Source: Brachionus manjavacas
Taxonomy: Eukaryota; Rotifera; Eurotatoria; Ploima; Brachionidae
Assembly: GCA_019054805.1 (NCBI GenBank)
Contig: JAHQIY010000003.1
Location: 8,680,001-8,744,000 of the forward strand
Direction: 5' to 3'
Length of the DNA stretch: 64,000 nt
The notes beneath the pieces are model-generated. The model saw only the letters and a list, made by a program, of their open reading frames with translations. It had not been told where the DNA came from and did no database searches. Both the position numbers and the translations under genes were made by a program. The first letter of the stretch is position 1. Each line of letters begins with the position of its first letter. Positions 1 to 64,000 of this stretch are shown piece by piece.

Positions 1-3000
1 TAATGCCAAAAACACCTAGATATCAGCCAACAAATTTCAATGACGTTAAATCCCAAATCAGTCCAAAAGACCTAAAAACTCCAATTTTAGAAGAAGCTTT
101 GGCAAGTCGTTTAAACAATTTTCTACCACTATGCCAGTCATCTGTCAATGTACGCTCAAATGATCTGAATGAGACTGAAAATTTTTTCCAAACCAAAAAT
201 CAAACCAAGAGATTTCCCGAAGCTGATCCAAATGAAAAAGAGCTTATCGAAAATGAATCAAAGAAACCATTAGTTGTCTTAGAAAATGAAAACGTAAATA
301 CTTTCGAGTCTGAATCAATACTTTCGAGTCTGAATGTTCAATTCAAGTAGATCAATCATCTAACGAAATTGGTCAGCAAACTGCCAGTCAAAACAGCATT
401 GAAGAAAATTTTAAATGAACAAGAAGATAAATAAATCAACTTTAAGAACAAAACCTCTTAACAAAACAAGGTTAGTAATTACACACTGGAATTTCTCAAT
501 TACCTAGTAGAGTTCATCTCTTAGCCAATTTTTTAGCTCAAAAATGTCCCGCCATTGCTTTGCTCAATGAACTAAAGATAGATTTAAGTGAGGCAAATAT
601 TTATCTTGATTTTCACAATTATCAATTCATAACAAAACCACGTAACAAGTATGGAGGAGGAATAGCTATTTTAATTTAAGAAGGAATTGAATTTATACAG
701 GATTTCTCTTATGAGGAATTCAATTCCGAACTCCTTTGTATAAAAATGAACTTAGGAAAGGATAATGAATTGTTTATATTCAGTCTTTATAATCCACCCA
801 ATGTGCTTCTGAACTTTGAGTTTTTTAAAACAGTTAATAAAAAATGTAGAAACTACATTTTAGGTGGTGACCTTAACGCCATAACAAAGAAAATAGGATG
901 CGTGAAGAAAATGAAATTGGCATAATGTTGGAAAGAATAATCAATGAGTTAGACTTCTCAGTAATCAATGATAAGCGTCCTACTTTCAATATTTTTAATA
1001 GAAATTACTTTGAAATTCTTGATCTTTTTTTAGTTTGATCTTCATTAATTGACAAAATTACTGACTTTTGTGTCCTAAATAGTCAAGACATGACAAGTGA
1101 CCATTTCCCAATCGAAGCATCGATTTCTATGGGCTATCAATTAGAAAAAAAATCAGCAGCTAAAAAGTTTAACTATAAGATAGCAAATTGGCAATTATTC
1201 AGCGAGATTTTAAATTCTCAAATAGTGAATATCACTGAAAGTTCCCTCACATTAGATCAACTAAATGATGAATTACAGAAAAATTATTTCTACTTCACTT
1301 AAAAGCATTCCTTATAATTCTCAGAAAATCTACAAAACCATTCTTCCCCCGAACATTGTTATTCTGATAAAAGAACGCAGGAAAGTAAGAAGAAACTTTC
1401 AAAAAACTCGCTGGTAAAATTCTCAAGAAAAAATTTAATCAACTTCCATTTGAGTTAAAGGCCTCTTTAAAAAAATTCTGGAATCAAAATTGGTTTGATT
1501 TCATTGAGAAAATGGGAAAAAACCCACTGACAACTAGACCATTCTGGAAAAAAATAAATAAATTTAGATCAAAAAAAGGATCAAATTTAATCCCAAATTT
1601 GTTTTTAAATGACAAGGAATTCGAAACTAATGAAGAAAAGGGAAAATGCTTTGGAGAACTCCTATCTTCAACATTTAGTCCTAATTCTGATTTAATATAT
1701 CTTGATAAAGATTTCGAAATACTTAATTCTAACTCTGAATTCCTTAGAAATTATGATCAGTCTAATTTTAATAATCCAATTTGCTTAAATGAATTAATTA
1801 TGGCTTTAAAAAGATTGAAAAATAAAGCGGCATCAGGACCTGACCAAATTCATAATTTAATGTTAAAAAAACTTACCTAGAAATTCATTATTAGAAATAA
1901 TAGAACTTTTTAATTTATCTCTTCGAGAAGGTAGAGTCCCTAAAGCATGGAAAACATCGAATATTACTATGATTCAAAAAAAAGCTTCCTCTTTACAAGA
2001 TCCTTTAAATTGTAGACCAATTAGTATAACGAGTTGTCTAGGAAAGCTCCTGGAACGCATCGTATTTTCAAGATTATACAATTATTTGGAAAAAAATTCA
2101 CTCCTTATCCAAGAGCAATCTGGATTTAGGAAACACCGGCGAACATCAGATAATCTATTCTTTTTAATTCAAAAAATTGTGGAATCATTTAATAGAAAAA
2201 AAGAGTTTGCAGCCTTTTTTTTGATATTTCTAAAGCCTTTGACAGGATTTGGCATGAAGGTCTCCTTTTTAAATTGATTAAAATGAATCCACCTCATTAC
2301 TTGACTAACTGGATTAGATCCTTTTTAGATAGTAGGACATTTAAGGTAAATGTGAATGGTCATCTGAGCGAAGAATATAAAATAACTGCAGGTTTTCCTC
2401 AAGGCTCAGTAATTAGTCCTCTTTTATTTAGTATATATATTAATGACATCCCAAAAAGAAACAAAACAAATAATGAATACTCTCTGCTTTTCGCAGATGA
2501 TATAGTTACATTCTTCATTTATAACAAAAAAGGGAACCTAGAAAATAAGATTAATAAATACACCAACGAACTAGAACAATGGCTTATTAAATGGAAAATG
2601 AAGATAGCAGTTGAAAAGTAGTCTTTTCTAGGTACAAAATAGAGAGTGATAATCTAAACTTAAAAATTTATGGAAACAGAATAATGAACCAAAAAGAAAT
2701 CAAGTTTCTTGGTATAAAATTTGATTCTAAATTAAATTTTAATATATTAGTAGACGAAATTAAAGAACGCTGCAACAAAAGGCTAAATATTATTAAGATA
2801 TTGTCAAATAAAAAATGGGGTCTCACTAAAAACACACAAGGAAATTTATATAAATCTTTAGTCGGATCGATTTTAGACTATTCTTTTCCTTGCTTGAATA
2901 ATATCAAAAAATAATATCAAAAAACTACAAGCAATTCAGAATTCAGCAGTAAGATCTATCCTTAAATTAAAATATGATACTCCCTCCACCATCGTGCATC

Positions 3001-3410
3001 ATGAAGCTTTTAATAAACTAAAATTACTAACAGTCTCGAATCGTCTTTTTGAGTTGAGCGAGAAATATGTTGGGACAGGACTGAGTCATTCTATTCCATT
3101 GGTTGAAAGACTGGTGAAAGAATACAAAGAAGGTTTCGAATCAAGATATATTGAATACCCAACTCCATTGTGTAATTGCTACCTTACTATTTCTTCTTTT
3201 TTAACAATCTTTTCCAATTTAAATCTTTTCAACTTTCATTTTTTTAGCTTATATACTCTATTTTGATTCTTTCTATTTTTTTTTTATCTAATTTTATTAA
3301 CTTTAATTTAATTTTAATTTTATTTTATTTTTTTATTTTTAACTTATTCTGAAGGAGCTCTAGCTCGGTACAGAAAACAAATAAACAAATAATAATAAAT
3401 TAATATTGAA
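1..3410 (+). mobile_element. Broken non-LTR retrotransposon (family A), 5' end outside window
   Basis: An open stretch at 3-350 may be the end of a first ORF. It is followed from about 480 by an endonuclease-like region (motifs GGGIAIL near 650 and GGDLNA near 865). A reverse transcriptase then runs from about 1800 to 2900, with RPISITSCLGKLLERI (about 2011-2060), EQSGFRKHRRTSDNL, GFPQGSVISPLLFSIYINDI and the catalytic FADD box (about 2490). In-frame stops and frameshifts break the reading frame at several places, so the copy is dead. The 3' tail carries the signature GAAGGAGCTCTAGCTCGGTA near 3351, followed by A/T-rich repeats. The motif set suggests a Jockey- or CR1-related clade, but the clade is not certain. 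Other partial copies occur near 45, 46-48 and 58 kb. Confidence 0.9.
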
Positions 3411-4905
3411 TAATTAACCTTTATTACAGTCTTTTTTCTTTTTTGAGAGACTATCACATTAAAAATCTTAAAGTTTTTCATAAAATCATCCATCTTTACC
3501 TATTTTATGGTATTGGATTACAAGTTCACGTAAGTTTTGTTGCTTTGGACGTCCAATTATAAAAATAATAATATTTAACCCTATTCTATCCTAGTGGATA
3601 ATAGGCTCTAATATTGAATATAAGAAAATTAAAAATTTAATATTTAAATAAATTATTTGTAAAAAAATTGTAAAAAATTAATATTACCTTTATATTAAAT
3701 TGATAAAAATTCATCTATGAAAGGGATCAAACCCTAAATTTAAAAAAACTCGAATAAAGACTTTAAAATCAAAAGAAAAGGGATATTTGTATCTTTGATC
3801 AATCAGCCTAGTTAAGAAAACATAGTTTTTCAGTGTACATTATTTCTTCTGCTAGTTTTTTTTTTTTTTCTGCTAGAAAATTTTATGCTAGCTAATATAA
3901 TGATAGAAATTATCTTCTTCTGCTGGAATTTTTTCTCACCTGCTTGTAAAATTATATTTATGAAAGCAAAAATAAAAGTAATAAGATTTTATTCATTTTA
4001 AGTTTGAAAAGAAGAAAAAATAAATTGAGCCTAGTACCGACAAAAAAAATAAAAGTTTCATATGTAAATATCAAATTTAATTTTTTCGCTGTCTTTTCGA
4101 TTATCTGACAGAACTATTTTCTATTTTTCTCTTTTAAGTTGAAGAACCACAAGGTCTGTTACGGCGTTTTGGACCATTTGAAGATTTTTGTGCATCAGCC
4201 TGATAATTTTGATCAATATTTAAATCATTGTTCATCCAATTGTAAAGGATTTGATGAGTTTTCACTATTTATAACATTGGATAAATCGTACTCTTGAAAC
4301 GAATTTTCCAAAGGAGTAGCTTATTGTTGTTGCTGTTGCTATCAAGTGTTATGTAATTCAAATTGTCGATTAATATTAGTTGGTTTTTCTCTTTTATTTA
4401 CTGTCAAAATTAGCTAGCATGAATTAATTTTTTAGGAAGCATAAAAAAATTTAGCAATCATTAATTCATTTTTTTACTAGCAATTAAATAAAATTTGCAA
4501 GCAGAAGAAAAAAATTACTAGCTGAAAGAAATAGATCTCTTGTAGAGTTATTTGCAAAAAAAGAGCTGGTAACATGTCAGACCATTTGAAAACAAATCGA
4601 GAATTTTTGAAATGTTACTTAGAGTTACTCAATTGTCTAAAACTTTAATTTTTTTTTTTAAATATAAAAGATTTTTATTAGTAATTATATTATTTGGATT
4701 TATTAGCCTAAGAAACAAAATAATTCATTTTAATTCTAAATTTTCAATTAAAGCATTAAAGAGTTTATTTAAAACAAATTTTTTAGTTTAAAGTGAATTT
4801 AAAATTTGAAAAATTGTAATTAAAGCAGTTCGTTGTTCGGTATACACCGAAATATATAAAAATTTAACTCGTGGGGTTGTGAAGTTCATTTCAATTCGAT
4901 CGTTT
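3411..4905. other. AT-rich intergenic stretch
   Basis: No gene can be supported. The only coding-like piece is on the minus strand at about 4140-4380. There a short open reading (ending with residues GPKRRNRPCGSST and a stop near 4136) lies next to a glutamine/asparagine-like triplet run. It is disrupted by frame changes and could be a remnant of a gene or chance. Confidence 0.4.
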
Positions 4906-4910
4906 CAATT

Positions 4911-5205
4911 CAGAAAAATTTGAATTACTTTTTTACTAAAAGAGATGATTTAGTTCTGTAAAATGCCATCAGCAAATTTGTTTAATGCAGCAAAATAAGT
5001 CTGCGAAAACTCTGCAAAGAAATCGCACACTTGATCGGGATACTTTTTAATGGCGTGCAAAATAAAGAAAATTGCAGAGTATTTTGCAGACTTATTTTAC
5101 TGCATTAAGCAAATTTGCTTTTAATCAAGCATTTTACAAAAATAAATTATCTCTTTTAGTAAAAAAGTCATTCAAGTTATTCAAGAATTTTCTGAGCAGC
5201 CAATT
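4911..5205. repeat. Inverted repeat (foldback or MITE-like element)
   Basis: Two arms of about 100 bases face each other around a short spacer (about 5020-5065). The left arm contains TTACTTTTTTACTAAAAGAG near 4924 and AATGCAGCAAAATAAGTCTG near 4984. The right arm (about 5070-5180) contains their reverse complements with scattered mismatches. The arms lie just downstream of the 3' end of gene A. No coding capacity was seen. Confidence 0.7.
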
Positions 5206-5300
5206 CAAAAAGAAATCAGAATTTTTAAAAGAATTTTTAATACTTAAAAATAATAAGCTTAACTTTTGAAAATCAATTTATTTAAAATTTAAATAAAAAA

Positions 5301-8300
5301 TCAGCATTCTTGATTGTAACTCAAAACTTTGTACTGTTTTAAATTCGGATTGCTTTTAAATGAAAAGCCAGGAGTAAGGTTGCATAAGCCACATATTGTT
5401 TTCTCACATGACTGAAATTTCAGCATTTGATCTCCATCAAAATAAATGGTAAACATATTAGTTTCCATAATTATATACACATCTGTTTTATTAATGCGCA
5501 CTGTCTCACTTAAATAAGGGATAGTCTCAACTACACCATTAACCTATTGATTTAAAATTTTACTTTAAATTCAAGAAAAAAGAAAAATTACCTTTAAATT
5601 TTTGGATATTTGGTAAATATTTTGGTTTAGCAAAACAGCAACAGTTTTCATAAAAACCGACTTATTGTTTTTATTTCTGTTTTCGTGGTTGATTAAAATC
5701 AAATAGCTTAAAATATCATTGTGACCACAAAAATCAGTTGCCAAAACATAAGGACATGAATTATCAATCATAAATTTGTAACCATTCTTTAAACAGTAAA
5801 TAAGTTATTGTTTCGAAAATAAATTTTTTTTACTAAATCCGTGTAATGAGGATCTCCAAAGCCATAACTTTTAATTAATTTGATGATGTTTTTTTTTAAT
5901 AACCGTGAATTAAAGTCTTACCAAAAATTTGTGCCTAAAAAATTAATTAGTTCTATATTCAATTAAATCAGTTAGAAGTTACTTTCACAAGGCTTCAAGT
6001 CTGAATCTGAATCATTTTTAAATAATATGCTCTTGTTATTTTTTATTTCAATTATTGATTCGTCTAAGCAATAAGTAGATGTTTTAAAAAATTAAAAATT
6101 AATTTTTTTTCCTTTAAATTAACCTTCTTCATAAAATACATCAAAATCAAATCGATCCAAAGTGGATAAATTTTCAGAATTGTTCACTCTGGTTGTTCTA
6201 CTAGTTGTCAGTACAGATCTTTCATGTGCTTGAATTTAAAATTTTTTTTAAATTTAATAAAATATTTTAAATGTAACGATACTTAAACCATCCTCTGTTT
6301 TATTGCTGCAGAAAAATCCATCTCCAGTGTAGCCATTTTTGCAAACACATTTAGGTTCGCCTTCAATTCCACTCATACATACTGCGAACATTGAGCATGG
6401 CTGAAGTATGTCAGTCAATGCTTCAAAACCATTTTGTTCGCAATAAAATTGTTCGTCACATTTATCTAATTTAGTCACTTCATTCACCTTTATAAATAAA
6501 TGTTTATATACCGAACCTTATTCTTAATAACTTTCTTCTCACAGATAAAAAGGAAGATCCATCAGGTAATATACAACCACATTTATCATAGGGAACACAT
6601 TGATCTTTTGAATCCAGGACAAAACCATCTTGACAAAAACATCCTTCAGTTAACTTTGTCACACCACAATCAATTTCACCAAGAGGATCTAGACATGTTT
6701 TTGGACATTCGTTTCGAACCCCATATATTTGATTTAATTCACAAGATTTTGCTTGAAAAAAAATTCAATAAATAAAAAAAATTTACTTGTTTTTCTGATT
6801 TAGTACTGCAATTGGTATGTAATCTCCACTGAATCGATGAGTCATAATCTAAGCAAATATCTGCCAGCTTTTCATATGCATCACATTTTAATTCCATTAG
6901 AAAATTAAATTCATCTCCATTGTTACACAAGTCAAAAACACATCCAGAATAGATTGAATCAACTAAAATTGGATCAAGTTTTTGAAGACATTTTGACCAT
7001 AACTCGGTTTTATTTTTTAATAAACCACACCACTTTTCACTTTTAAATGTTTCTTCGTTGATGCAGTTTGGTGAGCGAGGTTCTGGTCCAGGATCATTAT
7101 TTGGATTACATCTTTTAAAATTCAAAAAACAATTCAAATAAATTTTATAAAAATATTTACATTCTAAGATTTAATGGGTCATCTTTAGAATTGTCTAAAA
7201 CTCGCCAATTACTGCCCCAAACAAATAACGAATTGTTATAAAATTTACCATCTGAATTAACCAAACTATTGGTTTTATCCACAAAATCATTTGACACCAA
7301 GCCTAAAATTTTAGTAAAAAAAATTTTGAATTTTTCTGCAAATATCTTTTAATTTACCATCGCCATTTCCACAAAGACCACACACATGTTTAGCGTATGT
7401 ATCACATAAAATAACATCAACTTTGTGATTTCCGTTCCAAGTGACAGTCAAGCCGAATGTGGTGCTAAAGACAAGATTGGCACCTGACACATATATTCTC
7501 ACTCCATTGATATTGTCAACATAATTATTTGGTCTGATAATTCCATTTATGGTGTATTTGTGTCTGTTTCCACTTTTCTTCAACAGTCTGAATTGTTGAT
7601 TAAACACATTTATTTCAACATAAGCAACGTAAGCTACATTTTCTCTTCCATTTCTTGTTTCTTGTTTTTGGTGAATGCTGAATGGAATCATTCCTTCAGG
7701 CTAAAAAGAATTACATAAAAAATTCAAAAGGTTTTAAATTCAATAGGTTTGTCAGGAAAACAAATGAGAATATTTAAGACCATTTTAAAAAATCATAGTG
7801 TTAGGTTTGTAAAGGTAACATCCTTAGATAAAGAATGATATTAGAAAATATAATTTTATTGACTAATTTTTTTTCAGTCAGAACCTCGTTTCAGTTTTTT
7901 TGCTCATTTTAAAAATTTATTTTACAAAAAAGGCGCAGAAATCTCTTTTATTCTTTTCAATTGTCACGATAATATCATTTTTTATCTTTCTAAAATTTTT
8001 ATCCTTTATGTACCAAAAAATAATAGATACTCATTATAAAAATAATATTGAAAAAAACTCAATTTTAACTGCTTGAAAATTAATTAAGTCAAAAGCAAAA
8101 TCTTAATGTTTAAAAAGCTCTAAAAATTTAGCTTTTCAAAATTTGGTGAAAAAATTATATCATAATTTTGAAAATAATTTTGATGTCAAAAAAGATTTTT
8201 TATTTGAAAAGAATTTTTTTAATCGAAAAAGTTGCTTATTTAAAAAAGTTACTTTAATTGCATTGCATTTTTATAGAGTAAATTTATTTTAGTGATAAAA

Positions 8301-11300
8301 AAGTGATTTTAGTTACAAAAACAATTTCGAGATTAAAAATTTGTGTAGAAAGCCTGACACTTTTAAAACGTCAAAATTCACAAGTAAAAATTAAAAATGT
8401 AATTCCTTTAATTAATAGTAATTGTAGCAATTTTTTTAAAATTTTTTCAATGTATCTTGATGATATATATATGTTCTAAAAATAGTTTTTTATTGATTTG
8501 TTCTTTAAAAAAAACTTCTACAATTTAAATCACTAGACCAACCTGTTTCGTTTAAATTTAAAACAAAAAATGAAATAAATATTTTTATGTAAAATAAACA
8601 AGGATTGGTGTTGCAAATTTAAAAAAAATGAATATTCTTAAATATATGAAATAAGTGATTAGATTCATTGATTTACAGTTTATTTTCAAAGTCGGCTCAT
8701 GCCGCATCAAAAGCTAACCAAATTCTAGGAATGCTAAAAAATACATTCGTGTCTAGGGATGTGGAAATATGGGCCTCACTATATCGCACCTATATTCGTC
8801 CGCATCTGGAGTTTTCAGTGTCCGCCTGGAACCCGTATCTTAGAAGAGATATCAACACTCTTGAAAAAGTCGAGAGAAGAGTAACAAGAGTCCCCACTGC
8901 TTTGAAAGGTATGGAGTACAAAAGCAGACTTGAGAGAATGGGTCTCACATCTCTGGAGACTAGACGGCAACGTAGTGACTTAATCCAACTTTTAAAAGTC
9001 AACAAGTGCAAAGACAACATAACGTAGTAAAACAAGCTTAATTGGTCAGCTCCGAGAGGCACGAAGAGAAGTCAGCTAAGGCGTGAGATCGTGGCATCTT
9101 GTCAGCAAAGACACAACTTCTTCATCAATCGGATAGCAAATGTATGGAACGGACTACCTAACGAAGTAGTCACAATTGAGACGGTAGACTCCTTTAAAAA
9201 AAAATACGATCAACATCAACTAAGACGAGCGCTATGAGGGACATCCCTGCGAGTTATCTCGCTTTGTGGTCTTATTACTACTACTTCTACTTCTATTTTA
9301 TTTTCTACAAATCAAAAAACAAAATTGTACAAGATTTTTAACAAAATTAAAGGTTCAGTCATTTTATTAGCTTCAAAATTAATCAAAATATAATTTTGGA
9401 GAATTAGCTAAACAGGACAAAGAATAACAGAAGTTTTTAAAATAATGCAGACTGGTGTGTTGTTTGACAAGGAAAAATAGAAATTAATTTAAAAAAGGAA
9501 TTACGTCGATGTTTTTTTTCGATTACTTCTCACTAAACCTGTGCGTAAGAAATATTTTGAATATCTAGATATATCTCTTCGACAATACAAGTTTTATTGC
9601 CTATAAGCATTAAATTTAACAAGAAAACATCAATTTTACCTGAGTCATTCTTGAATCTTACCGTCATTTAAAGATAAAATGCATAATATTTTTCAAAAAT
9701 TTAAAAATATTTATACTAGTAACTATTACGGTATTACCGTATTTAGCAGCCTCATAAATCAGAACACGACTTGGGCACATTCTTTGGTGTGTTAAAATAT
9801 TATTTACTAACGTAATGAAAGACAATTAATTTAATAAATGTCTCTTATAATTATTTAATATTTTCATTAATTTTTTATCCGCATCTTCATTTATAAATCA
9901 CGCATTTTATCATTTAGAGATCGATTTTTGTCAGGCTTGAAAAATTAGCGATAACTAATAGCAATAAATGAATGATAGTTATTTTCGAAAAATCTCCAAA
10001 TTTTGCTTTCGGTTCCTTATTGATAGAATTAACCAATTGTGTGATGAACTTATCGATAAGGCAAAATCGGTAACTTATTGAAAAATCTTGCGAAAATGTT
10101 ACTTGAGATACTAGAAAAAGGGTTGTTCTCAAAAGGTTGTCCTTAAAAGATAAAGCGAATAAATATCAGTTTTATTTAAGAGAATTTTATTTTTTTTTTG
10201 ATTGTTAATGTCTTTTAGTTTAGATTTCTTTTTTTATTTTTCGACTCAGTATCAGCTTTATCTTAATGAAAGAAGCAGATATTTATTAAAATCAAAAAAA
10301 ACGAAAATTTTAAAACTATCAAAAACTAATTTATTTTGAAATTTAAATTATTTAAATTATCATCATGATTTAAAAGAAAAAAATTTTTGAAAAAGAAATA
10401 AAAATTATTTTGTATGTTTACGTTTACTGTAAAAATAAGCAATGCTGATAAGAAATACTTTCATTTATGAAAGTACTTTGATTTACGAAGAATTGATTAT
10501 TAAATATGAAATTTGTCGAAAAAAAAAAAGAATTTAAATTTAGTTGTGAAAAAATTTCCTGAAAAATAAAAATTATCTTAAAAAAGGAATTTAAAAAATT
10601 GATTACTTAAGATGTAAATATTTTAAAGAATAGATTTTTTTTTCAAATAAAAAATCAGAATTAAATTTTAAATTAGAAAACCTTAATCTATTAAATTTAA
10701 AAATTAATTTTGAAATTGATTTTTGATTCGATTTTAAGAAAAATAAAATATAATAAAATATACTAGTATTCGACTGAAACATTTTGTTGTGACTAGTTCA
10801 TATTTACATTTTCCCATAAAATCAAATTTGGCGTTGTCAAAAGTTGTACAATGTGGGTCTCCCCAGCATCTAAAATTAATTTTTATATCTACAATCAAAA
10901 ATTTTTTTAAATACCCGCAGGTCAAAGTCTTGCAGCATCTAACTTTTGCATCGCCGCTAGTACCAGTTGGACACGAACATTCTGGAAAGCCATTTTCATT
11001 TCGACAAATAGCACCGAAACCACATGGGTTGCCTAAACACGGATCAGGCAAAGGCGGCCTTGGAACACATCTGTACTTGATTTGTAGGTATTTATCGACA
11101 TTGGGACAAATTATTCCCATTTTCTCAGCTAGTACTTCCATTTTGCAACTTCTTTTGCCATTACAGTAATCCGCAACCACATTTAGTACATTCAAAGGAT
11201 TACATAGTTCCAAAGTCATATTAATTGATTGACATTTAACAAAGTTGGATCTTCCATATTCAGCGCTGTCAATGGAAATTATTTGATCAGCTGGACATTG

Positions 11301-14191
11301 TAACCACATTATGGAATTTTCACAAAAGGTCTGGAAAAAAGAAACATCCTCTAATTGAACAGAATTATTCAGCTCATTATTTTCTTTGGAAATGAATTCA
11401 AATTTTTTTTTCAATTAGAAAAATAAATTACCCATATAGCAATAATGGCCATCACCTAAATATCCATTACTGCATACACAAGTTGGTTCATTATTAATAT
11501 CTCCGATGCACTCAGCGTTCATTCCACAACCATCAAAATTTCCAATCACAATTACATTTCCGTAGGGTTGCACACAAAGATATTCGTTTAAGCAATTAGG
11601 TGTTTTAAAAGTTCTGCCAATCTTTAAAAATTTTTGCTTATTCTTTAAATAAAAGCTTGCTATAAATTACTTCTAACATTCCATTTTTCTCTGGTAATCT
11701 ACAACCACAACCTTCTGGCTTAACACAATTTCCCATTGAGTCCAAAATAAAGCCACTTTTGCAAAAACATCCCTCTTGTTTTTCTATTATTCCACAATCG
11801 TATTCTTCATTTAGATAAAAACAATTTATTGGACAAGCTAATGAAGAATCCCATTTAAACTCTTGATTTAAATTACATTCAATTTCTTCAAAAAAATTAA
11901 TTTAAATATAATTTAATAAAATTTTTCTATTTCGAACCACAATTAGCTTGACTTCTCCAATTAATAAAAGTTGAATTGGTCGTTTCGTAGCATTTTGAAG
12001 TTAGCTCTTCAAATGCATAGCACCTATAAGCTTGTTGGTTAAAATCACCTTCAAGGGAACACAAGTCAATCACACAAGAATTGAAAAGAGCTTCTATTAA
12101 CTCTTTAGATAATTTTTGAACACATTCTTTCCAAGGTGCATCATACATTTTCATCACTGAACAAGCATTTTCATATTTTAATTTATTTTCACACAGTATT
12201 TCTTTGCTATTTTTTTGATTCAGGTCCATTTGACAACTTTATTTAAAATTATTCAAATGCGACATCTTAATCAATGAAGATCTAATTTTACTTATCAAAA
12301 ACATATTTACTATCGCTGTTCTTTATTGCTTTCCATTCAATTTCCCATTGATCTGTTTGAGCAACCAAATTATTTTTTCTATCACTCTTATCATTTCTGG
12401 TAACTCCATCAGCATTTCCACATAGACCACAGACAAAATTAGAGTAATAATCACATAAAATTATTTCTGCTTTGTGGACACCGTTCCATTTAACAGTGAG
12501 ACCGAATTCAGCTGAAAAGATAATATTGTTTAGGGAATAAAATATTCTAATACCATTTTGTTCATCAAAATAATTATTTGTCATTTGAATTCCGTTCAGA
12601 GTAAAACTTGGCATCCCCGATCTTGAAATATATAACAAAAATTTCATGCCATAAACCTGAATGAATATGTTGCGAATAAAAGAGACTTGATTTGGCCGAA
12701 GCGATTCTCTTTTTCCAAAGTCAAATTTAACATCAAAAGCAACAAGACTCGAAGGCTAAAATTGAAATTGTTTAATTTTTTATCTAATAGAATTTTGGCC
12801 ATTCTTGATATTTAGATTAAATATATAATGATATTTCGATAATTATTTTTTTCAAAAACCAAATTTCAAAATATTTAAAAAAATTACTAATGACGAATTA
12901 TAGCATTGAGTTGATACAAAATCATATAGACACGTTTGAGTAAAGTCATATCGTAAATTGTCAAAAGTTGAACAATGAGAATCACCCCAACAACTAAAAA
13001 TAGAAAAAAAAGCATATTAAATCAAAATTAATATTTGTTGAATTGTTCAAGTCATTTTTTCAAATTTGTAAATAAAACATATTTTAAAAAAATTTCTTTA
13101 TTTTCTATCTTGATTTAAATTTTTTAAATTTTTATTCAGTTTAACTCTCTATTGTTTAAGAGATTGTTTTTAATATTAAATTAGTTGAATAAAAAAATTA
13201 ATAATAAAATTAACTATATAAAAAAGTTTTTTTTTATTAAATTAGCTCATTTCCATTTAGTAAAAATGCAAACCAATTACCTTATATCAACGGGCTGTTT
13301 CAAAAATTTTAAATTTTTATTAAAACAATTCTTATGTTCCAAAAACAATAATTTATCAATCAGAAAAAAAAACCGATTCGGAAAAACATTCTCTTAAGAG
13401 AAATTTAGATCGAATATCAGAAATTATTACTAAAATACAACAAGATTTAATTCTTTTTCCCCAATATTTTTCAGAAAACCAAAAAATTTAGATACCTTGT
13501 AAAAAGCTAATTTTCATTTTTTGAGCTAAATTTTTTAAGGATAATTGTTAATAAATTAAAATATAGTATTTCAAAAATTTCCTGGTTATTTGAATAAATT
13601 GGTTAAAAATATTAAAATGGTGGTAAATGGTGAAATCGGTTTATCTAACCTGCATTTTAAAGGCCTACAACATCTAAATCTTGGGTCACCAATAGCACCT
13701 ATGGGACATTTACACTCGACTTTTTCATTCAACTTATTGCAGATAGCTCCATAGCCACATAATTTGCAAGAATCGTCGTTAACTTGGCTCATTTGACATT
13801 CATAATCAACATTAATTGATTGTCCATCGGAAAAACAGCTTTTGTTTATTTCGCCAGAATGAAAGTCGACACTACATTTAGCAAAACCATTACATGAAAT
13901 ATTCACTTTGTCGTAAATAAGCGTTTGGCTTTGACATTTTGAAATTGAATCATTTACTGGTTGGCAAAATTTTACACTTTTTGAAAAAAAAACATTTTTG
14001 ATGGAGATCCTTTCTGATGTACCACACTTGATATTTATCAACTCATTTTCACAAAAAGAAACTTTTTTCAAAAATTTAAAAAATTTTTTAGTCCAAAAAA
14101 TTTTAAAGATACCATTTTTGCAAAAAATTTCTCCTCTTGATAGCATAAAAATCAAATGTATACAAAAAATTGCCTGGTTAATTCGAGCCAT
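5301..14191 (-). CDS. Secreted SUEL-lectin/EGF/VWD/C8/TIL mosaic protein (gene A)
   Basis: Probable secreted, disulfide-rich extracellular glycoprotein. Model of 20 exons: 14191-14113, 14061-13650, 12993-12888, 12755-12292, 12236-11938, 11885-11671, 11621-11432, 11383-10915, 10869-10764, 7700-7358, 7302-7161, 7111-6807, 6751-6543, 6487-6289, 6228-6124, 6063-5983, 5934-5922, 5867-5834, 5786-5592, 5543-5301. All phases agree and give 1402 residues. Order: signal peptide (MARINQAIFCIHLIFML), SUEL lectin plus EGF-like (to residue 163), VWD (CWGDSHCSTFD, CGLCGN), C8, TIL, EGF, a second SUEL plus EGF (589-744), VWD (CWGDPHCTTFD), C8, TIL, EGF, linker, and a terminal VWD (GFGDPHY) with a 13-base microexon. 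The last VWD has CGLCNLTPG where CGxCGN is expected. VWD-C8-TIL modules are typical of mucins, zonadhesin and IgGFc-binding proteins. The first exon also reads through a 51-base in-frame segment (14062-14112) treated here as an intron. An AATAAA signal lies at 5277-5282. Confidence 0.85.
8668..9300 (+). mobile_element. CR1-like retrotransposon 3' fragment inside the long intron of gene A
   Basis: The fragment encodes the C-terminal end of a CR1-like reverse transcriptase (residues such as YRTYIRPHLEFSVSAWNP, then LERMGLTSLETRR). It continues in another frame to RIANVWNGLPNEVV before a stop near 9235. A 3' tail follows with a short hairpin and a TACTAC-type microsatellite near 9285. It is 5' truncated and frameshifted, so inactive. 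It sits antisense within the 3 kb intron of gene A (7701-10763). Confidence 0.85.
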
Positions 14192-14928
14192 TAGTTAAAT
14201 TAAGATATTGTTATTAAATCTAATATTTTTAGTTTAAAAAATTTATATTATTTCATTTTAATAATCTTAATTTGTGATAGATTGATCACAATTTGGTGCA
14301 GAGAGAGTATCTTTGAAGATGTCGAACAAGGCGATTGATGATACATAAATTTACTTTGGTACTTAATATCCGATAGTAAGGATATAGAAAACCTGCTTGC
14401 GGCAAAAAAAATAAAAAAAATAAAAGCGTACAGAAAATTATATTGATAAAAATGAAATGACGAAATTTTTAAATAATATAATTTTTTAGATAAAGAATCT
14501 AGAAATGTATTTATAGTAGTGCTATAACACGTTATTTCTGAGATTTTATTTAAGTCTTTAAACAGAAAAAAAGTTAAAATATTGTATATATTTATGGAAT
14601 TGCTAACGCTAATTCAGAATACACCATCATTTTCTATTACAATTTGAATCAATCTCTGAAATTTAATTTTTTTTATTAGATTAAACGTAATTAATATTTT
14701 AGACGATTTATTATAGATAGTTATTTCAATACAGTTAAAATATTAGTATTTTTTGAATTTTTACTGAAAATTTGGTACTTTATTGACATTATTCAAAAAT
14801 TTTAACAAACTTTAGTCAATATTTACTATGGTAAAATTTCGGTTAAGATTATTTTAACATAAAAGATAAAAATTAAGCCATAAATCTTTATTTTTAATTG
14901 ATTAAACTATAAAATTAGTCATCAAAAT
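14192..14928. promoter_or_regulatory. Spacer between gene B 3' end and gene A start
   Basis: This 737-base AT-rich stretch must carry the gene A promoter and the gene B terminator, since both genes run on the minus strand. No clear TATA box or other motif was singled out. A short palindrome GTGATAGATTGATCAC lies near 14274. Confidence 0.4.
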
Positions 14929-17900
14929 CTAAAATCCAATGCTACATCCTCGTTGTGAATTTTGGACCAAGAAAAAGTTTCTGTTGATGAAGTCGTCAAA
15001 TGGATTACCATTATTGTTACCACAAATACCACAGACAATATCGTTGCATTGATACAATTTCAACATTTGATCTCCATCAAAATATACTGTGAAAAAATTA
15101 GTTTGGAATACAATGTAATGATTTTCTCGTCTGACAAAAACATTCTCATTTTGCGACACGTATGGTAGCTCAACAGAAACTGTGTTTACCTTGATTAATT
15201 TTTGAAAAATTTAAGAAATTTTAAAGCTAAAAATTTGCCATTTATTTTTACTGTCAGTTCTTTTGTAATGGTGTAGAATTTTTTGTTGTAATAAATATTG
15301 ATCAACTTCAAGTAAGAGGCCTTATCGTTTGAATAACGATGTTCATGGTCGACATAAATAATGAATTTAAATTCGAAATTTCCTGGACAATAATCAGTTG
15401 CCAAAACATATGGACATGTCTTGTTTACCGAAAACTTGTCACCATCCTTAATGAAAATTTAGTTAAGGAAAACGTTTAAGGATTTTCCTGATTAGGCTTA
15501 CAAAAGTTCGATAATGTGGATCTCCAAATCCATAGCTAAATAACAGCAAATAATTTCAATTTTAAAAATAAAATTTTTCCTCTTACCAAACATTTTCAGC
15601 TAAAAAAAGAACAAATCAAATTAAAAAGATAAGTCAATTTAAGGAATCATATTTATTACCTTTGCATTCAGAAAATTCCAAATCCAAAAGATCCTCAAAA
15701 AAGAAAGGCTCATTAGAAAGACCACCTTTTGGTAAAAATTTTTAAAAATTAAAAACAAATTTTATCAATAATTACATCTTGAAGTTCCATTAACAAAGGT
15801 ATTTAAGAAATCATCGTTGTTAGGAGCACCTATATAAAGTTTAGAATTATATTTAAATAAATTAAAAATTAACCATTGATTATAAAATCTTCGAAACATT
15901 TTTTTTTATGGGTAACAAATTCATTATTCATTTCTGAAAAAATCAAAATTAATCAAATTATTATATTCATGTTAGTAAATATTAGACCTTCAATTTGTCT
16001 TTTGGTAGAACTAAAAGAAACTATTGTGGCTTCAGTAGTAGTTGTTGTTGTAGTTGGAGCTTCAGTGGTAGTTGTTGTTGTAGTTGGAGCTTCAGTGGTA
16101 GTTGTTGTTGTAGTTGGAGCTTCAGTGGTAGTTGTTGTTGTAGTTGGAGCTTCAGTGGTAGTTGTTGTTGTAGTTGGAGCTTCAGTGGTAGTTGTTGTTG
16201 TAGTTGGAGCTTCTGTGGTAGTTTTTGTCGTAGTTGGAGCTTCTGTGGTAGTTTTTGTCGTAGTTGGAGCTTCAGTGGTAGTTGTTGTTGTAGTTGGAGC
16301 TTCTGTGGTAGTTGTTGTTGTAGTTGGAGCTTCAGTGGTAGTTGTTGTTGTAGTTGGAGCTTCAGTGGTAGTTGTTGTTGTAGTTGGAGCTTCTGTGGTA
16401 GTTGTTGTTGTAGTTGGAGCTTCTGTGGTAGTTGTTGTTGTAGTTGGAGCTTCTGTGGTAGTTGTTGTTGTAGTTGGAGCTTCAGTGGTAGTTGTTGTTG
16501 TAGTTGGAGCTTCAGTGGTAGTTGTTGTTGTAGTTGGAGCTTCAGTGGTAGTTGTTGTTGTAGTTGGAGCTTCAGTGGTAGTTGTTGTTGTAGTTGGAGC
16601 TTCTGTGGTAGTTGAAGATGGAGCTTCAGTGGTAGTTGTTGTCGTAGTTGGAGCTTCTGTGGTAGTTGTTGTAGTAGTTGGAGCTTCTGTGGTAGTTTTT
16701 GTCGTAGTTGGAGCTTCAGTGGTAGTTGTTGTTGTAGTTGGAGCTTCAGTGGTAGTTGTTGTTGTAGTTGGAGCTTCTGTGGTAGTTGTTGTTGTAGTTG
16801 GAGCTTCAGTGGTAGTTGTTGTTGTAGTTGGAGCTTCAGTGGTAGTTGTTGTTGTAGTTGGAGCTTCAGTGGTAGTTGTTGTAGTAGTTGGAGCTTCTGT
16901 GGTAGTTGTTGTTGTAGTTGGAGCTTCAGTGGTAGTTGTTGTTGTAGTTAGAGCTTCATTGCAATTGTAACCATCTCCTTCAAAGCCAGAAATACATTTA
17001 CACTTTGGTAGATTATCTTCTCCTGCAATACATGCAGCAAATTCAGAACATTCTTTGAGGATCTCAATATTCAGCTGACCATTTAATCTGTCACATTCAA
17101 ATTTAACCGAGCAGTTTGTTTGAAGAGATTCGCCAAGCTTAGAAAAATGAGATTTTATGATATAATTTTTAATTAATTACTTAAATTTATTTGATTTTGA
17201 AAAAATGAATAATACATTTATTCACTTACAGGTAATATTCCAGATGCATCTGGTAGTGGACAACCACATTGATCAAGTGTGACACATACTCCATTTCCAT
17301 TCAATACGAATCCATCCTTACAAAAGCAACCTTCAACAGGCTTTATTTCACCGCAATCTGATGTACCAAGTGGATCGAGACATGTTCTAGGACAGCCTGT
17401 TCCGATTGTGTACATCTCGTTCATTTGACAAGTTAATGCTTTTAAAAGGAAATAATAGAAATTTTTGTTCAGCCTCAATTTAATTTAACAAGATTTGAAA
17501 CTTACGGCATCCTGTGGTGAATCTCCAATTAGATGCTTTATCAGAATTCAAAAGGCCATTGCAAATATCAGCCATTTCTTCGTAGGCCTTGCATTTGTAT
17601 TCTTGCTGTAAATCAGTATTTTGTTCAGTAGCACACATGTCAAATAAACATCCTTCATAAATACCGGCCAAAACATTTTGGTCTATTAATCTCAGGCATT
17701 CGGACCATGGTCCATTTCTTTCCTTAATAATGCCGCACCATTCATTATTCTTGTATATATTTTGATTTGAACATTTGACTGGATCTGGCTCAGGACCAGG
17801 ATTGTTGACCGGATCACATCTTAAAAATAAGTGTTCGTAATATTTTTTCTTTTTTAATTTGTCTTGAAAATCAATTTTACAAATTTCCATTTAGATTATC

Positions 17901-20900
17901 TTCTTCATCTGGAACTCTCCACAAACTTCCCCAATTGAATAATGTACTATTGTAATAAACATTATTGCTATCAATCAAACTATTATTCTTGTCAACAAAA
18001 TCATTGAATCTCGATCCTTTTAAAGTAGAAATTTTTGAATTCAACAATTTAAGCTAAATTTTAATCTCACCATCAGCATTTCCGCAAAGGCCACACACAT
18101 GGTTAGCATATGTGTCACATAAAATGACATCAGCTTTGTGATTTCCATTCCATAGTAGAGTCAAACCAAATGTTGTACTGAAAACAAGATTCGAACCCGA
18201 CACATATATTCTCACTCCATTCAAGTTGTCAACATAATTGTTTGAGCCAAGTATTCCATTGATGGTATATCTGTGTCTGTTTCCATTCTTTTTCAATAGT
18301 CTGAATTGTTGATTGAACACATTTATTTCCATATATGAAATGTAGGCTACTCTTTTATTTCCGTTTCTTTCTTCTTGCTTTTGAGTGATGCTAAATGGAA
18401 CCATTCCTTCAGGCTTAATTGATCCAAATTTTATTTAATGCTTTTAAAATTTTAATGCGAAATTTTTAATTGTTTTTCTTTTTTTTCTAATCTTTATTTA
18501 TTTATTTTTTTATTTATTTATTTAATTCAATTAACGCCAATTCTGGCGATGTAATAAAAAAGATTTAAAAAAAAACTTGAGTCAATCAGAATTTAGAAAT
18601 TTAGTCTTTCTTATAATAACTGTGTTTGTTAATTTAAATTTAAAAAAAAATAAATATAGAAAAATTCTATATTCAATGATAAAATTGTTTTTTTGCATAA
18701 TTTTTAGCATAAACATTTTGTCAATTAATTATTCATCCAAATTTTAGAAAAAGAGACTTAATAATGTTTTATTTTATATTGTTTTACTATTCTATTTAGA
18801 ATGCTTTTATTAGTAGGTTAAGAAGGGTTTTTCCATTTTGATCATTACTGTTTATCATTGGAAAATATGTTTTGATTGAGTCACTTATACCATTCTTTGC
18901 CATTATCTTTTTTTCTTCCTCTGTTTCCTTATCTTTATTATTCTTTTATTTTTTCCATTTTTAACTAGTCTTAATTTTTCATACTTATTAGTAATCATCA
19001 AATAAGAATTTGAATAAAATGTTACGTTTTTCATTCTTATTGTATGTAATTCCTTATTTCAATCTATATTTTTTATAATGTTTTTTATATTTTTTACAGT
19101 TCCGGAAATTAACTTATGACATCGTATCATCTAGTATTTTCTAATATCAAATAATATGAACTGATATCAAATGATTTTAGCAATCTGCTGATATTAGTAA
19201 AAAAAAAAAAAATTAAAGAAATTAATTTTAAATTATAAATTAAAAAACTTAGGATTTTATTTTAAATAAAAAATTTTTTTCACATATATATACATTAATG
19301 CATTTTAAATTAAATAATGCAAATTTTTACTTCTTTTTTAATTACTTCTTTGTTATACTTCTTTGTTATAATTTGTTTATTTCAAATACAGTGGATATTT
19401 AAAGAAAAAACACGATGTGGTATAGTGCTGATGTTGGTACAGATTTAATCGCGACAAAAAAGGCCTTCTGATCCGCTGCCGAAATAAAGAAAATTGCAAT
19501 TTTTTAATTATATTAAAAAATTCTAATTAAATATTGATATAAGAAAAATTCAAATTAAATGTCTACCATTTCTTGCCTAGAGATAATATAAACTATGCAT
19601 TGTGGATCACATCAGCAGCTAAAACAAATAGTCTTTTAATTAAAATTCTATTTAAGATAGATTTAAAATGCCAAATTTACCCGCATCTTAGCTTATTATT
19701 TTTATTATGATTTTTGTTTGATCTTACTTTATTAACTTTATTTTTTATTTTTTTTATAATTTATTCTAAAGGAGCTCTTGCTCGTTAAAAAAACAAATAA
19801 ATAAAAAAATTAAAAATAAAGTTAATAAAATAAGATCAAACAAAAATCAAATAAAGAAAATAATAATAATGTGCGGGTAAATTTGGCTTTTGTAAAAAAC
19901 GGATTAAGACAATTTTAGATGCACTATATTTAAATATTAAAGTTATTTATTGCATAGTGAGTATGAATGAAGATTTTACTTTTTTTCACACAATTGAATT
20001 TTAAATATTAAGATTACTTCACACAGTTAGCTATCATTTTAGCCTAATTATCATTAAATAATTAAATCGAACAAATTTTCTAAATAATATTTCGTAAAGT
20101 AATCATATATTATTCGGATTTTAAACAATTTTTAATAAATAACTCTGCTACAGACAAAAATTGATCCCAACTTCCCTCTTTATTTTGACATCTATTGTCA
20201 ACAAAAACTTTGAAAGAGGAAATAGTAGTTCAGACCCAAGCGTCCCTTCAATGAAAATCATTTATGTTAGTCAAGCTTTTAATTCTAGTTTTTAAATTGT
20301 TTACATTTTCTTTAAATTTAAAATAAGTTATTTTTTAAACTGGAAAATTAGCTTGAGAAATCATGGTTTTCATCATTATTATCTTAATAATCGAAAATTC
20401 CTTTTTTTTGAGGCACTTAACCATTTTCATGGGCATTAAGTGCGGCGTAAATTTTTTATTAGATTATAGATTAATTTATAGATTAAATTTTGAACAAATC
20501 TTTCTAAAATATTTGAAAAATACTTCGAAAATTTCTTACTTTTTTTTGCATTATTTCAGCTATAGGTTTAAATTAAAGGTTTTCAATGTTGTATTTTAAA
20601 AAAGATATGCTTTTGGATCTTAAGTTGAAGTATTAATCACCAATTTTTTATAACAACTGAAAAAATTTTAATTATCTTGGTATTATTTAAAAAAAAAAGG
20701 AATAAATTGGATTTGAATTTAAATTTAGCCAAAATTTTAATTTAACTATTTTAGATTTGTAAAGAAACGTTAGGATTTAAATTATAATAAAAATTTAAAA
20801 AGTTTACCTATCTAAAATACAAAACAAAATTATAATGCATTTTTATCTGATATAAAATCAAATGAAAATCTAAAAAGAAATAGAATAGTTTCTAAAATGC

Positions 20901-23900
20901 AAAACTAATATATATTTAAGCCTTGTGATAAAGAGATTAGGAAAAAATTAAATATCGAAAGGTAAAATGTCGAAATGTGTTATTTTCAAAAATTTTTGAG
21001 GCGGTCTGATTTGAGACGCACAAAAAATATTGTTGGAACTTGCAAAAAAATTGCAGAAAATTAAAAACTCTTGTTAAATGAAAGAGAAATTTTTTTTGAA
21101 ACCTTTTGGCCTTTAAAAAAAAAATTAAAAATAGATAAACTTATTTTTTTAAATTAGAAAAATAAAAGAGTGTAAATCAGAATTGTTCAAGAGAAAAACT
21201 TTATCAATGAGAGAAAAAAGGTAAATTAAACTTACCAGAGATTGATTGTAGCAATCGGTTGATACCAAATCGTATTTGCATTTTCCCATGAAATCAAACT
21301 TGGCCTTATCAAAAGTTGTGCAATGTGGATCACCCCAGCAGCTATAACAAATAGTTTTTTAATTGAAATTTTATTTAAGTAGAATTAAACAAGCCAAATT
21401 TACCCGCATCTAAGACTCTTACAACATCTTACGTTTGGATCCCCTACTGATCTAGATGGACATGAACATACTGGAGACCTATTGACATTTCTGCAAATGG
21501 CACCAAAACCACATGGATTTTCGGAACATGGATTGTTTGATTTTGGCCTTGGTTGACATCTGTATCTCACTGCTAAATACTTTTGCACATCTGGACAAAT
21601 TAAACCTAAAAATCTCACTGAAGCATCTACTCTGCATCTTCTCTTGTTATTACACTGCTTTCTCACCAGGTTGACTACATTCAATCCACGACAAAGCACA
21701 TTAGTGACCAAGCCGATGATCGATTTCGGTTTTGAAGCACACACTGAAAATTGACTTCTTTCAAATCTGGCTCTTCTAATTTTAATTATTTGGTCAGCTG
21801 GACACTCAATATTCAAAAACTCATTTTCACATGCATCTATTTGAAGGAAGAAATTTAAATTTTATTTTCGTAATTGAAAAGAAATTTACATTTTTCAACA
21901 TCTTTATTATTGGGTTTGTTTTCTTCTTCTGATGATTCTTCTTTGGAAGATTTTTCCTTCGAGGATTTTTCCTCAGATGATTTATCTTCACGAGACTTAT
22001 CTTCATTACTGTTCAAATTTTGACCATAAGGCATTATTAAGTTGTTTTTAGGACCAATTCGAAATTTACTGCAAACAAAGGTAAGTGTAACATGTCTCTT
22101 GTCACCATCGCATTCATCTCCAAATAAATCGTTATTTATGGTAAAGTTACAACTTGTTTCATTCCGGCATAATTCGGAAATTTTTCTTGATTTCAATGAG
22201 TATAAACTTTGGGCGCATTTCAGAGGACCAGTTTGTCTTTCGCATCTTGGATCATTGAGACGCAATTGTACAGATCGAACAAAAATAAATCTATCTTTAT
22301 CACATTCAAGTTTTACATTTTCACCTTCACATTTGGATACTGTTTCGGCTATAAATAAAGAAAATATTTTTAATATTTAGGAAGTTTGTAAAATATCAAA
22401 ACTCACGAGAAGTAAAAATATCTGTTAATTTGTCAAGAACATTATTCGTATTATTAAACAAATTTGGTAGTTTTTGTCCATTTCCCAAGAGATTCTGCAA
22501 CAAATTTGGTCTCGAGGCTTCTGTTTCATTTTCTAATTTGTCTTTATTTTTATTCAACAAGTCTTTTATATTTTGTACTCTGTCAAGCAAATTCTGGACT
22601 GGCTTATTTTCTTTACTTTCATTTTCGTTACTTTCTTTTTTTTCTTTGCTCTTATTTTCGTCACTTTCTTTTTTTTCTTTGCTCTTATTTTCGTCACTTT
22701 CTTTCTTTTCTTTATTTTTATTCAATAAGTCTTTTATATTTTGTACTCTGTCAAGCAAATTCTGGACTGGCTTATTTTCTTTACTTTCATTTTCATCACT
22801 TTCTTTCTTTTCCTTGCTCTTATTTTCATCACTTTCTTTCTTTTCTTTGCTCTTATTTTCGTCACTTTCTTTCTTTTCCTTGCTCTTATTTTCATCACTT
22901 TCTTTCTTTTCTTTGCTCTTATTTTCGTCACTTTTATTCTTTTCTCTGCTCTTATTTTCGTCACTTTCTTTCTTTTCTTTGCTCTTATTTTCGTCACTTT
23001 CTTTCTTTTCTTTGCTCTTATTTTCGTCACTTTCTTTCTTTTCTTTATTTTTATTCAACAAGTCTTTTATATTTTGTACTCTGTCAAGCAAATTCTGGAC
23101 TGGCTTATTTTCTTTACTTTCATTTTCATCACCTTCTTTGTTATTAAAAAAATTATTTTCGAAAGATTTCTTCTCAGATAATTTATCTTAATTACTTGTT
23201 GCTGTAGTAATCTCCTCAATGCAATTGTAACCATCTCCTTCAAAGCCAGAAATACATTTACACTTTGGTAGATTATCTTCTCCTGCAATACATGCAGCAA
23301 ATTCAGAACATTCTTTGAGGATCTCAATATTCAGCTGACCATTTAATCTGTCACATTCAAATTTAACCGAGCAGTTTGTTTGAAGAGATTCGCCAAGCTT
23401 AGAAAAATGAGATTTTATGATATAATTTTTAATTAATTACTTAAATTTATTTGATTTTGAAAAAATGAATAATACATTTATTCACTTACAGGTAATATTC
23501 CAGATGCATCTGGTAGTGGACAACCACATTGATCAAGTGTGACACATACTCCATTTCCATTCAATACGAATCCATCCTTACAAAAGCAACCTTCAACAGG
23601 CTTTATTTCACCGCAATCTGATGTACCAAGTGGATCGAGACATGTTCTAGGACAGCCTGTTCCGATTGTGTACATCTCGTTCATTTGACAAGTTAATGCT
23701 TTTAAAAGGAAATAATAGATATTTTTGTTCAGCCTCAATTTAATTTAACAAGATTTGAAACTTACGGCATCCTGTGGTGAATCTCCAATTAGATGCTTTA
23801 TCAGAATTCAAAAGGCCATTGCAAATATCAGCCATTTCTTCGTAGGCCTTGCATTTGTATTCTTGCTGTAAATCAGTATTTTGTTCAGTAGCACACATGT

Positions 23901-26900
23901 CAAATAAACATCCTTCATAAATACCGGCCAAAACGTTTTGGTCTATTAATCTCAGGCATTCGGACCATGGTCCATTTCTTTCCTTAATAATGCCGCACCA
24001 TTCATTATTCTTGTATATATTTTGATTTGAACATTTGACTGGATCTGGCTCAGGACCAGGATTGTTAACCGGATCACATCTTAAAAATAAGTGTTCGAAA
24101 TATTTTTTCTTTTTTAATTTGTCTTGAAAATCAATTTTACAAATTTCCATTTAGATTATCTTCTTCATCTGGAACTCTCCACAAACTTCCCCAATTGAAT
24201 AATGTACTATTGTAATAAACATTATTGCTATCAATCAAACTATTATTCTTGTCAACAAAATCATTGAATCTCGATCCTTTTAAAGTAGAAATTTTTGAAT
24301 TCAACAATTTAAGCTAAATTTTAATCTCACCATCAGCATTTCCGCAAAGGCCACACACATGGTTAGCATATGTGTCACATAAAATGACATCAGCTTTGTG
24401 ATTTCCATTCCATAGTAGAGTCAAACCAAATGTTGTACTGAAAACAAGATTCGAACCCGACACATATATTCTCACTCCATTCAAGTTGTCAACATAATTG
24501 TTTGAGCCAAGTATTCCATTGATGGTATATCTGTGTCTGTTTCCATTCTTTTTCAATAGTCTGAATTGTTGATTGAACACATTTATTTCCATATATGAAA
24601 TGTAGGCTACTCTTTTATTTCCGTTTCTTTCTTCTTGCTTTTGAGTGATGCTAAATGGAACCATTCCTTCAGGCTTAATTGATCCAAATTTTATTTGATG
24701 CATTTAAAATTTTAATGCGAAATTTTTAATTGTTTTATTTTTTTTCTAATCCTTATTATTCTTTTATTATTTAATAATAATCACCAAAATTTGTTAATAT
24801 TTTAAATGGATTTCTTTGTTTTATATTTTTATAATTTTGATATTGATCCTAATAATTGATTTTATTAAATCAATATAAAAATATTCTTTAAACTATTAAC
24901 AATCTATAATTTTCAATTAAAATTAAATGAGTTTATTTAATTTTTTTTTTTTTTTCATTTTTAATCATGTACAAGGTTTTACCTTCTGATCAGCTGTCGA
25001 AATAATGAAAATTAATTATTGATATAAGAAAAATTCAAATTAAATGTCTACAAATTAAATTTCTTGTAAGAAAAACTTGAATGATTGAACTTCGATTTTT
25101 TTATATCCTTTTTATGATGATTATTAAATCAATTTTAATTTTTGGTTGTTAAAAAATTTATATCTATTTAACTGAATATAATTATTGTTGTTAAAATTTA
25201 ATTTTTTTTAAAAGAAAAAAAATAAAATAAAGAGTTTGAAAAAAATGAGTCGGTCATTCCTTATTTCAATCTCTATTTTTTATATTTTTTACAGTTCCGG
25301 AAATTAACCTATGACATCGTTTCATCTAGTATTTAATAAAATCAAAGAATATGATCTGATATCAAATGACTTTAGCTACAGCTGATATTAGTTAAAAAAA
25401 TTTGTAGTTTTTTAAACAAATTGGACTTCTTTTATAATCAAATTTTAATTTACTAATGCCTTTCCATGAAATTCACATGAAATTGAATTTAAAATTTGCC
25501 ATGCGATCATTTTCGAGGCCACATAAGTTTTCTTGAGACAACTTACTAAAATTCAGTATTTTTTTAAATCTAGTCTCACTTACTTGACGTCTTATTTTAA
25601 ATTTAGCTCTTATTTTAACAAATTAAAACAACCTCCTTATAGGAGAAGTAAATTTAAAAGGTATTTAAAAAAAAAAGTTAGTTTAAAAAAATCTAGAAAA
25701 TTAAAAAATTTAAATTTTCACTAATAAAAAAAAATTAATAAAGAAAATAAATAAAGACATAAAATGGAGCTTCGTTTATTGAGTCATTTATTCAGTGAAT
25801 GAAACGTTATTTTAAAATAGCTGAAAGTTTAGCTCAATTAATTTTTTAGATTGCTCACGAGAACTGGTCAAATACTATGCAATTAATCTTAACAAATTAA
25901 TTTGTGTTCCAACTGAAGCAAAAGCTATTTCAAAACTGGATAAAAATATCTTTTTTAAAATTAATGAATTTATTTTAAAGTTATTATGGCAAATATTTGG
26001 TAAGCATTAATAACCAATCTTGTTCTTGTACAAATTATTTAAAATGAAAGATTTTTCACATATTTGGCATTATAAAAGATGAGTTTTTTAAAAGCTAAAA
26101 AGGGACGTATCCTACATGCGAGAAAAAACTTACACTTTTCTAATATTTCTAGAAATTTTTAATAAAAATAGTCGTGCACAATTTATTGTGTGATGTTCAA
26201 GCTATAAAATTTGAAACATTCTTTTTTATAACTTAACTACACACTTAAGGTGCGTGATTTGATTAGGTTTTGTGCTCATCAGAAATTCAATATGTGTTAA
26301 TCATATGCAAAAAATACTTTATTTTTTTAATTATATACTTGAAATAATTTTATCTTCCCATATTAACAAATTTCGATTTTTTTCTTACAATAAACATTTT
26401 GATATAGAGAAAAACATTTAATTACAATTCATGAACTTATAGAAACGAAAAAATGTGTTATTTTTCAATATAACAAGAAATAATAATCAAAAAATATCAA
26501 AAAAACTTTCTGTCTTTAAGAACAAGAACTAGTGTGTAGATCTAAAAGAGATCCAAAGATTTGTGATTAATTTAGGAATTAGAAAAGAGTTCGTAAAAAT
26601 TATTTCATCATTAAAACCTTTAGTAAAAATCGCACCATAAACTCTTACTAAAAATGAAATAATTTTCAAAATGTCAGAATTCAATTCCTAAATTCTTATT
26701 GTTTTGAAATTTAAAAAAAAAAAATTAAAAATAGATAAACTTATTTTTTTAAATTAGAAAAATAAAAGAGTGTAAATCAGAATTGTTCAAGAGAAAAACT
26801 TTATCAATGAGAGAAAAAAGGTAAATTAAACTTACCAGAGATTGATTGTAGCAATCGGTTGATACCAAATCGTATTTGCATTTTCCCATGAAATCAAACT

Positions 26901-28876
26901 TGGCCTTATCAAAAGTTGTGCAATGTGGATCACCCCAGCAGCTATAACAAATAGTTTTTTAATTGAAATTTTATTTAAGTAGAATTAAACAAGCCAAATT
27001 TACCCGCATCTAAGACTCTTACAACATCTTACGTTTGGATCCCCTACTGATCTAGATGGACATGAACATACTTGAGACCTATTGACATTTCTGCAAATGG
27101 CACCAAAACCACATGGATTTTCGGAACATGGATTGTTTGATTTTGGCCTTGGTTGACATCTGTATCTCACTGCTAAATACTTTTGCACATCTGGACAAAT
27201 TAAACCTAAAAATCTCACTGAAGCATCTACTCTGCATCTTCTCTTGTTATTACACTGCTTTCTCACCAGGTTGACTACATTCAATCCACGACAAAGCACA
27301 TTAGTGACCAAGCCGATGATCGATTTCGGTTTTGAAGCACACACTGAAAATTGACTTCTTTCAAATCTGGCTCTTCTAATTTTAATTATTTGGTCAGCTG
27401 GACACTCAATATTCAAAAACTCATTTTCACATGCATCTATTTGAAGGAAGAAATTTAAATTTTATTTTCGTTATTTAAAAGAAATTTAAATTTTATTTTC
27501 GTAATTGAAAAGAAATTTAAATTTTATTTTCGTAATTGAAAAGAAATTTAAATTTTATTTTCGTAATTGAAAAGAAATTTAAATTTTATTTTCGTAATTG
27601 AAAAGAAATTTACATTTTTCAACATCTTTATTATTGGGTTTGTTTTCTTCTTCTGATGATTCTTCTTTGGAAGATTTTTCCTTCGAGGATTTTTCCTCAG
27701 ATGATTTATCTTCACGAGACTTATCTTCATTACTGTTCAAATTTTGACCATAAGGCATTATTAAGTTGTTTTTAGGACCAATTCGAAATTTACTGCAAAC
27801 AAAGGTAAGTGTAACATGTCTCTTGTCACCATCGCATTCATCTCCAAATAAATCGTTATTTATGGTAAAGTTACAACTTGTTTCATTCCGGCATAATTCG
27901 GAAATTTTTCTTGATTTCAATGAGTATAAACTTTGGGCGCATTTCAGAGGACCAGTTTGTCTTTCGCATCTTGGATCATTGAGACGCAATTGTACAGATC
28001 GAACAAAAATAAATCTATCTTTATCACATTCAAGTTTTACATTTTCACCTTCACATTTGGATACTGTTTCGGCTATAAATAAAGAAAATATTTTTAATAT
28101 TTAGGAAGTTTGTAAAATATCAAAACTCACGAGAAGTAAAAATATCTGTTAATTTGTCAAGAACATTATTCGTATTATTAAACAAATTTGGTAGTTTTTG
28201 TCCATTTCCCAAGAGATTCTGCAACAAATTTGGTCTCGAGGCTTCTGTTTCATTTTCTAATTTGTCTTTATTTTTATTCAACAAGTCTTTTATATTTTGT
28301 ACTCTGTCAAGCAAATTCTGGACTGGCTTATTTTCTTTACTTTCATTTTCGTTACTTTCTTTTTTTTCTTTGCTCTTATTTTCGTCACTTTCTTTTTTTT
28401 CTTTGCTCTTATTTTCGTCACTTTCTTTCTTTTCTTTATTTTTATTCAATAAGTCTTTTATATTTTGTACTCTGTCAAGCAAATTCTGGACTGGCTTATT
28501 TTCTTTACTTTCATTTTCATCACTTTCTTTCTTTTCTTTACTTTCATTTTCACTACTTTTTTTGTCATCATTACTCTTGAATAAGTTTTCCAATATTCCT
28601 CCATTGTTCAATATGTTTGGTAATATTCTATTATTATCAACTCGATTATTTGATTGTCTAAGCAATCCTGTTATCAAACCTTTATTTTTAATTTTTAATT
28701 CTCCTTGTTAATTAGTTTCACTTAAAAGCCTTATCAACAATTTTTAAAGACTTTTAAATTAGAGAAAAATTACTGTTTTTTTCATCCGAATCTTTCCTTA
28801 AAAATATAGTTCCTATCGTGGCTATGTGAAAAACTAACCAAACTAACAAGATGCTATTTAATTTAAAATTTTTCAT
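14929..28876 (-). CDS. Secreted SUEL-lectin/VWD mucin-like mosaic protein with internal duplication (gene B)
   Basis: Paralogue of gene A. Model of 26 exons: 28876-28774, 28703-28131, 28072-27614, 27436-27004, 26941-26836, 24673-24331, 24276-24141, 24079-23766, 23698-23490, 23397-23196, 23135-22407, 22348-21890, 21836-21404, 21341-21236, 18413-18071, 18016-17881, 17819-17506, 17438-17230, 17137-15988, 15933-15874, 15829-15776, 15725-15660, 15599-15587, 15535-15502, 15446-15252, 15189-14929. All phases agree and give 2479 residues. Order: signal peptide (MKNFKLNSILLVWLVFHIA), KESDENKSKE-type repeats, SUEL, acidic serine linker, SUEL plus EGF-like, VWD, C8, TIL, EGF; the same set again from residue about 960; then a T7-EAP mucin-like repeat and a terminal VWD (CGICGNNNG). 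An in-frame TAA at 23188-23190 lies inside the proposed 60-base intron 23136-23195. If that intron is not used, the gene splits in two: an upstream gene lacking the last VWD and a downstream copy lacking a signal peptide. Confidence 0.78.
15990..16965 (-). repeat. Threonine-rich mucin-like tandem repeat (30-base unit, about 31 copies)
   Basis: Read on the minus strand, the repeat encodes the ten-residue unit TTTTTTTEAP about 31 times inside exon 19 of gene B, between an EGF domain and the terminal VWD. Units differ at only a few positions; one unit near 16610 is shortened. Threonine/proline repeats of this kind are typical sites of dense O-glycosylation in mucins. The plus strand is also open here but encodes only valine/glycine or cysteine/serine repeats and is a shadow. 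Confidence 0.92.
19594..19690 (-). pseudogene. Relic of a lectin/VWD exon junction within intron 14 of gene B
   Basis: On the minus strand this stretch repeats, with decay, the end of exon 13 (TGCGGGTAAATTTGG), its intron and the start of exon 14 (compare 21325-21415). The VWD start now reads CTGCTGATGTGATCCAC, with a TGA in place of TGG. It shows that an additional copy of this exon pair once existed here. Confidence 0.75.
19669..19889. repeat. Inverted repeat flanking a retrotransposon 3' tail
   Basis: Arms of about 82 bases (19669-19751 and 19808-19889) are reverse complements with few mismatches. The outer ends are the gene B exon/intron boundary CCAAATTTACCCGCA. The spacer is the family A retrotransposon tail (TATTCTAAAGGAGCTCTTGC near 19762). 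It may be a foldback copy made during insertion. Confidence 0.75.
21112..21235 (-). repeat. Intron start shared by both gene B copies
   Basis: The first roughly 120 bases of intron 14 are identical to the first bases of intron 5 (26712-26835). Beyond that point the two introns diverge. It marks one edge of the homogenised block. Confidence 0.7.
22600..23130 (-). repeat. KESDENKSKE coding repeat of gene B (downstream copy)
   Basis: Within exon 11, a 30-base unit encoding KESDENKSKE or a close variant is repeated about nine to ten times, interrupted by a longer unit containing NKPVQNLLDRVQNIKDLLNK. The upstream copy in exon 2 (about 28320-28550) has fewer units. The segment is highly charged and probably disordered or coiled-coil-like. 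Confidence 0.85.
27445..27612 (-). repeat. 31-base tandem repeat in intron 3 of gene B
   Basis: A 31-base unit containing TTATTTTCGTAATTGAAAAG is repeated five times between exons 3 and 4. The homologous intron in the downstream copy (21837-21889) has one unit. The length difference of 124 bases is exactly four units, so the array grew or shrank after duplication. Confidence 0.9.
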
Positions 28877-29409
28877 CTTTGGCAATTTAAATTTAATTTT
28901 AAAATTACTTTGCCTTTTATATTAAATTTTTAGTGGCTTCAGATTTGATTTTTTGATTTTCGTAGGTTTATTTGGCAACATTTTGTCATTTGTAATTCTA
29001 AAAATGTGTTTCTTTGAGGATTAATTTATTTTACTTTAACTAAATTTAAATTATCTTTTCTTTTTTCTAAATTTGAATAACATTTTAAATTTATCTTTTC
29101 ATATGGTAATTCAATTGTTCAGAAATTGAAATCACACAAACATTTTTCCAATTTTTTAAAATATTCATCATAACTATTTAACAAAAAATTAATTTGGAAA
29201 AAAAATCAAAAAATAAAATTTATTTAAAAGTAAAAATTTTTTGAAATCAATAAATTTCTAGCAGTTTTTTTCAAAGGTTTCGAATTGTACAAACCCTAAT
29301 ATTCTTAACAAAAATTGAGCAATAAGACTCAAAATTTTGGAAATATAAGATAATACTAATTTTTGTATCAGTAAAAGAAGTTATCAAAAAACAAATCAAC
29401 AATTTAATT

Positions 29410-32400
29410 TCAATCGGCTATTTTCGTGTTATCTTGAATCCATTTGTGATAAAATGATACATTTGTATATATGCCTCTACCTGTACACATTGAATCTCCA
29501 TTTGATACGACGCCAACAAGTTGCCATCGCTTTGATCTGTCCTGCTGCATCACCGGGCCGCCAGAATCTCCCTTAAACAAGAAAGTTAGAATTCTCTTTG
29601 CCATTTAATTTCAAGTTTTCGAACATTGCATGTATCTTTTCCAAGATTTTGATTTCCAGCACAAAACTGCAACACTGGCAAATATGACAAACCACATGTG
29701 TTCGCTGACTGAACTTGAATTTTAACTTGATTCAAAGTGTCAGACGCTTAATTATTAAATTTAAATTTTTTTTTCAAAATTATGCTTTTTACCTCGATAG
29801 AAATTATCTTCAGTAAATCCCCATCCAACCGCGTACAAATCGGTGCCGGGATTTGTGTTGGTTTCAGATGGTACGCAAATGTAATTCAAGTTTTCTGAAT
29901 CAATTACGTCGCGGTCTAATTTGATTATTGATATGTCATTTTTAAAAGTATTTTGGTCAAAATTCGGATACTAAAATGTTTTTAATAAAATATCTTTACT
30001 TTTAATTTTTTTTGGTTAAATTTACTTCAATTATAGATTCAACGCGGTAGGTATTTTCAGCAGTTATGTCAGTTGAACGAGTGTTCACGCTAACATAAAC
30101 TCGCATCATTTTTTCCAAACTACCAAATAGGTCGTGTGAATTAACAGGATTTCCGACAAGATTAAATATTGAGCGACTTAAAAATAAATTTTTTTGAATT
30201 TTAAAATTCCTGAATGCCATCGAAAATTAATGAATAAAAAATTGGCACCTTTCGACACAATGTGTAGCTGTAACAACAAAGCGTTTGTTGACCAACGCAC
30301 CACCACACGCATGAGGAAGAGAAGTTCTGGGACCAAAATATCCGATTGAAACAGTCCATGGCCACGAATCTCTAACAACAGGATGGCCACGCATTATTCT
30401 TGTCAGTTGCAGATTGGGATCAATCAGCGGCACTCCGCATTCTTTTGACAAAAATTCAAAAATGCGATCTTAAATTTAAGTTTTTTGCTATGCATTAAAG
30501 TTTGTGTTGTCGATGGTACTAATAATTTTTTAAATTTTGATAATAAACTTATGAACACATTCTATTTCCTTTTCAAGAAATTATTTGTTTTATTTGTTTT
30601 TAAAATTCAGTATTGTTGTTTTAAAAATATATTTATGCAAATTGATTCTTTGGAAGGCGGACAAAATATAGAAAGACAGATTATAGACACGTTTGAGAAT
30701 TTTACGATTAGTGACAAATTTTAAAAGTGAGAATATTGAAGCATTTTTAGAAGGTTTAGGTAATAATTTACTAATTGATGAAGAAAAAAATTGAAAAAAA
30801 ACTAATTAGACTATTTATTTCATTTGTATAATTTTGAATTCGATATTTTTTCGTACAATATTTTTTTTTCTACATTATTTTTTCAGGTAAATTCTATTTT
30901 ATTCAATAAATTTTTTTTTCTATACTTTGTTTATCTAAATTATGTCACACTGGCGATTCTTTTCTTAAGATTTTCAATTATTCATACTAAAATAAAATTT
31001 ACAAAAAATAAGGTTCTTAAAACAGTTTTAGCAATCTCTGTCTCTCATTAGTTAAAATTTAAATCATCAATTTAAAAAGTTTAATTAATAAATTACTTCC
31101 TTTAAATGATTAACGATGAATGCAGTTAACTGGAACAGTAAATTTTTGAATTATAAAATTTTTCTTATAAAGATCAGTTATCTAAATGATATGACACAAT
31201 ATGAAAAAAAATCAAAATATTTACCATCTTTTGACAATTTCTTAGAGTATACTTTTTTTATTATGTGTAAAAATGATTAATTCACATCGAACATGTGTCA
31301 CTCAAAATTTAATTTTAATCTTTACACTATTTTTTATTTTATTCTATACTAACCAAAATAATCAAAGCTTTTAAGTTTTAAGAAACCCTTTTTTAACTTT
31401 AAATAAAAATATCTTAAGAAATCAAATTAAGAGGCATTTAAATTTTTAATATATTATACATATAAATGGTTAAAAAAGGTTCAGAAATTATTTTTCTAGT
31501 CGAGGTTCCAATGGCATGAGGTTCTCAAACAGGAGCAACCCCTCAAATTTTATTTTTAGAGCTATAAAATTAATTTCATAATTCAATGATCAAACATTTT
31601 TTTTACATAATAAAAATCTTAAAAATTAACCAAGAAATGGCCATTTTAACTATTACATTGATTATAACTTTGAGCTTATATATTTCACAGCCCAAATGTT
31701 AAATTTGTCTTTATGTAAAATAAAAAAGAGCTCTATAGGTAAAATTAGTTATTTTTAAAGTGCACAAGACAATTGCTAGATTTAAATTGTTTAAAAAAAT
31801 GCGCTTTTCAGCATTTAAATATTTTCATAAAAACGAGCATTTTTTTTCATACCTATAAGGTAAAATTTTTTCTTATAATAACATTGTTAAAAAAAGAATG
31901 AAAAAATTAAATAATTCATCATTTTTGTTTTTTTATTTTAGTTTTAATCATTAACTGGAAAAACCAAATTTACAAAAAAAGCTAAAATTTTTTTCTATCA
32001 GAATCTGATTTAGGAAAGGTTAGTAAGTTAAAAAAGTAATGATCGCAAAAATATTAATTTTAAAAACTATACGTGAGATTTATGTGATTTTAAAATAAAT
32101 TGTCAGCTTGAATAGTAGCAGACGATTTTTAAGCTTTATGGACACAAATTGAAAGTCTGAAATTTTGGCAAATTGAAATTTATGATAAAATTTAAATGAT
32201 CACGATTTTAATTTTATTGCATAAGAATTTTTTCTGAACTGAATTTTTTACATCTGCATATCTCCACAAAAATTATATTCATGCACAATACTTAATGGTT
32301 TAACATAATTTTTTTTTAATTAAATTTTAATTTTAAAATGATTAAAAATCTTTTTTAAGATAATTTTTGACAATGCGTTTAAAAATTCGATCAAAAACTT

Positions 32401-33318
32401 TCATTAATGCAAGTTTTTCATCTAATGAACAAAAAAATAAAAAAAATCCTATAGTTAATAAAAAACAACTTTCAAACAAATATTGAAGAAATTTTTTTCT
32501 CTCCAATTATTGATGTCTTTTCTGTTTTTACCGCAACAATTTTCTTTTACCTTTGTTTTATATTGTGGTTTTCATTTTCAAAAATTTTATAAAATTAAAT
32601 TTCAAAAATCATATTTTAACAAAATACAAGCGTAAAATTTTACTGAAAATGACCAAATGATCTTAGACCATTGATCATGGCTTTTAGAAATATTTCTTGG
32701 TTTCTGAACTTAATCACTCAAACGGTACTCAAATTTAAGTTATTTTATGTCAATTGAGAGATTTAAATTTAAGATACATTTTTTTAGGTTAAGCTTCTTA
32801 CCCGTGGGCTTTCTCGCAGGAGGCAATTTTTGAACATTAGTTGATGACAAAGTCGTGCTAACTAAACTGATGGATGTTTTAGTTTGAGTTGATATTGTGA
32901 TGATAGTCTGATTATCGCTAAGTTTATTGTTAGTATTTCTTGGCTTGGCAGAAACAATCGCATAAACAATTCCGGATATTACCGCAACTGAAAAAATAAT
33001 ACCCATGATTACTAATGGAATTATAAGTTTTGGTCTATTGATCAATTTTTTATTGCTGTCTGCGATTTTAGAGGTTAATTTGGGATTTTTGGAGTCTATA
33101 AAAGCGGTATTTGGCAAATTGACATTGACAGATGGCTGGGAATTGAGAAGATTTTTAGATGAATCAACTCCATTAGCATCGGGCGTATCGGATAATTGCC
33201 GGGAAATTGAATAAATATTCTGATCACTTAATCGGTATGCTTTATTTACATGTCCAGAATTTGTTTTGATGGCCTGGTTGCCTTTAACATTTCCATTTCT
33301 TGATTTGTTGTCAACCAT
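29410..33318 (-). CDS. Type II transmembrane trypsin-like serine protease
   Basis: Predicted cell-surface serine endopeptidase of the chymotrypsin (S1) family. Exons 33318-32802, 30441-30249, 30176-30026, 29970-29793, 29746-29625 and 29571-29410 join in consistent phase to give 440 residues. The first exon has a polar cytosolic N terminus, one membrane segment (LIIPLVIMGIIFSVAVISGI, about residues 98-123) and a Ser/Thr-rich stem ending at a strong donor (GGTAAGAAG). The protease domain has ECGVPLIDP before the activation site, RIMRG in place of the usual RIVGG, His in VVTATHC, Asp in NDISIIKL and Ser in GDSGGP. The intron between exons 1 and 2 is 2.36 kb, so the link rests on phase and on sense of architecture. 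The exon 5 donor (AATGTTCG) is weak but gives the family motif DTCNGDSGGP. Shares orientation with genes A and B. Confidence 0.8.
30442..32801 (-). other. Long first intron of the serine protease gene
   Basis: AT-rich sequence without a supportable gene or recognisable mobile element. Confidence 0.5.
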
Positions 33319-36300
33319 TACAACATTGAATTATTATAATTAATGATATAACCAAAGTAAAAAGTGAAATACTCAAAAAAACAAAATTAGAAAGAAAAAA
33401 AGATGGTAAGCCGAAATGGAAATGTTTATTTAGACACAATTTAATTAATTTTTTTTCATAATTTTTCAAATTATTTAAATAAAGAAATCTAAATGAATCA
33501 AAAATTATGATCATATCATGAAAAGAAATGAAAAAAACAGGCATCGAGAAATTGTCGAAAAAATCTACTTGGAAATAATTCAGTCTTTGAAAATTTTGTA
33601 CGTTCCTAATAAATAATGATGAGTAGTTACGCTTGAAGAATTTACCAAGTTTTTGCCAACAAAAAAATATGCTTTCAATTAGCATAATAAAGCTCAATTT
33701 AAATGAACCATCTTCAGTGGCATATTGGAACAGAATAGATTTTCATCTTGAGTGGAATTTTTAAAAATCGATTTATTTCCTAGCAATTATTTTTCTAGAG
33801 CTTAATAAAATAAAACTTACAATTCTCTACTCTTTTATTTTTCGCAATAGCTTAATGGAACTTATTTAAATTTCTTAACTTAAAGGTAAATTCAATAGAA
33901 ATAGTATTTACAAATTTTGTCATAAAAGCGATTAGCAGATTGTGTTCAGGTCCTAGTCTTTTGAACACCCCGATTATGATCGATTTTATTCAAGCTTAAA
34001 TAAATTTTGATAATAAAAAAAATTTTCTTTATTATTAATTGCCAAGTTATTCAAAAAAAAATTCTGAAAAATTCTTCTCAGTCTAAAAATTCTTCCACTC
34101 GGAAATAATACTAACAACATTGAACCAAAAACAATTTAAACCATAAAACTTAAAAATATCACTTGTTTTCAGCGATGTCTTCAAAAGGTGAACAAAACTA
34201 GTTTTTAAATTTCTAATACATAATGAGTCAAATTGAAATTTTTTTTTTAAAAGGTTAAAACACATTTTCTGAACAAATTATCTCAATTGATCATTGTTTC
34301 CGCTTTCTTTCTTATTAATCAATATAATTTTTACTCTTTTTGTTAAGTAACATAATTATTTAAAATTTGCTAGATCCTTGTGAAACGTGAGAACATCCAC
34401 TATCTCGTTTAGGTAAAAATTTATCTCAAAAGATTATCCTTTTTATTTCGATTGCTTATATTTGATATTTAAAAATGAATCAGATTTTTTAGCGTCATTT
34501 AAACACTGAGATCTGCATTTTTTGTTGAACCAGTGATTCTTTTTTGAACTTTAAAAAATATTATCTAAAAAAGTATTTTTCAGAAAATCTAATTTCCAAT
34601 TTAATTAAAAATACTTAATATTGATGAGGTGAGTTTAAACTTTTTAGGCCAGTGATTGAAAAATCAAACCGAGTAGCCATCATATTTTAATTATCTAACA
34701 AAATCATAAAAAAACTTTCATCAAATTTTCAACTGGTACATAGAGAACTTGATAACAAATGCTATGCATCATAGAAGTAGTGCAAAATTACAAAGTATCC
34801 TCTTCGAAAATATATGGCCGCAATTAATCATGATATGTTAATTTTTGATATAATATTATCTCTTAAAATTTAAAACAATTTTAATCAAGCAAAATTTAAA
34901 ATCGAAATTATTTAATTTTGGACTAGAAATAAAAAAAATTCATAAAAAGCATAAGTAAAAGGAAGTAGAGACCGAGAAAATAATTTTGATTATATTATAC
35001 GTAATTTAAATGAAATTTAAAATTAAAAAAACATTTAAATTGTTTAAATTTCAACTGTAAATCAATATCTTTGCGCTAAGATCGCTTTACATCAAATTGC
35101 ATTAATTGTTATTTGCTTGTTTTTAGATAGTAAACAATTTATGAAATCACGACTCGTTATTTCAGCTATCTTTAAGCTATTTTTTTTTAGTTTATAAAGT
35201 CTTAAGTGTGCCTTTTAGGTGATTATAATGTTACCATTATTATAGTAAATACAAATATAATAAAGTGGTCTTTTGTTTAACAATAAATGTGTTCCATATG
35301 CTTCTTTACCTGGAACGAAAGCCTTTTTACGAAGAATATTTGAACAAATTTTTTGATTTCACCTTAAAAATTTAATAAAAAACCTCTAATTCAAACAAAA
35401 TTACAAAATGCAAAATTATAAAATCAAAATACCTGTTTTCTTGACTTTTTTGAAAATTTCGAAAAAAATTTCAATTATGTAACTTTTCTAAACTGTAATA
35501 TTTGAAATTTTTATGAAAATTCGTTGATTTTTGGATTAAATATTGCCTTATGTAAATCTGATTTTATCTACGGACCCCTACACAGTTTATTTTATCTTAA
35601 GCTATGCTAATGTTCTAAACGAAAATCTTAATTACAATTTTCTGTTGTGCAAATGACAGCTTTATTTTGCAAGAACTTGGCTTTGAATGTTGATTTAAAA
35701 AGAGTTTTAGATTTAATAAAAAATTAAGCTTTTTTTAAAAAGTTTTCGAAAGCATCTTATTTTTTTGGAATTTCATTAAGTAACTTAAAACAAAGTATTT
35801 GAGTGTTATGAGTGTACAATTTCGTTTTTTTAAAGTCTTGAATCTATTTGAAATTAAATTATGTAAACTTATAGTGTATTTTTTTAACCAAGATACCAAC
35901 TTTTTGAGCAAACAAAAAAAATTAATTTAAACTAAATATTTAGAAAAGAATTCTAACATTATACACTTGCAAATAAGATTTTGGAATTTTTTTGTAGTCA
36001 TGTAAGGCTTTATTGAACTGATCAAGTGCCCAACATATTCGTTTCATTGGCAACAGTTTGATGCCAGCTTCTTAATTATTTAAAAAAATAAACTTCTGAC
36101 TCTATAATTAAATGCGATTTTATTTACTTATGAGTTGTATTGTTAGAAAACAATCATTAAAATAATTTAATAAAAAATGACCTGTCAATGTTTTTAAATA
36201 ATAAAACATTTAAAGAACAATTTCATATTGAAAATTTTTTTCATTTAATTTGATAAAAATTTCCTGTTGAGCTAGAATCAGAGTAATATCTAAAAATCGT

Positions 36301-36680
36301 AATTAAATCTTAAATTAGAAAGCAATAATATAATTTTATTGTATTGTATTTGTTCAACAAATTCTCCTTTTGGTGTATAAATGTTCGCTCGAACGAAAGG
36401 CATTTATTTTTCTAATATCCCATCTAAGTTTAGAATTGAAATTACGTAATAGACCTTTATTATTATCATTATGTTTTAAAGTCGTTTTGTAAAGGTGTAA
36501 AATAATTGTATTTTTTTTACAAATTTTCAAATTTAAATTCAAAAATTCCTCAAAAATAAATAAAGCATTTTTATCCATTTCAAAATAAATAGACTCAAAC
36601 TCTTTTTTATTGCTAATTATCTAAAAAATTTTAATAACTAAGGATTAGTTAATTTTTTATAATGATTAAAAATAAAAATT
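33319..36680. other. AT-rich intergenic region
   Basis: About 3.4 kb with no coding exon, RNA gene or clear repeat recognised. It separates the minus-strand protease gene from the tRNA and must include the protease promoter. Confidence 0.5.
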
Positions 36681-36768
36681 TGCCCCAGGAGAGGCTCGAA
36701 CTCTCGACCTTCGCATCGCTAAACTGTATTTATAAGTACGACGCTCTAACCGACTGAGCTACTCGGGC
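36681..36768 (-). tRNA. tRNA-Ile (anticodon UAU) with a 14-base intron
   Basis: The 88-base gene folds as a cloverleaf. The acceptor stem is GCCCGAG with CTGGGGC (one G-G mismatch at the fifth pair), the D arm is GCTCAGTCGGTTAGAGC, the anticodon stem TCGTA pairs with TGCGA, and the T arm is GAGAG TTCGAGC CTCTC with discriminator A. The anticodon loop CTTATAA is split after position 37 by a 14-base intron (AATACAGTTTAGCG). UAU tRNA-Ile genes with an intron at this place are usual in animals. Removing the intron leaves 74 bases. Confidence 0.92.
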
Positions 36769-36941
36769 TTCAAGATTTAAGACAAATAAAAATAAATAAA
36801 AAACTTTATTTTTTAAATTTCAGTAATGATCATAAAATTGTCTTTTAAGAATTTTTCACATGTGATACAAAAATTTTACTTAAAATACAGTGATAAAATT
36901 TAAAAATTAAATTATTTATTATTTTGTTTTAAAAACATAAA

Positions 36942-38180
36942 ATGGAATCTGATAAAAAATTGGTTGAAGTTGCCATCAACAATGTAATGCAGCCAACTGA
37001 TCAAGAGTCAAGCAAAAAATTCAATTCAGAAGTAAAAGGCTATGATTTTAATCAAGGTGTAAATTATGATAAAATCCTCAGCACCTATGTTCACACCGGA
37101 TTTCAAGCTAGCAATCTCGGAAAAGCAATTAATGAAGTCAATAGAATGGTATGATTGACTAAAAAGTAAATAAAACCAAAAATTCAATTGAATTAAAAAA
37201 TATTAAAGATAAAATGTAAACTGTCTAATTTACCGGAAGAAAAAAAAGATTCAATTATAACTAAAACAAACTGTACTATATTCCTAGGCTACACCTCAAA
37301 TATGATCTCATGTGGCATGAGAGAGTACATAAGATTTTTAGTTCAGCACAAAATGGTTAAAAAAAAGACTTTGGAAAATTTATAAAGAGTAATAAATTAT
37401 TTTATGAAGGTCGATTGTTTGGTTTGTACTGCTGGAGGCATTGAAGAAGACTTCATCAAATGTCTGGCACCAACATTGAACGGTGACTTTCACTTGTCCG
37501 GTTCACAACTAAGAGCAGAAGGAATAAACCGAATAGGAAATTTGTTGATTCCAAATGATAACTACTGCAAATTTGAAGATTGGATCATGCCAATATTTGA
37601 CAAAATGGTAGAAGAACAGGAAAACAATAAAATAAATTGGACTCCTTCAAAAATAATCAATCGGTTAGGAAAAGAAATAGACAATCCAGATTCAGTGTAC
37701 TATTGGGCTTATAAAAATGACATTCCAGTGTTTAGTCCAGCATTGACCGATGGTTCACTAGGAGATATGATGTACTTTCATTCATATCGTAAGCCAGGTC
37801 TTGTTGTGGACATTCTTGAGGACTTACGCCTATTGAACAATTTAGCCGTTCATGCATGTAACACCGGAATGATTATACTTGGCGGAGGTCTTATTAAACA
37901 TCATGTTTTGAATGCAAATTTAATGAGAAATGGTGCAGATTTTTCTGTTTTTATTAACACAGCAAGCGAGTTTGATGGTAGTGATGCCGGAGCTAGTCCA
38001 GATGAAGCAATATCATGGGGGAAAATACGCAGAGATGCTAAACCTGTTAAAGTAGATTAAATTTTTATTTATTTTGATAATTATTTCATTTAAATTTTTA
38101 AGGTTTTCGCAGAAGCCACTTTAGTGTTCCCTTTGTTAGTTGGTGAAACTTTTGCTAAAAATTTTCCATATAAAAATTAG
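36942..38180 (+). CDS. DHPS: Deoxyhypusine synthase
   Basis: Transfers the aminobutyl group of spermidine, using NAD, to one lysine of eIF5A as the first step of hypusine formation in the cytosol. Exons 36942-37148, 37209-37355, 37410-38051 and 38103-38180 are all joined in phase 0 and give 357 residues, close to the 369 of the human enzyme. Recognisable motifs are [79 protein letters not shown] and SWGKIR, whose lysine matches the catalytic Lys329 of the human protein. The last short exon encodes [20 protein letters not shown]. No frameshift or missing key residue was seen. The coding end lies 3 bases from that of the opposing gene. Confidence 0.96.
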
Positions 38181-38183
38181 TTA

Positions 38184-40091
38184 TTAATTAATTATAAAAA
38201 AATAAAAGTAAACCGGTATTTCTATATTTCTTTTCTTGTCATGTGTATTCTTGAGTCTATTAAGGGTCATGTCGCACTGAAAAATGCACCATTTGTCCAA
38301 ATCCAGTAATGATATTAGACCTCGGCCATAAATTTCTAAATCATTTGAACCATCTTTGTTTTCCCAAAATTTCCACCAAATTTTTTTGGATATCTTTAAA
38401 ATAATATTTATTTGTGATTAATTCTTTTTACCAAAAAGGTTTACCAAGCTTTTTTTAGTAAATAAAGCTTCCATGTTTTTAATTAAATCATTTTTAAAAA
38501 GAAAACTATATGTTTGGATTATATCCTTAGAGATTTTGTTTATGTTAATGGACGCAACCATTCTTGTCAATTCAAAATCAAAGTTATTCTAAAAACAATT
38601 ATAAAAAATAGCTTCGAATTAGTTAAATTTTTATTTACTTCTTGTAACAAGGTATTTATTCGCTGGGCATAATATTCGGTTTTGTTTGCTCCGATTAAAA
38701 CTTTTAATTTTTTTTTTAAATTCATTTAGAAAAAAAATATTTTTTACTTATTGTCCTTAGCGACTCGCAATACTTTGAGTCAAAATTTCCAGAACATTTT
38801 TTAAATGGATCACTTTTTGATTGATGGGTCAATTTTTTTAAAACTCTAACAATAGCTTCAAATTGATGTGATTTCAGTTTTGACAAAAAAAAATTTAGAT
38901 CTTTAAATGAATTCAACTCAATAGATGATGAACAGTTTAATACTAACGCTTGAAAACTTTTATCCAATATACCACAAAATTTCTTCATTTAATTCAATAA
39001 TTTTAATTAAACCAATAACAAGAAAAAAATTGTAAATTACTCGGACTATACACTCAATATTATTTAATTCCAGCTCATTGTTATTTTTATCGAACAATTT
39101 TGAAATTAAATCTGTTGTTTCTTCACTTTTTATTTTTTCAAACAAGTTTTTTTTTAAAATGCCTTTATTGTCCTCCTTTTTAGAGCTTAAAAACTCAACT
39201 GTATGATCTAAATTTAAAAACTCTAAGCTGTAATATTTAAAAAATTTTAAATACCTTCAAAAAAATTAATTATTTTGCGTAAATGTTCTTTGTCTGAGTC
39301 TATTAAAACTTCAATAATACTATTAAAATTATTTCTATTCTAAAATATTAAGTTATATAAAAAAAAATTAATTTTTTTTTTCAAATTACTTCTAAAAAGT
39401 CATTAAATAGTAAAATATCAAGTTTGTATAAAGGCTGTGATAATGCAAAGATAATCAAAAATGTCAGAGGATGAGTATATAAATATTTTTCAATTTTACT
39501 ACCAAAATTCTAAGAAAGTCATTTTATTACTAAATAAAAAATTAGGCCAAATTTACCGATTCCAAATTTTGCTTTGCCTGGTTATCAAATTCAGTAATAA
39601 GCTCAAGTCTCTTTTTACTCGACTTACTTGACAACATATGAATAATCCAAAGCATACGATTTTCTTTAAAAAAAATATTTATCCAAACAAATAAATAGAT
39701 AACTGGCACGCTTCATCTAAAAGTGTACCAGAAAGGCGGCCCGATAGTGGCCTTAGCATAAGTCAAAATAAATAAATGAATAGATAAGCGTTTACCTTTG
39801 AGAGCAAAGCTTAAAATATGTGCCTCCAAAGAAAGATGGGTTGGATAGTAATTTTCATTAGTTAAAGGTGAATTAATAATGTTTTTGACTGATGAACTGT
39901 TAGTAAAAATTTTACATGTTTTCTCTGAATAATCAGGAAATAGCTTCTTAATTAAAAATTAAAATTACAAAATATGAAAATTTTAATCTATTTACTTTTT
40001 TTGAATTAATTTTGAATCGGTTGAAACTTATTTGTGTGGATTTATTTATCAAACACACATAATAAATAAGATATATCAATATAGGATTCAT
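38184..40091 (-). CDS. Ten-exon gene of unknown function
   Basis: Exons 40091-39996, 39946-39796, 39663-39557, 39509-39390, 39339-39255, 39222-39041, 38982-38748, 38700-38639, 38588-38445 and 38393-38184 join with consistent phase and GT-AG borders to give 463 residues. The first exon encodes a hydrophobic start (MNPILIYLIYYVCLINK) that could be a signal or anchor, or the true start may lie elsewhere. The rest is rich in Leu, Ile, Lys and Asn and looks largely alpha-helical, with segments such as LSLEAHILSFAL, NRMLWIIHMLSSK and LISLLDLDKWCIFQC. I do not recognise a family; a helical-repeat protein is possible. It converges on the deoxyhypusine synthase gene, so the two 3' untranslated regions must overlap. 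Confidence 0.7.
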
Positions 40092-40760
40092 GATCTATGG
40101 GTAAAATATTCGAAAAATCTATTTTTATTCTCTAGAAATTAATTTAATTTAAAATTTAAACTCAATTAAATTCTAAATTCTATTCACAAAGAGTAATTTT
40201 TGATTTTTTAAGTGGATAGCCGCAATTTTTATTTGAAATTTTGAGCTTCAACTTTTCATGTTGTTGAAGCTCAAAATTATTCAAATTTATATTATGAGTG
40301 GATATGGAAGAATTAGGTAAATTATGATGATGTTATATGATTAAGACTGGCAGATCGGTTTCTAAACCGATCGAAATAAATGTTTAAAATTTAGAACCGA
40401 TTTTTAAGTTTTTAGTGAAAAAAAAAACAATAATCAAGTTTTTTTTTAAATATATTTAAAAAACATTTATAGACCAAATTTATTAAACGCAGCAGTTAGC
40501 TAATTAGTTTATTTCTTTAAAAAAAATTCTAACATTATCTTGATTTTTAGTTTATGAAGATGTTGAGGTTGATAATTCTTCAGATTTTTTTAATTGAATA
40601 TTTTAGGTCTCATTATAAATACAAGAATTAAAAAAAATTTCGAAAATGAATTTCGATACAAAACACATTTTTCTTACAAATCCAACAAATAAACAAAAAA
40701 TTTAAAGTAAAACTACAGATTAATTATTTAGTTAATTAATTTAATTTCGATTAAAAACTT

Positions 40761-43700
40761 TATGTCAGGCTGGGTAGATGTAACAAGCCTGACATACAGT
40801 TGCCAATCACCTGTAGTTCCATGTAACAAGTGGTGTTCCACAGGATAATGTTCTCTAATCGATTTTGTTTATAAAGCATATAAGCGATTGCACTTAATCA
40901 AAAGAAAAAAAATGTGATCATTTATGGTGTGCAAGAATCAAAGAAAGAGATTTTAACAGACAGGAGGGCAGAAGATGAAGAAAAATTCAAACAATTTCTG
41001 ACCACTATTGGAAAAGGTGATGTCAAGCCAGTGTATTCGAGACGCTTGAGATCTAAAGACCAAAGTAAACCAGGCCCAATTCTAGTAGAACTCAAAGAAG
41101 AAGCAAACAGAAATCCACTACTCCTAGCAGCCAAAAAGTTGCGAGATTCAAATAATTTCAAATCTATTTATCTTAGTCCAGATTTGACTGAAACCGAAAA
41201 AGCTTTAGACTATGAATTGAGGAAACAAAGAAACGAAGCAAATAATGGTCTTTCACAAGACTCGCCCTTTCGATATGGCATCCGTGGAAATCAGATCGTC
41301 AAATTCAAGAACCAATAATCGTTCATCAAAAGCGTCATCACGTGTGGATAATCTCGAATCTTTAAAATGTATGTATTTAAATGCTACTTCCTTGGACAAT
41401 AAACTTGATGAATTCAGTGTTGTTATTGAAACATATGGCCCACAAATTGTGGCAGTTAGTGAGACTTGGTTTAAGAGTATCTCAAATGCAAACATTAAAG
41501 GATACAATTTGTATAGAAAGGACAGAAGTGATGGACGCAGAGGCGGGGTGTATGTCTCTACATTGATGAAAATATCGATTCATTTGAATTAAATGATGCA
41601 GGTTTTAATTTAAGTAAAATAGAAAAAATTTCGGTAGTTGTTAACTTTAACTGTGAAAAGTATTTAGTTGGCTGTCTTTATAGGCCAAACGATTTTGTTG
41701 ATATGAACGATTTTGATTTAGTCTTCAAACAAGCTAAAGACTTTGTGGATGAAAGAGGTCTTAAGGATATTCTAATAATGGGTGACTTTAACTTTCCATC
41801 AATCATCTGGTCAAATGGCTGTGTTTCAGAAATCTTAAACGAAAATGGCATCGAACATAAATTAAGCGAGACGCTAAGCGACACTTTTCTATATCAGCAA
41901 ATAATTGTTCCAACATTTTAAATGTCAAACGAAAAAGCTGTCAACATTTTGGATTTTATTTTCACGACTCAGTCTGGCAGTGTGTATGCAATCGATACAA
42001 AATTTGTGCCTGGTAACATTAATTAAGGACATCTGGTTATCTTTTTCAATTTTGTACTCAAAAACAAGGTTAGTTAGCAATCATATATTATTGAAAAATT
42101 TATTTATAGTAAAGCTGACTTTGAAAATTTCTAATTTTCTAATAAATATTGATTGGGTGCACTTATTTGAGAATTTAAATATTCAGGAAATGTACAATGA
42201 GTTTATTTTCTATGTCAGCGAAGCTAGTAATCAATTCATTTCAGTGACGGATGGCTCTAAAAAGAAAAGTATCTCAAAACCTTGGATAAAAGATGATCTC
42301 AAGATCTTAATTAGGAATAAAAAAAATCTTAGATACAGGAACTGTCCATGTAAGGAAATTAATCTTTATAATGATTACAAAAGTATCTGTAAATTAGTTT
42401 CTTCGGAAAAAAAAAGAGCCAGACTAACTTATGAACAAAATTAAGTGGATAAAGCTAAGAAGAATCCAAAATAATTATTCAAATATCTAAATGATCAACA
42501 AGTAAACAGAGAACCAATCAAAGCATTAAAGAAGTCAAACAATGAATTAACACAAGAACCGAAAGAGATGACAAATCTACTAAATAAATGTTTTCATGAT
42601 GTTTTTGTTATTGAACAAGATGGGGAGCTTCCACCTTTTGTAGCTGAACTTAATGAAAACTGTTCAGAATATATTGACATTAAACCAAATGATATTAGTT
42701 ATGAAGTGGTTTATAAAAAATTACAAGACCTTAATCAAAATAAATCATGTGGTGTAGACAAGCTTCATCCGCTATTGTTAAAAAACTGTGCAGACGCCTT
42801 TACTGTTCCTTTAACTATAATTTTCAGAAATTCTTTATCTAATAGTCAGCTTCAAATACAATTCAGATCAGCAAATATTACTCCATTGTTTAAAAAAGGT
42901 GATAAATCAACGGCCAGCAATTTTCGTCCCGTGTCTTTAACTTCAATTCCGTGCAAAATTATCGAAAGCATAATAAGAACCAAAATGGAAGACTATCTTT
43001 ATAAGAAAAATATTATATCTAAAGAACAGCATGGATTTGTCATGCAAAAGTCATGTACATCTAATTATATGGAAACTCTAGATTTCATCTAGACAAAAGT
43101 ATTCTTGTTGATGTAATTCTGCTGGATTTTGCGTAGGCATTTTATACTATCCGTACAGACGACTAATAGCTAAATTGAAAGCTTATGGCTTTGATGGTCT
43201 GACACTAAAATGGATTGAAGCTTTCTTGAAAAATAGAACACAACGAGTTGTTCAAGGTAAAATTTTGTCGGATTGGGTTGAGATTTTTAGCGATGTACCA
43301 CAAGGATCAGTGATTGGTCCACTTTTGTTCGTTTTGTATATCAATGATCTACCAAAAGGAATAGAGAATATTGTCAAAATGTATGCAGATTATACAAAAA
43401 TATTCTCGCAAACGGTATCAGAAATAAGCGCAGTGAAACTTCAATCAGATTTAGATATAATTTTCAAGTAGACTCAAGATTGGCTTCTTCTCTTCATCAC
43501 ATCAAAATGTCTGGTTATGCATTATGGTCATAAAAACAAAGAATTCACTTATTTTATTAATGTTAAACAGTTTTAAACGTCTGAAACCGAAAGAGATCTT
43601 GGAGTTATCTTTAATACAAATCTCAAATGGAAAAATCAAGTGATAGAGGCTACAAACAAAGCAAATCAAATGTTGGGTCGCATCAGGAAATTATTCGCTC

Positions 43701-44275
43701 GTTTTGATTGCAAGTTATTCAGATCATTGTATTTAACTTTTGTTCGTCCTCTTTTGGAATTTGCTGTGCCTGTTTTGTCTCCATTTCTTAAGTCGGATTG
43801 TGAGAATCTTGAGAGGATTCAACGCAGAGCTACCAAATTTGTTTCTTCAATTAGAAACAAACCGCATGAAAGCAGATTGAAGGCTTTGAACATTCCAAAT
43901 CTTGTGGAAAGAAGAAAAAGAGTTGATATAATTCAATTATACAAGTTCATGCATGGAATAGAAATGTTTGAATAAAGCAACAATTTTAATGTCACCAAAA
44001 TCCAAGGAATAGGTCACTGCTTCAAATATCACAAAGAAATTTCGAGGCTCCAACATAGAGATAACTTTTTTTTCAACAGAACCGCTAACAAATGGAACTC
44101 ACTGCCAAATCAATTAGTTGAAGCCCCTAATGTTAACAGCTTTAAAGCAGGCATTGATTGCTGGATGAGCAGCAATCAATCACATCAGCTGTCATAGTGT
44201 GCCTTATCAGCCCACTCGCTGGCTAGCCAGCAACAGTCAAAACTACTACTACTACTACTACTATTTTGAAAATTT
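40761..44275 (+). mobile_element. Near full-length but broken CR1-like non-LTR retrotransposon
   Basis: The 5' region has an inverted repeat TATGTCAGGCT/AGCCTGACATA (40761-40797). An open stretch at 40914-41318 resembles the N-terminal domain seen in CR1-like first ORFs (VIYGVQESK, then YLSPDLTETEK). Endonuclease motifs follow: LKCMYLNATSLDNKLDEF, SETWFKS and MGDFNFPSIIW (to about 41920). The reverse transcriptase has NFRPVSLTSIPCKIIE (about 42920), EQHGF and DVPQGSVIGPLLFVLYINDL (about 43300). Its catalytic box reads YADY where YADD is expected. The C terminus is at 43640-43975, and the tail ends in ACT repeats (44250-44270). Frame breaks separate these parts, so it is inactive. Its tail resembles that of the fragment at 8668-9300. 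Confidence 0.9.
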
Positions 44276-44340
44276 TAATTTAAATAGTTAAAACGGTTAT
44301 TTTCAAACCGTAACAAGTAAAATGAGGATTACACTATTAA

Positions 44341-44770
44341 ATGAAACAAGGAAGTGGTTCAATTGAAATTTGGTGCTGCGTGAGCTAATATGGTCTAGGA
44401 TTTTTTTCTGTATTTGATGGAAGACTTAATTCTCACAGATATGTTGATATTTTAAGGGATAAGCTACTTCCATCAATGGATATGTTGTGACTCAAAACAT
44501 ATCCATTGATGCAACAGGTATCTTCTTCTAACAGGCCTAAATATTTCACAATGCTTCTTGTTGTCGTGCCAAAATAGTGAAATAATGGTTCCAAGAAATA
44601 AATATTGAAGTCTAATCTTGGTCATTGGATGAGCTGAAGGAAATCGTCCAAAATATTCTAAATAATTTACCAAAATCCATTTAGACGACCTAATAGACTC
44701 AATGCCAAAAAGAATTAGTGAGTGTTTGAAGAATAAAGGCGGTTTAACGCTTTTTATAAGCATTATTCAA
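44341..44770 (+). mobile_element. Tc1/mariner-like transposase relic
   Basis: Translation in broken frames gives GSGSIEIWCCVS, then VFDGRLNSHRYVDILRDKLL, and further on IDSMPKRISECLKNKGGL. These match the order and spacing of Tc1-type transposases (GGSIMVWG-like block, RYIDIL-like block and the C-terminal DSMPKRI-like block). Stops and frameshifts are numerous. Inverted ends were not found. Confidence 0.75.
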
Positions 44771-44849
44771 GTCGTTTCTTAACTTATTCACAATCAAGAA
44801 AATTAAGCAATTTTTATTGTCTTCTTCTAATTAAAAAAACAAATTATTA

Positions 44850-45540
44850 TTATTTATTTGTTTTCTGTTAAAGCATACGCTCCTTCAGATAAAAAAAAAT
44901 AAAATAAGACTAAATAAAATAATTAAAATATTTTTAATTTAAAGTAAATTATTTTTCATTTATCAATGAAAGGATGAGATACAAAAAGTTAATAATAATT
45001 AAAGAGTTGTTTAGTTAATAAAAAGATGGAGTTGAAAGAAAAAAATAAAAAAAATAAAAAATATAGATAAGATCTTAAGAGTCAGAAAATTTTTACCAGA
45101 TTGTTCATTTGCTAATATTTTATTATTTTCAACATATGAATAAAGTCTGTTGTAAAATATTCTTTCCAGTAATTTTCCAAAGCAACTTGTAACACCTATT
45201 AGACGATAGTTATTAGGGTCGGAAGGAAACTCTTTTTTTTTAAGAATCATAGAAATCTTTGCGATCTTCCAAGCTTCAGGGATAAAATCATGTTTTAAGC
45301 AAAGGTTAAAGAACTCAAGGACTCTTATTTAGAAAGTATTCGGAAGATTTTTAAGCATTTTATTATGGATTCCATCAAAACCTATTGATCTTTAGCTTTG
45401 TTGATAGCTTCTTTTAGCTCGTAAAGTGTAATTTCAACAAATTTAATATTCGGTTTCCTGTTAAAATAATCATTGACAAATTTATGAACTTCTCTATCAG
45501 AACTAATGAATGGATTGTCATTTAAATCCAATTTTTTTAA
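44850..45540 (-). mobile_element. Family A retrotransposon fragment, minus strand
   Basis: The 3' tail signature, reversed, lies near 44870-44900 (CTGAAGGAGCGTATGC on the minus strand). Upstream on the minus strand is a reverse transcriptase piece at 45011-45250 with NNYRLIGVTSCFGKLLERI and EQSG, and a broken continuation to about 45530. Large internal parts are missing, so this is a deleted copy. Confidence 0.8.
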
Positions 45541-45608
45541 ATAATTGAATAAATATTGACATAGGAATAAAAGAGTATATTAATATTTCTATTAATATTC
45601 TATTGAAT

Positions 45609-45639
<31 letters not shown>

Positions 45640-45646
<7 letters not shown>

Positions 45647-45810
45647 TTCCACCCAAGGTTCCAAAAATAGCAAACCCTTTAAAGAGTTGTTGTTCTTTAA
45701 GACTCAAAATCTCAACGATAAAACTAAAATATACTAAAAAAGTATATATATTCTGTAAGAGCATAAAATTCTCTACATGCTAATGTAATTTAGAAGAAAA
45801 AAAAAAGGTG
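45640..45810. repeat. Dispersed repeat, copy 1
   Basis: About 165 bases from TTCCAAAAATAGCAAACCCT to the run of A near 45805 recur at 63300-63455 with roughly nine in ten bases matching. It follows a run of about 30 A residues (45610-45640). The family is not recognised. Confidence 0.75.
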
Positions 45811-45963
45811 TGGCGGTTTTTGTTGGCTAAAAAAAGGAAAAAAATGAAAATCATGATTTTTAACAAATTTGTATATTATTATAATGATATATATATATAT
45901 AATTGATTTTTTTTTTCTAAATTTAAGTAAAAACTTACTTAAGTATAAATAAAATTTCGTGAA

Positions 45964-46105
45964 AAATGTCTAAAAAATCAAAATATAATCAATCTCGTGT
46001 TAATCTGATGAATCGGAAAATGAAGAAGAGATGGTGACCATATATAAATGGCCGAAAACTTCTTAGTAACAAACACGAGATCGATTATATTTTGATTTTT
46101 TAGGC
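45964..46105. repeat. Short inverted-repeat element
   Basis: AAAAAATCAAAATATAATCA...CTCGTGTT at 45970 is matched by its reverse complement ending near 46102, with a spacer of about 75 bases. The next sequence (46100-46165) recurs in inverted orientation at 63170-63250, so this element lies inside the larger dispersed repeat. Confidence 0.7.
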
Positions 46106-46204
46106 ATTACGAATTTTGAATCAAAAATATGAAATTCAGATAGCACTAAATTTTTGAATTTCGTGAACTTTACTTAATTAAGATGAATAAAAAGCAGAGC
46201 CAAA

Positions 46205-48540
46205 AATTAGAACTTCTAATTTTTTTAGATTAAATAGCAACTACCATGAGCTACTCGACCTTTTTCTTTGCTCTCCTAATCTAGTGGATATGGTACTTGA
46301 CTTTAACTTTAAATCTGACTGGGACATGACCAGTGATCATTTTCCAGTCTCAATAAATACATCCTTGAGCTATAGCTCAATAAAGCAAGATGAAGTTAGA
46401 CTATAAACGAGCAGACTTGAGTAATTTCAGAAACCTGTTAGATAATACGCCTAAGTTAGAAAAAGATCCATGTGTAGAAACTATGAACGATTTAATTTCT
46501 AGTTTGATTATTGAATTTAGTAGTTTAGCAATTCCTTCTAAAAGTCAATATCAATACAAGTCAAGTAAAGAAGATTAATTAGACGTAGACTTAAAAAGAT
46601 CATTTACTAATGTTAAAATGCGAGTTAATAATTCGCTCACCGCTACGCTAAGACTTAACCTTAGAAATCTTAAAAACGAAAATTTGCTAAAATTTTTTAA
46701 AGAAACAGGTAAAAATTCAGCATCAAGTCTTCCTTTTTGACGTAGAATCCTTTTTGGAAAGAAAAAAACTTCTAAATCTTCTAAATCTGTCCCGACATTA
46801 TACAAAGATGGTTGCGAGTTTAACTCTGATTTTGAAAAAAGTAACCTATTTGGATCTAACTTAGAATCAACTTTTGTCCTTAATAATCATAAGAATAACT
46901 GTTTTGATAGTGAAGTCGCTGAAAAAATCTCAAATTTTCTAAAGTCCGATAAACCATCTATCTTTGACCACAAATCTTTATCGGGGCTCAAAAGAGCCAT
47001 CCAAAAGACTAACGAAAGATCGGCACCTGGTCTTGATAAAATCTCCAATTTAATGCTTAAGAATCTACCTGATAAATTGATAAATGATTTACCAACTTTA
47101 TTTAACCAAAGTTTAACTCTCCGTTAAGTCCCCAAAAAATGGAAAACAGTCTGTATTAGGATGATCCCAAAAAAAGAAGGCTTCTCTAACGACCCTAACA
47201 ATTACAGACCTATAAGCATTACGAGCTGCCTTGGAAAATTTTAGAAAGAATAGTCACCAATAGGCTAGAAAAGTTTTTAGTGGAGAATTCTATCATAATC
47301 AAGGAGCAGTCAGGTTTCCGTAGAAACAGAAGAACAGCTGATAATGATAACTTATTCTTCTTAATTCAAAAAGTCAGTGAATGCTTTGTGCTCAAAAAAA
47401 GTGTATGTAGTGTTTGTAGTTCCAAAGCTTTTGATCGAGTATGGCACGATGGGCTTATTAAATATTCCTAAATATATAATACAGTGGGTCATCTCATTTC
47501 TTCATCAAAGGCAATTTCAAGTTAATCTGAATGGCCTCTAAAGTGAATTCTTTTATATCAAGGCTGGTGTTCCCCAAGGTTCAGTTATTAGCCCCCTACT
47601 TTTCAGTATTTATATTAACGATATTCCGAAGAGGAACAAATCTTACCACAGCTACACTTTGCTCTTTGCAGACGATCTTGTTACTTATTTCATAAATAAA
47701 AAACCTGGTAACATTCAAGCCTCAACAAATAATTATCCGAAGGTATTAGAGCCATGGCTAGTAAAATGGAAAATGAATGTATCAGCAACCAAATCCTCGT
47801 ACACAATTTTCTCTAAAAACAAAAAAAAACTTAACCTAAAACTGAATATATTAATTATCTCCCGTGTACCAATACAATCAAATTCTTAGGTATAATTTTG
47901 GACAATAAACTTTCTTTTAAGAACTACATTGATGAGATAAAGGAGAAATGAAACTCATTAAGATTAAACTTAATTAAGATATTATCTAACAAAAGTTGGG
48001 GACTTCACAAAAGTCAATCCACCTAATACAAGTACACTTTATAAAACCTAATCGGATCAATCATTGACTACTCATTCCATGCTTAAACCTACTTTCAAAT
48101 GAGTCTAATAGGAAACTTCAAGTTATTCAAAATACACCCATACGTTCAATATTAAAACTGAAAATGGACACTCCTCTAGAGCAACTTCACTATCTAGCCT
48201 TGGATAAACTAAAAACTCATAGGATAGACAATCGTCTTTTTTATTTCAGTGAGAACTATATCAGGTGTTTTCTAAAAAACTCAGTACCTCTGGTAACTAA
48301 GCTAGTAAAAGAATATAGAGCTTTAGTTAACCCTAAAGAAATATGCAATTTTGCAACTCCATTGTACCTCCTAATTGATGAATTTTTCCTGATTTTACTT
48401 GAAAACTTCATTCTCACTTACTTCTCAACAACTAATTATTAACATTCGTTAACTGACCATGTATTCTAAATATATATAACTCACAGAAACTTTTTTTTCT
48501 GAAGTTTCTTGGCTCGACAAGAATTTAATAATAAATAAAA
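46205..48540 (+). mobile_element. Family A retrotransposon, broken copy
   Basis: The copy starts in the end of the endonuclease region (MTSDHFPVS-like at 46330). It continues through the reverse transcriptase with NNYRPISITSCLGKF-like, EQSGFRRNRRTADN, KAFDRVWHDG, GVPQGSVISPLLFSIYINDI and an intact FADD box (47665). The 3' tail with CTGAAGTTTCTTGGCTCG near 48500 closes the copy. It is close in sequence to the copy at 1-3410 and carries several stops and frameshifts. Confidence 0.88.
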
Positions 48541-50046
48541 TTATTTGCCTTTAATTTCATACACTATTTTTTCAATTAAATTTGCAAATTTTCAATTTCA
48601 AATTTATACAAATTATTAAACTAATCGAAAGAGAAAAATTGAACTTTGATTGACGAAAAAAATTATTTAACAGAAAATCATATCTCTTAAACATTTTAAT
48701 CACAATACAATACAATAAATGGAGGACAAAGCTGTCTTTAATCTATGACAGTTTTTTTTGTTTAGAAATAGCCATCATTTTTTTAAATTTTATTATCGTT
48801 TACTGTGGGTAGAGTTTTCTAGTAATTATTAATTACGCAGATTTAATTATTTCTTTATAGGTAAAAAGCGTTAATACCAAATATAAGCATCAATTTAATT
48901 TAATTACTAGATACTTAAAAAATTGTTTCAATCCGAAAATACTTTGAATACAAGCCTTTCTAAAAGAATACGTTGATGTCTTGATGAAAGCTCAAGAATA
49001 TTCGACTCTAAAACTCCATTGTCACTTGTCACAAATATTTTGCTGCAGTGAATAGTTCAAACCTTGCAACTTTTATAAAATGTATTTTGTCATTTGGTCT
49101 TTTTGAAATTATTTAAACTCTTACTCTGTTTAAAAATTTTTCTATCAATGCCGAAATGAGCTAAATTACTCATAGCCATTTTAAAAAAATTATCAAATAA
49201 AACTATTAAAAAAAATAGAGTGAGGATGTAATTTTATGAAGAAAAGTAATAACTTTGCTATACAAGCCATTTTAATCCTTATATTTATTTTCAATTTTCA
49301 TTCTCTTATTATTTCATTTTTTTTTGGTTTTAATTCATAAAAAAAGTAGATACCGTATATCTTTGCTTGCCCCATGGGGTTCTGGTGTTTAATAAATGAG
49401 GGTAATAATATTTTTAATTATTTTTAAAATTATTAAAATTTTTCAAAAACACAATCTAATATTTAATTAAAAAAAAATTTAAATATTATTTTAGTCGATA
49501 GAGGTTTTGGTATTTATTTATACACCAGAAATTGGGGGTAGTTTGCAACGAAATATGTTACGTGAAATTGAATTCAGTATCCGCTCTGACTAGACAACAT
49601 TTTGACATATTTTTTTTTACAGAAAATTATCAAATATTATATAAATTTAATCAAGTGAATTTAAATTAACTTCAAAGATTTTTGTTTGTATTCATATTAT
49701 TAATTTTTGAGAAAAAAAAACAAAAATTATAGGATAAATTTATTGTTTAGCCTTCCATTTTTTCCCAAGAATAATATATTATAAAATAAAAAATCTATAA
49801 ACTAAATAAACATTAACATAATCTCTGAAATGCCCATTATAAACCAAAATATAATTATTTTGCTTATTTTTTTGGCCATTTGTCTGAAATGAAGTCTTTA
49901 AATTATGTTAATAAAATTTTTCACCAAGCTCTTTATTTTACTTTAAAACTCTTATTAATTCTTTACAATTTAAAAAACTTTTAAATTTAAATTTATATCT
50001 TTTTTTAATAAAACGTTTTGTTAGCTTTGAGAGTAAACATTTCAAA
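48541..50046. other. AT-rich intergenic region upstream of the DPF gene
   Basis: No coding sequence is supported. A weak inverted pair (TTCTGGTGT near 49380 and ACACCAGAA near 49525) could mark a small decayed element. The DPF promoter should lie at the end of this stretch. Confidence 0.45.
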
Positions 50047-53028
50047 ATGCCTAAACCCAGAACAGAATTCAGCATAAACGAAACATCTAGCAATCCAATA
50101 TCATCTATTTCTTTCAGTAAACTCAAAGGGGGAGACAAAATGTACCAGGAAGCGATCCAAGCCACCCGATCATTTAACAAGCGTTTAATTTGGGACCGAA
50201 AACTGCGCGTGCCATTTATTGATAATCAAACGCGGGTTGCCCAGGCCAATAGCATGATGTGGCTGATGGAGTATCAGCGTAGAGAGCTGGACGATATGGA
50301 AGATTGTCAATTGAGCAACAAAGACCATTATGTCTATTTTTATCCGAATAAAAAGTGGTTCAAAAAAAGACGATTGAATATCGACCCAATGGACACGAGT
50401 TTATTTCCTAATGCAATTTATCGAGTGTCACCACATGTCCATGCTGATGAAAATAGTAATTCTATGGATTCTGGTGCGTTTGTTCAACACCAATCTTCGT
50501 CTAATTCGTCCACGCATCATCTCAATTTTTTAAAGCAAACATCGGTGTCGAACGACTATGAGGATGATTCCAGTCATCATGGTCAGTCCATTTCAATAGC
50601 TCATTTTCACGAAGACTCTTTTGAAAATTTTGAAGAACCAGACCAAGATTCTGATGACAATGACTTTGATGATAAGCGCAAAAAGAAACGAGTAAAGAAA
50701 AAAAATTCTAAAAAATATTTTCATTAAACACTTTTATTTATTAGAGCTAGTAGGATTAATTTTACTAGTTAATTAAATTGATAAATTTAGATATACGAAA
50801 TCGCTGTAAAAAAATTTTGATTTACTTAAAGGAAATTCAACTTTTATTTTAATTGTAAATTCTTATCATCATTTACCTTTGGATTTTCGATTTATTTTAA
50901 TTTGATGCAACAGAATTAAAATATTATTTTAAAAAATTTAAATTTTGAGATTTGCCTCATATTTTACAATAAAGATGAAATATACTTTAATTATGGTTTA
51001 AAAAAAAAATTATTCTGTAAAATCATAGTTTTTTTAGTTATTAAATTTTCGGTAATTTAAAAAAAGAATAAAATTTTCAAATCAAAAATAATCAGACAGT
51101 AAATTTCATTTTCAACTATTAAAAAAATAAACCACTACCATTAACTAATAGAAATTGTATTTAAATTTATTCAATTTGTATTAGTTAATTTTTAGACTGA
51201 TAATTAGAGATCATCTAAATTTAATTTGAAAAAGTGTTCTTTCAGGAAATTTTTTAATTTTTTATTTAATTTTTCTTTCCCAAGGAATTAAAGACCTATT
51301 AAATAGAATAAATTAAGTTTTTAAAGGCTCACTTAAACAAAAATAAAATCATAAGTATTTTTTTTATTATGAATTTTTGTATTTTTTTCAAGTTGCAGAA
51401 AATGAATCTAAAAAATTTTAAAGTTTCACGCTGTAAGCATGAATAAAAATAATTTTGTTCAATTTTATTTCAAACTATCAAAAATTTTTGTATTATTTCT
51501 ATTACTTCAAGAATAATGACAAAAATCGAGTTGCTAATAAAATTTTTATTGTAATCTTAAGGGACAGGACTACACAGGATCCATTGTAGGGCTTCTACTA
51601 TTAGCTTAACAGTTTGAAAAAATAAAAGAAAGAATTGAGAAGAATACTTTGAGAAGAAGATTTTTTTATTTTTTTTTAAGTTTTAAATTTTTCAGTACAA
51701 ATTTTTATTATTAAAAATTTAAATTGATCCATATTTTTAGGTTTTAATTTTTAAAATGGTAGAAAGTCATAATCTTTTTTAAAAAACAAAAGTTTATTAC
51801 TTAAAATCTGAAAAAAATTTTCATAAAACAAATCACAGATTTTCAACATTTTACGTAAATTGTTTTAAAACAAAAATAAAAAAAAAATTAAAAGCTTTGG
51901 CGTCCTATGTGTGTCCATTTTTTAATTGTGTGGGTCAATTAAAAAATGTAAATTTAATGTTCGTTTTGATTCATTTTACTATTAAGATTTTTGTAAATTA
52001 TGAAAAAATCATTTTTTAAAATAAAAATAATTCCTTAACCACTAAAGAAACAAAAAAGATGCCAAAGGTCTTAAATTTTTTTGAAATTTTTGTTGTTACA
52101 AAAAATAAGTAAAATGTTGAAAATTTACTTTATTTTACATAAATTTTTGTATAAAACAAAAAGCGGAACATCACTGTATTTCATTTTTAATTTTATTAAT
52201 TCAAAATATTTTATTTTTTTTTATTCAAACTTACCAAAATTTTTGATCCGTTCTAATTTTTTTGTATTTCAAGGACTGCAACCAACAATTGATCTAGTAA
52301 AAAATAATCTTTAAAGCTTCTATATATTTTAAAATTTTCATTGTTTAAGTTTTTTTATTTTCTCAAGCAAAAAAGGAAGAAAAATGATACAATTGGACTC
52401 GGAAATGATAAGCATTTTGACTGTGATCGTTGTGGAGTAAGATACAAGACCAAGTCTGGTCTTGTCTCTCATATTCAAAAAGCCCATGGAAAAAAAATCT
52501 CCAATGGTCATGCAAATGTACATCAAGTTATTAAAGCCGAATCATTGCCGCCAGATGAAAACACCACAAACTCTATATTTGAATCGGGAAATGATGATAT
52601 GAACTCTACTTCTAGTGCATCTCAAGCTAACTCGGTTAGCCAGCCGAAAAATGGTCAAGCAACCCGATGTGGTATATGCTATGGAAACGAGCATGAAAAC
52701 AGAATGCATCAAGCTGAAAAATTAATTTCATGTCATGATTGCCAAAAAAATTTTCACCCAACTTGTCTCAACTTTCCGAAAAATATGCTTGAATCGGTTA
52801 AGAAATACGACTGGCAATGCATTGAATGCAAAAGTGAAAAATTGATTAATTGATTTATTTTTTTATAGATTTTGCATTTTAGGATGTACTCATTGTGGAA
52901 GTTCCGAGAATGATGACAAACTTTTATTTTGTGATGAATGTGATCGAGGTTTTCACATGTATTGCTTGAAGCCGCCGATGCAAGAGGCACCTGACGGTGA
53001 CTGGAAATGTGAACTTTGTTCAAAATAA
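50047..53028 (+). CDS. dpf: d4/DPF-family zinc finger protein (requiem-like)
   Basis: Probable nuclear chromatin reader of the BAF (SWI/SNF) complex, where DPF proteins bind acylated histone H3 tails through tandem PHD fingers. Exons 50047-50691, 52368-52833 and 52883-53028 join in phase and give 418 residues, near the 391 of human DPF2. The first exon holds the Requiem N-terminal domain ([28 protein letters not shown]), a serine/histidine-rich linker and an acidic then basic tract. The second exon holds a C2H2 finger ([19 protein letters not shown]) and the first PHD finger (CGICYGNE to CIEC). The third exon holds the second PHD finger ([19 protein letters not shown] to CELC). The first intron is 1.7 kb. 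All zinc ligands that I can check are present. Confidence 0.94.
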
Positions 53029-53164
53029 TTTTTTTATTTGTTAGTCAATTGTAAACGAAAAGTTTATTTAATTATTTCTTAAGAAAATTGTGTAATTAAC
53101 AATTAAAAATATTTAAATAAAATTCAAATGGAAATTTTTTACAAAAAATTAAAGTTTCTGCTAA

Positions 53165-53330
53165 ATTCAGCCATTTTTTCCATGACAACTATTTTTCCTG
53201 ATTGAATTTAATGGCACAGGCAAGTTATATGATTTATAAAAACAGCTTTAAAGTATTGATTTTTGTTGTGTGGCTTGAGTATATTTTAAAAAGAATTATT
53301 ATTTTGCTTTATCATTATATGTTTGCCAAA
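53165..53330 (+). promoter_or_regulatory. Conserved upstream blocks of the small cysteine-rich gene, copy 1
   Basis: The blocks TTCAGCCATTTTTTCCATGA (near 53166) and GCTTTATCATTATATGTTTG (near 53309) recur in the same order upstream of the inverted copy, while sequence between them has diverged. This points to promoter or untranslated-region elements held by selection. Confidence 0.5.
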
Positions 53331-53417
53331 ATTTTTCTATTATAAAACAGTCTAGGAATTCCAAGTAATATTTAAAAGGCTTTAGAGAAAAAAATTAGTC
53401 AAAGTCAACAGATAAGA

Positions 53418-53540
53418 ATGTGTTTTAGAACTACTTGTCCAAAATGCAACAAGCCAACATGGGCTGGATGTGGAAATCATATTGAACAAGCTTTGAAAGA
53501 TGTTCCTCCACAAGACAGATGCAAATGTCCAAAAAGTTGA
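53418..53540 (+). CDS. Small conserved cysteine-rich protein, copy 1
   Basis: Single-exon frame of 40 residues starting MCFRTTCPKCNKPTWAGCG, then HIEQALKDVPPQDRCKC. Cysteine pairs CPKC and CKC plus a further Cys and His could bind one zinc ion. Short proteins of this pattern (TTC.KC..TW.GCG..I) occur in many eukaryotes, but I know of no assigned function. The frame is kept almost unchanged in the inverted duplicate at 60566-60694, which supports it as a real gene. Here the codon TGA replaces CGA of the other copy, removing the last two residues. Confidence 0.75.
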   Translation: MCFRTTCPKCNKPTWAGCGNHIEQALKDVPPQDRCKCPKS

Positions 53541-53909
53541 TTCTAGAAATTTTATTCACACTTCCTTACTTATTTAATTTCTCTAATCTTAAAATAAAAT
53601 TTTTATTTTATGTTTGTCTTAATTTAAATCTGAAAGCATTTTTTAAAAATCTAAGTGCTATTTAAAAAGAGATCTTAAATCCCATTACTTAAAAAAATAT
53701 TATTTTTTCATTTCTTATTAAAGTGTCTGTTTATTTAACACTCAATCGACCCTTTTTGGTACTTATTTTGCTTATTGCTCAATAAATTTAAACATTTTGA
53801 CGATCTTTTTTTCTATCAAAATTAAAATAAAAAGAATATTGTAATTGATTAATTTTTGTTTTTTTTGATTTTTTTAAATTTTATTTATTTGTTTTCTGTG
53901 CCGAACTAG

Positions 53910-55155
53910 GGGTCCTACTAAAATACTGACCCCAAATTTTTTAAAATTTTCTGACCCCCATTTATTTAGAAAAGCAAAAATATTTTTAAAAGTTTTAATT
54001 TATCATTTAGTTTGAATTTTTCTCTATTTTTTGAAAATTTAACTAGTTTGTCTCCAAAATTTTTATTTTTTGTGAAAATCGAATATTTTTATACTTTTAA
54101 AAACCTGACCCCCTACTGACCCCCAATTTTTTACGACTGACCCCAACTGACCCCCATTTTTCTTGTAGAGAATTTAACGAGCTTTCTAAAAATGTGAATA
54201 GTTTTTCTCCAGGATGTATAGTTTTTGAGATATTTTGATTATAATAAAAGACCTTAGTTATTCTGAAATCGGATTTTAAAATTTTTAATACGATATACCA
54301 TTAGATCAAGAATTTTCTAAGCTTTTTGATTTTTATGTTTATTTTTCTTAAATTCAATTTTCAAATCATTCTTCCTTTTTGGCTCAAAATAATTAAGTTC
54401 CTCGATCAATTCATTAACTTTAAAAGTAAATTCATCTTCGCTTTTGCTAGAAATTAAGGCATCATCCCGATTTTCTTTTTTCCAAATATCTTATTACATA
54501 ATATGTCTTTTTCAAAATTTTTAAAAATTATTCCACTACCAAAAGATCAAATTAAAATAAAAAGAAATGTAACTTGCCTTTACGAAAATCAGAAAAAAGA
54601 GGCAAAAGATTGCAATAGAAAAAATAATAATTTCGCCTCATTTAAGTTTATATTTTTATTTTTACATGGTTAAAAATTTAAGACAAAGACTTTATTTTTT
54701 ATTAAATTAATTGTTATTAAAATTAATTGTAACTTTTATTAAAAAATTATAAAAACTAAATTAATAAAAAAAAAAATATCAAATATTACAATTATAAATT
54801 GAATTTTTCTCAATTATTATGAAATCTTTTGAAATTCTCGAAAACTATACATCCTGGAGAAAAACTATTCACATTTTTAGAAAGCTCGTTAAATTCTCTA
54901 CAAGAAAAATGGGGGTCAGTTGGGGTCAGTCGTAAAAAATTGGGGGTCAGTAGGGGTCAGGTTTTTAAAAGTATAAAAATATTCGATTTTCACAAAAAAT
55001 AAAAATTTTGGAGACAAACTAGTTAAATTTTCAAAAAATAGAGAAAAATTCAAACTAAATGATAAATTAAAACTTTTAAAAATATTTTTGCTTTTCTAAA
55101 TAAATGGGGGTCAGAAAATTTTAAAAAATTTGGGGTCAGTATTTTAGTAGGACCC
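53910..55155. mobile_element. Non-autonomous foldback DNA element with long inverted repeats
   Basis: Arms of about 320 bases (53910-54231 and 54836-55155) are reverse complements with only about two differences. Both outer ends read GGGTCCTACTAAAATACTGA. Flanking copies of CGAACTAG (53902-53909 and 55156-55163) form an 8-base target duplication. The arms contain repeated CTGACCCC motifs. Removing the element restores a continuous retrotransposon tail. An 8-base duplication occurs in hAT, P and Merlin-type elements; the superfamily cannot be fixed from this. Confidence 0.9.
54318..54490 (-). other. Open coding-like stretch inside the foldback element
   Basis: About 55 codons are open on the minus strand, with mixed composition (for example DDALISSKSEDEFTFKVNEL and IEELNYFEPKRK). 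A second open stretch of 56 codons lies on the plus strand at 54503-54673, starting MSFSKFLKIIPLPKDQ. Either could be a transposase remnant, a captured exon or chance. Confidence 0.3.
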
Positions 55156-55577
55156 CGAACTAGAGCTCCTTCAGAATAATATTAAAAATAAAATAAATTA
55201 TAAAAATTAAAAAAAAAATATAATAAGATCAAATAAAAATCATGATAAAGTAGATAAGCTAAAAAAATGTAAGGAAAGTTAAAAAAACATATTTTGAAAT
55301 AGGTTACAAAATATTTACAATGATTTTGAAATTTCAAAATCAATTAATTAATAGCTGATATTCAATTTATTTACCTGGTATTGATTTCATAAAATAAGTT
55401 AATTAAATAAAATTTTTAATTTCCTGCAAAAAAGTATGTGTTAAGAAAAGGGGTTTTTTGGACCTTCAAAAATAATGTCTTTTATTTGATAAATAGATCA
55501 AAGAAATGGCTAACTTTGCTTTTAATAGCAATCCTTACTAAATTTAAATAATTCCTATAATAATTAATAACTTTTTG

Positions 55578-56080
55578 AACCATGTTTCGATGAAAGCTAC
55601 CTTACAAGCTCTTGGACATTTTAGCAGTGTGGATGATACCCAACAAGAAGTCTCTGATGATAATTATAATGATTATGAGGATAATTAAAACTTTGATAAT
55701 GATCAAGAAGAAAAAATTAAAACACAAAATCAACCTAATACCGAATATGAATTAGATGAATACTCAGGAAATTAGTAACCTGAAGAAAAAGCAACTTACA
55801 TTAACAAAAATTCGAAAAATAGAATGATATGAGTTTGACTGACAACTGAGAAGAGGCAAGTCTTAGAAAACGATCAATTTTAGAAGAGAAAGTTAGACCA
55901 ACTGATGATGCTACACGTATATAAATGAGACCAAACTGTCAGAATTTTTCATGATTTTTGACTTGTCCATGATAATTTAAATTAAATCGTACCAATTGTC
56001 ACCCGAAAGCATTAGAACCTAAACTTTCATCTACAAAAGGAGATATATTTGCTTTTATCGGTATATTTGATACAATAAGT
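55578..56080 (+). pseudogene. Degenerate transposase-like gene remnant
   Basis: A frame from 55588 reads MKATLQALGHFSSVDDT followed by an acidic Asp/Asn/Glu-rich region with stops at 55686 and 55774. Further on, after more breaks, comes CHPKALEPKLSSTKGDIFAF. An acidic start and an EIFAFIG-like block are seen in piggyBac-type transposases, so this may be such a relic; support is weak. Confidence 0.3.
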
Positions 56081-56089
56081 TGTTAATAC

Positions 56090-57525
56090 CAAAATGAAAA
56101 TTAATGAGATAAATGAGAATTTTGGGCAAAATTTTTTTTCATGAATTTGTATATAATTTTTTTTTTTTTTATGAATTATTTCAAATTTCAACTTAAAAAT
56201 ATGCATATTTTTTTTTAATCAAAATAAAAATTAATGAAATATATATTTTCAGGATTTTTTCTAACTATTTTGAATAATTATGGAAACTTGTGGCTTATTA
56301 AATTGGTTTTTAGTGCTTAACGTAAAAAAAAAATTCTGGGGTTTGCTAAAAAAATTCTATGTGAGTGCTAAAAATATTAATCATACTAAGGTATTGTGAA
56401 TTTAAATACAAACCTTCCAAAAATTAGAAACATGAAATTCTTTTTCATTAATTTGAATTGACAAAATTGAGTTTTTTTAAATTTGACAATTAAAAAAATG
56501 AAACAAAAAATGTTTCACTAAATTCAACAAACAAAAATTAATTTTAATTAACAGCGGAATATAAATGATTAAATAAAATATCAATTTTTATTTTTTATTT
56601 TGTCTTTATGATCTATTCTGATGAGAAATATTTGCAATTTTTTTTTACAAATTTATTTTATTAAAATTTCAAAATTCTGTCGTTGCTACTTAAATAATTT
56701 TGAATTAAGTGGCTTTAATTGTAATTCTAAATAGACATACAATTTAATCAAAAATAACCAATTTATTGGAATTTTAATTTTTTTTATATTTTTTCTAAAC
56801 TAAAATGTCAAATGAAATATTCTTTTTTACCTTTTAAAATTTACAATAAAATCTGTAGTACAAAATCCATATTTTTATTAAGAAATTAAATTTTTTTTTT
56901 ATTAAAATCATTGAATTTAAATTCACAATCCTTAATATTAACAAGACTTGATTTGTTGAAAAAAAGGTCTATTTGATTATTTTCTTTGAAAGCAAAAATT
57001 ATAATACTGGTCAAGGGTTATTATTAAATAATAGAATAGTAAATTTTGAATTTTGATGTCAACTACAATTTTAAGATTTATAGTTATACAGTCTACTTTT
57101 GTTTAATCGAATATGGGTTGGTAGTTCGGCTTAATTTTGTTCAACATACAGATACTCAACTGAATCGAAAATTAAAATTATCGATTTAAAAAAACAAAAT
57201 TCATTTATTTCTTTTGAATTAATTTTACTATTCCAAAATTTTTAGATCTGATCTAGAAAATTAATTAGTTATATTCAAAAATACACTATTTATTGAATTA
57301 ATCAAAGACTATGTCAGTGCTCTTTTTAAAAGCTCAAGACTCCGTAAAAAAACCCATTATCTAATTTATGGAATGAATTCAGTGAATGGTTTAATGAAAG
57401 GGGATTATCTCTCTGATTTTCGGCCTTTTTCTTTATTTTTTACTTCATTTAAAATTAAAACATAAAAAGGAGTTAAATTACTCAGAGCCATTTCAAATTT
57501 AAACAAACTAGAAAAAAAATGATAT
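56090..57525. other. AT-rich intergenic stretch
   Basis: Nothing coding or RNA-like was recognised. Confidence 0.5.
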
Positions 57526-57530
57526 AATTA

Positions 57531-57716
57531 ACGTAATCATCCGAATTTAGTGACATGTCACTAAAGAATCTTTAACATTTTATAATAGCGTTTCACAAAA
57601 ATAGAGTACTTTAAGATTTTTTATAATATTTAGTAGTAGTAGTAGTAAAAATAATCTGCAACTTGAATAATATTCAAGCAATTTAAAGACATGTCACTCA
57701 ATTTGGATAATTACGT
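57531..57716. mobile_element. Mariner-like MITE of 186 bases
   Basis: The ends ACGTAATCATCCGAATTTAG and, reversed, ACGTAATTATCCAAATTGAG form inverted repeats that continue through GTGACATGTC. Both ends are flanked by TA (57529-57530 and 57717-57718), the target duplication of Tc1/mariner elements. No coding capacity; a TAG triplet run lies in the middle. Confidence 0.75.
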
Positions 57717-57764
57717 TATTTAATCTTTTGAACCGACTTTATTTTAATTTTTATAGGAAGTTTT

Positions 57765-57840
57765 TTTATTTTTTATTACTATTCTGAAGTAGCGTAAGCT
57801 CGGTACAGATGACAAATCAATAAATAAATTATAAATATTT
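57765..57840 (+). mobile_element. Solo family A retrotransposon tail
   Basis: ATTCTGAAGTAGCGTAAGCT followed by CGGTACAGATGACAAATC matches the tail at 3345-3395. No coding part precedes it, so it is an extreme 5' truncation. Confidence 0.7.
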
Positions 57841-57869
57841 AAGAGTTAATTAAATTTTAATGCATGTCT

Positions 57870-59155
57870 TGCTCAATGATAATTTAGTTTTCCTTATCCA
57901 AAAAGTTGTCGAATCTTCTAATAGAAAGAAATAAGTATGTTGCTTATTTTTTAACATTTTTAAAGCTTTCGACAAAGTTTGGCATGAAGGTATAATTTAC
58001 AAGCTGATAAAGATAAATATACCTGCCTACTTAATTTATTGGATAAAATCATTTCTTAACTGTAGAACATTTAAAGTAAATACAAATGATCACATTAGTG
58101 ATGAATTCAAAACATCTGCTGGCATTCCTCAAGGATCAGATATTAGTCCTTTTTTATTTAGTATATTTATCAATGATATTCCTAAAAGAAATAAATCTAA
58201 TAAAGAATATTCACTTCTCTTTTCAGATGATCTTGTCACTTTTTTTATTTATAAAAAAATGGAAATATTGAAAGTAAGATGAATAAGTACTTGGTTGAAT
58301 TAGAACAGTGGCTTTTCAAGTGGAAAATGAAGATTTCGGTTGAAAAGTCTTGCTCAATGATGTTTACTAAAAACAACAAAGAAAGTTCTATGTTTAATTT
58401 AAGGATTTATGGGAATAGAATCGAAAGCTTAAAAGAAATAAAGTTCCTAGGTATCAAATTTGATTCTAAATTAACCTTTTCTTCAATGATAGATGAAATT
58501 AAAGAACGTTGCAATTCAAGGCTAAATTTAATAAAAATCTTATCAAATAAAAAATGGGGCCTTGACTTAAACACTTTAGGAAACCTTTATTAGTCTTTGA
58601 TTTAATCTATTCTTGATTATTCTTTTCCTTGTCTGAACACTCTTTCAGAAACTAATATCAAAAGGTTAGAAGTAATCCAAAATTCAGCAGTTCGTTCTAT
58701 ACTAAAACTAAGATATGATACTCCCTCCAACATATTACATAATGAGGCATTAATAAACTTAAACTACTAACAGTCTCAAATCGACTTTTTGAGTTGAGTG
58801 AGAGATATGTTAGGGCAGGACTGAGCCATTCTGTTCCATTAACTGTTAGACTGGTGGAAGAATATAGCAGAGGTTTCGAATAAAGATACATCGAGTACCC
58901 AACTCCATTGTGTAATTGCTACCTTGCTATTTCTTCTTTTTTTCCTGAACCATCAAATATTTAAAAATATGAATTCTGTTACTCTCTATCAAAATTAATC
59001 TAATTTTAATTTTAATGTTTATTCACTTTTTAACTTATATCATTTAAACTTTATTTTTTACTTTTTATTTTTATTTTATTTAACTTTATTTTTTTTTTTT
59101 TTATTTAATCTGAAGGAGCTCTGTACAGATATACAAATAAATAAAATAAATAATG
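57870..59155 (+). mobile_element. Family A retrotransposon, 5'-truncated broken copy
   Basis: The copy begins inside the reverse transcriptase (LVFLIQKVVESSNRKK-like near 57890). It continues through KAFDKVWHEG, GIPQGSDISPFLFSIFINDI and a catalytic box read as FSDD (58225), with the C-terminal part at 58279-58593. Remnants to 58960 and a tail CTGAAGGAGCTCTGTACAG near 59110 complete it. Frames are broken in several places. Confidence 0.87.
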
Positions 59156-59344
59156 ATACAGAGTTTGAAAGATCAAATAAAAAATGTAGAACAAAAACTT
59201 TACAAAAACTTTTCATTTTTTCTAATTTGCACTCAATTTTTTGTCAAATTCAATAAATAAACAATTTTAGATGAATAAAATAATTGATTTTTAAATTTTT
59301 GAAACATACTGTATTACGCAATAGTGTGGTCCCAATGGAATAAT

Positions 59345-59800
59345 TCCCCACTTTCTTAGGCAATGAACTTGACTCAAAATTAAATTTCAAGAAATTATTT
59401 GAGAGTCTTTGTAAAAAGATCAACAGAAAAATAAATATGATTCGAAAGATAAAAGGCTTACCATAGTGTTTAAGAGATTTTTAGATCATTAATCAATTGT
59501 TTGTTCTTTTTCCTGTTCTCCCCAAAGATCTATGTCGAACCTTTTAGTAACCCAGAACAATATCTTCAGAAGCATAAATTTCTTCCCTCAAAAACAAGAG
59601 TTTCAGATCCTAGTTAAAAGTTTGAATTAGACATGATCTCAATAATGACGGAAAAGTAACTAAAATACTATTTAAAAAACAGGCTAAACCACAACCAACT
59701 AATTGAAGAACTGAATGAATTTAATTCGAATTCCTAAGTAGAATCAAAAATTAGAACGCTATATTAGAATTTCTGCCAAGTTCGGAAATTATTTTTAAAG
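59345..59800 (+). mobile_element. Decayed retrotransposon C-terminal fragment
   Basis: The stretch FLGNELDSKLNFKKLFESL at about 59358 aligns by eye with FLGIKFDSKLNFNILVDEI of the copy at 2708. The following bases decay quickly, and the end near 59790 is not sharp. Confidence 0.6.
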
Positions 59801-60565
59801 GAAATCTACAAATGAAGCTAAAATTGGTCATGTTATTTTATTCTAATTTTTTTTTCTGAAAAATTTAAACATAATTTAATTTTTGCAATTTAATTTTTTA
59901 TTCTTTTTAACTTTTGTCTCACACAAATACATTTTTTATTCATTCTTTTCATAATAAATAAAATTTTTCTTATTCGTTTGGCTGAAAAGAAGAGTAATAC
60001 ACGTTCTACTAAGCCTGAGGGTTATCCTCAAACTATTTAATTAAATTAATTTTTTTTTAAATTTGAAATATATTTTAATTAGTTTAAATAAATTAAATGT
60101 TTAGCGTTTTTTTAAGGCATGGACTAATTAGAAAGACCTTGATTTGGTCAAAAATTTTTTATTTCAAGTCAAAAAGATCAGAAATGGAATTAAATCAGTA
60201 TAAATTAGACTATTAATAAGAAATCGAATTGTAAATCAAAATTACAATTAAATAAAATTTCAATGTCATACTTAAATTGTTATTTTTAGTTTTTTTAAAA
60301 GGTAAGAATTTTAACTTTATTTTATTTCAATTTTATTGATTACCTGTCTGTGAAGTAAAATTTATGCTTACACGTTTGTCAGTTCAGGACAAAACGCCTT
60401 AAAAGGTAAATAAAGTTAAAGTTTTTTAAAAAATATTTATTTTCAACTAAAAGTTTTTTAAATAAATCAGTACATAAAATGTTAGTTATTTAAAACGAAG
60501 AATAAATTAGAAAATTCTTGGAAAAATTATTACATTATATAAAGGGTAATTTAAATAATTAATTA

Positions 60566-60694
60566 TTAGAATCGACTTTTTGGACATTTGCATCTGTCTT
60601 GTGGAGGAACATCTTTCAAAGCTTGTTCAATATGATTTCCACATCCAGCCCATGTTGGCTTGTTGCATTTTGGACAAGTTGTTCTAAAGCACAT
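60566..60694 (-). CDS. Small conserved cysteine-rich protein, copy 2
   Basis: Single-exon frame of 42 residues, identical to the plus-strand copy at 53418 over the first 40 residues and ending in two extra residues (Arg-Phe). The nucleotide sequences differ at a handful of mostly silent positions, which suggests purifying selection or recent duplication. The copy lies in inverted orientation about 7 kb away, with transposon debris between. Upstream blocks are shared with copy 1. Confidence 0.75.
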   Translation of the reverse strand: MCFRTTCPKCNKPTWAGCGNHIEQALKDVPPQDRCKCPKSRF

Positions 60695-60789
60695 TCTCAA
60701 TTGATTTAATAATTATTAACTTTTTAATTTATATTAAATTTCTATTAATATTAATTTTGATATCTATACTAATATTCATTGTATTTATA

Positions 60790-60970
60790 GGAAAAGAAAT
60801 TTAGCAAACGTAAAATGATAAAGCATAAAATAAGTCTTTTATTTTGGAGCACATGCAGAATCAATACACTAACACAATTCCCACCAATTAAGCATTATGT
60901 CTATACCATACATTTAAGTCAGAAAATATTAGTTGTCATGGATAAAAATGGCTGAATGTAAAAAAACTTT
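60790..60970 (-). promoter_or_regulatory. Conserved upstream blocks of the small cysteine-rich gene, copy 2
   Basis: Minus strand: ATTCAGCCATTTTTATCCAT near 60955 and GCTTTATCATTTTACGTTTG near 60815 match the blocks before copy 1 in order and approximate distance to the start codon. Confidence 0.5.
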
Positions 60971-61099
60971 TGATAAAAATTTACTTTGAAATGCTTTTTA
61001 AATCATTAAAATAATTGCATAATTAAAACTTTTTCTACAGTTGACTTATTTTAGATTAAGCAAAATAAAAAACTAATTGACAATAATTTTGATGTTATA

Positions 61100-61395
61100 G
61101 TTTAGGTCATGAAGCTCGTTTCAGTTCGGTTCCTTGCTAATAAGTTTTTAATGAAATAAAATAGCCTGATTCTGGAAAATGTTAAAACCTGAAACAACAT
61201 ATCTTACTTATCACCTTATTTAAATCATTCTAAATGGAGTGCCAAATGCATTAGTTTGCATCCCATTTTGCAGACTCTATCTTGAAGCGTAATAAATTTG
61301 TTATAGGTTGTACAATATGCAGAACCACTTTATTTCATTCCATTCAAAAGTTATTGGCAAGGAACCGAATTGAGAAGAACTTAACAAACCTGTTA
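61100..61395. repeat. Inverted-repeat element, about 290 bases
   Basis: CAGTTCGGTTCCTTGCTAAT near 61122 and its near reverse complement ending near 61378 form arms of about 50-60 bases that also include AATGAAATAAA. No coding capacity. Probably a MITE; the target duplication is not clear. Confidence 0.6.
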
Positions 61396-61399
61396 TAAT

Positions 61400-62245
61400 T
61401 GTGATTAAGTAGCTTTAAGTTTTATTTAATTAATAGAAAAATTTTAATTATGTTTTTTTTATCAGTCTATTTTAACTATAAGATACAAATAAAATTTTTG
61501 AATAACTAAAATGACTCAATTTCGTGTTAAATTAGGTATTTTTTCAATTTTATTTATTAGCTTTACTTTTAAGGTTTTTTGAAAAAGAAGTAATCTATCG
61601 GGTCTACTTATGGTAATGATGTGAACCGATAACATTTCAGGATATCAAAAATATAGTTTTAAAAAATAAAATTAAAACTTTTTGCATAATACTAAATAAA
61701 ATATTTTGTTACGTTAATTTTTATTCTTGAAAATCTATTAAAGATTGAAAAACAATGTTTTGATATATTTCTAAAAAGAGAAGTTTTTTGATTACGGCAT
61801 TCAAGCTTTTTATTAAGAAAAATTAAATGAAAATAAAAAACATGTAAAATAAGAAAAACTTAAATTGCTATTAAAATCATTTCACCATTTGATCAAAGCT
61901 AAGCAATATAAAAATTTAAGTCAAATAGCGGCGAGTTTATTAAAAAACATATTTGAATTTTTTATGAAGGTTTTATAAGCAATTATATGCCAATCGATAG
62001 TGCTAAATTCTCTCTACAATAATATATGTTTAATTAATTTAAGGTCTTTCCGTTTCATTTTTATACCCATGAATTAAATCTTGCTCAAGATCTTTTAAGA
62101 TCGTTTACTGTTCGATCGATTTAAAAAAAAAAATCGACAAGCTACTTAGATGAAAAATATTTAAAAATAGTTTATTTAAAACCATGCTAAATGAAAATTA
62201 TTTAAAAATATGTAAAAATAAGTTATCTATAAATAGAATATTTAA
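61400..62245. other. AT-rich intergenic stretch
   Basis: No gene or clear repeat was recognised. Confidence 0.5.
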
Positions 62246-62249
62246 AAAA

Positions 62250-62345
62250 TTTGGCAATTGGCTGTTGTTCTGTGGGGCGTCTACGTGCGCCACTACTTGA
62301 AGACTCAAGTCCCCCACAGCATTTATACTACTACTAATAATAAAC
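62250..62345 (+). mobile_element. Probable solo CR1-like retrotransposon tail
   Basis: A GC-richer patch, CTGTGGGG...CCCCCACAG (62269-62319), can form a hairpin and is followed by TACTACTACTAATAATAA. This layout matches the tails at 9230-9300 and 44205-44270, although the sequence itself differs. Confidence 0.5.
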
Positions 62346-62349
62346 TGTT

Positions 62350-63160
62350 TCCTGTTTGGCATTTTATTTATGACATATTTATGTATTTTAAAAATTAATT
62401 TTTTTACATAAAAAATCATTTTATAATTATATGGCAATGCGGGCTTCATTCAGTTTACCACAAAAATGCATTTAATCTGAGAGGGCATTCAATTTTCCTT
62501 TTTAAAATAAAAAATCTAGCTGTACTACTTATCCTTTACCGAATTAAATTGAGCCAAAGACAGCCGACTCTCAATAAAAATTTTTAATTTTTTATCTAAT
62601 CAAGCTTCCAAGAACAATTTTAAGCTTAAATTGATATTTTCATCATCGCTACTGGCTTCTTGGACTTCTATTGCATCATTTTCCGTTGTTTCCATAATGT
62701 CATTTTTCATGGAGTTTAAACATGATTAAAAGTTGAAATCTGTCCTTTTTTTTAAATCCCAAAAAATGTTGACTTAAAATTGAATTGAATTTAAAAAAGC
62801 AATGACTTTGACTTGAAAGTCTGGTTTTACGAATTTTAAGATTTTTAAATTTTTATCAGCTTAAGTAAAGCATATGTAATTTCTATCTTTTCAATAATAA
62901 TCTTTGGTTTTTGAATACTGAAAAGGCTTATTTAAGAAATGAAAGTCTTGATCAGAATAGTTGCAGTAACTGACTTAGTCCCAGACTAATATGGGACAAG
63001 TTCTCGGGTCATGTTATGAAAAAATATTTTTTTGTAAAATAAGGGTATAGTAACATTTTGTTCAAAATTTCATATCGAAATATATAAGTTGCTAAGAAAT
63101 TTTAGCGGAAAATTTAACATTCAAAAGTAAATAAAAGTAGTAAGTCTTCTTTTGAAAAAA
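62350..63160. other. AT-rich intergenic stretch
   Basis: No supportable gene was seen. A minus-strand acidic reading near 62640-62700 is short and has no good start. Confidence 0.4.
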
Positions 63161-63164
63161 AGTT

Positions 63165-63460
63165 CACGAAATTCAAAACTTTAATGCTATCTGAATTCTC
63201 TATTTTTGACTCAAAATTCGTAATCTACGCCCTTGAAAACCTAATAAAAAATTTTTTTTTTAATATCATTCTATTTGTTCTAGAAAAATTTTTTTTACAC
63301 CCGGGGTTCCAAAAATAGCAAATCCTTTAAAAAGTTGTTGTTCTTTAAGACTCAAAATCTCAAAGATAAAACTTAAATATACTAAAAAAGTATATATATT
63401 CTGAAAGAGCATAAAATTCTATTCATGCTAATGTAATTTAGAAGAAAAAAAAAATTTTTA
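63165..63460. repeat. Dispersed repeat, copy 2
   Basis: The part 63300-63455 matches 45645-45808 in the same orientation. The part 63170-63250 matches 46100-46165 in the opposite orientation. The two blocks therefore have a rearranged order relative to copy 1. Confidence 0.7.
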
Positions 63461-64000
63461 CTTTATTGCTTTATTTTTCTAAAAAAATCTCTTCAAATCA
63501 TGTTTTTTAACAAATTTGTATACCTAGCCGAAGATATTTCAGAATTTCTGAAATTTCTGAGAAAAAATTCTTATCAGGTGACAGTTTAGTGTGAAAAATT
63601 CTGTAAAAAAAAATTTTTTTTTGTGAAAATTTTTATTGGAAAAAAATTAGCAAGAAAAAAAAAACAACTAAAATAACTTAAAATCTTCGTGCTTTTCAAT
63701 TGTTTGTCTAATTTAGGTTCGGATTTCATTTAATAAAAGTAGTAAATTTAGAAAAGTAGATTTTTCTAGATAATTCAATTTCATTTGTAATTTTTATGTA
63801 ATTTTTTTTCTTTATTTTTTTTATTATATAAACTTGCCTATGAGGCTTAATAGTCATATTTATATTTAGTTCAAGTAATTAAGTAAAAAGTAAATAAAAT
63901 CAATTAGCAAGTAAGTTTAAGTTTTTGAAAGTGAGTTTTTTAAATTTTTTTCCGTTATTAGGCTTTTATGTATCGGGACATTTAAAAAAAATCGGAAATC
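63461..64000. other. AT-rich end of window
   Basis: Nothing supportable was seen. Confidence 0.5.

Follow-up and report, generated by a model that had tools for sequence, protein, structure and literature searches.

Gene B agrees with itself almost completely in the exons and short introns of its two halves, while the long introns within these halves are largely unalignable. Which sequence of events could leave such uneven divergence inside a single gene is the question addressed here. The window, the whole stretch of 64,000 nucleotides of DNA that was analysed, corresponds to C3:8680001-8744000 (C3 being contig JAHQIY010000003.1) in a 114-Mb assembly of 61 contigs, and all data come from this one assembly. 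The window is AT-rich, with a GC-content of 21–38% in 2-kb windows.

Structure of gene B and its gene cluster

Gene B lies on the minus strand and consists of two halves, A (28536-23220) and B (22812-16960). The domain order of each unit is SUEL lectin, SUEL lectin, EGF-like, VWD, C8, TIL and EGF. In half A, Pfam placed VWD, C8, TIL and EGF_3 above cut-off. The second SUEL_Lectin was found with an E-value of 1.1e-14, and the first (4.6e-6) was under its curated cut-off, as was the EGF_3 match after the second lectin, here called the EGF-like stretch. The domains of half B were assigned through its near-identity with half A, and both units have the composition of a SUEL-lectin/VWD/C8/TIL/EGF extracellular protein.

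The splice model contains nine shared exons per half. The first-pass annotation had counted ten. A putative signal-peptide exon, recognised by eye and starting from 28876, is located ahead of half A only. The model is open through both halves, its single stop among 2,220 codons being the terminal one, and a 60 bp-long junction intron with GT...AG borders (23136..23195, minus strand) connects the two halves in frame. Half B terminates in a 30 bp Thr-rich repeat of 31 copies followed by a C-terminal partial VWD region. A 33 bp coding minisatellite (Lys/Glu/Ser-rich) is found at the 5′ edge of both halves (22607-23046 and 28331-28563), with 13 copies in half B and 3.5 plus 2 in half A; it is a possible seed of the unit duplication.

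A genome-wide search with the exon 6 protein gave six matches, all on the same strand and within C3:8672.4-8704.7 kb, i.e., in one cluster. The six units are distributed pairwise among three genes: A and B in gene B, D and C in the middle gene (window ~14.2-5.3 kb) and H and G in the third gene (loci L065-L066), which is situated just left of the window.

Near-identical blocks in the two halves

Outside the long intron, halves A and B differ by 5 substitutions per ~3,180 aligned bases (~0.16%), one of them in the 5′ block and four in the 3′ block. The 5′ block of half A (26836..28536, minus strand; alignment and Pfam) extends from a part of exon 2 to exon 5, comprising both SUEL lectins, the EGF-like stretch and the start of VWD, and runs on for ~125 bp inside intron 5, reaching 26710. 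Its counterpart in half B (21112..22812, minus strand), delimited by the alignment, includes the first ~125 bp of intron 14. Over A 28536-26710 and B 22812-21112 there is one substitution (27073/21473), accompanied by a 124-bp indel in the intron 3 minisatellite, whose tandem unit is 31 bp, and a 2-bp change in a T run. The 3′ block (A 23220..24696, by alignment and Pfam; B 16960..18436, by alignment; both minus strand) covers exons 6-10 with VWD, C8, TIL and EGF, and A 24696-23220 differs from B 18436-16960 by 4 substitutions (24098, 24067, 23935 and 23720) per 1,477 bp. The intron 3 minisatellite of half A (27448-27618) has 5.5 copies, is 124 bp longer than that of half B and may serve as a copy-number marker.

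Two of the five substitutions (24098 and 23720) are in short introns, which total 447 bp in half B. The translations of the homogenised blocks differ in one residue only (Q/P, from 27073), so the other two exonic changes are silent. The near-identity at silent sites and within short introns described in the first-pass annotation was thereby borne out, and protein selection therefore does not explain the identity of A and B. Conversion through a reverse-transcribed (cDNA) intermediate was ruled out as well, the short introns being included in the identity.

The longest identical run was 1,339 ungapped columns in the 5′ block and 598 in the 3′ block, with maxima of 331 and 198, respectively, in 2,000 column permutations. 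The inner edges of the blocks lie in diverged intron, and the outer limits coincide with the ends of the units (28536 within the minisatellite, 23220 close to where the EGF exon ends), so diverged flanks are present on one side of each block. Outer limits of this kind would also be left by a fresh duplication, and the substitution rates of the two blocks (1/1,704 and 4/1,477) do not differ significantly (p 0.19), which would allow one event. If a whole unit had been duplicated recently and one of the copies had later received its long intron from an older copy or from a diverged allele, A and B by themselves would look nearly as they do. We nevertheless consider this scenario unlikely. Searches for a donor with exon 4 and with exons 6-10 revealed no third near-identical copy in the genome (all candidates scored), and the genome-wide search with the exon 6 protein likewise found no third near-identical copy.

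A value of 0.16% matches the size of the hsp82 heterozygosity given for Brachionus isolates in PMC3495898 (0.0016), if the genome is of that kind. The two halves could then be two divergent haplotypes of a single-unit gene that came to lie in tandem, whether through a true unequal crossover between alleles or through misassembly. This is very improbable in our estimation: the A-to-B junction is in frame and formed by a GT...AG intron, and when the genome was searched with the flanking sequence upstream (window 28600-32600; 40 of 132 candidates scored), no further full copy turned up, the matches being pieces of ≤389 bp. An assembly or polishing error may still have played a part, although the search revealed no second flank, the junction is in frame and real differences persist inside the homogenised blocks.

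Divergence of the long introns

Long intron 5 of half A (24674..26835) and long intron 14 of half B (18414..21235), both on the minus strand, have GT...AG ends, in agreement with the first-pass coordinates. The stretches 26709-24697 and 21108-18437, respectively, are not homogenised. The common start of the two introns, announced as a match of about 120 bases, was found to span ~125 bp and breaks off sharply within a run of T. The end before exon 6, for which a match of 60–80 bases had been noted, is indeed homologous, but only the final ~22 bp are identical; the last 77-78 bp contain 4 substitutions. A longer alignment of this end gave 105/113 identical positions, and overall identity is 93-95%. 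The substitution rate here (4 in 77 bp) is higher than in the blocks (5 per ~3,180 bp; Fisher p 3e-5).

A middle intron block at 19081..19206 (minus strand) is homologous to A 25400-25276, with 90.5% identity, or 223/269 in a longer alignment. Identity between A and B ranges from 83 to 90% by alignment, and the block is related to dispersed copies at 73-79%, which makes homology between A and B less secure here than for the intron end or for the exon relic described below. Another short block, located at A 25051-25010 and B 19566-19525, has 98% identity; it is out of order and part of a dispersed repeat. The remainder of introns 5 and 14 is mostly unalignable and repeat-laden, consistent with the scattered diverged blocks reported earlier. 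Among the matches listed in a search for hidden homology between the unrelated-looking stretches, many were weak and AT-rich, and only the relic, the intron end and two short blocks were conspicuous. When the printed sequences were compared by eye, the edges of intron 5 in units C and G did not clearly resemble those of A and B.

The aligned pieces of the long introns thus differ by 5-17%, versus ~0.16% in the blocks. Equal divergence of exons and introns after correct alignment, the outcome that would have spoken against an unusual history, was not seen, and this unevenness rules out a simple recent tandem duplication. It also makes replacement of the intron after duplication, the second explanation offered in the first-pass annotation, less likely: since the aligning pieces are 5-17% diverged, a swapped-in intron would itself need an old copy or allele as its source.

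The repeats in the two long introns are mostly of different kinds. Intron 5 contains dispersed-repeat pieces at ~26170-25777 and 25248-25011. In genome-wide searches with the long-intron DNA (40 of 209 and 40 of 1,544 candidates scored), the matches beyond the locus itself were dispersed repeats.

An exon relic and repeats within intron 14

Intron 14 contains a decayed relic of the end of exon 4, intron 4 and the start of exon 5 (19596..19698, minus strand), identical to A 27021-26919 at 89/102 positions. Its 13 differences in 102 bp were compared with the 5 per ~3,180 bp of the blocks (Fisher p 9e-17). The position of the relic implies that intron 14 retains pieces of an older copy. Identity to the other units is only 72% (unit G) and 67% (unit C); the relic therefore derives from a unit of the A/B kind and predates the near-identity that the halves now show. 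The first-pass annotation mentions neither this relic nor the two patches elsewhere in the cluster that are described below. If one copy's intron had been swapped after a recent duplication, an old homologous intron donor, exon 4/5 relic included, would still be needed.

A palindromic (fold-back) repeat (19662..19896, minus strand), 81% identical to its own opposite strand and 77% over 284 columns, abuts and partly overlaps the relic. By eye, it extends in inverted orientation into the relic, over ~16-18 bases at the border of exon 4 and intron 4.

Of the two long introns, only intron 14 carries a dispersed repeat that terminates in (TAAA)n and resembles a LINE in appearance (18494..18979, minus strand). 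The nearest among 17 aligned copies is 4.7% different, and the repeat has 18 private changes per 380 columns where at least three near copies agree. In a separate search with this repeat (40 of 175 candidates scored), no match longer than 75 bp was above 94%; short 3′-end pieces matched it closely, three of 62-64 bp at 98% and one of 72 bp at 97%. These values favour an insertion that predates the 0.16% homogenisation, and this dating is supporting evidence only, because the short 3′-end pieces reach 97-98%.

The presence of dispersed repeats in both introns, mostly of different kinds, could suggest that transposon insertion and deletion alone altered the introns after a recent duplication. 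This is the least probable of the explanations considered. Indels neither raise the aligned intron pieces to 5-17% divergence nor create a relic, and transposon insertion alone was rejected on the age of the surviving homologous intron pieces.

Exchange patches elsewhere in the cluster

Patches were compared on one strand over C3:8650001-8680000 together with the initial 30 kb of the window. The C-terminal partial VWD region of gene B (14996..15793, minus strand) is shared with the third gene (C3:8669764-8670561) over 798 columns with zero differences, and the two genes are 25 kb apart. Outside the run, identity falls to 81.5% over 313 columns of a gap-rich alignment. The maximum run in 2,000 permutations was 206, and a genome search with the patch found one other near-identical copy, that of the third gene, and none further. 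This B–G patch is, as read from the sequence, a very recent exchange.

A second patch comprises exon 6, intron 6 and a part of exon 7 of unit C (7239..7701, minus strand), near-identical to unit G at C3:8672291-8672752. Its 463 bp contain one substitution and one 1-bp indel, and the units are 15 kb apart. The longest C–G run of 318 compares with a permutation maximum of 139 (2,000 permutations). The left edge of the patch (7701) is the splice acceptor of exon 6, and the adjacent intron 5 is ~3,060 bp long in unit C and ~630 bp long in unit G. The exon 4/5 piece of C and G is only 69/87 (79%) identical.

Diverged homologous flanks, as expected around a converted tract, were found on both sides of the B–G and C–G patches, the left flank of C–G being an intron of doubtful homology. 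Homogenisation includes intronic and silent positions, i.e., the short introns in A–B, intron 6 in C–G and the B–G stretch without any difference. All four runs (1,339, 598, 798 and 318) are longer than expected by chance.

Whole-unit duplication would not explain these patches. They are conversion-like without duplication of a unit, which argues further against a duplication of A and B with a subsequent intron swap. Stacked haplotypes of one gene also leave patches between units 15 and 25 kb apart unexplained and were rejected on this ground, on the missing second flank and on the in-frame junction.

Probable recurrent ectopic gene conversion

The reading we prefer, with a probability of roughly 80%, is recurrent ectopic gene conversion between old tandem copies, halting at the heterologous long intron. 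As a part of this reading, gene B would be one gene built of two old tandem units. Patchy conversion between older copies had been the other proposal of the first-pass annotation, and it fits best the two levels of divergence, the joint homogenisation of exons and short introns, the old intron pieces and the recurring sharp-edged patches.

The tandem units would first have diverged by ~5-17% at neutral sites, their fifth-intron copies gathering different repeats. Recently, ectopic recombination at the DNA level, namely gene conversion, possibly with unequal exchange, would have copied the blocks flanking the long intron from one unit to the other. The exchange probably died out where the fifth intron no longer aligns, and the intron would therefore keep the older history. 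On the 5′ side, a new block may have been set ahead of the remains of the old unit via unequal exchange or insertion, since the relic and the non-homologous edge at 26710/21112 misfit plain in-place conversion. The location of the relic in the intron of half B suggests that half B was the recipient on this side. The 3′ block grades into a diverged but homologous intron end and would resemble ordinary conversion. There may have been two tracts, or one with an unconverted heterologous loop; a single event is possible for both blocks because their substitution counts do not differ significantly. Such conversion would not be confined to A and B, as the B–G and C–G patches connect all three genes of the cluster.

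In two separate patches, A–B (at or just after 24696) and C–G (at 7701), the 5′ edge coincides with the intron 5/exon 6 border. A tentative extension, which we hold to be doubtful, is that the repeat-filled fifth intron acts as a natural firewall: coding modules would flow among units and genes, and the intron would repeatedly halt the exchange. If so, intron content, more than selection on exons, would decide which surface-protein modules stay identical.

Comparison with known systems

In the human fetal and alpha globin gene pairs, which are classic examples of tandem genes, conversion patches stop within an intron or at a heterology. In the passages on the GOT1Sd and GOT1Sr paralogs of Tigriopus californicus (PMC3728101), conversion between paralogs is described as largely restricted to exons, with one large, size-variable and mostly unalignable intron, and the author suggests that intron divergence ended the conversion. 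Gene B is similar in having conversion in exons beside a large unalignable intron. In the copepod, according to the same passages, the paralogs were traced across populations with GENECONV, whereas the copies in gene B are halves of one gene. An exon relic within the intron is present in gene B and does not appear in those passages, and the gene B cluster also shares patches among genes.

For the MaSp silk gene cluster of Argiope spiders, the relevant part of PMC9779670 describes intergenic conversion that homogenises genes while the flanks keep an older history. The gene B cluster shares both traits, namely intergenic conversion within a cluster and older history in flanks; in MaSp, as described there, introns are homogenised within the gene, whereas in gene B it is the long intron that escapes homogenisation. 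A section of PMC3495898 describes internal repeats evolving in concert in the mmr-b genes, which act in mate recognition in the Brachionus plicatilis complex, and a passage of an opinion article (PMC9220161) proposes that introns may limit recombination between duplicates. A literature search found no paper joining at least three of the terms rotifer, SUEL, von Willebrand and gene conversion. Gene B is a new, clear example of a known process, exon conversion beside an unalignable large intron.

The locus offers an unusually legible record of patchwise concerted evolution, in which two freshly homogenised blocks of one gene enclose an intron core that is old and unconverted. Its cluster of three genes, where at least two more patches connect other partners, could be used to measure how intron heterology limits ectopic conversion. 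It is also a warning that whole-unit similarity may misdate tandem duplications.

Other features of the window

An inverted repeat of ~327 bp with 99% identity (53909-54235 and 54832-55156) perhaps represents a mobile element pair. Reading frames resembling LINE-type reverse transcriptases, named by eye, are located at 1389-3266, 41221-43975 and 57935-58593.
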